From positions 124,001 to 188,000 of the forward strand of contig NZ_JAAMOW010000004.1 in assembly GCF_011067135.1 (NCBI RefSeq): 64,000 nucleotides of DNA, given 5' to 3'. The translations under genes were made by a program, and so were the position numbers. This document shows positions 1-64,000 of the stretch, one piece after another (the stretch's first letter is position 1; each line of letters starts with the position of its first letter). Source of the stretch: Solimonas terrae. Its GTDB lineage: Bacteria > Pseudomonadota > Gammaproteobacteria > Nevskiales > Nevskiaceae. The notes under the pieces are model-generated. The model saw only the letters and a program-made list of their open reading frames with translations, did no database searches and was not told the origin of the DNA.

Positions 1-1684
1 CCGAACCGTAGTTGTAGAGCTCGAAGAAGTCGGCACCGTCGTCCGAGTTCTCCTTCGAGTTCACTTCGGTGATCAGCACCGTCGGTGCGGCGACCACTGC
101 CGCGACGGTGGTGAAGTTGAGCGACGACGATGACGTGATGCCGGCGTAGGCATTGCCCGAGGTATCGGTGATGACGCCGGACGTCATCCGCACGTCGTAG
201 CCGGTGCTGTGCAGCAGCGCCGCGTCGGGCTTGATCGTGACCGTCGAACCGCTGAACGTCACCTGCGTGGCGTCGTTGACATCGATGGTGCGCGTATCGC
301 TGTCCGTGCTCTCGATCAGGATGCTGCCGCTGCCCGGGCGTACCGTTTCGTTGAAATCGAGCGTGATGCTGGTGTCGATCCCGACATTGGTGGCGTCGTC
401 GACCGGCGAGGCGCTGGTCAGCGTCGGCGGCGTGGCGTCGCTTTCGCCGACGGTCTTGAAGCTCAGCGTGGCAGCCGAGACCGTCGAATCGCCGGTGAAG
501 GTGCCGTCGGCGTAGCTGATGCTGTAGGTCGAACCCGGCGCCAGATCCCAGGTGGGATTGATCTTCACGACCTTGCCGCTGATCGTGACCTGCGCGTCGG
601 TCACGGGAATCGTGCGGACGTCGTTGCCGCCGTTGCTGAGCGTGATGTTGCCGCTGCCCGCGCTCACGTCCTGCGCGAAGCTCAGGTACAGGTTGCTGCC
701 GGTGCCGACCGCGCTCTTGTCCGTGGTGGGCGCGAAAACCGTCATGCCGGGGTGGCCGTCGCCGCCGGCGGCCTTTTCACCGACGGTGTAGAGCTTGCCG
801 TCGCTGTCCATCGTCACACCTTCGTTCTGGGCGGACGCGCTCATCGCGAGGGTGCTCTGGACGTGGCCGGCGCGGTCGACCTTGACGATTCGGCCGTCCG
901 ACGCGTCGTCGATCAGCAGATTGTCGTAATCGGGTGCCGACGACGTCAGGATGTTCGACAACGCGAACACGTCGTTGATCGAGGCCGACGGCAGACCGAG
1001 CAGCGCCGGATCGAACAGATTGGTCGACTCGTCGGTGGAGGCCGAACCGTTCGACGCCGTGCCGGCGGTGAAATCGACCGTCGACTGGAACACTCCCATC
1101 GGGTCCATCTGCTTGGCGAAGATGTAGCCCGAGGTCATCGGGTCGAAGCTGACGCCTTCGAGGCCGATGTTGCCGATGGTCGTGCCGAGCTTGACGGTCC
1201 TGGCCTTGGACGCGTCCAGCGTCGAACCGGCGACATAGGTGAACTGGTCGATCTGGCGCAGGCGCTCTTCGACGAGCACGAACTGATTGCCGCCGACCCA
1301 GGAGATGCCTTCGGTGTCTTCGAACGCGCCCGGCGACAGCTCCATGGAATCGATGATCTCGCCGGTCTTCTTGACCTGCACGATCGACGTACCGCCGTCG
1401 CCGATGACGAACAGCGTGTCGGTGCTCGCGTTGTAGGTGACGCCGGATGCCTCGGCGGCCAGCAGGTTGTCGCCGCTGCCGACATCGAGCGCGAAACTGC
1501 CCGTCTGATGGTAGTTGTCGAGCTCGTAGCTGCTTTGCGGCGACGTGAAGGAAAGCGTCGGCGTGTCGTCCGTCGTCGGCGGCGTGTCGCCACTGTTGTC
1601 GTTGTTGTTGCTGCAGGCCGACAGCAACGCGATGTTCGTGAGCAGAAACAGGGCCGGCAACGCCGGCGAGGCAACGATTTTCAT
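1..1684 (-). CDS. Lipoprotein with SdiA-regulated-like, Ig-like and lamin-tail domains (3' end outside window)
   Basis: The reading frame is open from the ATG at 1684 to the window edge, so about 561 residues are visible and the C-terminus is missing. The N-terminus is a lipoprotein signal ending in the lipobox LLSAC. Residues about 60-300 contain repeats such as GVTYNASTDTLFVIGDGG and an LVEER..QIDQF segment typical of the SdiA-regulated (YjiK-like) beta-propeller family. Two segments with the pattern ASPVDDATNVGIDTSITLDF follow at about 305-520 and fit bacterial Big_5 Ig-like domains. The visible end, VLITEVN...DFFELYNYGS, is the start of a lamin-tail domain. The role is unknown; an envelope-anchored surface protein is inferred. 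Confidence 0.8.
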   Translation of the reverse strand, partial: MKIVASPALPALFLLTNIALLSACSNNNDNSGDTPPTTDDTPTLSFTSPQSSYELDNYHQTGSFALDVGSGDNLLAAEASGVTYNASTDTLFVIGDGGTSIVQVKKTGEIIDSMELSPGAFEDTEGISWVGGNQFVLVEERLRQIDQFTYVAGSTLDASKARTVKLGTTIGNIGLEGVSFDPMTSGYIFAKQMDPMGVFQSTVDFTAGTASNGSASTDESTNLFDPALLGLPSASINDVFALSNILTSSAPDYDNLLIDDASDGRIVKVDRAGHVQSTLAMSASAQNEGVTMDSDGKLYTVGEKAAGGDGHPGMTVFAPTTDKSAVGTGSNLYLSFAQDVSAGSGNITLSNGGNDVRTIPVTDAQVTISGKVVKINPTWDLAPGSTYSISYADGTFTGDSTVSAATLSFKTVGESDATPPTLTSASPVDDATNVGIDTSITLDFNETVRPGSGSILIESTDSDTRTIDVNDATQVTFSGSTVTIKPDAALLHSTGYDVRMTSGVITDTSGNAYAGITSSSSLNFTTVAAVVAAPTVLITEVNSKENSDDGADFFELYNYGS

Positions 1685-1847
1685 GAGTGCGATGGGTTCG
1701 ATGGTCGTTTGTCCATCGCGCACGGTAGCGGCGGTTTATTTCATTCCGGTTTCGACTCCGTGACGCGGACCGCGCCGGCGCGAGGCCTCGGCCATGCGGC
1801 AGACACGTTCGCGCCGCGCCGTCATGGACACGGCATCGCCCGTGCAA

Positions 1848-2174
1848 TCAGCGTTTCGGCTTCGCCGTCGCACCGCCATACAACTTGCCGAAATGGGAGC
1901 TGATCGCCAGCGCCATCAGCAGACCTCCGACGCACAGTGCGGCGAGCTGCGCGCTCTGCCCGGGGTCGAAATGCGCGAGACGCCAGCCGAGGCCGTAGCC
2001 GATCGCGAAGTTGAGCGCGCCCCACAGCACATTGGTGCGCGCGGTCGATTCGCCACGACCGGGCGGCGACGCGAACGGGCTCGGAAAGTTGCGGCCGCTG
2101 ACCCCGTTGACGAAGTGCGGTACGCCGTTGACGAGAAAAACACCGGCAAAAAACAGTGCGAGCAGGCCAGACAT
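1848..2174 (-). CDS. Small membrane protein of unknown function
   Basis: This is a 108-residue protein starting MSGLLALFFAGVFLVNG. The start at 2174 was chosen because a GGGAG ribosome-binding sequence lies just upstream; a longer frame with other starts reaches 2357 but its added residues look non-coding and overlap the divergent P450 gene. Three hydrophobic segments are visible: the N-terminal one, NVLWGALNFAIGYGLG in the middle, and QLAALCVGGLLMALAI near the end. No catalytic motif is seen and I do not recognise the family. It is transcribed divergently from the P450 at 2348. Confidence 0.6.
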   Translation of the reverse strand: MSGLLALFFAGVFLVNGVPHFVNGVSGRNFPSPFASPPGRGESTARTNVLWGALNFAIGYGLGWRLAHFDPGQSAQLAALCVGGLLMALAISSHFGKLYGGATAKPKR

Positions 2175-2347
2175 TGCGGGGGCTCCCATGAGTGCGGCCG
2201 ACATCATAGGGCGCGGCCGCCGGACAGCGGCGGCAAGACCTACTCCATGCGGAGTAAGAATTTCGAGAATGCGTTTGAAAAACTGCACATCAGGCGCTTT
2301 GCCCCTGAACCGAAGGCCGCGTCGACGGCCGTACGAGGAGCCGGACC

Positions 2348-3631
2348 ATGACTGCAAGCGTAGCCGCAGCGAGCCGTGTCGAAATCGACGGCAAGATCTT
2401 CAATCCGTATTCCAAAGACTTCATCCGCTCGCCCTGGGACACCTGGAACCGCCTGGTCGCGGACTATCCCGTGGCCTGGCACAAGGACCTGCAGATGTGG
2501 GTCGTCAGCAGCCACGACGCGCTGATGGAAATGCTCAAGGACAACCGCTTCTCGACCAGCTACATGCACTGGGAGCATGCGCCGCCGCCCAAGCCTTTCG
2601 AGCAGCAGAACCATTTCGAACGCGCGATCGACGCCGGCCTGTTCGTCGTCGATCCGAAGAACCACCTGCGCCTGCGCAAGCTGACGATGCCGGCGTTTTC
2701 CAAACCGGTGATGGGCAAGATCGACGCCAAGATCCGCGACCTGATCGTGACCTGCTTCGACGAGATCGGCACGCCCGACGAATTCGATGCGTTCTCGATG
2801 ATCGCCGAGAAGCTGCCGGTGCGGTCGATCGCGCGCATGGTCGGTGTGCCGACCAACATGGAGACCTTCTTCCATGACTTCGCCGTCAACGTCGTCAAGT
2901 CGACGCGCATCAATCTGCCGGCCAGGGAACGCGAGAAGTCGATGCAGGACACGCTGCCCGGCTTCCAGTATTTCCTCGATCTGATCAGGGAACGCCGCGA
3001 AGCCGCGCACCCGGGCGACGACTTCATCGGCAGTCTGGTATCGGCATCGGACAACGGCGATACGCTGAACGACTACCAGATCGTCTCGATCATCCAGGCG
3101 GTGATCGTCGCCGGCTCCGACACCGCGACCGATCTGCACACGTACGCAATCAAGGGCCTGCTGAGCAATCCGCAGCAGTACGCACTGCTGCGCGAGAAAC
3201 CCGAGCTGATGGAGAACGCGATCATCGAACTGCTGCGCGTCGGCGCGTTCGGCAAGACGCCGCAGTTCCGCTTCGTCACCGAAGACATCGAATGGCGCGG
3301 CCAGCAGTTCAAGAAAGGCCAGTCGATCCTGCTCAATCTCACTGCCGCGTGGATCGATCCGGCGAAGTGGGAAAACCCGATGCAGCTGAACATCGAACGC
3401 CGCCTCGACGGCAACCTCGTGTTCGGCGCCGGCGCGCACTTCTGCATCGGCACCTACCTCGTGCGCGTGCAGGGCGGCCTGATGATCCAGGAATTGATGA
3501 AGCGCTTTCCGGATGCCGAGCTGGCCGACGGCGACGGCCACATCGACTACGACTACAACCACCACAACGCGCGCCGCATCAACCGGCTGATCGTCAAGAC
3601 CAACGTCGCTGCGCAACGCAAGGCTGCGTAG
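2348..3631 (+). CDS. Cytochrome P450 monooxygenase (first of three)
   Basis: This 427-residue soluble bacterial P450 has the oxygen-binding I-helix sequence AGSDTATD, the K-helix ExxR as ELLR, and the haem loop FGAGAHFCIG with the thiolate Cys at about residue 366. The start ATG at 2348 follows a GAGGAG sequence with good spacing. A second P450 begins 35 bp after its stop, so the two are probably co-transcribed. The substrate cannot be read from sequence; steroid or alkyl hydroxylation is inferred from the neighbourhood. It needs a ferredoxin partner, and a 2Fe-2S ferredoxin is encoded at 25701. Confidence 0.95.
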   Translation: MTASVAAASRVEIDGKIFNPYSKDFIRSPWDTWNRLVADYPVAWHKDLQMWVVSSHDALMEMLKDNRFSTSYMHWEHAPPPKPFEQQNHFERAIDAGLFVVDPKNHLRLRKLTMPAFSKPVMGKIDAKIRDLIVTCFDEIGTPDEFDAFSMIAEKLPVRSIARMVGVPTNMETFFHDFAVNVVKSTRINLPAREREKSMQDTLPGFQYFLDLIRERREAAHPGDDFIGSLVSASDNGDTLNDYQIVSIIQAVIVAGSDTATDLHTYAIKGLLSNPQQYALLREKPELMENAIIELLRVGAFGKTPQFRFVTEDIEWRGQQFKKGQSILLNLTAAWIDPAKWENPMQLNIERRLDGNLVFGAGAHFCIGTYLVRVQGGLMIQELMKRFPDAELADGDGHIDYDYNHHNARRINRLIVKTNVAAQRKAA

Positions 3632-3666
3632 GCACACCGTCACTGCACCCGAAACGAGATCGCCCC

Positions 3667-5082
3667 ATGAATACCGCCGCCCCCGCCGTCGCGCCCGACA
3701 TCACCACTGCTCCGCGTCCGCCGATGGTGCGCGGCCTGCCGCTGATCGGCAGCACGATCGAGATGGCCGCAAGCCCGGCGAAGTTCTTCGCGCGCTGCTA
3801 TCGCGATTACGGCTCGGCGTTTCGCGTGCGCGTGTTCGGCAATGATCTGACCGTGATCGCCGGAGCCGAAGCGGCGACCTTCATGGGCACGCGTGAAGGC
3901 AAGGAATCACTGCGCTCGAAGGAAGCCTGGGAGCCGCTGGTCAAGGAATTCGGCGCCTCGAAGATGCTGACCGCGGTCGACGGCGAGCTGCACAAGCAGA
4001 TGCGCGCGGTGATGAAGCGCGGCTTCTCCAAGGAATCGATCAAAGGCCGCTATCAGGAAGTGCTCGACATCACGCGCACGGCGCTGCTGCGCGACTGGCA
4101 GCCGGGCAGGAAGGTGCCGGTGGTGCAGGCGATGCAGTACCTCGTCGTCGAACAGCTCGGCATGGTGCTGACCGGCCAGACGCCGCGCGAATACGTGCAG
4201 GACATTCGCACGACGATCCTCTACATCCTCAATGTGCTGGTCACGCGCCAGCGCCCGAAGTTCTTGATGAAGATGCCGAAGTACAGGCGCGCCAAAGCCC
4301 GCATGTTCGAGCTCGGCCATCAGATGATCCGCCAGTACGAGCAGCGCATCGCCTCCGGCGGCGCGACGCCCGAGGAATACAAGACGCTGATCGACGATGT
4401 CATGGAAGCGCATCAGCGCGATCCGGACCTGGTGCCGAAGGGCGATCTGGTGATGCTGATGACCGGCCCGTATGTCGCCGGTCTCGATACCGTGGCGAAC
4501 ACGACCTCGGCGATCGTCTACACCGTGCTCAAGCATCCGGACGTGCTCAAGCGCATCCACGCCGAAGTCGATGCGCTGTACGCGAAAGGCCGGCCGGTCG
4601 ACGAAGAGCAGTTCATGAAGGACCTGCCGGTGCTCAACGGCGCGATCATGGAGACCATGCGGCTGTACCCGATCGCCGTTGCGCAGATCCGCACGGCCAA
4701 CAAGGACTTCGTGTTCGGCGGCCATCTGATTCGCGAAGGCGAGATGATCTATCTCGGCACGGCCGTGCCGCATTTCCAGAACGAGTTCTATCCCGACGCC
4801 GGCAGCTTCGACGTCGATCGCTACGCCAAGCCGCGCGCCGAGCACATGCAGATCGGCGCGTATTCGCCATACGGTCGCGGCCATCACACCTGTCTCGGCA
4901 AGAGCCTCGCCGAAGTGCTGCTGGCGATGACGATGGCCGAGGTGTTCCACAACTTCGATCTGGCCCTCGAGTCGCCCGACTACGAGCTGAAGACCAAGAC
5001 CGCGCCGACGCCGGGTCCGGCGATGAGCTTCAAGGTCAAGGTCCTCGGCCGCCGCACGCCGAGTCTTGCGCCTGCGGCATGA
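3667..5082 (+). CDS. Cytochrome P450 monooxygenase (second, long type)
   Basis: The protein is 471 residues, longer than the first P450 and of a different subfamily. It starts with a proline-rich stretch followed by RGLPLIGS, as in microsomal-type P450s that lost their membrane anchor. The I-helix reads AGLDTVANT, the K-helix ExxR is ETMR, and the haem loop is PYGRGHHTCLG with Cys near residue 409; the usual Phe of this loop is Tyr. The start at 3667 is the first Met after the preceding gene. The style recalls CYP51/CYP7-like sterol P450s more than camphor-type ones, but this family placement is a guess by eye. Confidence 0.92.
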   Translation: MNTAAPAVAPDITTAPRPPMVRGLPLIGSTIEMAASPAKFFARCYRDYGSAFRVRVFGNDLTVIAGAEAATFMGTREGKESLRSKEAWEPLVKEFGASKMLTAVDGELHKQMRAVMKRGFSKESIKGRYQEVLDITRTALLRDWQPGRKVPVVQAMQYLVVEQLGMVLTGQTPREYVQDIRTTILYILNVLVTRQRPKFLMKMPKYRRAKARMFELGHQMIRQYEQRIASGGATPEEYKTLIDDVMEAHQRDPDLVPKGDLVMLMTGPYVAGLDTVANTTSAIVYTVLKHPDVLKRIHAEVDALYAKGRPVDEEQFMKDLPVLNGAIMETMRLYPIAVAQIRTANKDFVFGGHLIREGEMIYLGTAVPHFQNEFYPDAGSFDVDRYAKPRAEHMQIGAYSPYGRGHHTCLGKSLAEVLLAMTMAEVFHNFDLALESPDYELKTKTAPTPGPAMSFKVKVLGRRTPSLAPAA

Positions 5083-5169
5083 AGCTCGCGCCCGGCGCGC
5101 AGGAGAACCCCTCGCCTCGACCTTTTCCCCGCGCGCGGGTAGAGGAATGCGGCTGTCGCCGCGGACCGG

Positions 5170-5213
5170 CTCACCGCTTTGGGTGAGGCACACCGCAGCA
5201 CAATGCGGAGTAT
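5170..5213 (+). promoter_or_regulatory. Recurring motif and possible promoter upstream of DUF1329 gene 1
   Basis: CTCACC-N6-GGTGAG (5170-5187) is a perfect inverted repeat that contains CTTTGGGTGAGGC (5177-5189). A -10-like GAGTAT lies 18 bp downstream at 5208. The same arrangement, motif then 18 bp then a -10-like hexamer, occurs upstream of the third DUF1329 gene at 63634. The rest of the 272-bp gap between P450 2 and this gene shows nothing else recognisable. Confidence 0.45.
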
Positions 5214-5354
5214 GGCCCTGCAACCCTGCGCGCGCTGAACTCGATGCCGATGTGATCGGTGGCGAAGCATGTGTACGCACGGTCGCGACGATGAATTCCG
5301 GATCGCGGGCTCGCGGACAGCAAGGCGACCCGCATCCCCAACGAGGAGGAACGC

Positions 5355-6722
5355 GTGCGTCTCAGAACGAATTTCGCAGGCCTGTTGTTCGCGACCGGGC
5401 TCGGCCTGTCTTCTGCGAATGTCGCGGCTACGGTGTCGCCGGCCGAGGCGGCGGCGCTTGGCGGTGACAAGCTCACCTGCAATGGCGCCGAAAAGGCCGG
5501 CTCGACGACCGGCGTCGCGCAGTGGACCGGCCGCTTCAAGGGCAGCTGGCCGGGCATCACCAGGAAATCCGGCTACGAGCCGGGGCCGTATGCCGACGAA
5601 AAGCCTTTGTTCACGATCACCGCGGTCAATGCCGCGCAGTACGCCGGGCAGCTCAGCGAAGGCGAGAAGGCGCTGCTGAAGAAGTACCCGAACACGTATC
5701 GCATGAACGTCTACCCCAGCCATCGCGATTTCGACGATGCGCCGGAAACCTGTGCACGCGCGAAGCAGAATGCCGTCAGCGCCGAGCTGGTCGATGACGG
5801 CAAGGGCGTCAAGGGCGTCGCCGGCGCGATCCCGTTCCCGTATCCGGAAAGCGGCCTCGAAGCAGTCTGGAACGTCGGCAATGCCGGCCGCATGTACAGC
5901 GAGCACGCGATCTTCGACATCGCCGATGTCTATCCCGGCGGCACCGTTGGCTGGGGGCGGCAGGAGCTGAAGGTGCTGGTCGACAATGACACGCCGGGCC
6001 GGCAGACCTCGTACAGCGACAAGATCGCCGCGCACTTCTTCGCCGTTTCCATGCTGCCGGAGCGTGATCGCGGTCTGGTCGCGGTCGGCTTCCAGCCGAA
6101 CAACTACACCGACAGTTCGACGCAGTCCTGGCAGTACCAGCCCGGCACGCGGCGCGTGCGTCAGGCGCCGGAAGTCGGCTTCGACTATCCGGTCCCGCCG
6201 GCGGGCTTTCGCACCAGCGACGACGATCACGGGTTCAACGGGTCGCCCGAACGCTACGACTGGAAGCTGGTCGGCAAGAGGGAAATCTACATTCCGTACG
6301 ACAATTTCCGGATCAACGATCCGGCGCTCAAGTACAGCGAGCTGATCAAGCCGGACACCGTCAATCCGGATTATCTGCGCTACGAGCTGCACCGCGTGTG
6401 GATCATCGAAGGCACCTTGAAGAAGGGCTTCCGCCACATCTACGCGAAACGCCGTCTGTACGCGGACGAGGACAGCTGGCTGGTATCGACCGCCGACAAC
6501 TACGACGGCCGCGGCCAACTGTGGCGCGTGCCGCTGATCACCTATCACTACTCGCAGGAAGGCCACGCCTGGCATCGCGGCGTGTCCATCTACCAGGACC
6601 TGCAGTCCGGTTCCTACGAGGCCGGCTATCTGGTCAACGAGAGCCGCCTGTGGTGGGAGATCAACCGGCCGATGTCGGTTTCGCAGTTCACGCCCGGTGC
6701 CGCGGCGCGTCTGAGTCACTGA
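5355..6722 (+). CDS. DUF1329 family outer-membrane/periplasmic protein, copy 1
   Basis: This is a 455-residue secreted protein of the DUF1329 family. The start is a GTG at 5355, chosen because GAGGAGGA ends five bases before it and because it gives a clean signal peptide ending near SSANVAA. The mature part begins VSPAEAAALGGDKLTCNGAEKAG, and the C-terminal half carries many aromatic residues. DUF1329 proteins are usually encoded near DUF1302 barrels in steroid and hydrocarbon degraders, and a LolA/B-like lipid-handling role has been suggested; the function is not established. It is closely similar along its length to the copy at 9677. It lies between P450 genes and probably belongs to the same regulon. 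Confidence 0.93.
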   Translation: MRLRTNFAGLLFATGLGLSSANVAATVSPAEAAALGGDKLTCNGAEKAGSTTGVAQWTGRFKGSWPGITRKSGYEPGPYADEKPLFTITAVNAAQYAGQLSEGEKALLKKYPNTYRMNVYPSHRDFDDAPETCARAKQNAVSAELVDDGKGVKGVAGAIPFPYPESGLEAVWNVGNAGRMYSEHAIFDIADVYPGGTVGWGRQELKVLVDNDTPGRQTSYSDKIAAHFFAVSMLPERDRGLVAVGFQPNNYTDSSTQSWQYQPGTRRVRQAPEVGFDYPVPPAGFRTSDDDHGFNGSPERYDWKLVGKREIYIPYDNFRINDPALKYSELIKPDTVNPDYLRYELHRVWIIEGTLKKGFRHIYAKRRLYADEDSWLVSTADNYDGRGQLWRVPLITYHYSQEGHAWHRGVSIYQDLQSGSYEAGYLVNESRLWWEINRPMSVSQFTPGAAARLSH

Positions 6723-6744
6723 TCCGCCGCCGCATCCATCGGCC

Positions 6745-6757
6745 GTTTGAGGGAGGA
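6745..6757 (+). promoter_or_regulatory. Copy of the recurring TTTGRRKGAGG motif
   Basis: GTTTGAGGGAGGA lies 68 bp before the start of the third P450. It matches the motif found upstream of the DUF1329, DUF1302 and other operons of this window. The -10-like hexamer seen at other copies is weak here. Confidence 0.3.
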
Positions 6758-6825
6758 TCGCGGGTCGCCTTGTGGCCGATGCTCGATGCGCGCCGCCGCA
6801 CGAGCGGCGCGGTGAGGAGATTGCG

Positions 6826-8010
6826 ATGCAAGCGCTGCGACTCGACCCCTACGAGCACCAGTTCCACTGGGACCCGTACCCGACCTACCAGGCTCTCCGC
6901 GAGCAGGACCCGGTGCACTACAACGAAGAGCTCGACCTCTGGTTCCTGACCAAGTGGGACGATGTCTTCGCCGCGTTCCGCGACTTCAAGCGCTTCATCA
7001 ATACCGGCGCGACTTCGCTCGAAAAAGGGTCGACCGAAGCCCTGCCGTATCCGATGTTCATCTTCAGCGATCCGCCCGAGCACACGCGCGTGCGCAACCT
7101 GTTCATGCCGTTGATGACGCCGGTCGCGGTCAAGGCGCTGGAACAGTACATCCGCGAGCGCACGCGGGCGCTGCTGAAGCCGCGACTCGCCGGCGGCCGC
7201 ATCGACTTCGTCGCCGACCTTGGCTGCTTTCTGCCGATGGACGTGATCTCGACGATGACCGGCGTGCCGCTCGAGGACCAGGACCGGGTCCGTGGCTGGG
7301 CCGATGATCTGATCGCGCGCGAGGACAAGCAGCACGCCCTGTCCGAACGCAACATCGGCGGCTTCATCAACATGGCGCAGTATTTCGAGGCGCATTCGGC
7401 GAAGCACGCCGCGGGGCCGCCCGGTCGGGATCTGCTCGGCGTCATGCTCGGCGCCGAGCAGGCCGGCACGATGCAGCATCCGCAGGTGGTTGGCACTCTG
7501 ATCCTGCTGGCGATCGCCGGCAACGAGACGACGACCAAGCTGATCGGCAACATGGCCTACCGGCTGTGGCAGCACCCGGATCAACGCCGCTTGCTGATCG
7601 AAGATCCGTCGCTGATCGGCAATGCCGTCGAGGAGACGCTGCGCTTCGATGGCTCTTCGCAGATCATCGTGCGCCGCGCCGGCACCGACATCACGATGCG
7701 CGGCAAGACGATTCCCGAAGGCGCACGCATCGGCCTGTGCATCATTTCCGCGAACCGCGACGCCGACAAATACCCGCAACCCGACCGCTACGACGTGCGC
7801 CGTGGCGCCCGCGATCATCTGGCCTTCGGCCTCGGCATTCACGCCTGCCTGGGCTCGGCGCTCGCGCGCCTCGAAGCGCGCGTCGTGTTCGAGGAAATCC
7901 TCAAAGCGATGCCGGATTACGAGATCGACGAGGCGGGACTGACGCGGGCGCACAATCCGAATGTGCGCGGCTTCACGACGGTCCCGGCGAGATTCACGGT
8001 GCAGAGCTGA
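6826..8010 (+). CDS. Cytochrome P450 monooxygenase (third)
   Basis: The protein is 394 residues when started at the ATG at 6826, which follows GGTGAGGAGA; an upstream in-frame ATG at 6772 would add 18 unlikely residues. It has the I-helix AGNETTTK, an ExxR as ETLR, and the haem loop FGLGIHACLG with Cys at about residue 341. These features are typical of soluble class I bacterial P450s. The I-helix acid/alcohol pair is E-T rather than D-T, which is also common. The ring of neighbours (DUF1329, ALDH) suggests oxidation of a terpenoid or steroid substrate, not provable here. Confidence 0.95.
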   Translation: MQALRLDPYEHQFHWDPYPTYQALREQDPVHYNEELDLWFLTKWDDVFAAFRDFKRFINTGATSLEKGSTEALPYPMFIFSDPPEHTRVRNLFMPLMTPVAVKALEQYIRERTRALLKPRLAGGRIDFVADLGCFLPMDVISTMTGVPLEDQDRVRGWADDLIAREDKQHALSERNIGGFINMAQYFEAHSAKHAAGPPGRDLLGVMLGAEQAGTMQHPQVVGTLILLAIAGNETTTKLIGNMAYRLWQHPDQRRLLIEDPSLIGNAVEETLRFDGSSQIIVRRAGTDITMRGKTIPEGARIGLCIISANRDADKYPQPDRYDVRRGARDHLAFGLGIHACLGSALARLEARVVFEEILKAMPDYEIDEAGLTRAHNPNVRGFTTVPARFTVQS

Positions 8011-8182
8011 CGGCTCCGCACAAGCGCGGCCCGCGCGACAGCGCGAAACAAGAGGCCAGATCAACCCACTGAAACGACCATCCAGCGCGTGGCGAATCGG
8101 TAAAGCGGTAACGCCGTCCATGGCGCGGCCTTATTTCCTGATTGAACCCCGGCCCTCGTCGGAGGCTCGCGCGTTCGTCGGG

Positions 8183-8211
8183 GCGGATTGCCATTCAGGC
8201 AATCCGCTTTT
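8183..8211 (+). terminator. Rho-independent terminator after the third P450
   Basis: A perfect 10-bp stem GCGGATTGCC/GGCAATCCGC with a 5-base loop is followed by TTTT. The T run is on the plus-strand side, so it ends rightward transcription. It lies between convergent genes (P450 ending 8010, LuxR gene ending 8218). Confidence 0.8.
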
Positions 8212-8217
8212 CCCGAC

Positions 8218-9420
8218 TCACCCCAGCGTGAATACGCTTTTCAGCATCAGCCGCACCAGCATCGTCTGCCGTGTGACCCCCGTCTTGCTGAAGATCGAAC
8301 GCAAATGCGTGCGCGCGGTGTTGCGGCGGATGTTCATCAGGTCGGCGGTTTCGTCCAGCGAATGGCCTTCGGTGAGGAACATCGCCAACCGCGTCTCGAC
8401 GCGCGTCAGCCCCAGCAGGCGCCGCGCGAGTTCCTGCGCGCCGCTCGGTGCGTTGGCCTCCGGATCGCGCACGAACAGCATCGCGGCCGGCCGGCTGTGA
8501 TGGTCCGGCCAGGCGCCGGGCGGGACGGGTTTGACGAGCACCGCCAGCCGGCTGCGGCCGGAGGGGCGCACGATCGGCATCGCATCGGCGACGCCGGGGG
8601 CGCGCGACTCCGGCTTGTTGACGGCCAGTTCGATCAGGCGATGCAGGTCGCGTCGTGTCTGCAGGCTTTCCGAGCTCAGGCCGGCCGGTGTCAGGATGAT
8701 GCCGTCGCGTTCGCCGAGGATGCGCTTCGCCTCGTCGTTCATGTCGAGCACGCTGCCATCGGCACCGAGATTGATGACGCCGAGCGCCATGCGATTGACC
8801 GTGCCGGCCAGCAGCTGGCGTTCGCATTCCAGCAATTCCTCGCGCACCTGCTGGCGCAACGAGCGCTTCAGGTGCGGCAGCACGAAGCGCACCAGTGCGC
8901 GTTCGTCCTCGCCGAACGGCGATGCGCCGTGCGGACGCGTGATGCGCAGGCGGCATTCGATGCCGTCCGGTGTGTAGAAGTCGGCGCCGAGCAGGTAGCG
9001 CACGTCGAGCGGCTTCAGATAGTCGCGGTAGATCGGGCCGTCCAGCCACTTCTCGCCGATCAGTTCTTCCGGCGTCACGACATCGCCTTCGCGCAGATGC
9101 ACGAACGGATCGAGCGCGAACAGGTGTTTGGTGTACGACTCCATCGCCGCCGCGTCTTCGCTGCCGATGTGGATCATCGTGCCGAACGCGTCGGCCATCG
9201 GCGGCCGCAGGATCAACGCCACGTGCGCGGCATCGAGACGCCGCTGCAAAACATGCAGCGCGTCACTCCAGGGCGGGCGCGTCGCCGGGCCTTCGTAGAT
9301 CGCGTCCAGCAGTTCGTTGAGCTGCGCGCCGTCCGGGTCGTCGGCAAACAATGCGGCGGTGGTCGGTGCCGTTCGCCGGCTTCGCGCGGCCTCGCGCAGG
9401 TAGTGGACGTTCTCGGGCAT
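8218..9420 (-). CDS. LuxR-family transcriptional regulator
   Basis: This is a 400-residue protein with a C-terminal LuxR-type helix-turn-helix: LTRVETRLAMFLTEGHSLDE followed by TADLMNIRRNTARTHLRSIF. The first 330 residues form an unassigned sensor region with a PAS-like stretch around GVINLGADGSVLDMNDEAKR. There is no receiver domain or membrane segment. A GGGAGGAG ribosome-binding sequence precedes the ATG at 9420. It is divergent from the DUF1329 gene at 9677, and the intergenic region holds a clear inverted repeat (9520-9543), so it may control that promoter and itself. Confidence 0.88.
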   Translation of the reverse strand: MPENVHYLREAARSRRTAPTTAALFADDPDGAQLNELLDAIYEGPATRPPWSDALHVLQRRLDAAHVALILRPPMADAFGTMIHIGSEDAAAMESYTKHLFALDPFVHLREGDVVTPEELIGEKWLDGPIYRDYLKPLDVRYLLGADFYTPDGIECRLRITRPHGASPFGEDERALVRFVLPHLKRSLRQQVREELLECERQLLAGTVNRMALGVINLGADGSVLDMNDEAKRILGERDGIILTPAGLSSESLQTRRDLHRLIELAVNKPESRAPGVADAMPIVRPSGRSRLAVLVKPVPPGAWPDHHSRPAAMLFVRDPEANAPSGAQELARRLLGLTRVETRLAMFLTEGHSLDETADLMNIRRNTARTHLRSIFSKTGVTRQTMLVRLMLKSVFTLG

Positions 9421-9480
9421 GGGCTCTCCTCCCTACATGTGCTGCGATGGGTGCCGGACTGCGGGCATGCGACCCAAAAC

Positions 9481-9500
9481 CTCACTGCTTTGGGGGATGC
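9481..9500 (+). promoter_or_regulatory. Recurring motif upstream of DUF1329 gene 2
   Basis: The 20 bases starting CTCACTGCTTTGGG match the site at 5170 in 17 of 20 positions by eye. A GAGTAT hexamer lies 20 bp downstream and is part of the inverted repeat at 9520-9543. Confidence 0.4.
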
Positions 9501-9519
9501 GCGGGCCGTGTCCGAATCA

Positions 9520-9543
9520 CGAGTATCGGAAACGCGATACTCG
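9520..9543. promoter_or_regulatory. Perfect inverted repeat, likely operator
   Basis: CGAGTATCG-N6-CGATACTCG has two perfect 9-base arms. It sits between the divergent LuxR gene (start 9420) and DUF1329 gene 2 (start 9677), and it overlaps the -10-like GAGTAT of the recurring promoter motif. No T run follows, so it looks like a protein-binding site rather than a terminator. An AT-rich patch (TTTATAAAACATT) follows at about 9554. Confidence 0.55.
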
Positions 9544-9676
9544 CCGAGTGGTCTTTATAAAACATTGCGATTGAATTGTAATCTGTGGCGAGTCACGGAC
9601 ACACGCGCGGTTCACTTTCCGGGCAGCGAGTCGGCAGATCGAAAAGCCGGCCGCACCGCCAACGAGGAGGAGCACG

Positions 9677-11044
9677 ATGGACCTGAAAAACGCTTTCGCA
9701 TTCGTCGCTTGCGGGACGATGCTGGCGCTGGCTTCGACAAGTGCGATGGCCGCGGTGTCGGCTGCCGAAGCCGCGACACTGGGCGGTGACAGGCTGACCT
9801 GCAACGGCGCCGAGAAAGCCGGCAGCCCGGCCGGCGTTGCGCAATGGACCGGAAAGTTCCACGGCACCTGGCCCGGCGTGAAGGAAGCGTCCGGCTATGT
9901 CCCGGGACCGTACGCGAATGAAAAGCCGCTGTTCACGATCACCGCCGACAACATGACGCAGTACGCGGACAAGCTCAGCGAGGGCGAGCAGGCCCTGCTG
10001 AAGAAATATCCGAAGTCGTATCGCATGAATGTCTATCCCAGCCATCGCGACTTCGACGATGCGCCGGACACCTGCGAGAAGGCGAGGAAGAATGCGGTCA
10101 GTGCCGAAATCGTCGACGACGGCAAAGGCCTCAAGGGCATCGCCGGGGCGATTCCGTTCCCGATCACCAAGAGCGGGCTGGAGGCGATCTGGAACGTCAG
10201 CAACGCCGGACGCGTCTACACCGAGCAGGCGATCTGCGATATCGCCGATGTCTACGCCGGCGGTGCGGTGGCCTGGGGCCGGCAGAACTTCCGCGTGCTG
10301 GTCGACAACAACAAGCCGGACCGCGAACACACTTACAGCGAGCAGTTCACGGCGCACTTCTATACCGGCTACCTGCTGCCGGAACGCGATCGCGGCTTTG
10401 TCGCGGTCGGGTTCCAGCCGAACAACTACACCAGTGCGGCAACGCAGTCCTGGCAATACCTGCCGGGCACGCGCCGCGTGCGTCAGGCGCCGGAAGTCGG
10501 CTTCGACTATCCGGTGCCGCCCGCGGGCTTCCGCACGGTCGATGACGATTACGGCTTCAACGGTTCGCCCGAGCGTTACACCTGGAAGCTGGTCGGCAAG
10601 AAGGAAATCTACATTCCGTACGACAACTTCAGGATCAATGATCCAGCGGTGAAGTACAGCGAGCTGATCAAGCCGGACACGGTCAATCCGGATTATCTGC
10701 GCTACGAACTGCATCGCGTGTGGATCATCGAAGGCACGCTCAAGCAGGGCTTCCGCCACATCTACGCGAAGCGCCGCCTGTACGCCGACGAAGACACCTG
10801 GCTGGTCTCGCTGGCCGACAACTACGACGCGCGAGGCGCGCTCTGGCGCGTGCCGCTGATCACCTATCACTACTCGCAGGAGGGCCACGCCTGGCACCGC
10901 GGCGTGTCGATCTATCACGACCTCAACGCCGGCACCTACGAAGCCGGCTATCTGGTCAATGAAAGCCGCAAGTGGTGGCAGATCAACCGGCCGATGTCGC
11001 CTGCCGAATTCACGCCGGACGCGGCGGCGCGATCCGGGCATTGA
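9677..11044 (+). CDS. DUF1329 family outer-membrane/periplasmic protein, copy 2
   Basis: The 455-residue protein has the same length as copy 1 and shares long identical blocks with it, such as FDYPVPPAGFRT, KPDTVNPDYLRYELHRVWII and VPLITYHYSQEGHAWHRGVS. The signal peptide ends near TSAMAAV and the start ATG follows AACGAGGAGGAG. The conserved LGGDRLTCNGAEKAG box starts the mature part. The two copies probably arose by duplication and lie either side of a P450 and the LuxR gene. Function is unknown beyond the family's association with degradation of hydrophobic compounds. Confidence 0.93.
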   Translation: MDLKNAFAFVACGTMLALASTSAMAAVSAAEAATLGGDRLTCNGAEKAGSPAGVAQWTGKFHGTWPGVKEASGYVPGPYANEKPLFTITADNMTQYADKLSEGEQALLKKYPKSYRMNVYPSHRDFDDAPDTCEKARKNAVSAEIVDDGKGLKGIAGAIPFPITKSGLEAIWNVSNAGRVYTEQAICDIADVYAGGAVAWGRQNFRVLVDNNKPDREHTYSEQFTAHFYTGYLLPERDRGFVAVGFQPNNYTSAATQSWQYLPGTRRVRQAPEVGFDYPVPPAGFRTVDDDYGFNGSPERYTWKLVGKKEIYIPYDNFRINDPAVKYSELIKPDTVNPDYLRYELHRVWIIEGTLKQGFRHIYAKRRLYADEDTWLVSLADNYDARGALWRVPLITYHYSQEGHAWHRGVSIYHDLNAGTYEAGYLVNESRKWWQINRPMSPAEFTPDAAARSGH

Positions 11045-11062
11045 TCCACCATCCGGACGAGG

Positions 11063-11087
11063 TGTTCCGCTTCCCGAAGGCGGAACA
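11063..11087. other. Hairpin between DUF1329 copy 2 and the ALDH gene
   Basis: TGTTCCGC and GCGGAACA pair around a 9-base loop. There is no T run. It may attenuate or protect mRNA ends; read-through into the ALDH gene at 11121 is likely. Confidence 0.35.
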
Positions 11088-11120
11088 TGCGGGGCGCATT
11101 ACTGGGTCCCGGGAGTTGTC

Positions 11121-12620
11121 ATGAGCACCGTCGTCAGTCTGCCCGTCAACAATGATGTGCGTGCGAGCTTCGATCGTCTCGCCGCGCGCGTTCCGCAGGT
11201 TTCGCAGAGCACCGCCGAGCAGCGCATCGCGCGCATCCGTCGCCTGATGGCGGCGACGCTCGCCGCGCGGCCGCGCATCTACGAGGCGGTCAAGGCCGAA
11301 CGCGGCCTGTCGCCGCCGGACGTCGACGGCGAGCTCGTGATGCTCAAGATGGAAGCCGAGCACATCGAGCAGAACCTGGCCGACTGGATGAGCGACAAGT
11401 CGGCGCCGCCGTCGCTGATGACGCTCGGCAAGAAATGCTATCTGCACTACGAAGCCAAGGGCATGGTGCTGGTGCTGCCGAGCTGGAATGCGCCATACGT
11501 GATTGGCTTCCTGCCGGTGCTGGGCGCACTGGCGGCCGGCAATGTCGTCATCGTCAAACCGTCCGAGCTGGCGCCGCAGTCGTCCAGGGTGATGGCGGAG
11601 ATCGTCAAGGAAGCGTTCCCGGACGGCGAAGTCACCATCATCGAAGGCGGCGTCGAAGCGGCGACCGCGCTGCTCGCCTGTCCGTTCCATCACATCTTCT
11701 ACATCGGCAACAACACGGTAGGCCGCATCGTGATGCGTGCCGCAGCCGAGCACTTTGCTTCGGTGACGCTGGAGATGGGCGGCAAGAATCCGTCGATCGT
11801 CGATGCCAGCGCCGATGTCGAGGATGCCGCGCTGAAGACGTCGTGGGGCCGCATGTGCAACGCTGGTCAGGCCTGCATCGCCCCGGACTACGTGTTCGCG
11901 CACGAGTCGGTGTTCCAGCGCTACGTCGATGCGCTGGTCAGGGAAATCACCGCGATGTACAACCCGCGCGGCGAAGGCTTCGACAAGAACCCCGAATATC
12001 CGCGCGTCATCAATGCGCGTCATTTCGAGCGTATCAAGGCGCTCGTCGAAGATGCGCGTGCCAAGGGCGCGAAGATCGTCATGGGTGGCGAGTTTCGCGC
12101 CGAGGACCGTTACATCGCGCCGACCGTCGTCACCAACACGACGCCGGACATGAAGATCATGCAGGAAGAGATTTTCGGGCCGGTGATCGTCGTCATGCCG
12201 TACCGCGATCGCGAGGAAGTCGTCAGCTACGTCCGCAAGCACGACAAGCCGCTGGCCTCCTACGTGTTCTCGAAGGATCGCGAATCCTGGGAATTCTTCC
12301 TGAAGAACACCACCTCCGGCAGCATGGTGCTGAACCACAACGTGGTGCAGTCCGGCACCAATCCGTACCTGCCGTTCGGCGGCGTCAACCACAGCGGCAT
12401 CGGTCGCCTGGTCGGCTTCAACACCTTTGCCGAATGCTCGAACGCGCGCACCGTGTTCGAGGAAGGCCCGAAAGTCGTCGACCCGCGCACCATGTTTCCG
12501 CCGCTGACCGACAAGTACAAGAAACAGCTCACGCAGCTGCTCGAAGGCAAGCCCGTCCCCGCCGGCATGGTCAAGGCGATCGACGGACTCATTCGCGTAG
12601 TGGGGCTGTTCAAGCGTTGA
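11121..12620 (+). CDS. Aldehyde dehydrogenase, ALDH3/coniferyl-aldehyde type
   Basis: The enzyme is 499 residues and oxidises an aldehyde to the acid with NAD(P). The catalytic pair is visible as Glu about 218 in TLEMGGKNPSIV and Cys about 252 in NAGQACIAPDYV. The overall pattern (short N-terminus, KPSELAPQSS, PFGGVNHSGIGR, hydrophobic C-terminal tail) fits class 3 ALDHs that act on fatty or aromatic aldehydes. The ATG at 11121 follows GGGAG. It is downstream of DUF1329 copy 2 and ends at a strong terminator. Oxidation of a P450-derived aldehyde, for example on a sterol side chain, is inferred. Confidence 0.92.
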   Translation: MSTVVSLPVNNDVRASFDRLAARVPQVSQSTAEQRIARIRRLMAATLAARPRIYEAVKAERGLSPPDVDGELVMLKMEAEHIEQNLADWMSDKSAPPSLMTLGKKCYLHYEAKGMVLVLPSWNAPYVIGFLPVLGALAAGNVVIVKPSELAPQSSRVMAEIVKEAFPDGEVTIIEGGVEAATALLACPFHHIFYIGNNTVGRIVMRAAAEHFASVTLEMGGKNPSIVDASADVEDAALKTSWGRMCNAGQACIAPDYVFAHESVFQRYVDALVREITAMYNPRGEGFDKNPEYPRVINARHFERIKALVEDARAKGAKIVMGGEFRAEDRYIAPTVVTNTTPDMKIMQEEIFGPVIVVMPYRDREEVVSYVRKHDKPLASYVFSKDRESWEFFLKNTTSGSMVLNHNVVQSGTNPYLPFGGVNHSGIGRLVGFNTFAECSNARTVFEEGPKVVDPRTMFPPLTDKYKKQLTQLLEGKPVPAGMVKAIDGLIRVVGLFKR

Positions 12621-12638
12621 GGGCAAACGATACCGAGC

Positions 12639-12672
12639 AACGGAAAGGGCGCCGCATGGCGCCCTTTCCGTT
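12639..12672. terminator. Strong hairpin terminator after the ALDH gene
   Basis: A 15-bp perfect stem begins AACGGAAAGGGCGCC, has a GCAT loop, and is followed by TTTG. It lies just after the ALDH stop. The 246 bases between it and the convergent DUF1302 gene (12673-12918) hold no gene or motif that I can recognise. Confidence 0.75.
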
Positions 12673-12918
12673 TGCGGCGAGCAGATTTCACGAGAGGCTG
12701 TTTCAGCCCATGCCCGGACTGCTGAACGAAGGCGTCGAGCACGGACGGGCTCGACGATCGAGCTGGCGTCCGCGTTACCCCGAGCCTGAATGAGGTCGAC
12801 GTTGAGCTGTATCCGGCTGCGCCCGCCCGCTCCCGGCATGAAGCAGACGAACCCCAAGTTCCGCCAGCATCGGCTTCGCTGAAGGGCGCGAGCGTGCAGG
12901 CAATCGACGATTCCGTGA

Positions 12919-14829
12919 TCAGAAGTTGTACTTCACCGTCAGCCCGATGTTGTCGCGATCCGCATACGGATTCGCTCGCAGGTCGGGCTTGCCGAAGAAG
13001 CCGCTGTACTGCACGCCGAAGGTGAGCTTTTCGAGATAGGTCATGTAGGCGCCGACGCCGAAGCGCTTGTCGTGCGGGCCCATCAGTGCACCGAAGCCGG
13101 ACAGCAATGAGCTTTGGCCGTTGATCATCTGCGAGTAGCTGACCGGCATCGACAGATCCCAGCCGGAGATCACGTTGTTGCGATTGATGATGGCGAGCGT
13201 CGAGATGGCCGAGGCATCGCGGGTGTAGGTGAGCTGCTTCGTGCAGCTGGTCGGTCCGCAGCCGGCGTCGTTGTCGGCGACATGGATGAAGCCGCCTTCG
13301 CCGACGACCGACAGCGAGTCCCAGAACAGGCCCGGCCCGAACGAATAGATGCCGGACATCAGGCCCTGGTAGATCTTCGAGCGCACCGGCGTCGGCACCG
13401 GGCCGAGCAGACCGCCGTCGACATCGACCAGCACATCGGCGCCGTCGCGATAGATTGCCTCGCCGGCGACGTTGACGCCGAACAGCGATGTCGAAAAGCT
13501 CAGGCCGGCGAGGTGGATGCCGCCGAAGTAGTGCACGTTGTAGGTGACGGGCACCTTGAGATTGAGGATCTGCGTGGTGACCAGCGGCGGCACGCCGTCT
13601 GTGCCGCCGACCAGCGGTGCATATCCGTAGTTCTGCACCGGCGCCGGCGTGGTGCTGTGGTAGCGCAGCCAGTACAGGCCGATGTTGGTCACCGGCGTCA
13701 CCTGGTATTTCAGGCCGATGCCGTATTGGCCGGCCCAGCTCGGACGCTTGTCCGGGCCGCGTTGCACATTGATGTAGCGCGGCGTGCCGGGTTGGCTGAG
13801 CTGGCCGACCGGCACCGGCACGTCGGGCAGGATCGCATCCAGACCGTTGAGTATCTGTCCGGCTGCCGCAGTGAGGCCGCCGACCGGCAGGTTCGGGGCG
13901 AGCGCGCTGAGGCCGAGGTTGACGAGATCGACGGCATCGCTGGACAGCACATTGAAGTCGCTGTAGCTGGCCAGATAGAACGGATTGTCGAGGCCGTAGA
14001 TGAATTCGGCGCCAGGACCGACGACATCGGTCACGGAAAAATATTCGCCGACCGGATCGAGCTCGGTCGGTTTGAAGGCCAGCTTGTACTGCCCGAGCAG
14101 CGTCCATTGGTCGTTCAGCGACAGCTGCATCGAGAGCTGGTTGACCGGCAGCAGGATGCTCTTGACGTCCGCGCCCGGCACATTGGCCTTGGTCGCGTCG
14201 GCCGGACCCTGCGCCAGCGCGATACCGTCGAAGAACAGGCTCTCGCCCCAGGCCGCGACCTGCTGGCCGAGGCGCAGGCTCAGCACGGTTTCGTCGCCGA
14301 GATACCAGGTCCCGAAAATGTAGGCATCGAGCAGGCGCGCGCGCGCCCCGTCGTAGTACTGCGCCTTGCCGCTGAACTCGTTGTAGGCGCCGTCGGTCTT
14401 GCTGATCGTGTCCGGTGAATCGTTGTCGTTGCGGTGCCGATAGGCGTCGTCGTAGAACGCATCGCCGCGCAGCTCGACGCCGAAGTCGTTCTTGCGCAGA
14501 AGAAGCTCGCCCAGCGTCGTGATGCGATTGTCGACCATCGCGCCTTTCTTGAAATTGCGATTGCCGTCGTCGTAGTTCGCCGACTCCGGAACCTTGAAGT
14601 ATTCCGGCACGGGAATGCTTGCGGCGCCCGGTGCATCGATCAGCCGCCGATCCGGACTCTGCAGGCGCCACGCCGCGGAGTAGGTGGCCGAGAACTGCGT
14701 CTCGGCGTCCATGCCGAACAGGTCGAACGATGCGGCGCTCGCCGTTCCGATGCCGTCCGCGGCGAGCAGCAGCGCCGTTGCGACGGCGATCCGCGACGAA
14801 CGATGGCGATGCTCCCCGTGAGATGCCAT
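12919..14829 (-). CDS. DUF1302 family outer-membrane beta-barrel protein
   Basis: The protein is 636 residues from the ATG at 14829, which has AAAGGGGAGA just upstream; a longer frame to 14916 lacks a plausible signal. A basic N-terminus and hydrophobic core end at TASAASFDLF, a signal peptide. The rest is amphipathic strands, starting TQFSATYSAAWRL and ending in a terminal Phe (TVKYNF), the classic signature of outer-membrane barrels. LRLGQQVAAWGESLFFDG is a typical DUF1302 block. DUF1302 proteins accompany DUF1329 proteins in steroid and hydrocarbon clusters and are thought to help move hydrophobic substrates; this is association, not proof. Confidence 0.9.
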   Translation of the reverse strand: MASHGEHRHRSSRIAVATALLLAADGIGTASAASFDLFGMDAETQFSATYSAAWRLQSPDRRLIDAPGAASIPVPEYFKVPESANYDDGNRNFKKGAMVDNRITTLGELLLRKNDFGVELRGDAFYDDAYRHRNDNDSPDTISKTDGAYNEFSGKAQYYDGARARLLDAYIFGTWYLGDETVLSLRLGQQVAAWGESLFFDGIALAQGPADATKANVPGADVKSILLPVNQLSMQLSLNDQWTLLGQYKLAFKPTELDPVGEYFSVTDVVGPGAEFIYGLDNPFYLASYSDFNVLSSDAVDLVNLGLSALAPNLPVGGLTAAAGQILNGLDAILPDVPVPVGQLSQPGTPRYINVQRGPDKRPSWAGQYGIGLKYQVTPVTNIGLYWLRYHSTTPAPVQNYGYAPLVGGTDGVPPLVTTQILNLKVPVTYNVHYFGGIHLAGLSFSTSLFGVNVAGEAIYRDGADVLVDVDGGLLGPVPTPVRSKIYQGLMSGIYSFGPGLFWDSLSVVGEGGFIHVADNDAGCGPTSCTKQLTYTRDASAISTLAIINRNNVISGWDLSMPVSYSQMINGQSSLLSGFGALMGPHDKRFGVGAYMTYLEKLTFGVQYSGFFGKPDLRANPYADRDNIGLTVKYNF

Positions 14830-14866
14830 CGGCTTCTCCCCTTTCTTATAGTGGAACGCTGCGCCC

Positions 14867-14905
14867 ACATTAGGAGTCCGGCATGACGCCGGGCCTCCCT
14901 CAAAC
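14867..14905 (-). promoter_or_regulatory. Recurring motif and possible promoter of the DUF1302 gene
   Basis: On the minus strand GTTTGAGGGAGGC (14905-14893) is followed after 20 bp by TAATGT (14872-14867), the same layout as upstream of the DUF1329 genes. The motif ends 64 bp before the start codon. Confidence 0.4.
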
Positions 14906-14932
14906 AAGGTAGTCATGCAGCAAGAAACATTT

Positions 14933-14962
14933 TTGACGCAAGGCTTTTTGCCGGCCTAGGAT
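14933..14962 (+). promoter_or_regulatory. Sigma-70-like promoter for the CMD gene
   Basis: TTGACG (14933-14938), an 18-bp spacer and TAGGAT (14957-14962) make a good -35/-10 pair. The start codon follows at 14996. Confidence 0.6.
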
Positions 14963-14995
14963 CGCGCCTCCGGATCACTGCAGGGCGAAGCCGCG

Positions 14996-15364
14996 ATGCT
15001 CAAGAAATACGACCGCGAAAAAGGCGTCGAATGGTTCAACGAGGTCTACGCCGGCGACGTGCAGCTGCCGCCCGGCGACGGCGGTCCGTTCATCGACTTC
15101 ATGCTCGAAACCCTGTTCGGCACCGTGTGGGCGGACGAAACCCTGTCGCTGCGCGATCGCCGCCTGCTGCTGATCGGCGCGATCACGGCGCTGGGCGATG
15201 CGACGACGCTGGAAATCCAGATCCGCGCCGCGCTGAAACGCGGTGAGCTGCGTGCCGACCAGCTCGATGCGCTGTCGATCTTCCTGACGCAGTACGTGGG
15301 CTATCCGCGCGGCTCGCAGCTGTTCCGGATCGTGTCGACGATCCGGGCGAACCCCGGCGCCTGA
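14996..15364 (+). CDS. Carboxymuconolactone decarboxylase (CMD/AhpD-like) family protein
   Basis: This is a 122-residue all-helical protein. LSLRDRRLLLIGAITALGD followed by IQIRAALKRGEL is the usual CMD-family core, and the length fits a single CMD domain. The AhpD CxxC redox motif is absent, so a peroxidase role is unlikely. CMD-like proteins recur in steroid and aromatic catabolic clusters with unclear roles. The ribosome-binding site (AGGGCGA) is weak, but the promoter at 14933 supports this start. It is divergent from the DUF1302 gene. Confidence 0.82.
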   Translation: MLKKYDREKGVEWFNEVYAGDVQLPPGDGGPFIDFMLETLFGTVWADETLSLRDRRLLLIGAITALGDATTLEIQIRAALKRGELRADQLDALSIFLTQYVGYPRGSQLFRIVSTIRANPGA

Positions 15365-15438
15365 GCGCCTTGCCGAGCGGGTGCGACGGCTTTTTGCGGT
15401 GGCGGTGTGCGCTCGGTCACCGTCTGGCGGGCTGCCGA

Positions 15439-15468
15439 TTGCCGGGCGGGGCCGAAAAGCCATATAAG
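15439..15468 (+). promoter_or_regulatory. Possible sigma-70 promoter of the FecR operon
   Basis: TTGCCG and TATAAG are separated by 18 bp. They lie about 150 bp before the first gene of the three-gene block at 15621-17687, so a long untranslated leader is implied. Confidence 0.35.
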
Positions 15469-15620
15469 GATGCCGGGGATCCGCAGCATGCGCCGGGTCC
15501 GGCGGCGTCATCGCCGCCGGGACACCGGTTCGGGAGCGGGGGCGTCCGCGGGCATCGCCGGCACCGAGCGTGCGGTGCGATGAACGATCTATCGTTGCAA
15601 ACGCGAACCGGAGCGGCTTG

Positions 15621-16400
15621 ATGAAGGCGTACGCATGGGGTTTTCTGCTGATGTTTGCCGCGCCCGTCTGGGCGCAAGGTCCGGCGTCGACGCCGCCGGT
15701 GCCGGCTGCGGAGGTCGTGCTGCTGAGCGGCCATGGCAGTGCGCTCGGCAGCGACGGGCACGCGCGGCGCCTGAAGCGCGGCGATCCGCTGTACGCCGGC
15801 GACATCATCAACAGTGGTGCCGACGGCTATCTCAACATGCATTTCCGTGACGGTGGCTACGTGCTGCTGCGGCCGAATACGCGCTTCCAGATCGAGGCGT
15901 ATCAGTACCAGCCGGCGCCGGCTGCTGCACCGGCCGCGCCCGTGGCCAGGGCGCCGGTCGCCGCAGCTGCTGCGGAGCCAGCTCCCGCTCCCGCTGCTGC
16001 TCCCGCCGCCGGTGGTTCGCGCGCGTTTTTCCGCTTGCTGCGCGGCGGCTTTCGCGCGGTCTCGGGCTTGATCGGGCACCGCGAGGATCAGTACCGCATC
16101 ACCACGCCGGTTGCGACCATGGGCATTCGCGGCACGGATTATGTCGTGATCCTGCCGAACGACGGCGAGGCCTCGCAGCTCGACGCCCAGGCCGGCGGCA
16201 AGCTCGGTGCCAGGGGCGGTGTCGTCGTCGGCGTGATCAAGGGGGGCATCTTCATGAAGAACGCCGGCGGCAAGCTGATGGATGTCGGCGTCGGCCAGTA
16301 CGCAATGACCCTCAAGGACGGCACCCAGGTTCTGCTGTCGTTCGAACCGGGCTTCATCAAGCTGTTGCCGATTCCGGACCCGACGACGTCGTGTCAGTGA
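15621..16400 (+). CDS. FecR-like periplasmic protein
   Basis: The protein is 259 residues from ATG 15621, which follows GGAGCGG. It has a signal peptide (AYAWGFLLMFAAPVWAQG). The FecR-type core is visible: LKRGDPLYAGDIINSGADGY, then FRDGGYVLLRPNTRFQIEAY, and later TPVATMGIRGTDYVVIL. An Ala/Pro-rich linker (about 105-135) splits the domain. Stand-alone FecR-domain proteins without an N-terminal anti-sigma part are often linked to outer-membrane or secreted partners rather than iron signalling. It begins an apparent three-gene operon with a barrel-like protein and a small secreted protein. Confidence 0.85.
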   Translation: MKAYAWGFLLMFAAPVWAQGPASTPPVPAAEVVLLSGHGSALGSDGHARRLKRGDPLYAGDIINSGADGYLNMHFRDGGYVLLRPNTRFQIEAYQYQPAPAAAPAAPVARAPVAAAAAEPAPAPAAAPAAGGSRAFFRLLRGGFRAVSGLIGHREDQYRITTPVATMGIRGTDYVVILPNDGEASQLDAQAGGKLGARGGVVVGVIKGGIFMKNAGGKLMDVGVGQYAMTLKDGTQVLLSFEPGFIKLLPIPDPTTSCQ

Positions 16401-16443
16401 GCCCGGGCCCCGTGACTGCCAACGATCGACAGGATTCGACATC

Positions 16444-17259
16444 ATGCAGATAACCATTCGTGCTTCGCTGTTCGCAGCCCTGCTGCTCGGGGTGTCGCTG
16501 AACGCGGCCGCTCAGACGCAGAGTGCGTCCTACGCCACGGCGTCCGGCAGCTATGCCTACGGCGAGCAGCAGCAGACCTACGGCTACGCCGGCTCCACCT
16601 TCGGCTCCCCGCTCGCATTCGGTGCCAGTGGCGGCGCAGTCGGCGTCGGCGTATTCGCCCTGCGCGACGGCAGCCGCAACGGCAACGGTCACTTCGACGA
16701 CGGCAGTGCCGGCATCACGCTCGGACTCGGCGATCCGTCGCGCTATGTCGGCCTCGAAACCAGCGTCGGGCTGTCCTCGCTGACCGGACACAACGGCGAC
16801 GGCTTCGGCAAGGCGGGCTCGTTCGCATTCAAGCTGCACACCGAGTTGCCCGGCTCGGCATCATTCGCGCTGGGCGTGATCGACGTGGCGCCCTGGGGCG
16901 CCGCCGATGGCCCGAACAGCGCGAGCGTCTACGTGGCAGCGGCCAAGGTGTTTCCGCTGACACTGTTCGGCAGTCGTTACGCACTGGTCGGCAACGTCGG
17001 CATCGGCGACAACCAGTTCACGCACTCGACGCGTGGCAGCAGCCCGTTCGGCAGCCTCGCGTTCTTCTTCCGGCGCCAGGTGTCGCTGATCGTCGACGAC
17101 TCCGGGCGCTTCCTCAATGCCGGCGTCTCGGTTGCGCCGTTCGAACATGTTCCGCTGTCCTTCACGCTGGGGGCCTTCAACCTCGGGCGCGAAGAGGGTC
17201 TGAAGACCGGCATCGCCGGATCGGTCGGCTTCGGCTACGACCTGAGCCGGTTCTGGTAA
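16444..17259 (+). CDS. Probable outer-membrane beta-barrel protein
   Basis: This 271-residue protein has a signal peptide ending at LNAAAQTQ. The mature part is Gly-rich with alternating hydrophobic residues (AVGVGVFALRDGSRNG, YALVGNVGIGDNQF, LSFTLGAFNLGREEG) and ends in an aromatic residue (YDLSRFW), as expected of an outer-membrane barrel. I do not recognise a named family. It lies 43 bp after the FecR gene and 11 bp before the next gene, so the three are probably one operon at the cell surface. Confidence 0.7.
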   Translation: MQITIRASLFAALLLGVSLNAAAQTQSASYATASGSYAYGEQQQTYGYAGSTFGSPLAFGASGGAVGVGVFALRDGSRNGNGHFDDGSAGITLGLGDPSRYVGLETSVGLSSLTGHNGDGFGKAGSFAFKLHTELPGSASFALGVIDVAPWGAADGPNSASVYVAAAKVFPLTLFGSRYALVGNVGIGDNQFTHSTRGSSPFGSLAFFFRRQVSLIVDDSGRFLNAGVSVAPFEHVPLSFTLGAFNLGREEGLKTGIAGSVGFGYDLSRFW

Positions 17260-17270
17260 TGGGAGGCGCC

Positions 17271-17687
17271 ATGAAAATCATCCGCATCGTGTTGTCGGCA
17301 GCCGCGTTCGGTGCACTGAGCACGCTGGCGTGGGCGCAGAACAGTGGCAGTGGCGGTGCTTCGGGGTCCTTGCCCGGCGGCACCGGGGTCGACAGCGGTG
17401 TGCAGTCGATGGGCGAGATTTCCAGCAAGTCGTCGCGGGGTCTGGCCGGCGGCCTGGAATCCGTGTTCGGCGGGCTGACCATCCTCGGCGGGCAGGGCGT
17501 CGGCGATCGCGTCGGTGCCGACTTCGCGCTGCTCGGCGACGATGAGGGCACCGACGACTACGTCATCCTCACGCTTGCCGACGACGGCCAGCCGGTCAAG
17601 GTCGTCGTCCATCAACTGAAGATCGTCAGCATCGATCCGGTCGCGCCGATCTCGGTCGCCGTCCCGATCGCAAACGCCTGCAGCTGA
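17271..17687 (+). CDS. Small secreted protein of unknown function
   Basis: The protein is 138 residues from ATG 17271; an in-frame ATG at 17259 overlaps the GGGAGG ribosome-binding sequence and was rejected. A signal peptide ends at TLAWAQN. A Gly/Ser-rich stretch is followed by LAGGLESVFGGLTILGGQGV, an acidic loop LGDDEGTDD, and a beta-rich end YVILTLADDGQPVKVVVHQL. A single Cys is the second-last residue. No family recognised. Its place after FecR and barrel genes suggests a secreted or periplasmic partner. Confidence 0.65.
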   Translation: MKIIRIVLSAAAFGALSTLAWAQNSGSGGASGSLPGGTGVDSGVQSMGEISSKSSRGLAGGLESVFGGLTILGGQGVGDRVGADFALLGDDEGTDDYVILTLADDGQPVKVVVHQLKIVSIDPVAPISVAVPIANACS

Positions 17688-17742
17688 CGCGGTTCGTCGC
17701 AGCCCGGCACCCGGCGCGCGGATCGCGCAGCCGGGTCGGCAT

Positions 17743-17760
17743 GTCTCCCTCAAATGAGGG
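17743..17760. promoter_or_regulatory. Palindromic copy of the recurring motif
   Basis: CCCTCA-AA-TGAGGG (17747-17760) is a perfect palindrome with a 2-bp centre. Read on the minus strand it gives ATTTGAGGGAGAC, matching the motif of the other operons. It lies 70 bp upstream of the sterol-isomerase-like gene. Confidence 0.4.
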
Positions 17761-17830
17761 CCGCGATGATCGCCCGTTGCCTTGAGCATGGGCGCAGCCG
17801 GCACGTCGACCGGCGCGGGGAGACGCGACG

Positions 17831-18670
17831 ATGACACTGCCGGGCTACTGGTTCTCGAAGAATCCGGACAAGGCCTGGGCCGAGAAATTCTTTCTCGCCT
17901 TCGTGCCGGTGTTCGGCATTTACAACTACATCGTGCTGTCCAACGGGCTGCTCGACACCGGCAACTTCTGGAACGTCGTGCAGAACCTGCTGATGTGGGT
18001 TCCGTACTGCGTGCTGCTGCCGTGGTGGCTGCGCCGCAACAGTGGCGTGCCGTGGCGGCGCAGCTACTGGTTCAAGTACAACGTCTACATGTTCGTCTAC
18101 GTCTTTTTCATGACGTACTTCGGCACGGAGTACTTCTTCGATGTACTCGGCATCCGCTATCGCTTCCCGCACGTCAGCTGGTATTTCGACTCCGCGCTGC
18201 TCGGCCCGGACGAAGCGAGCGCGCTCGCGAGCTTCCGCAAGGTGCCGCCCAGCATGTACCTCAACGCGGTGGCGTTCTTCATCGTCTATCACACGATCGC
18301 CGTGGTGCTGATGCGCCGCGTGCGGACGATGACGACCGCAGCTGCGCCCTGGTTGCGCGGCCTGCTGTGGGTGGTCACGGTCGCCGCCGCGGCGTATTTC
18401 TTTGCCTGGGCGGAAACCTACTTCTACGTGTCGTCGTCGCAGATGTCGCGCGCCAACGTCTGGTATGTGGACATCCCGCGCATGCTGTCGATCGGCTCGG
18501 CCTGCTACGCGCTGTATTTCATCGTCAGCTTCCCCAACGTTTACCGTCTGGACGAGGATTCCGCCCGGCCCTGGACGATCTCGCGCGCGGCACTCGAAGC
18601 TTCGGCGGTCAGCATGATCGTGCTGCTGCTGCTCGATCTGTTCACCTGGATCGTCGGGCCGATCGCCTGA
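17831..18670 (+). CDS. Cycloeucalenol cycloisomerase-like membrane protein
   Basis: This 279-residue polytopic membrane protein resembles plant cycloeucalenol cycloisomerase (CPI1), which opens the 9,19-cyclopropane ring of phytosterol precursors. From memory of the plant protein, several blocks correspond: NPDKAWAEKFF (11-21), YWFKYN (79-84), FGTEYFFDVLG (97-107) followed by RYRFP, FFAWAET (190-196), YALYFIVSFP with RLDED (226-243), and SRAALEA near the end before LLLDL..GPI. About six or seven hydrophobic segments are present. The ATG at 17831 follows GGGGAG. It stands alone between a motif palindrome and a terminator. Homology is fairly clear; the reaction in this bacterium is unknown. Confidence 0.75.
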   Translation: MTLPGYWFSKNPDKAWAEKFFLAFVPVFGIYNYIVLSNGLLDTGNFWNVVQNLLMWVPYCVLLPWWLRRNSGVPWRRSYWFKYNVYMFVYVFFMTYFGTEYFFDVLGIRYRFPHVSWYFDSALLGPDEASALASFRKVPPSMYLNAVAFFIVYHTIAVVLMRRVRTMTTAAAPWLRGLLWVVTVAAAAYFFAWAETYFYVSSSQMSRANVWYVDIPRMLSIGSACYALYFIVSFPNVYRLDEDSARPWTISRAALEASAVSMIVLLLLDLFTWIVGPIA

Positions 18671-18696
18671 GCCGACGCGCCAGGCAGCTTCGGTGG

Positions 18697-18726
18697 AACG
18701 GCCCCTGACGGGGCCGTTTTCGTTTT
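18697..18726 (+). terminator. Rho-independent terminator
   Basis: A perfect 9-bp stem AACGGCCCC/GGGGCCGTT with a TGAC loop is followed by TTCGTTTTCG. It ends the isomerase-like transcript. Confidence 0.8.
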
Positions 18727-18872
18727 CGTGGCGGGCGTGCGCGAGAATTGCTGCCGGACGGACAGGACGCGCCGCGACGACGCCATGTCGAAATCCGGCA
18801 GGCCCGTTCGTCGTGTTCATGAAACCGCGATGCCGGGCCTGCATCGCGATCACGGATCGAACAGGAGTTGTC

Positions 18873-19361
18873 ATGAAAGCGAAGACCCGCATCACCCCCT
18901 GCCTGTGGTTCGACGGCAAGGGAGAGGAAGCCGCCCGGTTCTACGTCGGCATCTTCCCGAACTCGAAAATCACCGGCATCTCGCATTACGTCGAGGCCGG
19001 CCAGGACGTCCATGGCCAGCGGCCGGGCTCGGTGCTGACCGTCGAATTCGAGCTCAATGGACAGCCGTTCACCGCGCTCAACGGCGGACCGCAGTTCCGG
19101 TTCAACGAAGCGATGTCGCTGCAGGTCGATTGCGAGACGCAGGCCGATGTCGATTACTACTGGGACGCCCTCGGCGCGGGCGGTGGCGTGCAGGCCTGCG
19201 GCTGGCTCAAGGACCGTTACGGCGTGTCATGGCAGGTCGTGCCGGCGATGATCAGTGAGTGGCTGACCGGCGATCCGGCACGCGCGGCGCGCGTGTTTGC
19301 GGCGATCATGCCGATGACCAAGCTCGATATCGCCACCCTGCAGAAAGCTTACGCCGGCTGA
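18873..19361 (+). CDS. PhnB-like VOC family protein
   Basis: This 162-residue protein starts MKAKTRITPCLWFDGKGEEA and contains FYVGIFPNSKI, the signature of the PhnB/3-demethylubiquinone methyltransferase-like (3-dmu-9_3-mt) branch of the VOC superfamily. The C-terminal pattern YGVSWQVVP completes the fold. ACAGGAG precedes the ATG. It is probably cytoplasmic, and the substrate is unknown. The GST gene begins 27 bases later. Confidence 0.85.
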   Translation: MKAKTRITPCLWFDGKGEEAARFYVGIFPNSKITGISHYVEAGQDVHGQRPGSVLTVEFELNGQPFTALNGGPQFRFNEAMSLQVDCETQADVDYYWDALGAGGGVQACGWLKDRYGVSWQVVPAMISEWLTGDPARAARVFAAIMPMTKLDIATLQKAYAG

Positions 19362-19387
19362 TGCTGGCCTGGCCCGGAATGTTCAAC

Positions 19388-20041
19388 ATGAAACCGACAC
19401 TCTACGCGCACCCGTTTTCGTCCTACAGCCAGAAGGCCCTGATCGCGCTCTACGAGAACGACACGGCGTTCGAGTACCGCAAGCTCGGCACGCCGGAAAC
19501 CGATGCCGAGCTCGCGGCACTGTGGCCGATCAGGCGCTTTCCGATCCTGGTCGACAGCGGCCGCACTGTCGTCGAGGCGACGATCATCATCGAGCATCTG
19601 CAGCGTTTCCATCCGGGCGCGGTCGCGCTGATTCCGGCGGCGCCGCACGCCGCGCTCGACGTGCGGACCATGGATCGCTTCTTCGACAACTACGTGATGA
19701 CGCCGACCCAGAAGCTGGTCGGCAATGCCCTGCGGCCGGAGGCCGATCGGGATGCCTACGGTGTCGCCGAAGCGCGCACGATGCTGGACGGCGCCTATGC
19801 CTGGCTCGACGGCGTGATGGCAAAGCGCGAATGGGCGGCCGGCGACGATTTCAGCCTCGCCGACTGCGCCGCCGCCCCGTCGCTGTTCTACGCCGACTGG
19901 GCGCATCCGATCGCCGCGAGCTTCGCGAACCTGATCGCCTATCGCCGGCGCCTGCTGGCGCGGCCGTCGTTCGCTCGCTGCGTCGACGAGGCGCGGTACT
20001 TCCGCCCGTACTTTCCGCTCGGCGCGCCGGATCGGGACTGA
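19388..20041 (+). CDS. Glutathione S-transferase family protein
   Basis: The protein is 217 residues. The N-terminal thioredoxin-like half reads KPTLYAHPFSSYSQKALIAL, with FPILVDSGRTVVEATIIIEHL holding the cis-Pro and the E-A/S glutathione-binding turn. The C-terminal helical half has GDDFSLADCAAAPSLFYADW. The ATG at 19388 was chosen over two upstream in-frame Mets because the conserved family sequence begins there. It may detoxify electrophiles or cleave ethers; the exact role is unknown. Confidence 0.9.
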   Translation: MKPTLYAHPFSSYSQKALIALYENDTAFEYRKLGTPETDAELAALWPIRRFPILVDSGRTVVEATIIIEHLQRFHPGAVALIPAAPHAALDVRTMDRFFDNYVMTPTQKLVGNALRPEADRDAYGVAEARTMLDGAYAWLDGVMAKREWAAGDDFSLADCAAAPSLFYADWAHPIAASFANLIAYRRRLLARPSFARCVDEARYFRPYFPLGAPDRD

Positions 20042-20076
20042 GATCGCACGCGTCATCGCGACGGCGCCGTGCAGGC

Positions 20077-20493
20077 TCAGTCGTGGAAGGTCTGCAGATA
20101 CGCGATCAGATCGGCGCGTTCCTGCGCGGTGGTCGGAAACACGATCATGTTGCTGTCCGGCAGGAACGTGTCCGGATGGGCGAGCCAGAAGTCCAGCAGT
20201 TGCGGTGTCCAGACGAAGCCGGCGTGCTTCATCGTCTCCGAATAGTGTTCGTAGCCTTCGCGCGTGCCGGCCTTGCGGCCGAACACGTCGTAGAGGTTCG
20301 GACCGTTGTGATTGCCGTAGGCCTTCTCCGGGTAGTGGCAGGTACGGCACTGGAAGAAGACCTTGCGACCGCGTGCGACATCGCCGATCGGCGCCGGTGC
20401 GGCAGCCGACATGACCGGCGCATCGGCCGGCGGCGCGGCCTGCGCGATCACGACACTGCCGAGCACCAGAACGAAGGCGAGTACGGTTTTCAT
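20077..20493 (-). CDS. Periplasmic class I cytochrome c
   Basis: The protein is 138 residues with a signal peptide (MKTVLAFVLVLGSVVIAQAA). The haem-binding motif is CRTCH (Cys49, Cys52, His53) and Met116 in DSNMIVF is the likely sixth ligand. The start at 20493 has GAGGAA upstream; a longer frame lacks a signal. It begins 10 bases after the stop of the Tat-exported flavoprotein gene, so the pair is co-transcribed. It likely takes electrons from that flavoprotein in the periplasm. Confidence 0.9.
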   Translation of the reverse strand: MKTVLAFVLVLGSVVIAQAAPPADAPVMSAAAPAPIGDVARGRKVFFQCRTCHYPEKAYGNHNGPNLYDVFGRKAGTREGYEHYSETMKHAGFVWTPQLLDFWLAHPDTFLPDSNMIVFPTTAQERADLIAYLQTFHD

Positions 20494-20503
20494 CGTCTGT
20501 TCC

Positions 20504-22057
20504 TCATGCCGTCCGCAGTGCCGCGTGGCGACCGCCGCGGCGGCCGAAATAGCTCGCGTCGCCGACCGAAACCCCGCTGCCGATGTACGGCCCGACCGGA
20601 ATGCCGGCACTGGTGCGGCCGGCCGCATACAAACCGGGAATCACCTCGCCGAATGCGTTGATGACCTGCGCATCGGTGTTGGTCTGCAGACCGCCGAAGG
20701 TGTGGACCGGCGCGAACACGTTGCCGACCGACAGGTCGTAGGCGGTGAACGGCGCTGCGGCCAGCGGCGCGTTGAAGTGATCGACCTTGTGCAGCAAGGG
20801 GTCCTGACCGTCCTTCGCGTGACGATTGTAGTAGTCGACGGTCTGCGTCAGGGCGCCAGGCGGCATTTTCAATTTCGTTTCGAGTGCATCGATGCTGTCG
20901 GCAGTCGCCGCAACCGGCAGGCGGAAGTCGTCCCAGCCGAAGGCAATGTCCTTGTCGGCGATCAGCCACGCGCGGCCGTTCTGATGGAAGGTGATCTCGT
21001 GACCGAGCAGGCCGTAGTAGCCGTCTTCCGGCACGAAGCGCTGGCCCTTGTCGTTGACGATGATGCCCTTGACGATGGATTCCGGCGGGTAGATCGGAAT
21101 CACCACGAAACCCTGATTCATGCGCAGCACCGCGCCGCCCGCCGCCATGCCCATCTGGATGCCGATGCCGAGATCGCCGGCGCGGCCCCAGGGCGCCGAG
21201 CAGGACGCGAGTTCGGGCGCGAACCGTTCCAGCATCGGCCGGTTGTGAATGAAACCGCCGGCAGCGAGCACCACGCCGCGTCGCGCGCGGATGTTCAGCC
21301 GTTTGCCGCCTTCTTCGACGATCGCGCCGGAAATGCTGCCGTCGGATTCGACGATCAGCCGTTCGGCGGAAACCTTCAGCTTCAGCGTCGCACCGAGCTT
21401 CAGCGCGGAAGCGGTCAGCGCCGCCATCAGATCGCGGCCGCCGATCAGATGCGGCGACGGCGGCACGTGGCCGCGCGGCGCCGGCTTGATCGTGTCGCGG
21501 TACGGCCAGACGCGCTCGCTGCCCGAGAAATACAGCGAGCCGTCGGGAATCGAGATCTCCTTTTCATTGGAGAACTTCTGCGCGTAATGCACGCCGTTGG
21601 CCACCAGCCAGTCGAAGTGCGCGACGCTGTTCTCGCAATAGAGCTGAATCTTGTCGGGCGAGGCGTGCAGACCGCTGGCCGCCGTCATGTAGTCATGCAT
21701 GGCCTCGACGCTGTCGTCGAAGCCGAGCGCCTTCTGCAGGGCCGTGCCGCCGCCGCAATAGCAGACGCCGCCGGAAAGGCTCGATGAGCCGCCGGGAATA
21801 TGGAATTTCTCGATCACCAGCGCGTCGGCGCCGGCGCGACGCGCTTCGATCGCCGCGGCGATGCCGGCCGCGCCGGAACCGACGATCAGCACGTCGGTCG
21901 CCGCGTCCCAATGGCGGACCTCGCTGCGCTTCGCCGGCGTCGCCGCCGACAGATCGAAGCTCGCAGCAGTGGTCGCGGCAGCAGCCGAAGCCATCGCCAG
22001 CCTGCGCAGGAAATCGCGACGGCCACCGGTCGCCGGCGCGTCATGCTCGTTCATCAT
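20504..22057 (-). CDS. Tat-exported FAD-binding dehydrogenase (KstD/fumarate reductase fold)
   Basis: This 517-residue flavoprotein belongs to the FAD_binding_2 family. The N-terminus has a twin-arginine signal (RRDFLRRLAM then an Ala-rich core), so it is exported folded. The dinucleotide site is VLIVGSGAAGIAAAIEA, followed by GGSSSLSGG. ARRGVVLAAGGFIHN and the end HTFGGLQTNTDAQV...GLYAAGRTSAGIPVGPYIG complete the fold. Relatives include 3-ketosteroid delta1-dehydrogenases and flavocytochrome c. With the cytochrome c just downstream, a periplasmic dehydrogenase passing electrons to a cytochrome is inferred. Rubredoxin and Rieske genes lie upstream in the same direction. Confidence 0.85.
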   Translation of the reverse strand: MMNEHDAPATGGRRDFLRRLAMASAAAATTAASFDLSAATPAKRSEVRHWDAATDVLIVGSGAAGIAAAIEARRAGADALVIEKFHIPGGSSSLSGGVCYCGGGTALQKALGFDDSVEAMHDYMTAASGLHASPDKIQLYCENSVAHFDWLVANGVHYAQKFSNEKEISIPDGSLYFSGSERVWPYRDTIKPAPRGHVPPSPHLIGGRDLMAALTASALKLGATLKLKVSAERLIVESDGSISGAIVEEGGKRLNIRARRGVVLAAGGFIHNRPMLERFAPELASCSAPWGRAGDLGIGIQMGMAAGGAVLRMNQGFVVIPIYPPESIVKGIIVNDKGQRFVPEDGYYGLLGHEITFHQNGRAWLIADKDIAFGWDDFRLPVAATADSIDALETKLKMPPGALTQTVDYYNRHAKDGQDPLLHKVDHFNAPLAAAPFTAYDLSVGNVFAPVHTFGGLQTNTDAQVINAFGEVIPGLYAAGRTSAGIPVGPYIGSGVSVGDASYFGRRGGRHAALRTA

Positions 22058-22096
22058 GCCTCCTTCCGTGCGCGACGCGGTCGCGCGCCGCGCCGG

Positions 22097-22258
22097 CTAT
22101 TCGATCTTTTCGTAGGCGTCCTTGCCGGCGCCGCATTCCGGGCAGACCCAGTCGTCCGGGATGTCCTCGAAGCGGGTGCCCGGCGCGATGCCGGTATCCG
22201 GATCGCCCTTTTCCTCGTCGTAGATGTGCCCGCAGATCGTGCATTCCCACTTCGCCAT
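22097..22258 (-). CDS. Rubredoxin
   Basis: This 53-residue protein has the two CxxC knuckles that bind one iron: Cys6/Cys9 (CTICG) and Cys39/Cys42 (CPECG), with [18 protein letters not shown] between them. GAGGGCGAG precedes the ATG at 22258. It lies 24 bases after the Rieske oxygenase gene on the same strand, so it may pass electrons to that oxygenase or to a P450. A paralogue is encoded at 62915. Confidence 0.95.
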
Positions 22259-22282
22259 CGGCTCGCCCTCATGTGCTCGGGT

Positions 22283-23479
22283 TCAGGCCGATACGGATTC
22301 GGCCTCCTGGGCGGCGATGACCTCGGCCTGCCGGTCACGCAGGTCATGCACCGTCCACTCGTGATTATGGTTGTGCAGCGGTTTCGGCAACTTCGCACGA
22401 TCGGTGTAGAACTGCGCATACCAGCGCCGCAGCTTGGCGATCGGGCCGTCATTCGCGCACAGCATCGGTTCCGCGCGATAGAGCTTGCGCTCCCAGATGT
22501 AGACGTCTTCCATGAAGGCCTGGTACGAGGCCTCGCAATAGCCCTGCGCGGCCATTTCCAGCGCCTCCGGCGGAAACTCCGCGGCATTGGCCTTGACGAT
22601 GACGCCGAACCAGTATTCGAGCGTGTTCTCGTCGATCGGACACCAGGCGGTGAGGATCGCCGAATCGAACTGCTGCGAATCCTGCGTCTGCCAGGTGTAC
22701 TGGTAGGACGGGCCGTGGCTGATCGAGCGCACGTAGAGCTTGTCGTCCTGCACGTCGGCGGCCAGGCGCGTGTGCGTGCCCCACATCAGCTCGCCGGTCA
22801 TGTGGCCGTTCCAGACCGGCAGCCATCGATCCACGTCATAACCGTGGATCGGCAGCAGATGGCCCTTGTCGACCGTGTTCTCGATCACTTCGCGCGGGTG
22901 CGTCCTGATCGTGATGCGGAAGCGTCGCCAGCCTTTCGTCCAGCCCTGCGAATCGGCGGCGCCGGCCGGGAAGAAGTCGGCGAGCGGCGGAATCTCGTAG
23001 TCGGGCTCGCCGAATTCCGGATCGAACCAGATCAGCACCGTGTCGTTCATCTCGCGCGTGGCGAACGAGCGCGTCTTCGCCCTGGCCGGGATCTTGTCGC
23101 AGTACGGAATCTTCACGCAGGTGCCGGCGCCGTTGTACTGCCAGTTGTGGAACGGGCACTGCAACTCGTTGCCGATCACCTTGCCGGCCGACAGATCGGC
23201 GCCCAGATGCGGGCAGAACGCGTCGAGGCAGCGCACCGAACCGTCTTCGCCGCGATAGAACGCCAGGCGCATGCCGAAGTAGTCGCGCGGCACGACTTCA
23301 CCGGCCGGGAACTCGTCGCTCCAGCCGACCATGTGCCAGCCGCGTGCGTAGCGCGGCGAGCCGTCCGCGAGGCGCGGGATGGTCTGCAGATTGCGTTGCA
23401 CGGTGGCGGCGGATGAGCGCTTTAGCGTGTCCGCTGCGTAGTTGAGATCCCCGCCGTGTCGCTGTTCGTCGCCCATCAT
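22283..23479 (-). CDS. Rieske non-haem iron oxygenase, KshA/Neverland-like
   Basis: The protein is 398 residues. The Rieske cluster ligands are Cys89, His91, Cys108 and His111 (CPHLG...CPFHNW). The mononuclear iron site is visible at Asn201/Asp204/His207/His212 (ENTVDKGHLLPIH). The sequence after the cluster (GTCVKIPYC..IPARAKTRSF) resembles 3-ketosteroid 9-alpha-hydroxylase oxygenase (KshA) and the sterol 7,8-desaturases of the DAF-36/Neverland group. KshA would open ring B; a desaturase would act on an intact sterol. The sequence alone does not separate these. AAGGAG precedes two tandem ATGs, so the true start may be 23476. No KshB-like reductase is adjacent. Confidence 0.88.
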   Translation of the reverse strand: MMGDEQRHGGDLNYAADTLKRSSAATVQRNLQTIPRLADGSPRYARGWHMVGWSDEFPAGEVVPRDYFGMRLAFYRGEDGSVRCLDAFCPHLGADLSAGKVIGNELQCPFHNWQYNGAGTCVKIPYCDKIPARAKTRSFATREMNDTVLIWFDPEFGEPDYEIPPLADFFPAGAADSQGWTKGWRRFRITIRTHPREVIENTVDKGHLLPIHGYDVDRWLPVWNGHMTGELMWGTHTRLAADVQDDKLYVRSISHGPSYQYTWQTQDSQQFDSAILTAWCPIDENTLEYWFGVIVKANAAEFPPEALEMAAQGYCEASYQAFMEDVYIWERKLYRAEPMLCANDGPIAKLRRWYAQFYTDRAKLPKPLHNHNHEWTVHDLRDRQAEVIAAQEAESVSA

Positions 23480-23550
23480 CGTCTCCTTGCGATCGCGCGC
23501 CGGTCCGCCGGCAGCATGGCCAAAAACATTGCGATGACAAGGTTTTCAAA

Positions 23551-23569
23551 TCGTCCTCCAAACGGAGGA
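23551..23569. promoter_or_regulatory. Palindromic copy of the recurring motif
   Basis: TCCTCC-AAAC-GGAGGA is a perfect inverted repeat, and the minus strand reads GTTTGGAGGACGA. It lies 72 bp before the Rieske gene and 114 bp before the divergent membrane-protein gene, so it could serve both. Confidence 0.35.
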
Positions 23570-23683
23570 TGAAAGGATTCCGGCGCGGGCGTGAACTAGC
23601 GGCTGACGACGTCACTGCGTTTTCGCGCGGTGCAGCCGGGCATCGAGATCCGGCGCCGTCGACAGAGCCCGGAGGAGAAACGC

Positions 23684-24181
23684 ATGGCGTCGCGCTGGCT
23701 GGATCGTCTGCTGATCGTGCTGTTCCTGTTCACCAGTTTCATGTCGCTGGTCTATGCGCCGCTGTTCGTGTTCGGCTGTGGCTGGCAAGGCCTCACGCTC
23801 GGGGCCGACGGACCTTGCGCGGCGAGTTGGGTCGGTCGCGCCTGGCTCGGGTACGTGCAGGTCGAACCAATCTACCGCGACGCGCCGGTCTGGCTGCAGC
23901 TGGTCAACGAGCTCGACATGTTCTTCTTCTCGTGGTTCTACGTGCTGTCGGTGATCGTGTTCGTCGCCAGGCGACAGGACCGCCCCTGGTATCGCCGCCT
24001 CGCGACGTTCATGGCCGGGATGATGACCTACGCGATCGGCTTCTATCTGATCTGGGAAGTGCTGACTTACAAGCAGACCGGCGCCCAACTCGCCTCGGTC
24101 GTGATCTTCAACGGCATGTGGCTGGTGATCTTCGGCTTGCTGATGCTGCGTGTGCATGTGCTGCGGCCGCGCGCCGCCTGA
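23684..24181 (+). CDS. EXPERA-like (emopamil-binding/TMEM97-like) membrane protein
   Basis: This 165-residue protein has four hydrophobic segments (about 8-30, 73-95, 108-128, 137-156). The stretch VEPIYRDAPVWLQLVNELDM (60-79) resembles the DP...PPAWF..F..E signature of EXPERA proteins (sigma-2 receptor TMEM97, TM6SF, and the sterol isomerase EBP), with acidic residues Glu61 and Glu76 at the ligand-site positions. The following YRRLATFMAGMMTY matches the next conserved helix. GGAGGAG precedes the ATG. It starts an operon with an ALDH and a ferredoxin and is divergent from the Rieske gene. The family assignment is by eye and tentative; a sterol-binding or isomerase role is inferred. Confidence 0.55.
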   Translation: MASRWLDRLLIVLFLFTSFMSLVYAPLFVFGCGWQGLTLGADGPCAASWVGRAWLGYVQVEPIYRDAPVWLQLVNELDMFFFSWFYVLSVIVFVARRQDRPWYRRLATFMAGMMTYAIGFYLIWEVLTYKQTGAQLASVVIFNGMWLVIFGLLMLRVHVLRPRAA

Positions 24182-24195
24182 ATCTGGATGCCTCG

Positions 24196-25683
24196 ATGAG
24201 CATGGCGGAAAACAAAGTGGATGTGGCCGGCGAAGCGCGACTGCTGATCGACGGCAAGCTGGTCGACGCGCACAGCGGCAGGCGCTATGCCAATCTGAAT
24301 CCGGCGACGGAACAGATCATCGGCGAGGTCGCCGATGCCGGCGTGGCCGACGCCGATGCCGCGATCGCCGCCGCCCGCCATGCCTTCGACAACCGCGATT
24401 GGTCGACTGACCGCGCGCTGCGCAAGCGCTGCCTGATCCAGCTGCGCGATGCGTTGCGCGCCGCGGCACCGTCGTTGCGCGCACAGGTCGTCGCCGAAAC
24501 CGGCGCACCGATGGCGATCACCGAGAACGGCCCGCAGGGCGACGGTCCGATCGCGATCCTCGATTACGTGATCGAGCTGATGGACCGCTATGCCTGGGAC
24601 CGCGAGCTGCCGGTCGCCAACACCATGGGCGTGCCGAGCAAGCGCCTGATCTGGCGCGAGCCGGCCGGCGTGGTCGGGGCGATCTCGCCGTGGAACTTCC
24701 CGTTCCAGATCAACCTGGCGAAGATCGCGCCGGCACTCGCGGCCGGCTGCACGGTGGTGCTGAAGTCCGCCCCGGAAACGCCGTGGACGGCGACGATACT
24801 CGGCAAGCTGGCCGCGGAGCAGACCGACATGCCGGCCGGCGTGCTCAATGTGCTGACTTCGTCCGATCCGGCCGCGGTCGGCGAGAAGCTGGTTGCCGAT
24901 CCGCGCGTCGACATGGTCTCGTTCACCGGCTCGACGCAGACCGGCCGCCGCATCATGGCCAGCGCCGCCGCAAGCGTGAAGAAGGTCTTTCTCGAACTGG
25001 GCGGGAAATCCGCCAACATCATTCTCGACGACGCCGATTTTTCGACCGCGCTGCTGTCGGGGCTGGCGGTCTGCTACCACGCCGGCCAGGGCTGCGCGAT
25101 CACCACGCGCATCCTGCTGCCGAAGTCGCGCTATGCCGAAGGCGTGGAAACCCTGAAGGCGATGTTCGGCTACGTGCAGCCGGGCGACCAGTTCGCCCCG
25201 CAGCAGATCATGGGGCCGCTGGTCAGTGCCCGGCAGCGCCAGCGCGTGCTCGACTACATCGAACTCGGCAAGGCCGAAGGTGCGCGTCTGGTCTGCGGCG
25301 GCGGCAAGCCGGCGCATCTGAGCAGGGGTTGGTGGGTCGAGCCGACGCTGTTCGCCGATGTGCGCAACGACATGCGTATCGCGCGCGAGGAAATCTTCGG
25401 GCCGGTGCTGGTCGCGATCCCGTTCGACGATGACGACGACGCGGTGCGCATCGCCAACGATTCGGACTACGGCCTGTCCGGCGCGATCTTCTCCGCCGAT
25501 CCGGAGCGTGCGCTGCGCATGGCGCGCCGCGTCCGCACCGGCACGCTGAACGTCAACGGCGCCAATTTCTTTGCGCCGGACTCGCCGTTCGGCGGCTACA
25601 AGCAAAGCGGCATCGGCCGCGAGATGGGCGTGCAGGGCTTCGAGGAATACCTGCAGACCAAGACCGTTGCGGTGCCGGCCTGA
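24196..25683 (+). CDS. Aldehyde dehydrogenase (NAD-dependent, class 1/2 type)
   Basis: This 495-residue enzyme has the catalytic Glu at about 267 (LELGGKSANII) and Cys at about 300 (HAGQGCAITTR). ISPWNFPFQ, FTGSTQTGRRI and EEIFGPVL are the standard nucleotide- and fold-defining blocks. The ATG at 24196 is 14 bases after the membrane-protein stop; a second Met follows two codons later. Neighbours suggest it oxidises a P450- or dehydrogenase-derived aldehyde in sterol side-chain breakdown. It differs in class from the ALDH at 11121. Confidence 0.93.
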   Translation: MSMAENKVDVAGEARLLIDGKLVDAHSGRRYANLNPATEQIIGEVADAGVADADAAIAAARHAFDNRDWSTDRALRKRCLIQLRDALRAAAPSLRAQVVAETGAPMAITENGPQGDGPIAILDYVIELMDRYAWDRELPVANTMGVPSKRLIWREPAGVVGAISPWNFPFQINLAKIAPALAAGCTVVLKSAPETPWTATILGKLAAEQTDMPAGVLNVLTSSDPAAVGEKLVADPRVDMVSFTGSTQTGRRIMASAAASVKKVFLELGGKSANIILDDADFSTALLSGLAVCYHAGQGCAITTRILLPKSRYAEGVETLKAMFGYVQPGDQFAPQQIMGPLVSARQRQRVLDYIELGKAEGARLVCGGGKPAHLSRGWWVEPTLFADVRNDMRIAREEIFGPVLVAIPFDDDDDAVRIANDSDYGLSGAIFSADPERALRMARRVRTGTLNVNGANFFAPDSPFGGYKQSGIGREMGVQGFEEYLQTKTVAVPA

Positions 25684-25700
25684 ACAAGACACGAGACGAC

Positions 25701-26027
25701 ATGGTTGCGATCACCTTCATCGAAGACAACGGTACGCGTCATCAGGTCGATGCCGAGCCCGGCACCAATCTGATGGAAGCGGCGACGCTGAACATGGTGC
25801 CCGGCGTGCTCGGAATGTGCGGCGGCATCTGCTCCTGCGCGACCTGCCACTGCTACGTCGGCGACGACTGGCGCGCGCAAGCGGGCGCGCCCGCGGAAGG
25901 CGAGCTGCAGATGCTCGACGCCGTCACGCATCGCAGACCTGGCAGCCGGCTCGGCTGCCAGGTCATCGTCAGCGAGGCGATGGACGGCATCACGATCACG
26001 CTGCCACCGGATCAGGACGCGGGCTGA
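25701..26027 (+). CDS. [2Fe-2S] ferredoxin, adrenodoxin/putidaredoxin type
   Basis: The protein is 108 residues. The cluster ligands are Cys40, Cys46, Cys49 and Cys86 (C-x5-C-x2-C ... C), the spacing of vertebrate-type ferredoxins that feed P450s. EPGTNLMEAA is the usual helix before the cluster loop. Two extra Cys (44 and 51) sit in the loop. It is the only such ferredoxin in the window, so it is the likely electron donor for one or more of the three P450s. No ferredoxin reductase gene is seen. Confidence 0.95.
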   Translation: MVAITFIEDNGTRHQVDAEPGTNLMEAATLNMVPGVLGMCGGICSCATCHCYVGDDWRAQAGAPAEGELQMLDAVTHRRPGSRLGCQVIVSEAMDGITITLPPDQDAG

Positions 26028-26066
26028 TCACGCGCCACGACAATCAAGAGCATCGGGAGAACATCA

Positions 26067-26819
26067 ATGGCAGCAGCATCATTCGCCGGCAAGGTGGCGA
26101 TCGTCACCGGCGCCGGTCAGGGCATCGGCGAAGGCTACGCGAAAGGGCTCGCCGCGCGCGGTTGCGCGGTCGTCGTTGCCGACATCAACGAAGCGCAGGG
26201 ACAACGCGTTGCCGACGAGATCGGCAAGGCCGGCGGCCAGGCACGCTTCGGCAAGGTCGATGTTTCGAATGAAGCATCGGCGAAGGCGCTCGCCGAGCAG
26301 GCCGTCGCCGCGTTCGGCCACATCGACTATCTGGTCAACAACGCGGCGATGTTCGGCAACCTCGACTTCAATCCGCTGATGAGTGTCGACCTCGGCTATC
26401 TGAACAAGCTGATCAGCGTCAACATGCTCGGCGCGGTGGTGATGACGCGCGCCGTCGTGCCGCACCTGAAGCAGGGCGCCGCCATCGTCAATCAGTCGTC
26501 GACCGCGGCGTGGATGAACATCGACTACTACTCGATCACCAAGCTTGCGCTCAACGGCATCACCTGCGTGCTCGCGCGCGAGCTCGGCCCGAAAGGCATT
26601 CGCGTCAACGCGATCGCGCCGGGGCCGACCGACACGCAGGCGCTGCGCGACAAGGTGCCGCAGCCGTACATCGATGCGATGGTCGGCCAGATGCCGATCG
26701 CGCGCCTCGGTCAGCCCGACGATCTGCTCAAGGCGCTGGCCTTCCTGCTGTCCGACGACGCGGCCTGGGTGACCGGGCTGATCATGAACGTCGACGGCGG
26801 CCAGCTGATGCGGGCGTGA
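26067..26819 (+). CDS. Short-chain dehydrogenase/reductase (SDR)
   Basis: The protein is 250 residues, the usual classical SDR length. TGAGQGIGEG is the cofactor site, NNAAM the structural NNAG variant, and S/Y/K the catalytic set (QSSTAAW, YYSITK). VADINEAQ has an acidic Asp after strand 2, favouring NAD. The C-terminus (WVTGLIMNVDGGQLMRA) is typical. CATCGGGAG precedes the ATG. It is followed 13 bp later by a second SDR. Hydroxysteroid oxidation is plausible from context only. Confidence 0.92.
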   Translation: MAAASFAGKVAIVTGAGQGIGEGYAKGLAARGCAVVVADINEAQGQRVADEIGKAGGQARFGKVDVSNEASAKALAEQAVAAFGHIDYLVNNAAMFGNLDFNPLMSVDLGYLNKLISVNMLGAVVMTRAVVPHLKQGAAIVNQSSTAAWMNIDYYSITKLALNGITCVLARELGPKGIRVNAIAPGPTDTQALRDKVPQPYIDAMVGQMPIARLGQPDDLLKALAFLLSDDAAWVTGLIMNVDGGQLMRA

Positions 26820-26832
26820 CCGGAGCCCGGCG

Positions 26833-27639
26833 ATGACACATGAATGGCGGGTACAGGATCAGGTCATCATCGTCACCGGCGCGTCGAAAGGCATCGGCCT
26901 GGCGACGGTGCAGGCGCTGCTGGCGCGTGGCGCGAAGGTGGCGATGTTCGCGCGCGGCGAAACGGCGCTGCAGGCCGCGGCGGCGACGCTCGATGCCGCG
27001 CGCGTGATGACGATCGCGGTCGATGTCAGCGATCGCGCCGCGCTCGAAGCGGCGTTCGATGCCGTGATCGCGAAATGGGCGCGCATCGACGGTCTCGTCA
27101 ACAACGTCGGCTTCCAGTTCGCGCGGCGCATCGAGCTGTCGCCGGAAGCCGAGATGCGCAAGCTCGTCGACCTCAACTTCTTCAGCGCGGTGTTCGCCTG
27201 CCAGCTGGCGATTCCGCGCATGCGCGCGGGCGGCGGCGGACGCATCGTCAATGTCTCATCGGCGAGTGTGCGCAACGACAACGAATTCGCGCACATGGCG
27301 CTGTACTCGTCGTCGAAGGCGGCGCTCGATCACTTCACTGCCGAACTGCGCGGCGAGGTCAAGCGCGACAACATCATGGTCACGCTGTTCAGCCCGGGCG
27401 CGGTCGCGACCGGCAGCATCGCCAACTTCGACCCCGCCGTGCTGCCCGACGCGATGGGCGCGTGGCTGGAGAAAGGCGCGCAGTTCGACGGCGCCGTACA
27501 GCCCGATGTCATGGGCGAAGCGCTCGCCGGTTGCTTCGAATATCCGCCGGGCGTCGCCGTCGAGTTCATCGAAGTGCGGCCGAACGTGCCGACGCTGAAG
27601 CTGCTGGAAAACGACTGGAAGAACGAACAGAAGGTGTAG
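26833..27639 (+). CDS. Short-chain dehydrogenase/reductase (SDR)
   Basis: This 268-residue SDR has TGASKGIGLA, NNVGF in place of NNAG, and YSSSK as the catalytic Tyr/Lys. After strand 2 it reads FARGE, an Arg that often favours NADP. It is different from the SDR just upstream, so the two are not a recent duplication. Both lie in the same operon as the ALDH and ferredoxin. The substrate is unknown. Confidence 0.92.
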   Translation: MTHEWRVQDQVIIVTGASKGIGLATVQALLARGAKVAMFARGETALQAAAATLDAARVMTIAVDVSDRAALEAAFDAVIAKWARIDGLVNNVGFQFARRIELSPEAEMRKLVDLNFFSAVFACQLAIPRMRAGGGGRIVNVSSASVRNDNEFAHMALYSSSKAALDHFTAELRGEVKRDNIMVTLFSPGAVATGSIANFDPAVLPDAMGAWLEKGAQFDGAVQPDVMGEALAGCFEYPPGVAVEFIEVRPNVPTLKLLENDWKNEQKV

Positions 27640-27744
27640 GGGTGTCGAGGCGCAGGTAACCGTTCCCTGTTCTTCGACGAGGGGACAGGGTCAGGGCAAG
27701 GGGTAATCGATCGGGCAGCGCGGCGAGCGACGCCCTCGCCCCGG

Positions 27745-27781
27745 CCCTCTCCCTCGATCGCGATGCGATCGGGGGAGAGGG
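27745..27781. repeat. Extragenic hairpin (16-bp arms)
   Basis: CCCTCTCCCTCGATCG pairs with the sequence at 27766-27781 with one mismatch around a 5-base loop. It lies between the SDR stop and the GTG start at 27802, with no T run. It resembles an extragenic palindrome or an mRNA-stabilising hairpin. Confidence 0.5.
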
Positions 27782-27801
27782 AGCAAAACCAGGGAGGCAA
27801 G

Positions 27802-28656
27802 GTGGCAATCGGATTCATCGGTCTCGGCAACATCGGCAAGCCGATGGCGCAGCACCTGCTCAAGCTCGATGAGCCGGTCTGGGTCTGCGACGTGGCGGCC
27901 GCACCGGTGGCGGAGCTGGTTGCCGCCGGCGCCAATGGCGCGGCAACACCGCGCGCACTTGCGGCGCAATGTCGCGTCATTTGCCTGTGCGTGCGCGACG
28001 ATGCCGATGTCGAGTCGCTGCTGTACGGCGACGAGGGCCTGCTCGCGACTCTCGCCAGCGATGCGGTGATCGCGATCCACAGCACGGTGACGCAGGCCGC
28101 GTTGCTCCGCTGGGCGCAGGACGCACGGATGCGTGGCGTGCATCTGATCGATGCGCCGATCAGCGGCGGCGAAAGCGGCGCGAGAGCGGCAACGCTGTGC
28201 ACGATGGTCGGCGCCGATGCCGCGTTGCTGGAACGCCTGCGGCCGGTGTTCGCCACCTCGGCGAGCACCATCATTCATGCCGGCCCGATTGGCTGCGGCA
28301 TCGCCCTGAAGCTGTGCAACAACCTGATGACGTATGCCGCGTTTGCGGCAATCGACGAAGGCCTGCGGCTGGCACAAGCCGCCGGACTCGATCCGCGGTT
28401 GCTGATCGAGGTCGGCCGCGCCAATGGTGTGGTGACGCGGCAGATGGAAGCGTTTGTCGGCAATCGCGACAAGCTCGCGGCGGCCGGCGCCGACACCCTG
28501 CGCAAGATGTTCGGACCATTCGCCGCGCTGGGACGCAAGGATCTGGCCGCCGCCCTGGACAGCGCGCTCGCGCTCGGTGTCGAACTGCCGGCGACGGCCG
28601 CCCTGCATGAACGGATCGAGTCGGTATTTCTCGGCGATGCGAAGGATTCCGCATGA
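27802..28656 (+). CDS. 3-hydroxyisobutyrate dehydrogenase-like NAD(P)-binding protein
   Basis: The protein is 284 residues from a GTG at 27802, chosen because GGGAGG precedes it and because IGFIGLGNIGKPMAQHLL then begins at residue 3 as in the family; an upstream ATG at 27763 falls inside the hairpin. DAPISGGESGARAATL is the substrate-binding signature and Lys in ALKLCNN is the catalytic lysine. These beta-hydroxyacid dehydrogenases oxidise a hydroxyacid to an aldehyde or ketone. Its stop overlaps the ATG of the next gene (ATGA), so translation is coupled with the PQQ dehydrogenase. Confidence 0.9.
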   Translation: MAIGFIGLGNIGKPMAQHLLKLDEPVWVCDVAAAPVAELVAAGANGAATPRALAAQCRVICLCVRDDADVESLLYGDEGLLATLASDAVIAIHSTVTQAALLRWAQDARMRGVHLIDAPISGGESGARAATLCTMVGADAALLERLRPVFATSASTIIHAGPIGCGIALKLCNNLMTYAAFAAIDEGLRLAQAAGLDPRLLIEVGRANGVVTRQMEAFVGNRDKLAAAGADTLRKMFGPFAALGRKDLAAALDSALALGVELPATAALHERIESVFLGDAKDSA

Positions 28657-30596
28657 GCAGGATGATGCGCGGGTGCCTGGCGTCGGTGCTGATCCTGGCC
28701 GCCTGCATTGCGCGCGCGGAATCCGGTGACGGCATTGCGCAATGGCCGCAGATCGGCAACGAGATCGGCGGCGCGCGCTATTCGCCGCTGACCGCGATCG
28801 ACAGGCACAACGTCAGCCGTCTCAAGCCGAAGTGGATTTATCACCACGGCGACTTTTCGAAAGGCGAAAACGGCGTCGGCGCCACCGCCTTCGAGGTGAC
28901 GCCGCTGATGATCGATCGCACACTGTATTTCTGCACGCCGTACAACCGCATCGTCGCGCTCGATGCCGCCAGCGGCGCTGAACGCTGGACCTACGATCCG
29001 CATGCGAATCTGACGCACATCTACTCGAAGGTCTGTCGCGGCGTCGCGTATTGGCAGGACTCGCAGGCCGATGCCGGCGCGGCCTGCGCGACGCGCATCT
29101 TCGAAGCCACGCTCGACGATCGCCTGATCGCCGTCGATGCGAAGACCGGCAAGCCCTGCGACGCCTTCGGCGCGCACGGTGCAGTGAATCTGCTGCACGG
29201 CCTCGGCGAGGTTCGCGAATCCGAGTACTACCCGACCTCGGCGCCGCTGGTGATCGATGGCGTCGTGCTGACCAATGCCTTCGTCAAGGACAATCAGCGC
29301 ACGACGGCGCCGGGCGGCGGTATTCGCGCCTGGGACGCGCGCACGGGCGTGCTGCGCTGGGTCTGGGATTCCGTGCCACCGAACATGCACGCGGTAACGG
29401 CCGCGGAGGTCGAGCAGGGCGCGACGCTGACGCCGGGCACGCCCAATTCCTGGGGCCTGATGTCGGCCGATCCGGAACATCATCTGGTGTTCGTGCCGAC
29501 CGGCAGCGCCGCGCCGGATCATTACGCCGGTGCCGAGCGCAAGGGCCTGAGCTATTACGGCGAGTCGGTGGTCGCGCTCGACTCGCGCAGCGGCGCGGTG
29601 CAATGGCATTTCCAGACCGTGCATCACGATCTCTGGGACTACGATCTGGCCGCGCAGCCGGTGACCTATCTGCACGATGGCAAGACGCCGGCGCTGATCG
29701 CCGCGACCAAGCTCGGCTTCGTGTTCCTGCTCGACCGCTTGACCGGCAAGCCGCTGTTCCCGGTCGAGGAACGCAAGGTGCCGGCCTCGACGGTGCCGGG
29801 CGAGCAGGCCTCGCCAACGCAACCGTTCCCGACCCGGCCGGCGCCGCTGCATCCGCTGACACTGAAACGCGACGATCTCTGGGGCCTGACGTTCTGGGAC
29901 AAGGGCAAGTGTCGGGACGCGCTCGATGCGCTCGACTATCGGGGCGTGTTCACGCCGCCGTCGTTGCAGGGCACCCTGGAATATCCGGGCCTGGGTGGCG
30001 GCATCAACTGGGGCTCGGTGTCGGTCGATCCGGTGCATCGCCGCATGATCGTCAATCTGCAGACCGCGCCATTCACGATCAAGCTGGTGCCGCGCGCGCA
30101 GTTCGACGGCGCGATGAAAGGCGGCGATCTGGTCGCCGTCGGCCCGCAGGAGGGCACGCCCTATGTCGTCGTCCGCGGGCCGTTCCTGTCGCCGCTGAAG
30201 ACGCCGTGCGTGGCGCCGCCCTGGGGCAAGCTGGTGGCGATCGATCTCGATACCGGCAACAAGCTCTGGGAGCGCCCGCTCGGCAATCTGCACGGCATGG
30301 CGCCATTCGGTGATCACTTCCATACCGGCACGCCGAATTCCGGCGGCTCCATGCAGACCGCGAGCGGTCTGGTGTTCATTGCCGCGACCATGGATGCCTA
30401 CCTGCGCGCCTTCGATGCCGACAACGGCGACGAGCTGTGGCGCACCGAACTGCCGTTCGGTGGGCATGGCGTGCCGATCACGTATCGACTCAAGGCCGAC
30501 GGTCCGCAGTATCTCGTGATCGCCGCCGGTGGTCATGGCGCGCTCGGCGATGCAGTCGGCGATGCCGTGGTCGCGTTCACGCTGGACGGAAAGTGA
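28653..30596 (+). CDS. PQQ-dependent dehydrogenase (quinoprotein glucose dehydrogenase-like), periplasmic
   Basis: The protein is 647 residues with an export signal, MRGCLASVLILAACIARA, whose LAAC could also be a lipobox. Beta-propeller blades follow, with blocks such as WPQIGNEIGGARYSPL, TPLMIDRTLYFCTPYNRIVALDA and FQTVHHDLWDYDLAAQP, typical of membrane-type glucose dehydrogenase relatives that lack the N-terminal membrane domain. PQQ-linked oxidation of an alcohol or sugar outside the membrane is expected; the substrate is unknown. No PQQ synthesis genes are present in the window. It overlaps the upstream gene by four bases and is followed 2 bp later by the KstD-like gene. Confidence 0.88.
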   Translation: MSRMMRGCLASVLILAACIARAESGDGIAQWPQIGNEIGGARYSPLTAIDRHNVSRLKPKWIYHHGDFSKGENGVGATAFEVTPLMIDRTLYFCTPYNRIVALDAASGAERWTYDPHANLTHIYSKVCRGVAYWQDSQADAGAACATRIFEATLDDRLIAVDAKTGKPCDAFGAHGAVNLLHGLGEVRESEYYPTSAPLVIDGVVLTNAFVKDNQRTTAPGGGIRAWDARTGVLRWVWDSVPPNMHAVTAAEVEQGATLTPGTPNSWGLMSADPEHHLVFVPTGSAAPDHYAGAERKGLSYYGESVVALDSRSGAVQWHFQTVHHDLWDYDLAAQPVTYLHDGKTPALIAATKLGFVFLLDRLTGKPLFPVEERKVPASTVPGEQASPTQPFPTRPAPLHPLTLKRDDLWGLTFWDKGKCRDALDALDYRGVFTPPSLQGTLEYPGLGGGINWGSVSVDPVHRRMIVNLQTAPFTIKLVPRAQFDGAMKGGDLVAVGPQEGTPYVVVRGPFLSPLKTPCVAPPWGKLVAIDLDTGNKLWERPLGNLHGMAPFGDHFHTGTPNSGGSMQTASGLVFIAATMDAYLRAFDADNGDELWRTELPFGGHGVPITYRLKADGPQYLVIAAGGHGALGDAVGDAVVAFTLDGK

Positions 30597-30598
30597 AG

Positions 30599-32332
30599 AT
30601 GGGCGAGCCCGGGCCGGATCACGAGGTCGATGTACTGGTCGTCGGTTCCGGTGCCGGCGCGATGACCGCGGCGCTGCGGGCCGCGCATGCCGGTGCCAGC
30701 GTGCTGATCGTCGAGAAAGCCGCCGTCTACGGCGGCACCTCGGCGACCTCCGGCGGCGGCCTGTGGATTCCCGGCAATCACCTGATGGCCGACTGCGGAA
30801 TCGAGGACAGCGACGCCGACGCGATGCAGTACATGGCGCAGCTGGTCGGTGAAGATGCCCCCGCCGCCAATGTTCGAGCCTTCGTCACGCAGGGCAAGCG
30901 CATGTTGCGCTGGCTGACCGAGCACAGCCATGTCGCGTATCAGGCGATGTCGTATTACGCCGATTACTACCAGCATCTGCCCGGTGCGAAGACCGGCGCC
31001 CGCTCGATCGATCCGCTGCCGTATCACGCCGGCGTTCTCGGCCGCGACTTCCACGACATGCAGGCGCCGCACATCCAGACGCGCGTGCTCGGCATGATCG
31101 GTTACAGCAACAGCGAGGGCGCGATCCTGCTCAGCAAATCGCCCGGCTGGTTCAAGCTGCTCTGCAAGCTGACGATCGGCTATTTCCTCGATCTTCCCTG
31201 GCGTCTGCGTTCGCGGCGCTCACGGCGACTGACGATGGGCAATGCCCTGATCGGCCGCCTGCGTCGCTCGCTGCTCGATCGCCGGGTGTCGATCTGGCTG
31301 CGTGCGCCGGTGAAGCGCCTGATCACCGATGCCGCCGGCGCCGTTGTCGGTGTCGAGATCGAGCGCGACGGCGCCCGCCGGACGATCCGCGCGACACGCG
31401 GCGTGATCCTCGGCAGCGGTGGCTTCGAGCACAACCAGGCGCTGCGCACGCGCTATCTGCCGCAGCCGACGCAGACGCACTGGTCGGCGGCCAGCCCGGG
31501 CAATACCGGCGACCTGCTGATCGAAGGCCAGCGCCTCGGCGCCGCCACACGCCTGCTCGATGAGGCATGGTGGGGGCCGACGATGCACGTCCGCGGCGAG
31601 GATCGCGCGCGCATGTTGTTCACCGAGCGCTCGATGCCGGGTGCGATCGTCGTCAACAAGAAGGGGGCGCGCTTCTTCAACGAGTCGGTCGCCTACACCA
31701 CCGCGGTGCAGGCGATGTACGCGGCCGGCAATCTGCCGGCCTATCTGATCTTCGACGCCCGCTACGCGCGTGAATATCCGTTCGGTCCGCTGCTGCCCGG
31801 TGGCATGCATTTGAACTGGCTGCAACTGCGCCACATCCGTCGCGAATTGCTGACGACCGCGCCGAGCCTGGCCGCGCTGGCCACGCGGCTCGGCATCGAC
31901 GCCGACGGTCTGGCGGCCGGTGTCGCGCGCTTCAACGGCTTCGCGGTGAGCGGAAAAGACGAAGACTTCCAGCGCGGCGAGAATCCCTACGATCTGCTGT
32001 ATGGCGACGCGCGCGTGCAGCCGAACCCCTGCCTCGCGCCACTGGCAGAAGCGCCGTTCCACGCGCTGGAAATCCATCCGGGCGACATCGGCACCAAGGG
32101 CGGTCTGGCAACCAACGAGCATGCGCAGGTCCTGCATGTGAACGGTCGGCCGATCGCCGGGCTCTACGCAGTCGGCAATGTCGCCGCCTCGGTGACCGGC
32201 CGCTACTACCCGGGCGCGGGCGCGACGCTGGGGCCGGCGATGACCTTCGGCTTTCTCGCCGCCGAGCACGCGTGCCGCGATCTGTTGGAAAATGGCGGGG
32301 CGGAAACCGACCGCATCCCCCAACGAAACTGA
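30599..32332 (+). CDS. FAD-binding dehydrogenase, 3-ketosteroid delta1-dehydrogenase-like
   Basis: This 577-residue cytoplasmic flavoprotein starts at ATG 30599, 2 bp after the previous stop. The FAD site is VDVLVVGSGAGAMTAALRAA, then GGTSATSGGGLWIPGN. The C-terminal sequence GRYYPGAGATLGPAMTFGFLAA matches the KstD signature, where a Tyr and a Gly four residues later (Y-P-G-A-G) lie in the active site. KstD introduces a 1,2-double bond into ring A before ring cleavage. Unlike the flavoprotein at 20504 it has no Tat signal. The TetR gene begins 4 bp after its stop. The family is sure; steroid specificity is likely but not proven. Confidence 0.85.
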   Translation: MGEPGPDHEVDVLVVGSGAGAMTAALRAAHAGASVLIVEKAAVYGGTSATSGGGLWIPGNHLMADCGIEDSDADAMQYMAQLVGEDAPAANVRAFVTQGKRMLRWLTEHSHVAYQAMSYYADYYQHLPGAKTGARSIDPLPYHAGVLGRDFHDMQAPHIQTRVLGMIGYSNSEGAILLSKSPGWFKLLCKLTIGYFLDLPWRLRSRRSRRLTMGNALIGRLRRSLLDRRVSIWLRAPVKRLITDAAGAVVGVEIERDGARRTIRATRGVILGSGGFEHNQALRTRYLPQPTQTHWSAASPGNTGDLLIEGQRLGAATRLLDEAWWGPTMHVRGEDRARMLFTERSMPGAIVVNKKGARFFNESVAYTTAVQAMYAAGNLPAYLIFDARYAREYPFGPLLPGGMHLNWLQLRHIRRELLTTAPSLAALATRLGIDADGLAAGVARFNGFAVSGKDEDFQRGENPYDLLYGDARVQPNPCLAPLAEAPFHALEIHPGDIGTKGGLATNEHAQVLHVNGRPIAGLYAVGNVAASVTGRYYPGAGATLGPAMTFGFLAAEHACRDLLENGGAETDRIPQRN

Positions 32333-32335
32333 GTC

Positions 32336-32989
32336 ATGGCCAAGGCCGCAACCAGCACGCGCAAGCCTGCAACCAGGAAAACCGCTGCCGAACCGACGCT
32401 CGGCCGACAGGCGCAGAAGACGCGCGTGGCGCGCGAGAAGATCATCGGCGCCGTCATCTCGCTGATCAAGGAAGGCGGATATGCCAATGCGACCTCGAGC
32501 CGCATCGCCAGGCGCGCCGGCATGACCTGGGGCGCCGCGCAGCATCACTTCGGCGCCAAGGAAGACATTCTCGATGCGATTCTCGAAATCTCGCACGAGC
32601 GCTTCAGCGAGCGCGTCGCCGATCCGGTGCTGCGCAAGGGCACACGGCGGGCGCGCGTCGAACTGTTCGTCGATCGCATGTGGAAGCATTACCAGGATGA
32701 CCTGTACCTGGTGACGCTGGAAATCCTGCTGGCGATGCGCGGCTTCCAGCAGGCCAAGCCGAGCCTCGCCGAGGAGCGGCACATTCGCGCACACCAGAAA
32801 ACCATGCGCGCGATCTTCCCGGATTCCGGCCTCAGCGATGCTCAGCTGCGCGAGGCGATGACCTTCGTGCACTGCTTTCTGACCGGCCTGTCGATCGAAC
32901 ACGTGTTCGAGCGCCGCGTGCGCCACGTCGACCGTCACCTGCAGCGGATCAAGGCGGCGCTGCTGGCGATGCTCGGCGGCGAAGCCTGA
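32336..32989 (+). CDS. TetR-family transcriptional regulator
   Basis: The protein is 217 residues. A Lys/Arg/Ala-rich tail (about 1-30) precedes the helix-turn-helix: EKIIGAVISLIKEGGYANAT followed by SSRIARRAGMTWGAAQHHFG. The ligand domain follows from about 85. It is the last gene of the operon that starts near 23684 or 27802 and is convergent with the AraC gene at 32996. It probably senses a pathway intermediate and controls the block. Confidence 0.9.
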   Translation: MAKAATSTRKPATRKTAAEPTLGRQAQKTRVAREKIIGAVISLIKEGGYANATSSRIARRAGMTWGAAQHHFGAKEDILDAILEISHERFSERVADPVLRKGTRRARVELFVDRMWKHYQDDLYLVTLEILLAMRGFQQAKPSLAEERHIRAHQKTMRAIFPDSGLSDAQLREAMTFVHCFLTGLSIEHVFERRVRHVDRHLQRIKAALLAMLGGEA

Positions 32990-32995
32990 GCGCGT

Positions 32996-33931
32996 TCAGT
33001 CGTCCGCGCCGTCGCCGCCTGCGCGCACCTTGCCCGGCCCGACGCCTTCGACGCGCTTGAAGAAACGACGGAACGCCGCTTCGCTGCGATAACCCATCAT
33101 CTCCGCAATCGCCGCGACCGAGAAGCGACGGTTCTTCAGCAGGCGTCGCGCCTCGGTGGCGCGCCATTGCGCGAGATACTGGATCGGCGGCAGGCCGACG
33201 GTCTGCGTGAACAGCTCGGCGAACGCGGTGCGCGACATGCCGGCTTCATGCGCCATCGACTGGATCGTCCACTCCTCGCCCGGCCGCTCGTGGACCGCCG
33301 ACAACGCTTTCGACAGCCGCGTGTCGGTGAGCGCCGCGAGCAGGCCGCGGGGCGTGTCGGCGCTGCGCACGTATTCGCAGACCGCCATCGTGAACAGCGA
33401 ATCGGCGAGCTTGTTCTGCACCATCTGCCGGCCCCAGCGCCGGTCGTTGCCGGTATCGATCAGCATCTGCGCGAGCTGGCGGAAGGCATCGCTGCTGCTC
33501 GCCGAGCGCACGATGAACCAGGTCGGCAAGGCGTGGAAGATGGGATTGTGCGTACCCATCACGAATTCGAGTTCGCCGCACAGCATCGAGGTGTTGTTGT
33601 CCTCGTTCGGCGCCGGCGTGTGCGGATCGGGCATCGCCGACAGCGAGTGGCGGATCCCGGACGGGAACACGATCAGGTCGCCCCGCTCCAAATGTTCCGG
33701 GCGGTCCAGCGCGCTGCCGCTGACCCAGCAGTCGCCCTCGGTGACCAGATGGAACTGGCCATGCCGGGTTGCCGGGTCTTCTTCGTACCAGCTGCCGCAA
33801 TAGCGCACGTTGGCGGTGATCTCGACGCGCAGCTGGTAGGAGCTGAGCACCGATTCCAGGACGCTGTCGATCGCCGAGGTGTCCTGGCGCGGGCCGGTGC
33901 CGATGGGCGGGAGCAGTTGCATGGCCGACAT
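32996..33931 (-). CDS. AraC-family transcriptional regulator with cupin-like sensor
   Basis: This 311-residue protein has an N-terminal cupin-like domain of the AraC cupin_6 type (GQFHLVTEGDCWVSG, then LERGDLIVFPSGIRHSL) and a C-terminal AraC DNA-binding domain with two HTH motifs (WTIQSMAHEAGMSRTAFAEL; FSVAAIAEMMGYRSEAAFRR). The ATG at 33922 has better AGGA spacing than 33931, so the start may be three codons later. It is divergent from a second AraC gene. Targets are unknown. Confidence 0.9.
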   Translation of the reverse strand: MSAMQLLPPIGTGPRQDTSAIDSVLESVLSSYQLRVEITANVRYCGSWYEEDPATRHGQFHLVTEGDCWVSGSALDRPEHLERGDLIVFPSGIRHSLSAMPDPHTPAPNEDNNTSMLCGELEFVMGTHNPIFHALPTWFIVRSASSSDAFRQLAQMLIDTGNDRRWGRQMVQNKLADSLFTMAVCEYVRSADTPRGLLAALTDTRLSKALSAVHERPGEEWTIQSMAHEAGMSRTAFAELFTQTVGLPPIQYLAQWRATEARRLLKNRRFSVAAIAEMMGYRSEAAFRRFFKRVEGVGPGKVRAGGDGADD

Positions 33932-34089
33932 CCTAGGCCGACGCCGCCCCCGCAGCCATATTCGGGACGCCGCCGCTCATGCGCCGGCGTCCGCCGCACT
34001 CTCGTCCATTTGTGGCAGGCGCCGGGCGCGTCGCGCCTCCTACGCTCGCAACCACGATCGCAACCGGCGCGGAGTCTTTCGCACACGCC

Positions 34090-35139
34090 ATGGCAGCTGC
34101 AGGCCTGATCAGCCGTTACGCCCGCACCCTCATCCACAGCGCGGAAGCCAAGGGGTACGGCGAGACGGTCATCTGCGACGCGATTCCGATCGCGCGGGCG
34201 CTGTTGCGTGATCAGGCGGCGCCGATCGATCCCGGCACCTTCTTCCGCGTCTCGCGCAATCTCAAGCTGTTGATGGCGGACGAGTTCTGCGGCTTCACGC
34301 GCGCGCCGTGCCCGATCGGCACCTTCGAGATGATGTGCGAGGGCACGGTCAGCGGCGGCCCGCTCGGGCCGGCCCTGCAGCGCGCGTTCGCGTTCTACGC
34401 CACACAGGCACCGGAGCTGCGCTTCGAGCTGCGCCGCCACGGCGAGCTGGCGGCGATCGAATTGCAGGTTGCCCATCCGGAATGCGATCCGCAGGGTTTC
34501 CTCAACGAGTGGTGGTTCATGCTCTGGGCGCACATGTCCGGCTGGCTGATCGGCGAGGAAGTGCCGGTGGTGGCCGCCGACTTCGCTCATGCGCGCGCCG
34601 GTCGCCCCGAGGAGTATTCGGAAATGCTGTCCGGCCTGTGCCGCTTTTCGCAGCCGCAGGCGCGTCTGCTGATTCCGGCGCGCTATCTGGAGCGGCCGAC
34701 GGTGCGCAGCCGCGCCGACCTCAACGGCTTCCTGGTGCCGAAATCGCTCGATACCCACGCCCTGTACGACGGCCATCTGTCGTTCAAGTCGCAGCTCAAG
34801 GCGCGCCTGCGCGAGCAGCTGGCGCAGACCCAGACCCTGCCGTCGATCGAGGACGCCGCCGGTGAATGCCATGTCAGCAGCCAGACCCTGCGCCGGCGCC
34901 TGCAGGCCGAATGCAGCAGCTACCGCCTAGTCAAGGAAGAAGTGCGGCGCGAGCTCGCGCTGAAGTTCCTCGGCGATGCCGAGCTGCCGATCGGCGAAGT
35001 CTCCCTGCGCGCCGGCTTCGCCGAGCCGAACGGGCTCACGCGCGCATTGAAGAGCTGGGCGGGTCTGAGTCCGCTCGATGTCCGGCGTGGCGCCGAACCG
35101 GCGCTGCGCGATACCGGCGTGCTCGCGCGCCTGAGCTGA
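34090..35139 (+). CDS. AraC-family regulator with arabinose-binding-like (OruR/ArgR-type) sensor
   Basis: The protein is 349 residues with start taken at ATG 34090; the nearest GGAG is 15 bp upstream, so this start is uncertain. The N-terminal part (IPIARALLRDQAAPIDPGTF, then LADEFCGF-like and PIGTFEMMCEG) is the Arabinose_bd domain seen in GbdR/OruR-type regulators. The C-terminal HTH reads LPSIEDAAGECHVSSQTLRR and LPIGEVSLRAGFAEPNGLTR. It precedes the amidohydrolase gene at 35267 and may control it and the CoA-transferase. Confidence 0.88.
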   Translation: MAAAGLISRYARTLIHSAEAKGYGETVICDAIPIARALLRDQAAPIDPGTFFRVSRNLKLLMADEFCGFTRAPCPIGTFEMMCEGTVSGGPLGPALQRAFAFYATQAPELRFELRRHGELAAIELQVAHPECDPQGFLNEWWFMLWAHMSGWLIGEEVPVVAADFAHARAGRPEEYSEMLSGLCRFSQPQARLLIPARYLERPTVRSRADLNGFLVPKSLDTHALYDGHLSFKSQLKARLREQLAQTQTLPSIEDAAGECHVSSQTLRRRLQAECSSYRLVKEEVRRELALKFLGDAELPIGEVSLRAGFAEPNGLTRALKSWAGLSPLDVRRGAEPALRDTGVLARLS

Positions 35140-35266
35140 GCCGCTCGTCCAGCTGTCACTTTCGGATATGGGCCGCGCCGCCGCCGGCGCCTAGACTGCG
35201 CCCATCATCCGGCGCCACGCGTGGCCGCTGCGGACAGCTCTGGCATTCATGAACGAGGAGACGGCA

Positions 35267-36367
35267 ATGACCGAATTGGCACAGGAAAAACTGGTATCGG
35301 TGGATTCGCATGTGCATTTCACCGACGAGTGGGTGAAGGAACGCCTGCGCAAGGAAATGCATGCGGTCTGGGACGATGCCAACAAGAAGGCGGAGGAATA
35401 TGCGGCCAAGGTCCTGCGCGGCGGCCAGCCTCAGCTCGAACTCGAGGATTTCGTCGATCCGGAAGCCGCCAAGGACCCGGGCCACTTCAACCCGGAAGGC
35501 AAGCTCAAGGCGATGGATCTCGACGGCGTCTATGCCGAGGTGATCTTTCCGGAACTGGCCGGCGCCAAGATCGCCAATCCGCACCTGATGGGCGACAACT
35601 GGAAGGAAGTCTTCCAGGGCTACAACAATGCGATGGCCGACTTCGCCGCCTACGATCCCGTGCGGCTGATGACGGCCTACCAGCTGCCGCTGTACGACAT
35701 CGACTTCGCGCTCAAGGAAGTCGAGCGCCTGGCCCGCGACAAGAAGGCGCGCTGCGTGCAGCTGACGCCGTTTCCGTCCGAACTCGGCCTGCCGGACTTC
35801 TACGACAAGCGCTACGAGCCGCTGTGGTCGTTGATCGAAGAGACCGGTCTGACCGTTCTCAACCATCTCGACCTCAGCGCCAAGCTCTGGGACGTGTTCC
35901 GTCGCGATCCGACGCCGCAGAAGGGCATCTTCACCGGTCTGGCCTGGGCGCCGCTGGCCGAGACGATCTGCATGTGGATCCTGACCGGAACGCTGGAGAA
36001 GTATCCGAAGATGCGGGTGCTGTTCGTCGAGCCGGGTCTGGGCTGGCTGCCGTGGTTCTTCGAGTCGCTGCTCGATCCGCGCATGCACCAGCACTACACC
36101 TTCCCCGGCGTGAAGAAGCCGCCGTCGGACACCTTCCGGCAGCAGTGCGGCGCCACCTTCATGTACGAGCCGCGCGGTCTGGAGGAGTGCTACAAGTACT
36201 TCGGTCCGGACTGCCTGTACTGGTCGACCGACTTTCCGCATCCGGCAACCTGCTGGCCGCACTCGCGCAAGCAGGTCGTCAGCCAGTTCGCCGAAGCGAA
36301 GATTCCGGAAGCCGATCGCATCAAGATCACGTCCGGAAACGCCCGCAAGACCTTCGGCCTGGGGTGA
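35267..36367 (+). CDS. Amidohydrolase family protein (amidohydrolase_2/ACMSD-like)
   Basis: The protein is 366 residues from ATG 35267, which follows GAGGAG; an ATG six codons upstream is less well placed. The metal-binding start DSHVHF gives the HxH motif. Further ligands are likely the His in VLNHLDLS and the Asp in YWSTDFPHP. VRLMTAYQLPLYDIDFALKE is typical of the amidohydrolase_2 group, which includes decarboxylases and C-C hydrolases. Homologues are common in steroid and aromatic clusters. The stop codon touches a tandem repeat. Confidence 0.88.
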   Translation: MTELAQEKLVSVDSHVHFTDEWVKERLRKEMHAVWDDANKKAEEYAAKVLRGGQPQLELEDFVDPEAAKDPGHFNPEGKLKAMDLDGVYAEVIFPELAGAKIANPHLMGDNWKEVFQGYNNAMADFAAYDPVRLMTAYQLPLYDIDFALKEVERLARDKKARCVQLTPFPSELGLPDFYDKRYEPLWSLIEETGLTVLNHLDLSAKLWDVFRRDPTPQKGIFTGLAWAPLAETICMWILTGTLEKYPKMRVLFVEPGLGWLPWFFESLLDPRMHQHYTFPGVKKPPSDTFRQQCGATFMYEPRGLEECYKYFGPDCLYWSTDFPHPATCWPHSRKQVVSQFAEAKIPEADRIKITSGNARKTFGLG

Positions 36368-36510
36368 GCAGGGCTTTCGAGCAGCACCGCTGCGAGCCTG
36401 CGAACGCACGCCGGCATGCAGGCCGGCGGGCCGGGGCCAGCAGGGCTTTCGAGCAGCACCGCTGCGAGCCTGCGAACGCACGCCGGCATGCAGGCCGGCG
36501 GCCGGGGTGT
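36367..36510. repeat. Tandem direct repeat, two copies of about 72 bp
   Basis: Two nearly identical units (36367-36438 and 36439-36510) begin AGCAGGGCTTTCGAGCAGC and end in a hairpin GCCGGC-ATGCAG-GCCGGC. The second copy lacks one G near its end. The first unit begins at the last base of the amidohydrolase stop codon. With the inverted repeat at 36538 this makes up most of the 319-base gene-free stretch 36368-36686; the remainder shows nothing else. Confidence 0.85.
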
Positions 36511-36537
36511 CGGCGTCTCGCGCCACCGCCCCGTCGT

Positions 36538-36565
36538 CTCCCTCACTGACCGGGACGTGAGGGAG
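36538..36565. promoter_or_regulatory. Inverted repeat upstream of the CoA-transferase, likely operator
   Basis: CTCCCTCAC-N10-GTGAGGGAG has perfect 9-base arms. Each arm carries the TGAGGGAG core seen in the recurring motif of other operons here. It ends 121 bp before the CoA-transferase start and has no T run. Confidence 0.45.
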
Positions 36566-36686
36566 GCGGGTCGGCTTCCGTGCACGGAAATGACGGTAGT
36601 GCCCCTGCCTCGTCCGAGTGAACGACGCTTTTGCAAAGGCGGCGGGTAACCTCGTCGATGCTCCGGAATTGTTGAAGGAAATCACG

Positions 36687-39224
36687 ATGGCGGCTGTACT
36701 CGAAAAACTGAAAGTGCTCGATCTCACGTCCGGCGTTGCCGGGCCGATGACGACGATGCTGCTCGGCGACAACGGCGCCGACGTCACCAAGATCGAGCCG
36801 CCGGGTGGCGACCCGGCGCGCACCGAGGCCGGTCCGCAGCAGCTCGGCTACAAGGTCTGGCAGCGCGGCAAGCGCAGTGCGTTCCTCGACCTCACCAAGG
36901 TCGACGACAAGGCGGTGCTGCTGGCACTTGCGAAAACCGCCGACATCCTCGTCGAATCGTATGCACCCGGCGAAACCGAAAAGCTCGGCATCGACTACCA
37001 GACTTTGAGCGCGCTCAATCCGCGCCTGATCTACTGCTCGATCACCGGCTATGGCCGCGACAACGAACACAGCCATCGTCCGGCGATCGACGCGCTGGTG
37101 CAGGCGCGCAGCGGCCTGATGTTCGAGCAGCGCGGCTGGCCGGAAGGCGCGCTCAATCACATGAACGGCGAGCCCGATCCGTTCCCGGATCTGGAGATTC
37201 CGCAGGAGGATGTGCAGGGCGCACCGCGCCCGGGTCCGCTGTTCGTGGCCTCGCAATGGCCCAGCCTCGGCGCGTTCTTCAATGCCTCGCTTGGTATCGC
37301 CGCGGCGCTGCGGGCACGCGAGCTGACCGGCAAGGGACAGTGGGTCGAGACCTCGCTGCTGCAGGGCGCGCTCGCGGGCGCCGCCGGCGTCTGGCAGCGT
37401 GCCGAAAAGATCGACGTGCCGGGCTTCGACACCTGGATTCTCAACAGCAAGTCGTCCAAGGGCCACTTCAAGGCCGGGGACGGCAGGTGGCTGCACAACT
37501 GGGTGCCGAATCCGCGCTTCATCCTGCAGGCCTCGCAGGGCGACACGCTGAATGCCTCGCCCGACCTGACGGTGCAGAACGATCCGGACCGCTTCGGCAC
37601 CGGCCCCGAAGAAATCCTGGTGATGTCGCATTACCAGCCGCTGCTTGCCGAGGCCGTCGCCAAGTTTCCGGTCGAGGACTGGATCGAAGCCGCCGCGACC
37701 GCCGAGATGACGATGCAGCCGGTACGCAGCATCGAGGAATCGCTCGCCGATCCGGCGTTCATCGAAGACGGCTGCGCGACCGAGACCAGCGATGCCGAAC
37801 TCGGCACGATCCGCACCGTCGGCAACGCCTTCAACATGAGCAAGACGCAGGGCAAGCCGGGCGCGCCGGCGGTCAAGCCCGGCGCCAACACCGATGAAGT
37901 GAAGGCCGAAGCGGCGAAGATCATTGCCGACGCGAAGGCTGGGACCGCTGCCGCGAACGGCAAAAAGATCAAGGCGCCGCTGGCAGGCATCACCGTGCTC
38001 GACCTCGGCCTGGCGATCGCCGGGCCGTTCGGCACGCAGCTGTTGTCCGATCTCGGCGCGACCGTCATCAAGATCAACGGTCTGTACGACATGTTCTGGC
38101 ATCGCGTGCACATCGCCTACATGGCGAACCGCGGCAAGAAGTCGATCACGCTGAATCTGAAAGACCCGCGCGCGATGAAGATCCTGCTCGATCTGGTCAG
38201 ACAGGCCGACGTCGTCCAGCACAACATGCGCTACGACGCCGCCGAGCGCCTGAAGATCGACTACGAGTCGCTGAAGCAGATCAAGCCGGACCTGATCTAT
38301 TGCCACACGCGCGGCTTCGAGCGCGGTGTGCGCGCCGGTCTGCCCGGCAATGACCAGACCGGCGCCTGCCTGTCCGGCATCCAGTTCGAGGACGGCGGCA
38401 TGGGCCGCGACGAGCAGGGCGTCACGGGTCGTCCGCTGTGGAGCTTCACCAGCTTCGGCGATACCGGCAACGGCTTCCTGTCGGCGATCGCGATCTGCAA
38501 TGCGATCTATCACCGCGATCGCACGGGCGAAGGTCAGTTCGTCGACACGTCGATCATCAACGCCGCGCTGCTCAACACCAGCTACGCGGTCGCCAGGCCG
38601 AACGGTGAAGGGTTCGAGCGTCCGCGCATCGGCGGCCTGCAACTCGGCTATTCGGCGGCGCATCGCATCTACGAAACCGGCGACGGCTGGATTTGCGTGG
38701 CCGCGACCCGGCGACCGCAGCGCGCCGCGCTGCTGGAAACCTTCGGGATTCCGGCCGACGCCGCAGCCGATGACGCCGCGCTGGCCAAGGCCATCACCGA
38801 CAAGCTCAAGACGCAAAGCGCGCAGGATGCATTCGCTGCGCTCGACAAGGCCGGCGTGCCGGTCGAGATCGTCGATCCGGAGTTCTCGCGCAAGCTGCAC
38901 GACAACGCCGACTTCCAGAAGGCGAAGTGGGTCGTGAGCTACCCGCATCCGCATGTCGGCAAGCTCGACCAGATCGGCCTGCTGTTCTCGCTTTCCGATA
39001 CGCCGGGCGTGATCCAGGGGCGTCCGCTGATCGTCGGCGAGCACACCCAGGAAATCCTTGCCGGCATGGGCTACAGCGAGGAGCAGGTCAAGACCATGGA
39101 AGAACAGTTCGCGATCGGCTTCGCCGGCATGCCGCGCATGCCACCGCGGCCGGCCGCGAGTGCCGCGCCGCAGGCGCCGAAACCAGGCATGGCGAGCATG
39201 CTCGAGAAGGAAGCCAAGCAATAG
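36687..39224 (+). CDS. Double-length class III (CaiB/BaiF) CoA-transferase
   Basis: The protein is 845 residues, about twice the usual length, because two CaiB-type domains are fused. The first (1 to about 415) starts LKVLDLTSGVAGPMTTMLLG; the second (about 430 to 800) starts ITVLDLGLAIAGPFGTQLLS. An Ala/Lys-rich linker joins them, and a Pro/Ala-rich tail follows. Asp in AIDALVQA (first half) and in GNDQTGA (second half) stand where the catalytic Asp is found, so either could be active. The ATG at 36687 follows AAGGAA. It would move CoA between acids, consistent with steroid or side-chain acids. A strong terminator follows. Confidence 0.9.
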   Translation: MAAVLEKLKVLDLTSGVAGPMTTMLLGDNGADVTKIEPPGGDPARTEAGPQQLGYKVWQRGKRSAFLDLTKVDDKAVLLALAKTADILVESYAPGETEKLGIDYQTLSALNPRLIYCSITGYGRDNEHSHRPAIDALVQARSGLMFEQRGWPEGALNHMNGEPDPFPDLEIPQEDVQGAPRPGPLFVASQWPSLGAFFNASLGIAAALRARELTGKGQWVETSLLQGALAGAAGVWQRAEKIDVPGFDTWILNSKSSKGHFKAGDGRWLHNWVPNPRFILQASQGDTLNASPDLTVQNDPDRFGTGPEEILVMSHYQPLLAEAVAKFPVEDWIEAAATAEMTMQPVRSIEESLADPAFIEDGCATETSDAELGTIRTVGNAFNMSKTQGKPGAPAVKPGANTDEVKAEAAKIIADAKAGTAAANGKKIKAPLAGITVLDLGLAIAGPFGTQLLSDLGATVIKINGLYDMFWHRVHIAYMANRGKKSITLNLKDPRAMKILLDLVRQADVVQHNMRYDAAERLKIDYESLKQIKPDLIYCHTRGFERGVRAGLPGNDQTGACLSGIQFEDGGMGRDEQGVTGRPLWSFTSFGDTGNGFLSAIAICNAIYHRDRTGEGQFVDTSIINAALLNTSYAVARPNGEGFERPRIGGLQLGYSAAHRIYETGDGWICVAATRRPQRAALLETFGIPADAAADDAALAKAITDKLKTQSAQDAFAALDKAGVPVEIVDPEFSRKLHDNADFQKAKWVVSYPHPHVGKLDQIGLLFSLSDTPGVIQGRPLIVGEHTQEILAGMGYSEEQVKTMEEQFAIGFAGMPRMPPRPAASAAPQAPKPGMASMLEKEAKQ

Positions 39225-39239
39225 CCACGGGTGGTGAAT

Positions 39240-39273
39240 GGCCTCCGCGCGCGCGTCGTGCGGAGGCCTTTTT
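39240..39273 (+). terminator. Rho-independent terminator after the CoA-transferase
   Basis: A 9-bp stem GGCCTCCGC/GCGGAGGCC with an 11-base loop is followed by TTTTT. Confidence 0.85.
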
Positions 39274-39294
39274 GCTTGTGACAGGGAGTTCGGC

Positions 39295-40236
39295 ATGGAC
39301 GGAAAGCAGACACGGCGAGCACTGGTGACCGGCGGCGCCAGCGGCCTCGGCTTCGAAACGGCGAAGGCGTTGGCTTTGCTGGGTCACGACGTGCTGATCG
39401 CCGATCGCAATGTCGCGGCGGCCGAAGCGGCGGTGCGGAACATCGTCGCCGCCGGCGCGACGACGCGCGTCGAATTCGCGCCGCTCGATCTCGGCGATCT
39501 CGCGGCGATTCGTGCGTTCACCGCCGCGCAATGCCGCGACGGTCAGCCGCTCGATGTGCTGATCAACAACGCCGGCCTGTTGCCGCCGCTGCGCCGCGCC
39601 ACGACCCGCGACGGATTCGAGCTCAAGTTCGGGGTCAGCCACCTTGGCCATTTCGCGCTGACCGATGGTCTGCTGCCGACGCTGCTGCGCAGCAGCGCGC
39701 CGCGCGTGGTCAGCGTGTCGAGCATCGTGCAGGCGACCGGCCGCATCGACTTCGATGATCTGCAGTCCGAGCGCAGCTATCTGTCGTCGCGCGCGTACAG
39801 CCAGACCAAGCTCGCGTCGCTGATCTTCGCCATCGAGTTGCAGCGCCGCGCCGATGCCGTCGGCCTGCCCTTGCGTAGTGTCGCCGCGCATCCCGGCATT
39901 TCGCGCACCGGCATCGGCGACGGGCGGCGCAGCGAACGGCGCACGTCGCTGCTCGACTGGCTGGACGTGATCGCGTTCCGGATCGCGATGCGCGGCTTCG
40001 GCCAGACACCGCAGCAGGGTGCATTGCCGATCATTCACGCGGCGACGGCGGCCGATGTGCGCGGCGGCGAGTTCTACGGGCCTGATGGCTTTCAACAGTT
40101 CCGCGGTCGGCCGACGCGGGTGCAGCCGAGTGCGGCAGCGCGCGATCCGGAAACCGCAACCCGCCTGTGGGCGGTGTCGCGAACGCTGACCGGTGCCGAC
40201 TATGCGGTGCTGCGGCGTCAGGAAACCTCGGCATGA
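39295..40236 (+). CDS. Short-chain dehydrogenase, retinol-dehydrogenase-like
   Basis: This 313-residue SDR starts at ATG 39295 after AGGGAG. VTGGASGLGFETAKAL is the cofactor site, DRN follows strand 2, NNAGLL is the structural motif, and AYSQTK is the catalytic Tyr/Lys. Its length and HLGHFALTDGLLPTL match the retinol dehydrogenase/WW-domain oxidoreductase-like group, which act on lipophilic alcohols. It is separated from the CoA-transferase by a terminator, so it probably has its own promoter. Confidence 0.9.
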   Translation: MDGKQTRRALVTGGASGLGFETAKALALLGHDVLIADRNVAAAEAAVRNIVAAGATTRVEFAPLDLGDLAAIRAFTAAQCRDGQPLDVLINNAGLLPPLRRATTRDGFELKFGVSHLGHFALTDGLLPTLLRSSAPRVVSVSSIVQATGRIDFDDLQSERSYLSSRAYSQTKLASLIFAIELQRRADAVGLPLRSVAAHPGISRTGIGDGRRSERRTSLLDWLDVIAFRIAMRGFGQTPQQGALPIIHAATAADVRGGEFYGPDGFQQFRGRPTRVQPSAAARDPETATRLWAVSRTLTGADYAVLRRQETSA

Positions 40237-40523
40237 GCCCGGCATCGCGAGATCGCGAAGCGGCCGTGGCGATGCAGATGCACCGTTTGCGCAGGAAGCC
40301 GCTGGATTGCTTCGTCGCCTCCGGCTGCTCGCAATGACGAAACTGGTCGTTGTTCAGACCTTCCCAGGGGCCTGTCGACGCTGACGGCGTGGCCGTGGCG
40401 GTGTCTCTGGCAAGCCGCCAGGCAAGGCGCAAGACGCGTTCCCCGAAAAGCGGTTCGCAACGAGAAGATTCCGGCGCCGGCAGCTCGACGATGGGCGGGC
40501 GAGGGCTCCGGCCCCGCCGGCGT

Positions 40524-41597
40524 TCAAACGTGATCCGTTTCGGCGACCGTCCACCAATGCAGGTCCGGCGGCGCGCTGAAGGCGACGCGACGTTCCTGCG
40601 ACTGCGTGTTCAGCACGTTGACGCGCTGGCGGCCGGCGATGAAACGCAGATCGTAGATTTCGCTGGCACCCGCACTCAGTTCGAAGAAGCCGACTTGCGC
40701 GCCGCTGCGCGTGTCGATGACCGCGACACCGCAGCGCAGTTCGCGATGTCGCGCCTGTACGGCCAGATCGCCGAAGTATTCGGACTCGCGCGCCTTGCAC
40801 AGTCCGACCAGTGCGTACGGGCCGACGAGATCGAGTCCGCGCAGATAGCCGGGCAGCGCACAGACTTCGTCGGCCGTGCCGCGCTGCGTGTCCACGCGCA
40901 GCAGGCGGCCCGCACCCGATTCGAGCAGCCACAGCGCGCCCTCATGCCAGCGCGGCGAATGCGGCATCGACAGGCCGCGCAGCACGGCGTCGCCGCTGTC
41001 CACCTCGAGCAGTGCGCCGCCGTTGCGACGCTGCGCGCGCCAGCCTTGTCGTGTATCAGTCTCGGCGAGACAGGTGACGAACGCCGGCCGGCCGTCGCGC
41101 ATCGCCATGCCGTTGAGATGGCAACGGTCCTCCGGCGCATCGTCGCCGACGAAGCGCGGCCGCCAGCGCGGGACGAAACTGTAGCGGTCCGAGAGCGTCG
41201 CCAGACAGGAAAAGCGTGTCGCGACAATCCAGCTCGCGTCGTCGGTCAGGGCGACGTCGTGCACATCGAGGCCGGCAGCGTGCCAGCTCAGGCGCGGCAG
41301 GTAGAGTGCGTCATAGCGTCCGGGTTGCGCGTCGTCATAGTGATGGCCGAGCACCGGATCGTCGGCGAACAGCGTCACGCGATCCTGGCAGGCCAGGAGC
41401 AGGCGGCCATCGCGCAGATCCAGCCCCATCGGCCGTTCGAAGTGACGCGGCAGGAAGGACAGCTGCCGACCGTTCCAGCCGATCAGCAAGAGCTTGTGTG
41501 CCTGGTAGGTCGTCACCGCGAGGCTGCCGCCCGCGGCGGCGAGCCAGGCGCTGAAGCCGGGGTCGGTGCGGCATTGCAGAGTCGAATCGTCGTTCAA
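40524..41597 (-). CDS. TIGR03032/DUF4915-like protein of unknown function
   Basis: From a TTG at 41597 the protein is 357 residues; GAGGAG lies 10 bases upstream. ATGs at 41657 and 41678 would add an Arg-rich tail that looks non-coding, so the start is uncertain. The family pattern is visible: FSAWLAAAGGSLAVTTYQAH, RPMGLDL, DVHDVALTDD, CHLNGMAMRDGRPAFVTC, SMPHSPRWHEGALWLLESG. This looks like a beta-propeller. Family members are annotated only by name. The 287 bases before it (40237-40523) hold no gene; a stretch around 40300-40340 resembles dispersed extragenic repeats of other genomes. Confidence 0.75.
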   Translation of the reverse strand: MNDDSTLQCRTDPGFSAWLAAAGGSLAVTTYQAHKLLLIGWNGRQLSFLPRHFERPMGLDLRDGRLLLACQDRVTLFADDPVLGHHYDDAQPGRYDALYLPRLSWHAAGLDVHDVALTDDASWIVATRFSCLATLSDRYSFVPRWRPRFVGDDAPEDRCHLNGMAMRDGRPAFVTCLAETDTRQGWRAQRRNGGALLEVDSGDAVLRGLSMPHSPRWHEGALWLLESGAGRLLRVDTQRGTADEVCALPGYLRGLDLVGPYALVGLCKARESEYFGDLAVQARHRELRCGVAVIDTRSGAQVGFFELSAGASEIYDLRFIAGRQRVNVLNTQSQERRVAFSAPPDLHWWTVAETDHV

Positions 41598-41812
41598 GCT
41601 GCGGTTGCTCCTCGTTGAATCGCGCGGTCTGCGAACCGGCCGGGCACTGTGCCGCATGCCGGCCGACAGCGAAAGCATCCGGCGCCGGACGACGCGCGCA
41701 AGAAGGCTTGTAAGCCTTTTGCTCTAGTTTTGTGCATTGCGATCCGGTGCATCATCGAAGCCCGGTGGCCGTCAGCGATACGGTTCCCGCCGGTCACGCA
41801 AGGGAGATGCGC

Positions 41813-43150
41813 ATGCAAAACAGGGAATGGCCGCGCCGCACCGCGATCGCGGCGGCGCTTGCGGTCGGGTTCGGCGGCAGTGCTTTTGCAGCGCCCGGCG
41901 ATCCGCTCGGACCGTCACAGACGCTGGTCCCCCCAGGCACTGGCGACTACAACCTCTACCCCGCAATTGCGCGCGATGCCGCCGGCGATGGCGTTGTCGT
42001 CTGGAAAGGTTCCGGCATTCTGGCGCAGCGCGTGGGCGCCGACGGCACGCCGAAAGGCAATGCCTTCGTTGTCGACCCCACGCCATATGCCGGTCCGCCC
42101 GACGTGGCGATGGACGACGACGGCGATTTCGTCGTCACCTGGGCGCAGCTGCACGTTGCCGATACCACCGGCGTTTATGCGCAGCGCTACCATGCCGACG
42201 GCAGCCCGAACGGCGCGCAGTTGAAGGTTGCTGCGCCGCCCGACGCGACCGTTGGCGACAGCTACATTCTCAGTCCGTCGGTGGCAATGGATGACGCGGG
42301 TGACTTCGTGGTCGCCTGGGCGCAGGGCCGCGAGCTGAAGCACGGCAGCTGGTACAGCTGTAGCTACGGGATCGGCATCTGCACGCAGGTCGGTGCTTAC
42401 GCCGTGCAGATGCGGCGCTACACCGGTGGCGGGACGCAGGCGCAGGTCGCGCAGACCGTCGACAGCACTGGCGGTGTCGATGTCGAGGTGCTCGCCGTGC
42501 CGCTCGTGATCGGCAGTGACGAGGGTCGTGTCGGGGTCGCGATGGCGCCAGATGGCCGTTTCGTCGTCGCCTGGGATCATGAGAGCGAGGGCGTGAGCCT
42601 GCTGTCGGGTGTCTACGCGAGGGCTTATGACGCAGACGGCAAGGCCGGGCTCAAACGCGTCGTCTCTTCGCAACGCGATCAGGGCGTGCCCGATGTCGCC
42701 ATGAGCGCCGGCGGGGCCTATGTCGTCACCTACAACCGTGCTTCCCGCGCCCGGAATGACTACAGCGAAGGCATCTACCTGCGTCGTTTTCCCGCCGGCA
42801 ACGGTCTCGGCAGCGCAGAGGTGCGCGTTGATTCGGACACCAACGCGCAGGCCTACGGTCTCAAAACCAGTGTCGCGATGGATGCCGCCGGCGATACCGT
42901 CGTCGCCTGGCCCGTCGGTGGCCGCATTCACGCACAACGCTATGCCAACGGCGGCGGCGCGCTCGGCATCAATTTCGACGTTGGCGGCGCCCCGCCGAAC
43001 GAATACGGCAGCTTCGTCTCGCCCGATGTGGCAATGGCGCCGGGCGGCGACTTCGCCGTGGCCTGGGGCGCGATATGGGCGGACTATTCGTCCGGTCCGG
43101 CAGGTGTCACGTATACGAGCATCGACACGCGCTACTACGACGGCCCCTGA
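41813..43150 (+). CDS. Secreted repeat protein, probable beta-propeller
   Basis: The protein is 445 residues. The ATG at 41813 is preferred over the one at 41807, which would touch the AGGGAG. The signal peptide ends at GSAFAAPG. At least seven repeats share a core like VAMDDDGDFVVTWAQ, VAMDDAGDFVVAWAQ, VAMAPDGRFVVAWDH, VAMSAGGAYVVTYNR and VAMDAAGDTVVAWPV, each followed by a Y.QRY.A.G-type strand, as in a bladed propeller. Two Cys in SCSYGIGIC may form a disulfide. Function unknown; a surface or extracellular role is inferred. Confidence 0.75.
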   Translation: MQNREWPRRTAIAAALAVGFGGSAFAAPGDPLGPSQTLVPPGTGDYNLYPAIARDAAGDGVVVWKGSGILAQRVGADGTPKGNAFVVDPTPYAGPPDVAMDDDGDFVVTWAQLHVADTTGVYAQRYHADGSPNGAQLKVAAPPDATVGDSYILSPSVAMDDAGDFVVAWAQGRELKHGSWYSCSYGIGICTQVGAYAVQMRRYTGGGTQAQVAQTVDSTGGVDVEVLAVPLVIGSDEGRVGVAMAPDGRFVVAWDHESEGVSLLSGVYARAYDADGKAGLKRVVSSQRDQGVPDVAMSAGGAYVVTYNRASRARNDYSEGIYLRRFPAGNGLGSAEVRVDSDTNAQAYGLKTSVAMDAAGDTVVAWPVGGRIHAQRYANGGGALGINFDVGGAPPNEYGSFVSPDVAMAPGGDFAVAWGAIWADYSSGPAGVTYTSIDTRYYDGP

Positions 43151-43397
43151 ATCGCGCGCGCGATCAGTCGCATCGCGCGCCATCACCGCCAGGCCAGGGT
43201 GACATGATCCCGAATGCGGGGGGCTCCGCCTGCCTGTGCGCCCCTTTCGCGTTTGTCCGCAGCCGTTCCAGCTTCGTTCAGGCTTCGTGCGTGCGCGCCC
43301 GAGGCGGTCCGCAGGGATTCATCTGCAAACGTCAGACTTTGATCGACGCAAGGGCAACAAGCCTTGTCGATTGAATTCAGGACCAAGGAGATGAATG

Positions 43398-43898
43398 ATG
43401 AAAAAACAGTTTTTCACCACACTCGCCGCGGGGCTGCTGATGACCGGCGTCTCCGTTGCACAGGCCGACAGCAGCGGGGTTCTCGGCACCGACAGCAGCA
43501 CGCGCAGCGACCGTCAGGAAGCACGCCAGGACAATGCCAGGGCGCGGCAGGAACTCCGTCAGGACAAGCGCGATGCGCGGCAGGGAGTGACCAAGGACAA
43601 TGCCCGGGACACCGCCGACACCATGAAGGGCAATCGTGATGCCCGTCAGGAACTGCGCCAGGACTATCGCGACAATCTCAAGGGCGCCGACAACAACTCG
43701 GATCGCGTAGACGCGACGCGCAACTTCGCCAAGGATCGTGGTCAGCTGGCGAAGGACAACGCCCAGCAGGCCGGCGACAAACTGAAGGATCATGCCGAGG
43801 CGCGCCAGGACGTGCGCAAGGACAATCGTGCCGAAGCCAAGGACGTCCGCGAGGAAAACCGGCAGCGCAGGCAGGACGCGAACAACCCGAACGATTGA
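43398..43898 (+). CDS. Secreted, highly charged, probably disordered protein
   Basis: This 166-residue protein follows AAGGAG; tandem ATGs at 43395 and 43398 are both possible. The signal peptide (KKQFFTTLAAGLLMTGVSVAQA) is clear. After it the sequence is almost only Asp, Arg, Gln, Ala, Lys, Asn and Glu, with repeats of the type ARQELRQDKRDARQ, and no hydrophobic core. A helical or disordered periplasmic protein is likely. I do not recognise the family. The 247-base gap before it holds a GC-rich hairpin at 43156-43180 after the previous gene. Confidence 0.7.
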   Translation: MKKQFFTTLAAGLLMTGVSVAQADSSGVLGTDSSTRSDRQEARQDNARARQELRQDKRDARQGVTKDNARDTADTMKGNRDARQELRQDYRDNLKGADNNSDRVDATRNFAKDRGQLAKDNAQQAGDKLKDHAEARQDVRKDNRAEAKDVREENRQRRQDANNPND

Positions 43899-43931
43899 TC
43901 GGCACTTCACCCGGTCCACATCGGGCATGGC

Positions 43932-43966
43932 GATCGCCGCAACATCTGGATGATGTCGCGGCGATC
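43932..43966. other. Extragenic hairpin, 15-bp arms
   Basis: GATCGCCGCAACATC pairs with 43952-43966 with one mismatch around a 5-base loop. No T run follows. It separates the disordered-protein gene from the TpsB-like gene and may act as a terminator or mRNA end. Confidence 0.45.
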
Positions 43967-44002
43967 TGCGTCGCGCCAATCGGCAAACACAGGGAGCGTG
44001 TG

Positions 44003-44074
44003 ATGGCGATTCCAGCAAGCCCGACCGCGGCGGGCACATCGTCGCAGCCTCGGGAGTTCGGCGATGGCCATTGA
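44003..44074 (+). CDS. Possible 23-residue leader ORF overlapping the TpsB-like start
   Basis: An ATG at 44003 with AGGGAG six bases upstream opens a 23-codon frame that ends in a TGA at 44072-44074, inside the start of the TpsB-like gene (ATG 44064). The arrangement would allow translational coupling. No similarity is recognised, and it could be chance. Confidence 0.3.
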   Translation: MAIPASPTAAGTSSQPREFGDGH

Positions 44075-45548
44075 ACTGCCGCCGCCGCTGCCGCCGCAGG
44101 AAGTGGCGGCGCGCGACCTGCGGCCGGTCTCGGGTGGCAGCATTGCGTTCCGCGACTGGCGGCTGCATCTGCCACCGGCCGGTCGGCTCGACGCTGCCGC
44201 GATCCGTCGCGCGATTGCCGGTGCCGATCATCTCGACGAACTCGTTTCGGCACTTGCGCAGGCGTACTACGCCGACGGCGCGTTGTCGACACAATTGCTG
44301 TACGCAGTCGACGGCGACGACATCTACCTTGCGCTCTATCCGCGCCGGATACGCAGCGTCGAAGCGCCGCAGCAGCTGCGGGCCTACTTCGCGCCGCTGG
44401 TCGGGCAGCCGCTCGACGAGCGCGAGCTGGAACCGCGCCGCGCGCTCGCCAATGTGGACGCCGATCGCGCCGGCATTGCCGCACAGTCCTGGCTCGAACC
44501 GGTCGATGGCGGCGCCGATCTGCAGATCGTGCCGGACGGCCGCAAGCTGCCGACCAACAGTGTGCGCGCCGAGTTCGGCAATCCCGGCAACCGTTTCGTG
44601 GGCCGGCACTTTCTCGATCTCGATCTGCGCCACAGCGATCGCCACGGCGACCAGTTCAAACTGCTGTGGCATACCGCGTTGACCGGCATCAGCGACGGTC
44701 GCGCCGACGACTACAACGAGGAAACCCTGAGCTGGAATCGGGTCACGGCCGCTGGCATCTGGGGTCTCCAGGGCCATGTCTTCGACTACGCCGGCCAGTC
44801 GGGCCGCGATGGTCGTCTGCGATCCGGCGAGCTGAACTGGCTGATGCCGATCGACGCCACCCTGCACAGCCGGATGTTGATCGATGCGCGAGTCGATTAC
44901 GTCAACCGCGAACTCGACAGCAGCAATGCCAGCCTGGGCGAGGAATATCCGAGCTTGCAGCTCGGCATGCACTACAGCTACAGCGCCAGCCCTTCAGCGG
45001 GCCCGCTCGACATCGACATCGGCACGATGTTTCGCAAGGGGCTGCGCAGCGAGACGGCCGTGACCGGCGCCGATCTCGCCTATTTCCTGTGGCGGCCGAC
45101 GATCAGTCTCAATCTTGAACTCGGCGACGACTGGAACACCGGCCTGCTGTTGGCCGGTCAGCTGAGCAATGACACGCTGCCGCTGGAAAGCCAGTGGGTA
45201 CTCGGCGGCATCGACAACATCGCCGCCTATCTTCCCGGCATCGAAGTCGGCGATACCGGCGCCTATGGCGAACTCGACCTGCAATATCACGGCTGGTATC
45301 TCGTCGGCGTGCGGCTCACGCCGCGCGTTTTTGCCGAATACGGACTCAGCTGCTACGAGCAGCAGTCCGACGCGGCGACGCGCGGCACGGCGATGCTCAC
45401 GGACATCGGCACGGAACTGCTCGCGAACTGGCGCTTTTTCGAAGCGAGCCTGGCGATCGCCGCGCCGACGGGACATCGGAACGTGCCTTCGGCATTGCGC
45501 CACGAAAGCGACGCGAAGCTGCTGTTCCGCCTGAGCGCCGCGTTCTGA
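44064..45548 (+). CDS. TpsB-like (ShlB/FhaC/HecB) outer-membrane transporter, no visible signal peptide
   Basis: This 494-residue protein has a POTRA-like N-terminal part (about 25-155: LPPAGRLDAAAIRRAI, YADGALSTQLLYAV) and a barrel with the family signature LPLESQWVLGGIDNIAAYLP followed by GDTGAYGELDLQY. It ends in a terminal Phe (LLFRLSAAF). These fit two-partner secretion transporters that export a TpsA protein. The start at 44064 has GGGAG, yet the first 20 residues (MAIELPPPLPPQE...) are no signal peptide and no better in-frame start lies upstream. No large TpsA gene is in the window. Confidence 0.75.
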   Translation: MAIELPPPLPPQEVAARDLRPVSGGSIAFRDWRLHLPPAGRLDAAAIRRAIAGADHLDELVSALAQAYYADGALSTQLLYAVDGDDIYLALYPRRIRSVEAPQQLRAYFAPLVGQPLDERELEPRRALANVDADRAGIAAQSWLEPVDGGADLQIVPDGRKLPTNSVRAEFGNPGNRFVGRHFLDLDLRHSDRHGDQFKLLWHTALTGISDGRADDYNEETLSWNRVTAAGIWGLQGHVFDYAGQSGRDGRLRSGELNWLMPIDATLHSRMLIDARVDYVNRELDSSNASLGEEYPSLQLGMHYSYSASPSAGPLDIDIGTMFRKGLRSETAVTGADLAYFLWRPTISLNLELGDDWNTGLLLAGQLSNDTLPLESQWVLGGIDNIAAYLPGIEVGDTGAYGELDLQYHGWYLVGVRLTPRVFAEYGLSCYEQQSDAATRGTAMLTDIGTELLANWRFFEASLAIAAPTGHRNVPSALRHESDAKLLFRLSAAF

Positions 45549-45557
45549 GTCCGCGCT

Positions 45558-45797
45558 TCAGGCCGCTTCGTCGACGCGCACGCTCTGCGTGTCGATCTGC
45601 AGCCCGGCGTGCTTGCGGCGCACCGAGGCGATCGCGTCGTCGGCATCATTGCCGGACTGCGTGACTTCGAAGCCGACCAGATCGGCATTCAGCTGCTCGC
45701 CGGCGGCATTGGTCGTCGAGTTGCGGCGCCAGAAGTCGAAGTAGTCCTTCTCGCGACCCTTGTGGATCACGCGAATGAAATAGTTGGCCTTGGCCAT
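45558..45797 (-). CDS. Small conserved protein of unknown function
   Basis: This 79-residue soluble protein starts MAKANYFIRVIHKGREKDYF. AGGAGAAA precedes the ATG at 45797. The sequence mixes short strands and a basic/aromatic N-terminus with no cysteine or hydrophobic helix. I do not recognise the family. It lies 56 bp after the gene at 45854 on the same strand and may be co-transcribed. Confidence 0.65.
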   Translation of the reverse strand: MAKANYFIRVIHKGREKDYFDFWRRNSTTNAAGEQLNADLVGFEVTQSGNDADDAIASVRRKHAGLQIDTQSVRVDEAA

Positions 45798-45853
45798 GAT
45801 GTTTCTCCTGATGGGAGCGGGGAACGGCAGGTCGCCGTTCCGGCGAAGGCCAC

Positions 45854-45997
45854 TCAGTCCTGCTGTGGCGCCTCGTCGGCAGGCGCTTCGGCGCCGGCAG
45901 CCTTGGCGGCGGCCTTGCGCTGCTCCTTCTCTTCTTTCTTCTTTTTCTTGGCCAGTTCTTTCTGGCGCTTCTCGAACGAATAGTTGGGCTTGGCCAT
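45854..45997 (-). CDS. Small lysine-rich protein
   Basis: The protein is 47 residues starting MAKPNYSFEKRQKELAKKKK, then alternating Lys/Glu and an Ala/acidic tail. GGAG lies eight bases before the ATG. Very similar short Lys-rich proteins with the MAKPNYSFEKR start occur in many proteobacteria, to my recollection, but their role is unknown. It is likely helical and may bind nucleic acid; this is speculation. Confidence 0.65.
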   Translation of the reverse strand: MAKPNYSFEKRQKELAKKKKKEEKEQRKAAAKAAGAEAPADEAPQQD

Positions 45998-46309
45998 CTT
46001 GATGCTCCACGAACTGCGGGATGTCGCGCGACAGGGCGATGCTGATCGATGACTCGTCGGCACCGGCAGGTGCTGGTGTCGTCGAGGGAAGGCCGTTGGC
46101 GAAGATCGGCGTCGGCAGAAACGCCCCGCGGCACGGCTGGAAAGGCGGCAGAGGATACGCGCCTGCACGGGGCAAGTCGAACGATGTCGCGCAAGGCTCA
46201 CCCATTTGTATCAGGCTATCGTCGCGCCGCGCGGGCTATTGTCGAACGCACGCTTGCGCCAACGCGCTGCGGGCAACAACAGAATCCACACGTCGATCAG
46301 GCGGACCCG
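45998..46309. other. Gene-free intergenic region (312 bp) between divergent genes
   Basis: This stretch separates the Lys-rich protein gene (minus) from the DUF35 gene (plus). No ORF with a credible start or composition is seen. It must hold promoters for both directions, but no clear -35/-10 pair stands out. Confidence 0.5.
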
Positions 46310-46747
46310 ATGAGCACACCTACCGAAGCGGCGGCCCCGACCGCACCCAAGCCGACGCGCATTCCGCCGATCGTCACCCTCGACGCCAAGTTCTTCTGGG
46401 ATGGCGCCGACCAGGAACAGTTTCTCGGCCAGAAATGCAGCGACTGCGGTCTGTTCACGTTCCCGCCGCGGCCGATGTGCCCGCAGTGCTTCAGCGTCAA
46501 TCGCAGGGAAGTGCCGCTGTCCGGGCGCGGCACCGTGCACGGCTGGACGATTCCGCGCCATCCGCCGCCATTCGGCTTCAAGGAGTCGCCGATCGTCGCG
46601 GTGATCGAACTCGAAGAAGGCATCCGCATGGTGTCGAACGTGGTCGGCTGCGGCTACGACGAGATTCGACAGGACATGCCGGTCGAGGTCACGTTCGAAG
46701 CGACGATGAACAACCACAAAGTGCCGGTGTTCCGGCCCCGCACATGA
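46310..46747 (+). CDS. DUF35 OB-fold protein with zinc ribbon (aldolase/thiolase partner)
   Basis: This 145-residue protein has the zinc-ribbon cysteines CSDCG and CPQC (x2 spacing twice) followed by an OB-fold (GRGTVHGWTIPRH, SPIVAVIELEEG). FFWDGADQEQFLGQKC is the usual rubredoxin-like start of DUF35. In actinobacteria DUF35 domains form complexes with Ltp2-type thiolase-fold aldolases that remove steroid side chains by retro-aldol cleavage. The next gene encodes such a thiolase-fold protein, supporting this role. Confidence 0.88.
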   Translation: MSTPTEAAAPTAPKPTRIPPIVTLDAKFFWDGADQEQFLGQKCSDCGLFTFPPRPMCPQCFSVNRREVPLSGRGTVHGWTIPRHPPPFGFKESPIVAVIELEEGIRMVSNVVGCGYDEIRQDMPVEVTFEATMNNHKVPVFRPRT

Positions 46748-46883
46748 ATAAATCTGCTGCGCGAGCAGATCTCGCTCCTGTGATGCTCGCCGTACGCTTG
46801 TACGGCTGCACTTCTCGAAGCGACCTCTGCTCTGCTCACAACGATTTCTTCACGCGCGGAAGCGCGTCATCAGGAATATTAGA

Positions 46884-48059
46884 ATGACCAGAAAATTCAC
46901 GGAAGCGGCGATCGCCGGCATCGGCCAGACCGAGTTCTCCAAGGCTTCCGGCCGCAGCGAACTGCAGCTCGCCGCCGAGTGTGCGGTGGCGGCCTGCAAG
47001 GATGCCGGCGTCAGCCCGCACGACATCGACGGCATGGTGACGTTCACGATCGACAACAGCGACGAGGTCAATCTCGCGCGCTGCCTCGGCGTCAAGGATC
47101 TCGCCTACACGACGCGCATTCCCGGCGGCGGCGCGGCGGCGGCGGCGACCATATATCAGGCAATGGCGATGGTCAACGCCGGCCTCTGCCACAACGTGCT
47201 GATCTGGCGCGCGATGAACGAGCGCAGTCAGTACCGCTTCGGCCAGAATCCGCAACAACAGCAGATGTCGTATCAGTCCGGCAACGGCACCGGTTCGCTG
47301 CTGTGGTGCGTGCCGTACGGCGCGATGACGCCGGCCAGCTGGGGCGCGCTGCAGGCTGCGCGCTACATGCACAAGTACGGCGTCACCAATCGCGATCTCG
47401 GCTACATCTCCGTGCAGCAGCGCGCGTATGCCGCGAACAATCCGAACGCGTGGTTCTACGGCAAGCCGATCACGCTCGAGGATCACCAGAATTCGAAGTG
47501 GATCCAGGAGCCGTGGCTGCGCCTGCTCGACTGCTGCCAGGAGTCCGACGGCGGCGTCGCGATTCTCGTCACCAGCCTCGAACGGGCGCGCGACCTCAAG
47601 CAGCCGCCGGTGCAGATCGTCGGGGCGACGCAGTCGATTCCGTACAACGTCGAAGTGATTTCCAACTATTACCACGAAGACCTGACGGTGATGCCGGAAG
47701 CCCAGGGTGTCGCCAAGCGCCTGTGGGCGATGACCGGCCTCAAGCCGTCCGACATGCAGATGGCGGCGATCTACGACGCCTTCACGCCGCATGTCCTGCT
47801 GCAGCTCGAAGCCTTCGGCTTCTGCAAGCCGGGCGAGGGCAAGGACTTCGTCAAGGGCGGCGGCATGGCGCTCGACGGCGCGCTGCCGACCAACACCAAT
47901 GGCGGTCTGACCGGCGAGGCCTACATCCATGGCATGAACAGCATGATCGAGGGCGTGCGGCAGATTCGCGGCACCTCGTGCAACCAGGTCACGAAGAAGA
48001 CCGTCGAGCACGTGCTGGTGTCGTCCGGCATGGCCGGCGCCGTGCTCGCGAAGGCCTGA
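46884..48059 (+). CDS. Thiolase-fold lipid-transfer protein, Ltp2-type aldolase
   Basis: The 391-residue protein starts AAIAGIGQTEFSKASGRSEL, the thiolase/SCP-x start of the lipid-transfer (Ltp) group. The usual nucleophilic Cys of thiolases is absent: the region reads RIPGGGAAAAATIY. Loss of this Cys is known in Ltp2-type steroid aldolases. CQESDGGVAILV, AIYDAFTPHVLLQLE, and NTNGGLTGEAYIHGMNS are conserved blocks. With the DUF35 gene 136 bp upstream it likely forms a heteromeric aldolase that cleaves a CoA-activated side chain. That gap holds a GCCGTAC-GCTT-GTACGGC hairpin. Confidence 0.87.
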   Translation: MTRKFTEAAIAGIGQTEFSKASGRSELQLAAECAVAACKDAGVSPHDIDGMVTFTIDNSDEVNLARCLGVKDLAYTTRIPGGGAAAAATIYQAMAMVNAGLCHNVLIWRAMNERSQYRFGQNPQQQQMSYQSGNGTGSLLWCVPYGAMTPASWGALQAARYMHKYGVTNRDLGYISVQQRAYAANNPNAWFYGKPITLEDHQNSKWIQEPWLRLLDCCQESDGGVAILVTSLERARDLKQPPVQIVGATQSIPYNVEVISNYYHEDLTVMPEAQGVAKRLWAMTGLKPSDMQMAAIYDAFTPHVLLQLEAFGFCKPGEGKDFVKGGGMALDGALPTNTNGGLTGEAYIHGMNSMIEGVRQIRGTSCNQVTKKTVEHVLVSSGMAGAVLAKA

Positions 48060-48073
48060 GCCCGTACGTGGCA

Positions 48074-49117
48074 ATGGCCGGCGTGGGGTCGCCGCTGACG
48101 CTGAAGTTCGATTGCGGTCTGCAACTGCCTGGCGAAGGCGCGCTGCAGATCGCCGTCGATCTGTTCGTGCCGCCGGCCGGTATCGTGCCGCGTGCGCTGC
48201 TGTGGTGTCTGCCCGGCGGCAACATGAATCGCCGCTACTATGATTTGACCCCACCAGCTGACGCTGGCGGTGGCGATTCGATTCCGACGGCTGAAGGCGA
48301 CGCCGGGCTCGACACCAGTTTCAGCTTCGCGCGGACGATGGCCGCGCAGGGCTTCGTCGTCGCCTCGGTGGACTATCTCGGCCTCGGCGACAGCAGCAAG
48401 CCGAGCGACGGCTGGCTGTGCACGCCGGACACGCTGAGCGCGATCAACCGCAACGTCCACGACGCCCTGATGACGAAGCTGCGCGAAGGCCGCGCGTACC
48501 CGCAGCTCGCGGCGCTGCCGGACCTGCGCAGCGTCGGCGTCGGCCATTCGATGGGCAGCATGATGACGATCCTTCAGCAGGCCGCGCATGCGCCGCATGC
48601 CGCCGTCTTACTGCTCGGCTTCTCCACGCGCGGTCTGCCGGAATACCTGCCGCCGCAGTTGAAGGGCATCGATGATCCGCTGGCGGCGCGCCCCTTGCTG
48701 ATCGACGTCGCGAAGAAGATGTATGGCGGTCAGCCGTTCCCGGTGATCCACACCGCGCGTGCCGGCAACAGCGAACTGTTCGGCAGCAAGAAGGCCGATC
48801 CGAAGGGCGTCGCCGCGCTGAAGGCGGCGACCGACTGCATGTTGCCGGTGCCTGCGACCCTGTCGATGGTGCCGGGCAATGTCGCACCGGAAGCGGCGCT
48901 CATCGACGTCCCGGTCTTTCTCGGTGTCGGCGGCCGCGACATGGTCGGCCCCGTGCATCAGCTGCCGTTGGCGTTCACCGGATCATCGGACGTGACACTG
49001 CTGGTGCTGCCGGAAACCGGCCATAGTCACTTCCTGTTCGCAACGCGCGCACAGCTGTTCCGGCGCGTGGCGTCATGGCTGCAAGCCGCGGTGCTCAGCG
49101 AGCCGGTCGAGGCCTGA
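48074..49117 (+). CDS. Alpha/beta hydrolase
   Basis: The protein is 347 residues from ATG 48074; an in-frame GTG at 48068 is an alternative and neither has a strong ribosome-binding site, so coupling to the upstream stop (48059) is likely. The nucleophile elbow is VGHSMGS with Ser159, GRDMVGP offers the acid and ETGHSHF the His of the triad. A hydrophobic core YLGLGDSSKPSDGW precedes it. It probably cleaves an ester, thioester or C-C bond in the pathway; the specificity is unknown. Confidence 0.85.
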   Translation: MAGVGSPLTLKFDCGLQLPGEGALQIAVDLFVPPAGIVPRALLWCLPGGNMNRRYYDLTPPADAGGGDSIPTAEGDAGLDTSFSFARTMAAQGFVVASVDYLGLGDSSKPSDGWLCTPDTLSAINRNVHDALMTKLREGRAYPQLAALPDLRSVGVGHSMGSMMTILQQAAHAPHAAVLLLGFSTRGLPEYLPPQLKGIDDPLAARPLLIDVAKKMYGGQPFPVIHTARAGNSELFGSKKADPKGVAALKAATDCMLPVPATLSMVPGNVAPEAALIDVPVFLGVGGRDMVGPVHQLPLAFTGSSDVTLLVLPETGHSHFLFATRAQLFRRVASWLQAAVLSEPVEA

Positions 49118-49198
49118 AACCCCTCCTGCCTAATCGGATTGCGTTGCGCCTCGCGGGCTTCGCCATGCCGATACTCGCCTGGCGCGCAACGCTCGCGC

Positions 49199-49894
49199 TC
49201 AACGCGCGGTGAGCCCCGCATTGCCGTCGTGCAGGCGCAGCCGCAACGAGTTCTGGTAGTACGCCACGGTCTGATACTGGCCGATCACGATTGGCAGTTC
49301 GATCAATTGCCGATCGTCCAGTCGCTCGGCGAGGATCGCCCAGGTGGTATCGGAAATCATCGCCGCCGCATGCAGTTCCTCGGCGGCCTTGAGGATCGCG
49401 CCGTCGTGGCGTCTCCAGCCGGGCGCCTGCGAGCCCTGCGTGATGCGCTCGATCTCGATGCTGGCGATGCCGATGCTTTTGGCGACATGCACGTGCTCGC
49501 CCCAGCCGTACGGCGCCCGGCACAGCCAGACGATGCGCAGGATCGCCAGTTCGCGATCGCGTGGCGCCAGCACGCCGCGACCCAGCAGCTGAATGCCGAG
49601 CTCGGTCTGCCGCGCGAACAGCTCCGGGTGGCGCAGCATCGTGCGCACGATCTCCGGCAGATTGGCGAGACGCTGCGTTTTCTCGTCGTCGGACAACCGG
49701 CCGGAGACGACGTCGGTCAGCATCGACTTCTCGCGCGATTGCAGCGCCTCGTTGACCTGGATCATGCGCTCGACGATGGTCATCAGCTCCGGCGTCAGCT
49801 CGGCCACGCTGAGCGGTGCCAGGCGCGGGGCCTCATCGCGCCACGCGGACCCGGCGTGAGCGGCGGGCGGAATGTCGGAACGGGTGTCGGCCAT
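49199..49894 (-). CDS. Carboxymuconolactone decarboxylase (CMD/AhpD-like) family protein
   Basis: This 231-residue helical protein has the CMD core RDRELAILRIVWLCRAPYGW followed by GEHVHVAKSIGI. The CxxC of AhpD is absent, with a single Cys in WLCRAPY. Such longer CMD-like proteins recur beside steroid and aromatic-acid genes. It is convergent with the hydrolase gene and is the last catabolic-type gene before a housekeeping stretch. Its reaction is unknown. Confidence 0.85.
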   Translation of the reverse strand: MADTRSDIPPAAHAGSAWRDEAPRLAPLSVAELTPELMTIVERMIQVNEALQSREKSMLTDVVSGRLSDDEKTQRLANLPEIVRTMLRHPELFARQTELGIQLLGRGVLAPRDRELAILRIVWLCRAPYGWGEHVHVAKSIGIASIEIERITQGSQAPGWRRHDGAILKAAEELHAAAMISDTTWAILAERLDDRQLIELPIVIGQYQTVAYYQNSLRLRLHDGNAGLTAR

Positions 49895-50001
49895 GGGCGG
49901 GTCGATGACGCTGAGAGATGTGGACGCCGAGCAGTGTAGGGGCGGGCAGCGTCACCGCGGTATCGACATCCGGCCATCCTGCGATGCAGGCCACGCTTTG
50001 T

Positions 50002-50412
50002 TCAGGGCTCTGGCGTCCCGGTATCGAAGTCGCCCTTGGTCAGCTCGGCGCGGGCGGCGGCGGCCAGCGCTTCGTATCTGGCGCGAAACGCATCCAGCGT
50101 TTCCTCTTCCAGATCTTCGAGATCGAGCAAGGCGTTATGGGCGCCGCGCGTCGCGCGAATCAACTCGTCGAGCTTGATCTGGATCGCCGCGGTATCGCGG
50201 TTCTGCGTGTTCTGGATCAGGAAGACCATCAGGAACGTGACGATGGTCGTGCCGGTATTGATCACCAGCTGCCAGGTGTCGCTGAAGCCGAACATCGGCC
50301 CGGTGACGATCCATGCAACGATCACGGCGACGGCCAGCGTGAACACCCGCGGCCGACCGCAGAAATGCGCCGCGGACTTCGCAAATCGTGAATACCACGC
50401 AGTGTTTCGCAT
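50002..50412 (-). CDS. Low-affinity iron permease family (PF04120-like) membrane protein
   Basis: The protein is 136 residues. Two membrane segments (VFTLAVAVIVAWIVTGPMFG and WQLVINTGTTIVTFLMVFLI) are followed by the family signature IQNTQNRDTAAIQIKLDELI and a charged coiled end. This matches the bacterial low-affinity iron permease family, named for a yeast relative; iron transport in bacteria is not established. The ATG at 50412 lies 8 bases after GGGGAAA. Confidence 0.85.
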   Translation of the reverse strand: MRNTAWYSRFAKSAAHFCGRPRVFTLAVAVIVAWIVTGPMFGFSDTWQLVINTGTTIVTFLMVFLIQNTQNRDTAAIQIKLDELIRATRGAHNALLDLEDLEEETLDAFRARYEALAAAARAELTKGDFDTGTPEP

Positions 50413-50666
50413 CGTCGTTTCCCCTCGGGCGGATGGCCTGACTGTAGAGAAACGCCGAGGTCATGGCGAACCGGGGCTGGCGCCGCTGCGAGCCCGAGCT
50501 TGGCCGGTCCGAATCGCGCGACGCCGAAACGGCGCGAGGTCGGCGGCGCAATCCGTGGACGCCATGCGAGCTGCAGGCGTCGCCACATGACGGCGCCCGT
50601 GCGCGCTTCGCCACGATATGCACGCGAGACGGCAGCCGCATACGCGCGGCCGCCGCCCGTACGGCG

Positions 50667-50936
50667 CTACTCGATCTTGGTGACGATGCCGTCCTTGATC
50701 GCGACGAAGCCGTCCATCTTCTTGCCGTTGCCGTCGCACTTGATGCGGATGTTGACGGTGCCATCGTCGGCCACCGTCTTGCTGCTCGCCCCGCAGGACG
50801 CCGGCAGCTGGGCCAGGAACTTGTCCGCCTGCGCCACATCTGCCGGGTTTGCGTCCGCCGCGTGGGCCGGTGCCCATGCCGCCGCCAGTGTTGCCATCAT
50901 CAGAAAACCGGCGCCTGAACCGATATTGCGTTTCAT
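50667..50936 (-). CDS. Small secreted protein of unknown function
   Basis: The protein is 89 residues with a signal peptide ending at PAHAADAN. The mature part contains two Cys (PASCGASS and IRIKCDGNG) that may pair, and ends in two short strands (MDGFVAIKDGIVTKIE). GAGGAGAG precedes the ATG. No family recognised. The 254 bases between it and the upstream-coordinate permease gene hold nothing recognisable. Confidence 0.65.
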   Translation of the reverse strand: MKRNIGSGAGFLMMATLAAAWAPAHAADANPADVAQADKFLAQLPASCGASSKTVADDGTVNIRIKCDGNGKKMDGFVAIKDGIVTKIE

Positions 50937-51054
50937 GAAACTCTCCTCGTGATTCGCCCGGCCAGCCTTGGCCGATGCGTATTGTCCCGAGGCTTGCTGA
51001 AGGCGCGCCGTACCGATCCGGCGCGCGGCGTCACGCGAGGTTCACGGCGCGGCG

Positions 51055-51459
51055 TTACGTCGCGAGTTTCGGCCTTGTCTTCCGGGCCGAAGCGTTGAGC
51101 GCGACCGCAGCACGGACGAGTGCCTTGAAGGCGCTTGCATCGATCCGTTCGCCTTCGTGAATATCGATCGCGCGCCGCACATTGCCGTCGAGGCTGGAAT
51201 TGAACAGCCCGGCCGGGTCCGGCAGCGACGCACCTTTGGCGAACGTCAGTTTCACGGCCGTCTTGTAGGTCTCGCCGGTGCAGATGATGCCGTCCTGCTC
51301 CCAGACCGGTACGCCGGACGGATTGCCGGCCTTGGCCCACTTGCGCGTTTCGACAGCGTCCGGCGCTGCCGCCTTGATCAGCTGGCGTACGTCATCCAGG
51401 CTCGCGGCACGCCAGTCGGGGGTGGCTGCCGTGCTTGACGGCGCATCGGTCTTCTTCAT
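51055..51459 (-). CDS. DUF1801 (YdhG-like) family protein
   Basis: This 134-residue protein from ATG 51459 follows AGGAGCGG. DVRQLIKAAAPDAVETRKWA, VPVWEQDGIICTGETYKTAV and KLTFAKGASLPDPAGLFNSS are the standard DUF1801 blocks. The last third (GERIDASAFKALVRAAVALN) is the usual helical end. The function of the family is unknown; it is often chromosomally encoded in Proteobacteria. Confidence 0.85.
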   Translation of the reverse strand: MKKTDAPSSTAATPDWRAASLDDVRQLIKAAAPDAVETRKWAKAGNPSGVPVWEQDGIICTGETYKTAVKLTFAKGASLPDPAGLFNSSLDGNVRRAIDIHEGERIDASAFKALVRAAVALNASARKTRPKLAT

Positions 51460-51555
51460 TTCCGCTCCTGAAACATTCGCAGTCGGACACCAGTGTCGAT
51501 CCGTCGCGTCATTCGTGCACGCTGTGTCCGGGATGCGCGCCGACATGGTCGCGGC

Positions 51556-51777
51556 TCAGGTACGGCGCGCGTCACCGAGCGGCCGTGCCCGATACGGCAA
51601 CACGAACAGATAGAGGCCGGTGAGCAGCAGCACGGCCAGCGGCAGCAGCGGCGAATAGGTGATCCACGCCGCCGGTTCACCGTGCACCCGCGCGGCGAAA
51701 TTGACGATGACCGTCAAGGTGAACGCGATCGACAGCCAGCGGTGCAGCGGTCGAATCCAGCCGTCGGGCGCGCTCAT
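51556..51777 (-). CDS. Small membrane protein
   Basis: This 73-residue protein has two membrane segments (HRWLSIAFTLTVIVNFAARV and YSPLLPLAVLLLTGLYLFVL). The start ATG overlaps the stop of the VOC gene (ATGA), showing coupled translation. It fits small transmembrane proteins of unknown function that follow AraC/VOC genes. Confidence 0.7.
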   Translation of the reverse strand: MSAPDGWIRPLHRWLSIAFTLTVIVNFAARVHGEPAAWITYSPLLPLAVLLLTGLYLFVLPYRARPLGDARRT

Positions 51778-52205
51778 TGCGACTTGCCGGCCGCGCCGGC
51801 GCGGCGCGCCTGGATCATCTTCCAGCCATTGCCGGACGGATCGCGAAAACCGGCATCGACGCTGCCGTAGCGGTCCACAGGTTCCTGCGTGAACTCCACG
51901 CCGAGCGTGCGCATGCGTTCGTAACTGGCGCGGCAGTCATCGACCACCAGCACCAAAGGTGGCATCGCGCCCTTGGCGACGATCGCGCGCAGTGTCTGCG
52001 CCGTTGCTTCGTCGATCATCGGCGGCCCCGGCACGAACAGGCCGAGCTGGAACGACGGCTGTTCCGGGTGCTGCACCGTCAGCCAGCGAAAGCCGCCGTT
52101 GCGCACATCGGTATGCACGCGGAATCCGATCTTCTCCACATAGAACGCGAGCGCTTCATCCTGATCGCGCACATACAGACCACTGACATCGACACCCTGG
52201 CTCAT
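51774..52205 (-). CDS. VOC/glyoxalase-fold protein
   Basis: The protein is 143 residues. VDVSGLYVRDQDEALAFYVE and KIGFRVHTDVRNGGFRWLTV begin the first beta-alpha-beta unit; DRYGSVDAGFRDPSGNGWKM ends the second, the common glyoxalase/bleomycin-resistance pattern. Its start overlaps the stop of the upstream AraC gene and its stop overlaps the next gene, so the three form a tight operon (52693 to 51556). The substrate is unknown. Confidence 0.88.
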   Translation of the reverse strand: MSQGVDVSGLYVRDQDEALAFYVEKIGFRVHTDVRNGGFRWLTVQHPEQPSFQLGLFVPGPPMIDEATAQTLRAIVAKGAMPPLVLVVDDCRASYERMRTLGVEFTQEPVDRYGSVDAGFRDPSGNGWKMIQARRAGAAGKSQ

Positions 52206-52693
52206 GGGCTCTCCTTGGTTTGGGCCGCCTTTGTACCGCTGCCCATGCGGCGCCGCTTCTCCAAAACTGCGGTCTTGAGATCGGGTCGGTGTGCGGCGCT
52301 CAGGACACACGCCGGCACGCTGCCCAGCGCCTGCGCCGCCGACCGCGCGCGCGTCCGGCACGCGCCGGGGCTCTCGCCATTGATGTCGCGAAAGATGCGG
52401 CCGAAGGTGCCGATACTGCGCCAGCCGGTCGCGAACGCGATCTCGGTCACCGAAAGCTCGGTGTCGCGCAGCAGCGCTACCGCCCGCTCGATGCGCCGCG
52501 TCAGCAGATAACGATGCGGCGGAACGCCGAACGCGTCCTTGAACGATCTCGCGAAGTGGGCAGCGGACACATGACTGACGCGCGCCAGCCGCGACACCGG
52601 CCAGTCCTCGTGCGAGGCTGCGTCCATCCGGTCCTTCGCGCGCAGCAGGCGGCGCAGGAGGTCGGGGTCTTGGGTAGTGTTGCCGTGAGTCAC
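52202..52693 (-). CDS. Short AraC-family transcriptional regulator
   Basis: The protein is 163 residues, essentially the AraC DNA-binding domain alone. The two HTH motifs are WPVSRLARVSHVSAAHFARS and LSVTEIAFATGWRSIGTFGR; the first half also holds RYLLTRRIERAVALLRD. A basic tail follows. It overlaps the VOC gene by 4 bases and likely controls this small operon. It is the last gene before the RAYT/cassette island. Confidence 0.9.
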   Translation of the reverse strand: MTHGNTTQDPDLLRRLLRAKDRMDAASHEDWPVSRLARVSHVSAAHFARSFKDAFGVPPHRYLLTRRIERAVALLRDTELSVTEIAFATGWRSIGTFGRIFRDINGESPGACRTRARSAAQALGSVPACVLSAAHRPDLKTAVLEKRRRMGSGTKAAQTKESP

Positions 52694-52707
52694 TTCAGCC
52701 GCATCTG

Positions 52708-52732
52708 TAGGGCGGGAGCATCCCGCCTGTCG
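52708..52732 (+). repeat. REP palindrome, 3' side of the RAYT gene
   Basis: TAGGGCGGGAGCATCCCGCC contains GGCGGGA-GCA-TCCCGCC. It ends 4 bp from the RAYT stop. The same unit in opposite orientation is at 53360. Confidence 0.85.
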
Positions 52733-52735
52733 AGA

Positions 52736-53263
52736 TCAGTCCAAATCCATGTTCTCGATGCTCGTTGCGTCACCCCAATCAGGCGAACAGACACCACGCC
52801 GAACATGGCGATGAAAACTTGAATGCGGCCAGTCGACCACATTTGCGACATAGCCATGCTTCACGGGATTGAAATGAATGTAGTCGACGTGCCTATCAAA
52901 GTCAGCCTCGTCGCGTATTGCGTGCTCCCAGAACCGCCGTTGCCATATTCCGCGCTCTCCCTTCTTCTGTCTTCTCGCTGAAAGCGGTTCTCCCGATTCG
53001 ATGCGACTGGAGAAAGACGCCTTGATCGCACGCCATCGCGACGAGAAGTCGGCATCACCCGGTGGCAGCGTCCAGATGCAATGCAGATGGTCGGGAAGTA
53101 CAACGATGGCATCGATTTCGAACGGCTTTGCGCGCCGCACATCGACGAAGCATCGTCGCAACAGATCGACATGCTCGGTCAACAGATTCCGTCGACGCTC
53201 AAGGAGCGTGACCGTGAAAAAGAAGGTTCCGCCGGGAATGAAGGCACGAACGTAGCGAGGCAT
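52736..53263 (-). CDS. REP-associated tyrosine transposase (RAYT, Y1 transposase)
   Basis: This 175-residue protein from ATG 53263 starts MPRYVRAFIPGGTFFFTVTL. The HUH motif is present as LPDHLHCIW and the catalytic Tyr lies in HVDYIHFNPVKHGY; WQRRFWEHAIRDEAD is a further RAYT block. RAYTs process REP palindromes. Here REP sequences lie on both sides, in opposite orientation at 52708 and 53360 plus a degenerate one at 53303. A longer frame to 53464 runs through the REP region and is not used. The gene is less GC-rich than its neighbours. Confidence 0.92.
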   Translation of the reverse strand: MPRYVRAFIPGGTFFFTVTLLERRRNLLTEHVDLLRRCFVDVRRAKPFEIDAIVVLPDHLHCIWTLPPGDADFSSRWRAIKASFSSRIESGEPLSARRQKKGERGIWQRRFWEHAIRDEADFDRHVDYIHFNPVKHGYVANVVDWPHSSFHRHVRRGVCSPDWGDATSIENMDLD

Positions 53264-53302
53264 ATATCGTGACCCTCCCAAATCCACAAAAAACGTCAAG
53301 CA

Positions 53303-53324
53303 TAGCGCGGGAGCATTCCGCCTT
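53303..53324 (+). repeat. Degenerate REP palindrome
   Basis: TAGCGCGGGAGCATTCCGCC differs from the REP at 52708 in two positions over this stretch and has an imperfect stem. It lies 40 bp upstream of the RAYT start. Confidence 0.6.
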
Positions 53325-53359
53325 CCGCGTCGGCGAAGTAGCGCCACGTCCTCCAAGCG

Positions 53360-53385
53360 CGGCAGGCGGGATATCTCCCGCCCTA
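53360..53385 (-). repeat. REP palindrome, 5' side of the RAYT gene
   Basis: On the minus strand it reads TAGGGCGGGAGATATCCCGC with stem GGCGGGA/TCCCGCC. It is inverted relative to the unit at 52708, so the two flank the RAYT gene. It lies 7 bp from the broken end of attC 2. Confidence 0.85.
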
Positions 53386-53392
53386 CTCGGGC

Positions 53393-53459
53393 TGCTTCAC
53401 GCGCGGCCACGCCGTAGCGAAGCGGAGGCGTGGACGTCGCGTGGAAGCACTTGTTGGAC
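53393..53459 (-). other. Integron attC site 2, truncated at its R' end
   Basis: Read on the minus strand it starts with the inverse core GTCCAAC (53459-53453), then L'' TGCTTCCAC, a central hairpin CCACGCC/GGCGTGG, and L' GTGAAGCA (53400-53393). L'' has one extra C relative to L', the extrahelical base that sets attC polarity. The expected final GTTGGAC is missing, and REP sequence begins a few bases on. It follows the stop of the cassette gene at 53461 by one base. Confidence 0.8.
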
Positions 53460-53460
53460 C

Positions 53461-53838
53461 TCATTGCCAGTAGCTCCTGCCGCGCTTTAACAAGCCAGGA
53501 TAATTCTCCGTGCCCGCGAAGGAGCCCTGCAAGCCTGACTTAGTAACAACACCAGTGAATGATGACGTGGGACAGCCGGAGAGCTCCGACGTTACCGTGA
53601 AGCTGACGGACGAGCCAGAGACCGACAACGGCACGACTTGAGGGACGCCGACTGCACCCTCGGAGCATTGAACGACTGCCTGATACTCGTTTCGGCTGTA
53701 AACAATGAAGACCTCGACTCCGATGACGTCCTCAGTGGCAAAGTGCATGTTGCTGTACATGCCTGTGACTTTGACCGGATCGGCAGCGATCGCCGTAAAT
53801 GCCAGACTCGCGAGAGCAGCGACTGCCATGCCTTTCAT
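53461..53838 (-). CDS. Integron gene-cassette protein, secreted, unknown function
   Basis: This 125-residue protein from ATG 53838 has a signal peptide ending at FTAIAADPV. The mature part is beta-rich (VIGVEVFIVYSRNEYQAVVQ, VVPLSVSGSSVSFTVTSELS) with two Cys that may pair, and ends GRSYWQ. The start codon lies 3 bases after an attC GTTGGAC core (53848-53842), and the stop lies 1 base before the next attC, a textbook one-gene cassette. Base composition is lower in GC than neighbours. No family recognised. Confidence 0.75.
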   Translation of the reverse strand: MKGMAVAALASLAFTAIAADPVKVTGMYSNMHFATEDVIGVEVFIVYSRNEYQAVVQCSEGAVGVPQVVPLSVSGSSVSFTVTSELSGCPTSSFTGVVTKSGLQGSFAGTENYPGLLKRGRSYWQ

Positions 53839-53841
53839 GAG

Positions 53842-53910
53842 GTCCAACGCCGTGCTTCAGCCGCGGCCTCGCCGAAGGCGAGGACATCGCACTGGAAGCA
53901 ATTGTTGGAC
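53842..53910 (-). other. Integron attC site 1 (complete, 69 bp)
   Basis: On the minus strand it has R'' GTCCAAC (53910-53904), L'' TGCTTCCAG, a central hairpin CCTCGCC-TTC-GGCGAGG, L' CTGAAGCA and R' GTTGGAC (53848-53842). R'' and R' are perfectly complementary, L'' carries an extra C relative to L' (the extrahelical base), and the length is in the normal attC range. It separates two cassette genes on the same strand. No integrase gene is in the window, so this looks like a cassette array without integrase (CALIN). Confidence 0.88.
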
Positions 53911-53917
53911 AACTTTC

Positions 53918-54298
53918 TCACTTATCTATCGCCTCGTGCCAGAACTCCTTCAACGAGCGAGTGCGCTCGGTGGCGAGGCGTTCACGACACGCAGAAAGTG
54001 CAAAAGGTTGCATGGTGCCGCCATCAAACTGGCTGGCTTCTAGAGAGCATTGAGCATCGCGGTATGACGACCAAGCTTCTTGCGTAGCCGTAAGCAACGC
54101 ACGACGATCAGCTTGAATGTCTTTTAAGTCCGATTGGTACTCAGATGCCAACGCCGCATCAGCCGCCCGAGCAGCATTGGCTGCGCAGATGTTCATTCCT
54201 TGCTGTGTTGTCTCGTTGCCGCAGTCAAGGTCTGCGTATGCTGCGCCCGCTGTAAAGACGCCTACAACCAAAAGTACGAACCGAGAGACCCTATTCAT
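53918..54298 (-). CDS. Integron gene-cassette protein, LprI/DUF1311-like
   Basis: The protein is 126 residues from ATG 54298; longer frames start inside non-coding sequence. The signal peptide ends at GAAYADLDC. The mature part, DLDCGNETTQQGMNICAANA then LLTATQEAWSSYRDAQCSLE and LSACRERLATERTRSLKEF, matches the LprI/DUF1311 pattern with four Cys forming two likely disulfides. LprI of Mycobacterium inhibits lysozyme; relatives are common envelope proteins. The start lies 7 bases after a GTTGGAC core (54312-54306) and the stop 7 bases before attC 1, so this is a cassette gene. Confidence 0.82.
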   Translation of the reverse strand: MNRVSRFVLLVVGVFTAGAAYADLDCGNETTQQGMNICAANAARAADAALASEYQSDLKDIQADRRALLTATQEAWSSYRDAQCSLEASQFDGGTMQPFALSACRERLATERTRSLKEFWHEAIDK

Positions 54299-54305
54299 CG
54301 AGGTT

Positions 54306-54432
54306 GTCCAACGCCAATTAGACGGACTAGGCTTTCCGCCTAATCCGGGATCATTTCCGTATAACGCGACGGCTGGACCTGCAAGCCTATGAGTCGGTTG
54401 CATTTAATTTCGAGCCGGCGAATTAGACGGAC
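54306..54432. other. Putative upstream cassette boundary with 12-bp direct repeats
   Basis: The minus strand ends in the core GTTGGAC (54312-54306) just before the LprI-like gene. AATTAGACGGAC occurs at 54316 and again at 54421, and ATTAGACGGA pairs with TCCGCCTAAT (54335) with one mismatch. A full attC fold with L boxes is not evident, so this may be a degenerate attC or the outer end of the array. The flanking M13 gene ends at 54488. Confidence 0.4.
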
Positions 54433-54487
54433 ATAACTGCGGAATGGGTGGCATCAGGCTTCTCGACGTTTCTCGGCGCATTGCAGG

Positions 54488-56530
54488 CTACCAAACCTTG
54501 CACCGCTGTTCCTTCACCATCGCCTGTCCCGCCTTGCAGCCGAACGCGGCCTGGAATTCCGGCATGTTCACGACCAGCCCGTTGACGCGATATTTCGCGG
54601 GTGAGTGCGGGTTGGTGAGGGCGTTGGCGCGCAGGCTTTCCGGGCGGTCGTTTTCGCAGGCCCACTGGGCGTAACCGACGAAGAAGCGCTGCGCCGGTGT
54701 CAGGCCGTCGACCGGCGCCAGGCGCTGGTTGGCGGTTTCGGCCTGCCAGGCGATCCACGCGAGCACGAGGCCGCCGAGGTCGGCGAGGTCCTCGCCTTCG
54801 GTCAGCTTGCTGTTGATCCTGATGTCATCGACGACGGTGTATTGCGCGTACTGGTCGACGACGCAGCTGGCCTGTTTCTCGAAGGCCTTGGCATCGGCCG
54901 GCGTCCACCAGTCCTCAAGATTGCCCTGCGCGTCGAACTGCCGACCTTCGTCGTCGAAGGCGTGCGTCAGTTCGTGGCCGACGGTGCCGCCGGTGTTGCC
55001 GTAGTTCGGCGCCGCATCCATCTTCGGGTCGTAGAGCGGCGGCTGCAGCACGCCGGCCGGGAAGTTGATGTCGTTCATCTGCGGGTCGTAGTAGGCGTTG
55101 ACCGTCGGCGGTGTCATGCCCCATTCGCCGCGATCGACCGGCTTGCCGATCTTGGCGAGCTGGCGCCGGCTCTCGAACAGGTTGCCGCGTTCGACGTTGC
55201 CGGCGAAATCATCACGCCTGATCTGCAGCGCACCGTAGTCGCGCCAGCGATCCGGATAGCCGATCTTGTTGACGATGCCGGCGAGTTTTTCGAGCGCGCG
55301 CTTTCTGGTGGCCTCGCTCATCCATGGCAGCGTCGCGAGTTCGTCGCGCATCGCCTGTTCGATGCGGTCGGTCATGCGCTGCGTGTCGGTCTTGAGCTGC
55401 GGGCTGAAGCTGCGATCGACGAATTCGCGACCGAGCGCTTCGCCGAGTTGCTCGTCGGTCAGCGCCACGCAACGCTTCCAGCGCGGCTTCAGCTGCGGCA
55501 CGCCGTGCAGGGTCTTGCCGTAGAAGTCGAAGTTCGCGGCGACGAATGCGGACGACAGCAGCGGCGCCTGTGCGTGTGCGAGATGCCAGCGCAGATAGGT
55601 CTGCCAGTCGGCGAGGCTGTAGTGGACAAGCGCGGCGTCGAGCGCGGCGTAATACCTGGGCTCCTCGACATTGAACACATCGGTGCCGGAAAGACCGCGC
55701 GCCTGCAGATACGCGCTCCAGTCGAAGTGCGGCGTCAGCTTCTGCAGGCCCTTGGCATCGAGCTTGTGGTCGAGCTGGTAAGGATCGCGTCGTTCGACGC
55801 GCGTCAGCTGCGCGCCGGCCAGCGTGGTTTCCATCTTCATCACGGTGGCGGCTTCGGCGGTGGCGGCTTTTGCCGGATCGCCGAGCAGACCGAACATCGC
55901 CTGCACGTGCGCTTGATACTGCCGGCGCAGGGTCTGCGATTTGTCGTCCTTGCGGAAGTAGTAGTCGCGATCCGGCAGGCCGAGGCCGCCGCGATCGGCT
56001 TCGGCGATCACGCGCGTGGCATCGGCAAGGTCCTGTGCGGAGCCGAAGCTGAACGCGAAACCGTCGTCGGCCGTGCCGGCCTGCAGTTGCGCGAGCAGCG
56101 TTGGCAGGTCGGCTTTCGACTTGAGCGCGGCGATCGCGGCGAGATCGCTCTGCAATGGTCGGGCGCCGGCCTTTTCGACGGCGGCTTCATCCATGCACGC
56201 GGCGAAGTAGTCGCCGAGCTTGCGCTGGTCGGCGCTGGCATTCGCCGTCTTGCGGCTCAGGCCGTCGAGAATGCCCCAGAGATAGCGCTGGTTGTCGTCG
56301 TAGAGCTTGCCGTAGACGCTCCAGCTCGCCTGATCGGCGGGAATCGGGTTGTGCTGCTGCCAGCCGCCGCAGGCGTACTGGTAGAAATCCTCGCAGGCGC
56401 TCGCGCCGGTGTCCATGGACTTGAGGTCCAGGCTCGGCGTGTACGGCAGCGACTGCAGCGGCTGATCGGCAAGCGCCGGCTCGAGGCAGAACGCGCTGAG
56501 CGCAGCGAGTACGGCAACGCGGATTCGCAT
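54488..56530 (-). CDS. M13 family zinc metallopeptidase (PepO/neprilysin-like), secreted
   Basis: The protein is 680 residues, the usual M13 length. The signal peptide ends at LEPALADQP. The N-terminal family block is DTGASACEDFYQYACGGW. The zinc site is VGHELTHAFDDEG (HExxH) with the third ligand Glu in TEGEDLADLGG. NAYYDPQMNDINFPAGVLQP is also typical. The C-terminal CKVW matches the conserved C-x-x-W end. It degrades small peptides in the periplasm or outside. It looks like resident chromosome beside the cassette island. Confidence 0.95.
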   Translation of the reverse strand: MRIRVAVLAALSAFCLEPALADQPLQSLPYTPSLDLKSMDTGASACEDFYQYACGGWQQHNPIPADQASWSVYGKLYDDNQRYLWGILDGLSRKTANASADQRKLGDYFAACMDEAAVEKAGARPLQSDLAAIAALKSKADLPTLLAQLQAGTADDGFAFSFGSAQDLADATRVIAEADRGGLGLPDRDYYFRKDDKSQTLRRQYQAHVQAMFGLLGDPAKAATAEAATVMKMETTLAGAQLTRVERRDPYQLDHKLDAKGLQKLTPHFDWSAYLQARGLSGTDVFNVEEPRYYAALDAALVHYSLADWQTYLRWHLAHAQAPLLSSAFVAANFDFYGKTLHGVPQLKPRWKRCVALTDEQLGEALGREFVDRSFSPQLKTDTQRMTDRIEQAMRDELATLPWMSEATRKRALEKLAGIVNKIGYPDRWRDYGALQIRRDDFAGNVERGNLFESRRQLAKIGKPVDRGEWGMTPPTVNAYYDPQMNDINFPAGVLQPPLYDPKMDAAPNYGNTGGTVGHELTHAFDDEGRQFDAQGNLEDWWTPADAKAFEKQASCVVDQYAQYTVVDDIRINSKLTEGEDLADLGGLVLAWIAWQAETANQRLAPVDGLTPAQRFFVGYAQWACENDRPESLRANALTNPHSPAKYRVNGLVVNMPEFQAAFGCKAGQAMVKEQRCKVW

Positions 56531-56700
56531 AGGTCATTTCCGATCGGCTGGGACCGGCTGACGGTATACGCCGCAGCCGGTGCCGGCAATCCGGCAAATC
56601 CCGTCGACGAGGCCTTTCCGTGACGGGCTGCGCTGGCCGTCGGCCCCGCACTTGAGTCAGACTCACCTCCTGCAAGTGGACGGGGTCTCCGGGCCGGGTC

Positions 56701-56715
56701 TGGCTTACAGTTTGC
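56701..56715 (+). promoter_or_regulatory. Candidate sigma-54-type promoter
   Basis: TGGCTTACAGTTTGC has GG and GC with the exact 10-base spacing of -24/-12 promoters and lies 30 bp before the start at 56745. One such match can arise by chance and no sigma-54 activator gene was seen nearby. Confidence 0.25.
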
Positions 56716-56744
56716 GCACTCACGAATGGATGGAGAACGGCAGG

Positions 56745-57053
56745 ATGGCGACGGCACTCAAGCCCGGCGCGCGCTACAAGAGCGCGGTATGCGATACGCA
56801 GGTGATGGTCGTGAAGGCGCCGGCCGGCGAACACGATCTGCGCTGCGGCGGCGCCGAGATGATCGCGCCGACCGCGACCGGCAGTGGCGAACCCGATGCG
56901 GCGCTGGCCGGCGGCACGCTGATCGGCAAGCGCTACGTCAACGAGGACGAGTCGCTGGAACTGTTGTGCACCAAGGGCGGCAAGGGCTCGCTGAGCCTCG
57001 GCGCCGCCGCGCTGGAAGTGAAGCAGGCCAAGCAGTTGCCGTCGTCCGACTGA
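56745..57053 (+). CDS. Small conserved protein of unknown function
   Basis: This 102-residue protein from ATG 56745 follows GGAGA; an in-frame ATG at 56730 is less well placed. It starts MATALKPGARYKSAVCDTQV. Three Cys (SAVCDTQ, DLRCGGA, LLCTKGG) could bind a metal. The end KQAKQLPSSD is charged. I do not recognise the family, but its place before the acyl-CoA synthetase suggests it belongs to this catabolic block. The 198 bases after it are gene-free. Confidence 0.65.
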   Translation: MATALKPGARYKSAVCDTQVMVVKAPAGEHDLRCGGAEMIAPTATGSGEPDAALAGGTLIGKRYVNEDESLELLCTKGGKGSLSLGAAALEVKQAKQLPSSD

Positions 57054-57251
57054 GCGCAAGCGCCCTTCGTCGAATGTCCGCTCTCCTTCTGCACGAGAGC
57101 AGGTCGCGGTGCCGGGCGATTGATCCGAAACGCAATGCGGCTTGATCCGGCCGCCCGCCGCAGCACCCGCCTCTCCCCGGCGCGCGGAGAGCGCGTTAAC
57201 GTCGATCCGCGCCGCACGTCGCGCCTGATTCCGGCCTGAGCACGAAGCACC

Positions 57252-58763
57252 ATGAATATTTCCATGATTCTCGACATGGCCGCCGAAGCTTTCGGCGACC
57301 GCGTGGCCGTGGTCTGCGGCGATCAGCGCTACACCTATGCCGAGCTGCGCGCATGCGCCTTGCGTGCCGCGGCGCGCATCAAGGCCTCGGGGGCGGCGTA
57401 TGTCGCGCTGCTCGATACCGCGAGCCCGGCGGCGCCGGTGGCGATCTACGCCGCCGCCTATGCCGCCGTGCCCTATGTGCCGCTCAACTATCGCCTGACC
57501 GCGCCGGAACTCAATGAGCTGGCCGAGCGCATCACGCCGGCGCTGCTGATCACGACGCCGGAGTACGGCAAGCTGCTGACGCCGCGCGACGATCTGCAGC
57601 TGATCATGCGCGATGAATTCCTGAGCCTGCCGGACGCCGACGGCGACACGCCGCAGCCGTCGGAGGATCCGCGCGACATCGCCGTGCAGCTGTTCACCAG
57701 CGGCACGACCGGCAAGCCGAAGGCGGCGATCCTGCGGCACGAGAACCTGATGTCATACATCGTCGGCACCGTCGAGTTCGGCTCCGCCGACGAAAGCGAC
57801 GCGATCGTCGTCACCGTGCCGCCGTATCACATCGCCGGCATCTCGGCAGTGCTCAGTTCCACGTATGCCTGTCGGCGCATGGTGCTGCTCGCCAATTTCG
57901 AGCCGGGTGCGTGGCTGGCGGCAATGCGCAGCGAGCAGGTCAGCAATGCCTTCCTCGTGCCGACCATGCTCAGCCGCATCGTCGATCATCTGCAGGCCAG
58001 CGGCGAGGCGCCGGAGCTGCCGGCCTTGCGCGCGCTGGCCTACGGCGGCGGCAAGATGCCGCTGAGCACGATCGCCAAGGCAATGGAGCTGTTTCCGGGT
58101 GTCGATTTCACCAATGCCTACGGCCTGACCGAAACCAGCTCGACGATTGCCGTGCTCGGCCCGGATGACCATCGTGCCGCTGCGGCCAGCAGCGATCCGC
58201 TGGTGCAGCGCCGGCTCGCGTCGGTCGGCAAGCCGGCCGCGGTCGAACTGCAGATCCGCGACGACGACGGCAAGCTGCTCGGCCCCGAGGAGGCCGGCCT
58301 GGTGTTCGTGCGCGGGCCACAGGTGTCCGGAGAATATCTGTCGCTCGGCAGCCAGCTCGATGCCGACGGCTGGTTTCCGACCAAGGACCGCGGCTATCTC
58401 GACGCCGAGGGTTATCTGTTCCTCGACGGTCGCGCCGACGATGTCATCGTGCGCGGCGGCGAGAACATCTCGCCCGGCGAGATCGAGGATGTGCTGCTGT
58501 CGCATGCGGCCGTCGCCGATGTTGCCTGCGTGGCGATTCCCGACGAGCAGTGGGGCGAAGCCGTGGCGGCGGCGATCGTGCTGCATCCGGGTGGCAGCGC
58601 CAGCGAGACGGAGCTGCAGGATCTGGTGCGGACCGCGCTGCGTTCGTCGCGCGTGCCGCAGCGCATCGTCTTCAAGGATGCCCTGCCGTACAACGAAACC
58701 GGCAAGGTGCTGCGCCGCGTGATCCGTCAGGAACTGGCGGCGCTGGCCGGCGCCGCGAGCTGA
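57252..58763 (+). CDS. Acyl-CoA synthetase (AMP-binding, class I adenylate-forming)
   Basis: The enzyme is 503 residues and activates a carboxylic acid with ATP and CoA. Motifs in order: the P-loop LFTSGTTGKPKAA (about 148-160), NAYGLTETSS (A5), KDRGYLDAEGYLFLDGRADD (A7/A8) and the catalytic Lys at about 485 in YNETGKVLRR (A10). The ATG at 57252 is the start of the conserved N-terminus. Downstream genes follow closely. In this setting the substrate may be a steroid side-chain or ring-derived acid, but fatty or aromatic acids are possible. Confidence 0.92.
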   Translation: MNISMILDMAAEAFGDRVAVVCGDQRYTYAELRACALRAAARIKASGAAYVALLDTASPAAPVAIYAAAYAAVPYVPLNYRLTAPELNELAERITPALLITTPEYGKLLTPRDDLQLIMRDEFLSLPDADGDTPQPSEDPRDIAVQLFTSGTTGKPKAAILRHENLMSYIVGTVEFGSADESDAIVVTVPPYHIAGISAVLSSTYACRRMVLLANFEPGAWLAAMRSEQVSNAFLVPTMLSRIVDHLQASGEAPELPALRALAYGGGKMPLSTIAKAMELFPGVDFTNAYGLTETSSTIAVLGPDDHRAAAASSDPLVQRRLASVGKPAAVELQIRDDDGKLLGPEEAGLVFVRGPQVSGEYLSLGSQLDADGWFPTKDRGYLDAEGYLFLDGRADDVIVRGGENISPGEIEDVLLSHAAVADVACVAIPDEQWGEAVAAAIVLHPGGSASETELQDLVRTALRSSRVPQRIVFKDALPYNETGKVLRRVIRQELAALAGAAS

Positions 58764-58847
58764 TCGCGGCCTCCGGCCCGCGCGTCGGCGCCGCGCGGAG
58801 CGACTATCCTTGCAGCGATCAATTCCGTGCCCGGAGCACGCGCGCAC

Positions 58848-59315
58848 ATGAAATTCGTCATCGAGAAAACCGTCGAGATCAAGGCGCCGGCCGCGGTCGT
58901 CTGGGAAGTGATCAGCGACTTGGCCAGGTATCCGGAATGGAATCCGTTCTGCGTCGAATGCCGCTCGACGATGCAGCCCGGCGATGCGATCGACATGAAG
59001 GTCAAGCTGATGGCCAGACCGCAGGCGCAGCGCGAATGGGTCAGCGAACATGTCGCAGGCAGGCGCTTCGCGTATGCGATGAAGCCGGCGCCGCTCGGCG
59101 CGCTGTCGTCGTTCCGTTCGCATGATGTCGAGGCGATCGGCGACAGCGGCACGCGTTACCGCTCGTACTTCCATCTGCAGGGCTGGCTGAAACCGCTGGT
59201 GGTCGGTCTGCTTGGCAGCCGTCTCGAGATCGGCTTTGCCGGCATGACCGACGGCATCCGTCAGCGCGCCGAAGCGCTGTGGATTCATCGCCAGTCGCAG
59301 GCCGGCGGCGGCTGA
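58848..59315 (+). CDS. SRPBCC family protein
   Basis: This 155-residue protein starts MKFVIEKTVEIKAPAAVVWE, then VISDLARYPEWNPF, the polyketide-cyclase/SRPBCC signature. The helix-grip pocket binds hydrophobic ligands. Met58848 was taken because the family start follows at once. It lies 1 base before the CoA-transferase start and is probably in the same operon as the synthetase. Ligand binding or cyclase-like activity on a lipid is inferred. Confidence 0.85.
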   Translation: MKFVIEKTVEIKAPAAVVWEVISDLARYPEWNPFCVECRSTMQPGDAIDMKVKLMARPQAQREWVSEHVAGRRFAYAMKPAPLGALSSFRSHDVEAIGDSGTRYRSYFHLQGWLKPLVVGLLGSRLEIGFAGMTDGIRQRAEALWIHRQSQAGGG

Positions 59316-59316
59316 G

Positions 59317-60663
59317 ATGGCGGCGCCGGTCGCGGCCCGCTACCGCGACGCCTTGCTGCGCGAGCTGGGCGTCGAACGTGCGCCGGCCGCCGTCGGCGCC
59401 GATCATCCGGCGCGGCGCTGGGCGCGCAGCGGTCTGATGCAACTGAGCGGTCGCGCCGACGCCGCGCCGCTGATGTCGCCCTTGCCGATCGCGTCCTGTG
59501 CCGACGGCGCGCTGGCGGCGCTGGCGACGCTCGCACCCCACGCGGATGTCGCCGATATCGATGCCGCCGGGCTGTTGTCCGAACGCGCGGCGCTGGCCGG
59601 ACTGCGGCGCCAGGGCGCGATGTCGGCCGGCGGTGCCTGTCGCCTGCTGCAGGCTGCCGACGGGCTGCTGGCCCTGAGTCTGGCGCGCGACGACGACTGG
59701 ACGCTGTTGCCGGCCTGGCTGGAATGCGATGCCGCGAGCTGGGCCGCTGTCGAAGCGGCGCTGCGCGAGCGCGCCTGCCAGACCCTGCTCGAACGCGGCC
59801 GTGAACTCGGTCTGGCGATCGCCGTCAGCCGCCGTGACGGCGCGCCCGCCGCGGCGTGGTTTCGCATCGCCAGCGGCGCGCCGTTCGGCGGCACACCGCT
59901 TGCGCCGCCGCGCCGGGCGCCGCGCGTCGTCGATCTGTCCTCGCTGTGGGCCGGACCGCTGTGCTCGCATTTGTTGCAGCGCTGCGGCGCCGAGGTGATC
60001 AAGCTCGAAAGCATCTCGCGTCCCGATGGTGCACGACGTGGCGCGGCGGAATTCTTCGATCTGCTCAATGCCGGCAAGCGCAGCGTCGCACTCGATCTGC
60101 AGACCTCGCGCGGGCGTGCGCAGTTGCGCGCGCTGCTGCTGCAGGCGGACATCGTCATCGAGGCGTCGCGGCCGCGCGCGCTGCGCCAGCTCGGCATCGA
60201 GGCCGACGAGCTGTTGCGCGAGAACCCCGGGCTGAGCTGGATCGCGCTCAGTGGCTACGGCCGCGGCGAGCCGCAGGAACAATGGATCGCATATGGCGAC
60301 GATGCCGGCGTTGCCGCCGGACTCAGCGACACGCAGTTGCGCGCGAGCGGCGATGCCGTGTTCGTCGGCGATGCCATCGCCGATCCGCTGACCGGCCTGC
60401 ACGCGGCGCTCGCCGCTCTGGCCAGCCACGACGCCGGGGGCGGGCGCCTGATCGCGCTGAGCCTTCATGACGTGGTGCGCCGGGTCGCCGGCTTCGATGC
60501 GCCGGGCGACGACGCGGCGCTGCGGGATCGTTACCGGCGCTGGACGGCGGCGGTGGGCGCCGACGATATCCGCATGCCGACGCCGCGGTGCGTCGCGGTG
60601 CATGCGCCGAGGCTCGGCGCCGATACCGCCGCGGTGCTGGGCGAGCGGGGCATCGCGTGCTGA
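59317..60663 (+). CDS. Class III CoA-transferase-like protein with an N-terminal extension
   Basis: The protein is 448 residues. A recognisable CaiB start, PRVVDLSSLWAGPLCSHLLQ then RCGAEVIKLES, occurs only at about residue 205 and is followed by AGKRSVALDL and ISWIALSGYGRG-like blocks. The first 200 residues are Ala/Leu-rich and resemble a degenerate second CaiB half rather than a new domain. The order looks like a shortened form of the double CoA-transferase at 36687. Activity is uncertain. Its stop overlaps the GTG of the next gene. Confidence 0.8.
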   Translation: MAAPVAARYRDALLRELGVERAPAAVGADHPARRWARSGLMQLSGRADAAPLMSPLPIASCADGALAALATLAPHADVADIDAAGLLSERAALAGLRRQGAMSAGGACRLLQAADGLLALSLARDDDWTLLPAWLECDAASWAAVEAALRERACQTLLERGRELGLAIAVSRRDGAPAAAWFRIASGAPFGGTPLAPPRRAPRVVDLSSLWAGPLCSHLLQRCGAEVIKLESISRPDGARRGAAEFFDLLNAGKRSVALDLQTSRGRAQLRALLLQADIVIEASRPRALRQLGIEADELLRENPGLSWIALSGYGRGEPQEQWIAYGDDAGVAAGLSDTQLRASGDAVFVGDAIADPLTGLHAALAALASHDAGGGRLIALSLHDVVRRVAGFDAPGDDAALRDRYRRWTAAVGADDIRMPTPRCVAVHAPRLGADTAAVLGERGIAC

Positions 60664-62054
60664 TTCGCGACGTCGAACTGCATTTCGGCGAGCGCGCCGA
60701 CGTTCGCATCGACGGCGATCGCATAGTCGCGATCGATCGCCAGCTGAAACTGCATCCCGCCGAGGTCGTGCTCGACGCCGACGGTGGTGCGCTGCTGCCG
60801 GCGCTGCGCGATCATCATCTGCACTTGCTGTCGCTGGCGGCGTCGCGCGCGTCGATCGTCTGCGGCCCGCCGCACGTTCGTGATGCGGAACAACTCGCCG
60901 CCGCGTTGCGTCGAGCGGCGGCCGACGGTGAAGGCTGGCTGCGCGGCGTCGGGTTTCACGAGTCCGTGGTGGCGAATCTCGATCGCGACTGGCTCGATCT
61001 GCAGCTGCCGACGCGGCCGCTGCGTATTCAGCATCGCAGCGGTCGCTTGTGGATCTTCAATTCGGCGGGTCTCGCCGCGCTGGGTGTGCGCGACAACGGC
61101 GATGATCCCTGCGAGCGCATCGATGGCCGTCCCAGCGGCCGGCTCTACGACGCCGATGACTGGCTGCGCACGAGACTGCCGCGACAGCGGCCATCGCTGC
61201 ATGCGCTGAGCCGCGAGCTGGCAGCGCACGGCGTGGTCGGCGTGACCGACACGACGCATACCAACGGTCCGGACGACTTCGCACATTTCCTCGCCGTGCG
61301 CGCCAGCGGCGAATGTCTGCAGGATCTGATGGTGATGGGTGATGCGCGGCTCGACACGCAAGTCGACGGTCTCGGTGTGCTGCGCGGTGCCCACAAGTTC
61401 CATCTGCACGAGCACGAGTTGCCCGAGTTCGACGCCCTGTGCGCCGCGATCCGGCGCAGCCACGACCACCATCGCGCCGTGGCTTTCCACTGCGTGACGC
61501 GCACCGAGCTGACCTTCGCGCTCGCGGCGCTTGCCGAAGCCGGTGCGCAAGCCGGCGACCGCATCGAGCACGCCGGCATTGCGCCGCCGGAACTGGTCGC
61601 CGACATGCTCGCGCTCGGCGTGGTGGTGGTGACGCAGCCGAGCTTCATTGCCGAGCGCGGCGATGCCTACCTTGCCGATGTCGATCCGGCCGACCGACCC
61701 TGGCTCTACCGCCTGCGCGGTCTGCAGCAGCAGGGACTTGCGCTGGCCGGCAGTACCGATGCGCCGTTCGGCGGTGCCGATCCGTGGCGTGCAATGCAGG
61801 CGGCCGTCGATCGTCGTACGCCCGGCGGCGTGCTGCTCGGTGCCGACGAGCGTCTGACCCCGGAACAGGCATTCGCGTTGTTCACCGGCCCCTTGTCGGC
61901 GCCGGCCGATCCCGCACCGGCGCTGGCTGTCGGTCGGCGCGCCGATCTGTGTCTGCTGGAGTCGCCGTGGCGGACGCTGCGCGAACGGCTCGATCAGGTC
62001 CGCGTCCGTGCGACCTGGCGTGCGGGAACGCTGATCTGGCAGGCTCTCGAGTGA
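60657..62054 (+). CDS. Amidohydrolase (YtcJ-like)
   Basis: This 465-residue protein starts at a GTG (60657) that overlaps the previous stop; GAGCGGGG lies six bases upstream. The metal site begins ALRDHHLHLLSLAA. Further family blocks are WLRGVGFHES, RPLRIQHRSGRLWIFNSAGL, FHCVTRTELTFALAAL and GDRIEHAGIAPPELV, ending in a composite-domain GRRADLCLLESPW. These match the YtcJ-like metal-dependent hydrolases. The substrate is unknown; an amide, lactone or enol-ether bond is possible. Confidence 0.87.
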   Translation: MLIRDVELHFGERADVRIDGDRIVAIDRQLKLHPAEVVLDADGGALLPALRDHHLHLLSLAASRASIVCGPPHVRDAEQLAAALRRAAADGEGWLRGVGFHESVVANLDRDWLDLQLPTRPLRIQHRSGRLWIFNSAGLAALGVRDNGDDPCERIDGRPSGRLYDADDWLRTRLPRQRPSLHALSRELAAHGVVGVTDTTHTNGPDDFAHFLAVRASGECLQDLMVMGDARLDTQVDGLGVLRGAHKFHLHEHELPEFDALCAAIRRSHDHHRAVAFHCVTRTELTFALAALAEAGAQAGDRIEHAGIAPPELVADMLALGVVVVTQPSFIAERGDAYLADVDPADRPWLYRLRGLQQQGLALAGSTDAPFGGADPWRAMQAAVDRRTPGGVLLGADERLTPEQAFALFTGPLSAPADPAPALAVGRRADLCLLESPWRTLRERLDQVRVRATWRAGTLIWQALE

Positions 62055-62133
62055 GGTTTTGCCCGTCATCCGAGTAGACGAAGTATTTCGAGGCGGTATT
62101 CTTGAAACTTCAGGCAGGAGCGTGCAGCAAGAT

Positions 62134-62868
62134 ATGCAGATCAGTGGCAAGAAGCAGATGCGGGCCGGCGCACACAGTGCGTCGGCGGCGCGCGTGGGGC
62201 GGCCACCGGCGGTGTCGGTGCAGGCCATCGTTGCCGCGGCGATCGAACTCGGCCTCGACACGGTCACCTTCAAGCAGATCGCGGATCGCCTCGGCGTTGC
62301 CCAGGCGACGCTGTATCGGCATGTCCACAATCGCGACGAACTGGTGCGGCTCGCGGCGTTCCAGATCACGCTGGCGCGGCGGCTGCCGGACGGCGAACAC
62401 GAACACTGGTCGGCCCTGGCCGAGCGTTATGCGGAGAGCCTGTTCGAGGCCTTTGTCGGCGAGCCGCAGCTGATCGCCGAACTCCTGCGCGGCCGGCTCG
62501 GTCCGCACGCCGAGGTCGATATCCTCGAACAGTTCGTCGAAGCGCTGGGCGAGCATGGCTTCACGATCAACGAATCCGCTTCGCTGTTCCACTCGCTCGG
62601 CATGCTGACGATCGGTGCCGCCAGCGGTGCGATCGGGCTCAATGCCAGCTTGCAGAACGGCGAGCCCTGGCACCGCCTGATGCGCACGACGCTCGCCGAG
62701 CGCGACGAGGATGAACTGCCGCATGCGCGCGCGGTGCTGACGAACATTGCCGAGTCGTCGCTGCTGATCGACTGGCGCGGCGCGCTGCGTGCGCTGCTGG
62801 CCGGCATCGCCGTCAGTCGTGGCGAGAAGCTGCCGGTGCGCGCGCCGCGTGCGGCGCGCAGCAGCTGA
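62134..62868 (+). CDS. TetR-family transcriptional regulator
   Basis: The protein is 244 residues with start taken at ATG 62134; AGGAG is 13 bases upstream and a GTG at 62122 is possible. The HTH is [20 protein letters not shown] then [21 protein letters not shown] charged tail precedes it. The ligand domain runs from about 90. It follows the amidohydrolase by about 80 bp and may regulate this block. It is not close to the TetR at 32336. Confidence 0.88.
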
Positions 62869-62914
62869 TACAGCGACGCGGCGCCAGCATATCCGCCGCA
62901 GATCGGGACCGGCC

Positions 62915-63079
62915 ATGGAAAAATGGATTTGCGTGATCTGCGGCTTCGTCTACGACGAGGCGCTGGGCATGCCGGATCACGGGATTGCGCCCGGCACGCG
63001 GTTCGGCGATCTGCCTGATGACTGGAGCTGTCCCGAATGTGGTTCGCCGAAGTCGGCATTTGAACAAATGGTCGAATAA
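62915..63079 (+). CDS. Rubredoxin (second copy)
   Basis: This 54-residue protein has CxxC pairs at 6/9 (CVICG) and 39/42 (CPECG). It shares the block GIAPGTRF and PDDW with the rubredoxin at 22097 and has the same spacing. The ATG at 62915 has GGGACC upstream. It lies 23 bp before the DUF2505 gene. It probably carries electrons to a P450 or oxygenase. Confidence 0.95.
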
Positions 63080-63101
63080 CGCGGTCTTCAACGAGAACCC
63101 C

Positions 63102-63575
63102 ATGAAGCACGAAATCAAGGCGCGGTACCCGGCGTCACCCGACATCGTCATGAAGATGTTCGCCGACAAGGCCTTCCACACGCGCAAGCTGGAGATGCTG
63201 GGCATGCCGTACAAGGTGCTGGCGCAGTCCGGCAATGCCAGGCAGTTCAGCATCCGCATCGAACGCAAGGTGCCGGTGCAGATGCCGGGCGTCGGCAAGA
63301 AGGCGGAGACCACCATCGTCAACGAAGAAGTCTGGAACCTTGCCGACAAGACCGGTGTCGTCAAGGTCGACGCGGGCGTCATGCCGCTGGATTGCAGCTG
63401 CACGACGGCGATCACCGCCGACGGTGCCGCCGCGATCGTGACCTATCGATGGGAAGTGAAGTCGAGCGTGCCCCTGCTCGGCGGCAAGATCGAGAAGATG
63501 GCGATCGCCGACATGGAAAGCCGCTCCGATGACGAGACGCGCGTCGCCATCGAGCTGCTGAAGGACTATCGCTGA
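63102..63575 (+). CDS. DUF2505 (SRPBCC-like) family protein
   Basis: The 157-residue protein starts KHEIKARYPASPDIVMKMFA, followed by DKAFHTRKLEMLG, the typical DUF2505 start. VTYRWEVKSSVPLLGGKIEK is the helix-grip end. DUF2505 is related to SRPBCC hydrophobic-ligand-binding proteins. The start ATG at 63102 follows GAGAA; an earlier frame overlaps the rubredoxin gene. The ligand is unknown. Confidence 0.85.
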   Translation: MKHEIKARYPASPDIVMKMFADKAFHTRKLEMLGMPYKVLAQSGNARQFSIRIERKVPVQMPGVGKKAETTIVNEEVWNLADKTGVVKVDAGVMPLDCSCTTAITADGAAAIVTYRWEVKSSVPLLGGKIEKMAIADMESRSDDETRVAIELLKDYR

Positions 63576-63633
63576 GCGTCTGTCGGCAGCGGAGCCCGCG
63601 TCGGCACGCCCGCAAACGCAGCGCGGATACTTG

Positions 63634-63670
63634 CTTTGGATGAGGCGGACCGCCGCCCGGCAATTAGGAT
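63634..63670 (+). promoter_or_regulatory. Recurring motif and promoter-like element upstream of DUF1329 gene 3
   Basis: CTTTGGATGAGGC (63634-63646) is followed after exactly 18 bp by TAGGAT (63665-63670). The same spacing is found at 5177-5213. The start codon of the next gene is at 63799. Confidence 0.45.
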
Positions 63671-63798
63671 GGGCGGCGATTGCATGAGAGCGGCGCGTGA
63701 CCGCGCCGGCAGCGCCCGCAACCCGACGGCGCTGCCATGCAGACCGAATGTGCAATAGACGGGGCCGCCGCCAAGGCCCGGTCACTGAGGAGAAGCTG

Positions 63799-64000
63799 AT
63801 GAATTTCAAACTGCTTGTGGCGTCCTGTCTGACGGCGGGTCTGGCCGGCGTCAGTGCCGGCAATGCGTACGCCAAGGTCGACGCCGCGCAGGCCGCCGAA
63901 CTGAACGGCCCGAAGCTGACCTGCATGGGCGCCGAACGGGCCGGCTCCAAGGATGGCGTCGCCGAATACACCGGCAAGTACTTCGGTACCTGGCCAGGGC
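63799..64000 (+). CDS. DUF1329 family protein, copy 3 (truncated by window end)
   Basis: Sixty-seven residues are visible. GAGGAGAAG precedes the ATG. The signal peptide ends at GNAYAKVDA, and the mature start AAELNGPKLTCMGAERAGS matches the LGGDKLTCNGAEKAG box of copies 1 and 2, with the following YTGKYFGTWPG also conserved. It diverges more from copies 1 and 2 than they do from each other. Confidence 0.9.
   Translation, partial: MNFKLLVASCLTAGLAGVSAGNAYAKVDAAQAAELNGPKLTCMGAERAGSKDGVAEYTGKYFGTWPG

Follow-up and report, generated by a model that had tools for sequence, protein, structure and literature searches.

The gene at 17831-18670 of the 64-kb stretch of Solimonas terrae DNA analysed here (the window, bases 124001-188000 of contig 15) belongs to a bacterial gene family made up of several clades, whose members have recurrent neighbours and recurrent companions elsewhere in their genomes, among them genes of steroid breakdown. 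We put at about even the chance that its product is a CPI1-family isomerase of the sterol nucleus, probably one that opens 9,19-cyclopropyl rings, at work in sterol degradation. CPI1, the cyclopropyl sterol isomerase or cycloeucalenol cycloisomerase, is biosynthetic in plants; it protonates the cyclopropane, and a proton is lost to give a delta-8 sterol. Why would a bacterium that takes steroids apart keep such an enzyme? The 9,10-seco route opens the steroid nucleus through 9-alpha-hydroxylation, which a 9,19-ring blocks, and a degrader of cyclosterols therefore needs an enzyme that opens that ring.

The original prediction spoke of a polytopic protein of 279 residues, and it holds on both counts: the frame at 17831-18670 runs exactly, on the plus strand, from ATG to TGA, and an AlphaFold2 model built with 21 sequences (pLDDT 82.6, pTM 0.84) has seven long helices. 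On this model the product is predicted to lie in the membrane as an integral protein, which its helices cross several times. GGGGAG precedes the ATG, and the GC contents of 52, 43 and 90% at the three codon positions are the coding signature of its own genome, where the gene is single copy. It is a real conserved gene, since 20 further loci, confirmed out of 47 candidate stretches, encode relatives that are 57-86% identical to its product. The closest is that of Solimonas soli (86%); the others include S. variicoloris, S. flava, Hydrocarboniphaga, Nevskia MAGs and Litorivivens, and also Spongiibacteraceae, Halieaceae, Myxococcota/Deltaproteobacteria MAGs and one Rhodospirillales MAG. Searches with the protein gave nothing over cut-off in Pfam (the best was Pet100, E 0.77) and no match in NCBIfam or among PDB sequences. 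The Foldseek comparison proposed with the original prediction was run with the model against the PDB and returned noise (best E 1.6), with no solved fold resembling it; a missing match of this kind does not in itself speak for a difference.

The surroundings had been described as P450 and steroid genes, and the window indeed holds three P450s, a Rieske/KshA_C gene, an FAD oxidoreductase and a KstD-like gene (Table 1).

Table 1. Features of the window around the CPI-family gene (positions are those of the window).
Feature	Position	Strand	Basis or remark
Cytochrome P450	2348..3631	+	domain match
Cytochrome P450, matched from about residue 143 onwards	3292..5082	+	domain and PDB match
Second DUF1329 protein	5355-6722		domain match
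Cytochrome P450	6772..8010	+	domain match
DUF1329 protein	9677..11044	+	domain match
DUF1302 protein	12919..14916	-	domain match
Carboxymuconolactone-decarboxylase-like small protein	14996..15364	+	domain match
Palindrome CCCTCAAATGAGGG	17747..17760	.	about 70 bases upstream of the 17831 start
CPI-family protein, clade a, polytopic, seven long helices predicted	17831..18670	+	ORF, alignment, AlphaFold2 model, tree
Intrinsic-terminator-like hairpin, 11 pairs, T-rich tail	18695..18720	+	just 3' of the CPI gene
FAD-dependent oxidoreductase of the PRK07121 type, only remotely like KstD	20504..22057	-	model scores
KshA-like Rieske oxygenase paralogue	22283..23479	-	Rieske and KshA_C domains
KstD-like flavoprotein	30437..32332	+	581 bits, under the model cut-off of 789

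The Rieske gene product scores over the Pfam cut-offs for both the Rieske (79.8 bits) and the KshA_C (176 bits) domains and is KshA-like by both; its 9-alpha-hydroxylase activity is putative. The FAD oxidoreductase reaches 530.8 bits against the PRK07121-type model (cut-off 481), and 187 bits against the KstD model, where the cut-off is 789. For the second P450 of Table 1, the best PDB match is a CYP51, at 123 bits only, and a 76% identical relative sits just downstream of the CPI gene in Hydrocarboniphaga (L005/L055). In 10/10 other Nevskiales clade-a loci examined, CPI comes directly after the carboxymuconolactone-decarboxylase-like gene, with 3-242 bp between the matches; in the window the two are 2.47 kb apart, with three ORFs between. 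These ORFs, in 15365-17830 (about 2.5 kb), are a FecR-like ORF at 15570-16400 and two that have no Pfam match.

How close is the protein to the plant enzyme? Against an unverified copy of the Arabidopsis CPI1 sequence (the CPI1 copy below) it is 29% identical over 280 columns, at full length, with E 5e-33, and this alignment supports the predicted homology in so far as the copy stands for the plant sequence. The letters of the copy were set down before clades b, c and d entered the analysis, and yet, in a listing of 15 bacterial rows, its best identities are with clades b2 (36%) and b1 (34%), while the three clade-a rows reach 27-32%. The blocks YWFKYN, FGTEYFFDVLG, YALYFIVSFP, SR..LEA and LLLDL..GPI, on which the original prediction was based, are all found in the 279-aa translation. 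The window protein and the CPI1 copy have in common their length, their polytopic build, the collinear order of these conserved blocks and 14 columns that are identical in 50/50 aligned rows, the CPI1 copy included (E18, P26, Y96, F102, Y110, F150, Y153, R162, E195, T196, G222, Y226, F230 and P235). They differ in that identity is about 30%, in roughly 16-20 further residues that the window protein has after YRFP, and at residue 100, which is Glu in the window protein and His in the CPI1 copy. This Glu is found in 39/39 clade a/b rows, and the His in 4/10 clade c/d rows. The window protein also differs from plant CPI1 in being bacterial, from a host genome in which no oxidosqualene cyclase match was found. 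We take CPI1, which opens cyclopropanes, to be the closest characterised relative of the bacterial family.

Published pathways assign CPI to the cycloartenol routes of plants and some protists (PMC8172173, PMC12667688), and a plant pathway legend places it just before CYP51 (PMC12667688). Among the literature matches listed, all from sources outside the subscription journals, no paper described a CPI1 homologue in a bacterium, and a literature search on Solimonas and steroid degradation found no paper. Public protein databases may already carry CPI names for such bacterial proteins. A search of viral contigs with the CPI1 copy for a eukaryotic-type sequence found none.

The tree was built from 50 rows, those of clades a, b1, b2 and c/d with the plant CPI1 copy. 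Clade a, with 28 rows including the window protein (support 100/100), stands on a stem of 1.77 changes per column and is found in Nevskiaceae, Halieaceae, Spongiibacteraceae and Myxococcota; one genome (G296), which has CPI only in pieces, was put in clade a through its neighbour gene. Clades b1 (6 rows, from the window's order) and b2 (5 rows, Myxococcota) are together the sister of a (97/91), and c/d is a diverse set of 10 rows from 9 genomes. As for the phylogeny proposed as a check on the original prediction, it attaches the plant row basally to a+b by a long branch, and the place of this unverified sequence is therefore unsure. A profile of the window's clade alone (A1) finds relatives in 18/85 genomes of the window's order and, in a sample of the class, in 1/274 genomes, namely the window genome itself, so rare a gene that the class-wide survey is uninformative. 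A profile of both near clades (A2) finds relatives in 19/235 Myxococcota genomes (the phylum of G366) and in 8/140 Halieaceae genomes (the family of G371). Since the family is widespread among bacteria, a bacterial enzyme may be the ancestor of plant CPI1, or the two may have a common origin, and the family bears on the origin of a eukaryotic sterol enzyme.

Do the genomes that carry the gene break sterols down or make them? KshA_C is found in 18/18 CPI genomes of the window's order vs 28/67 others (Fisher p 4e-6, kinship ignored), and in the Myxococcota sample in 17/19 CPI genomes vs 74/216 others (p 3e-6, kinship again ignored), where the two CPI genomes that lack it are of clade c. In Halieaceae the link is not significant (8/8 vs 88/132, p 0.056). 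All 35 of the clade a/b genomes tested have KshA_C, counting G296 and G733, the latter with a partial CPI match. The window genome has two further KshA_C genes, one of which lies 47-55 kb to the left of the window together with a gene like HsaA (373 bits against a cut-off of 450) and one like KstD (596 bits against 788). Oxidosqualene cyclase (OSC), recognised by motif, occurs in 1/40 clade a/b genomes overall, and in 1/19 of those beyond the window genome and its 20 relatives (G387). Breakdown fits better than synthesis because KshA is present in 35/35, and OSC in 1/40, of these clade a/b genomes. The link to sterol or steroid breakdown that had been predicted is supported by gene content and by neighbours, among them the dedicated KshA paralogue of clade a described below.

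At 11/11 loci of sister clade b, at most about 3 kb upstream of CPI and on the same strand, a P450 is encoded that carries the CYP51 I-helix motif AGHHTS, and one of these P450s matches CYP51 structures at E 1e-189, with residues 15-561 aligned to the 551-residue chain 6mcw. A CYP51 profile run over the order scores above 550 bits in 6/85 genomes. They represent six genera in three families and coincide exactly with the genomes that have clade-b CPI (Fisher p 2e-9, kinship ignored); the next score is 215 bits. With the same profile CYP51 is absent from the order's clade-a genomes, among them the window genome, whose best P450 scores 160.8 bits. In 5/6 b1 (Nevskiales) loci CPI has an extended SDR of the epimerase/3-beta-HSD kind for a near neighbour, and a small SnoaL-like protein is encoded beside CPI in 5/6 b1 and 3/5 b2 loci, its gene at L143 being divided between two frames; its SnoaL match is weak (E 0.001, under cut-off). 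An NTF2-type 8,14-sterol reductase (8,14-Bsr) is reported to be found often with CYP51 in proteobacteria, mycobacteria and myxobacteria (PMC13277303). Clade-b CPI loci likewise hold CYP51, and in 8/11 of them also the small protein, whose weak SnoaL match is such as an NTF2-type 8,14-Bsr might give; it may be a candidate 8,14-Bsr. The available part of that report does not mention a CPI homologue (PMC13277303).

Several side observations concern these CYP51 genes. Four of the six in the order (L045, L047, L049, L050) encode C-terminally extended proteins of 563-578 aa, long enough to be candidates for a C-terminal ferredoxin-type fusion like that of the Methylococcus enzyme. The CYP51 gene of the clade-b genome G339 is in two pieces. 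One genome of the Myxococcota sample (G506), in which no cyclase match was found, has two CPI copies, L138, of clade d, beside a P450 with the CYP51 motif, and L139, near a SnoaL-like gene.

On the reading we prefer, that of a ring-opening isomerase, the sterol nucleus would be protonated near C-9/C-19 and a neighbouring proton would then be lost; on a 9-beta,19-cyclopropyl sterol, these two events would open the cyclopropane. Candidates for the proton relay are the acids E18 and E195 and the tyrosines Y96, Y110, Y153 and Y226. In clade b, CPI together with CYP51, often the SnoaL-like protein and, in 5/6 Nevskiales loci, the SDR would make up a set for the removal of 4- and 14-methyl groups. 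What the sequences show directly is the gene, its bacterial family and clades, its neighbours and its co-occurrences; the substrate, the reaction and its catabolic direction are what we infer, and with them a reaction in clade a unchanged from that of clade b and CPI1. The role in cyclopropyl sterol use that was originally predicted is plausible, and the strict CYP51 linkage of clade b speaks for it; clade a is divergent, however, and the window genome has no CYP51. Counting against the preferred explanation are the unverified plant sequence, the long branch of clade a, the missing CYP51, Glu100, the lack of a solved fold like the model, the non-significant KshA link in Halieaceae, and, considered below, the H..V motifs of the OSCs and the two HGWPI genomes that have no CPI.

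It is possible, with a likelihood that we set somewhat short of even, that steroid degraders own a catabolic copy of the middle part of the plant phytosterol pathway, consisting of CPI and, in the sister clade, CYP51 and often an SDR. Through it plant and algal sterols, whether cycloartenol-type or 4-/14-methylated, would be made edible for the 9,10-seco pathway. If true, this would show a way in which cyclosterols, like other sterols that are biosynthetic intermediates, could be mineralised by microbes, and it would offer a gene set ready for steroid bioconversion. The CYP51-linked branch of the CPI family occurs in organisms that give no sign of making sterols, and some bacteria may trim the unfinished sterols of plants and algae as a first step in feeding on them.

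Might the family have another chemistry? An isomerase of this kind could shift a nuclear double bond of ordinary sterols, delta-8 to delta-7 or 8(14), as an analogue of EBP, and we regard this as unlikely, though it is the alternative to be taken most seriously. HGWPI, with its His, is the OSC motif typical of cycloartenol synthase, and Val at the other motif place is typical of lanosterol synthases. Of the Myxococcota genomes whose CPI homologue is partial or belongs to clade c/d, 9/10 have an OSC-motif cyclase, vs 1/9 of those with clade a/b (p 0.001, kinship ignored), and the motif is H..V, not HGWPI, in 8/9 of them and Y..V in the ninth (G503). The 17 cyclase loci that have an OSC motif divide into 10 in CPI genomes and 7 in genomes without CPI, a count in which 8/35 cyclase loci without a clear motif are left unclassed and to which some cyclase matches, lacking a locus, do not contribute. 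Two genomes with HGWPI cyclases have no CPI homologue. Most OSCs of Polyangiaceae and Sandaracinaceae are reported to be lanosterol synthases, and Myxococcaceae are reported to make cycloartenol without further modification (PMC12004948), which could explain the two HGWPI genomes if they are of that family. With the mixed H..V motif, the products of the OSCs that accompany clade c/d are putative.

Against a double-bond shift stands the absence of any EBP/EXPERA likeness in sequence or fold: no Pfam match to EXPERA/EBP was found up to E 1 and no PDB sequence match, and EBP is absent among the best 50 Foldseek matches listed. The cyclopropane-opening reaction of CPI1 also stands against it. Moreover, a bacterial sterol cluster carries a separate homologue for C-8 isomerisation (PMC10202945). 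Because OSC accompanies the clade c/d genomes but rarely the clade a/b genomes, the family seems to fall into lineages carried by sterol makers and others carried by degraders. Around clade c/d genes, 10 neighbours were scanned (5/10 loci), and these included one SDR and no other sterol gene. At L132 (G594 contig 237) an OSC lies about 12 kb from the CPI homologue, a candidate biosynthetic pair.

A further question is whether clade a, to which the window protein belongs, has gone its own way. Its branch is very long, so that reaction or substrate may have changed, and the protein could isomerise or bind another steroid or triterpenoid, in company with a dedicated Rieske oxygenase and P450s, and no longer act on cyclosterols. 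Its partners speak for such a change. A KshA paralogue 73-94% identical to that of the window is present in 12/12 clade-a genomes of the order, G296 included, on the CPI contig and within 16 kb in 10 of them and on other contigs in two, against at most 39% identity to it among 43 further KshA-type ORFs, in a comparison that covered these 12 genomes and the KshA-type ORFs of the stretches examined. The same twelve are the only ones of the 85 whose KshA_C score falls at 173.9-187.7 bits (Pfam). The P450 partners vary, and the CYP51 of clade b is absent from the clade-a genomes of this order. Yet clade a keeps the 14 universal residues; two of its 28 rows, both Halieaceae (L150, L151), still have a CYP51 at a distance of about 3.5 kb; and an SDR as in b1 follows CPI directly downstream in 10/28 rows (Myxococcota, Halieaceae, Spongiibacteraceae and Litorivivens). 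No CYP51-motif P450 was found near CPI in the other 26 rows, several of whose loci are short contigs. On balance a clade a of altered function seems to us rather improbable.

A Rieske oxygenase and an extended SDR near CPI are reminiscent of C-4 demethylation by SdmA and SdmB, which likewise employs this pair. The neighbours are not SdmA/SdmB, however, because they score far below the curated cut-offs of NF052579/NF052578: the Rieske proteins reach 48-70 of 600 bits, and the genome's other KshA has the same 50 bits. The SDRs reach 70-113 of 600 bits and do better with the HpnA epimerase model, at 117-180 of 368. Adjoining the Litorivivens CPI locus (L010 6628-7845) is a histidine kinase gene whose product resembles ethylene receptors in its N-terminal domain (PF25487), and a clustered relative of it is found in L021.

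That the bacterium makes its own sterols, with CPI as one step, as the biosynthetic role of the plant enzyme and the co-occurrence of clade c/d with OSC might suggest, is very improbable and for the window host largely refuted, as its genome has no cyclase match, the cyclases matched in 3/21 genomes (the window's and its 20 relatives') all have the squalene-hopene motif DxDDTA, and in Myxococcota the one clade a/b genome with an OSC is G387.

The preferred isomerase gene was also expected to have a motif and a terminator of its own, and it has the palindrome CCCTCAAATGAGGG on its 5' side and the terminator-like hairpin on its 3' side (Table 1). The palindrome has one match within the window, where 0.14 would be expected with up to 3 mismatches, and it recurs with one change 5' of the CPI gene in L003 and L004; it is possibly a regulator site. 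Terminator-like sites number 3 in the 64-kb stretch, against 1.1 expected. A search for sigma-70-type promoters found none. Elsewhere in the window, the ORF at 8218-9420 on the minus strand has a weak match, below cut-off, to a PucR/LuxR-type helix-turn-helix, and its product is a possible regulator of the region.
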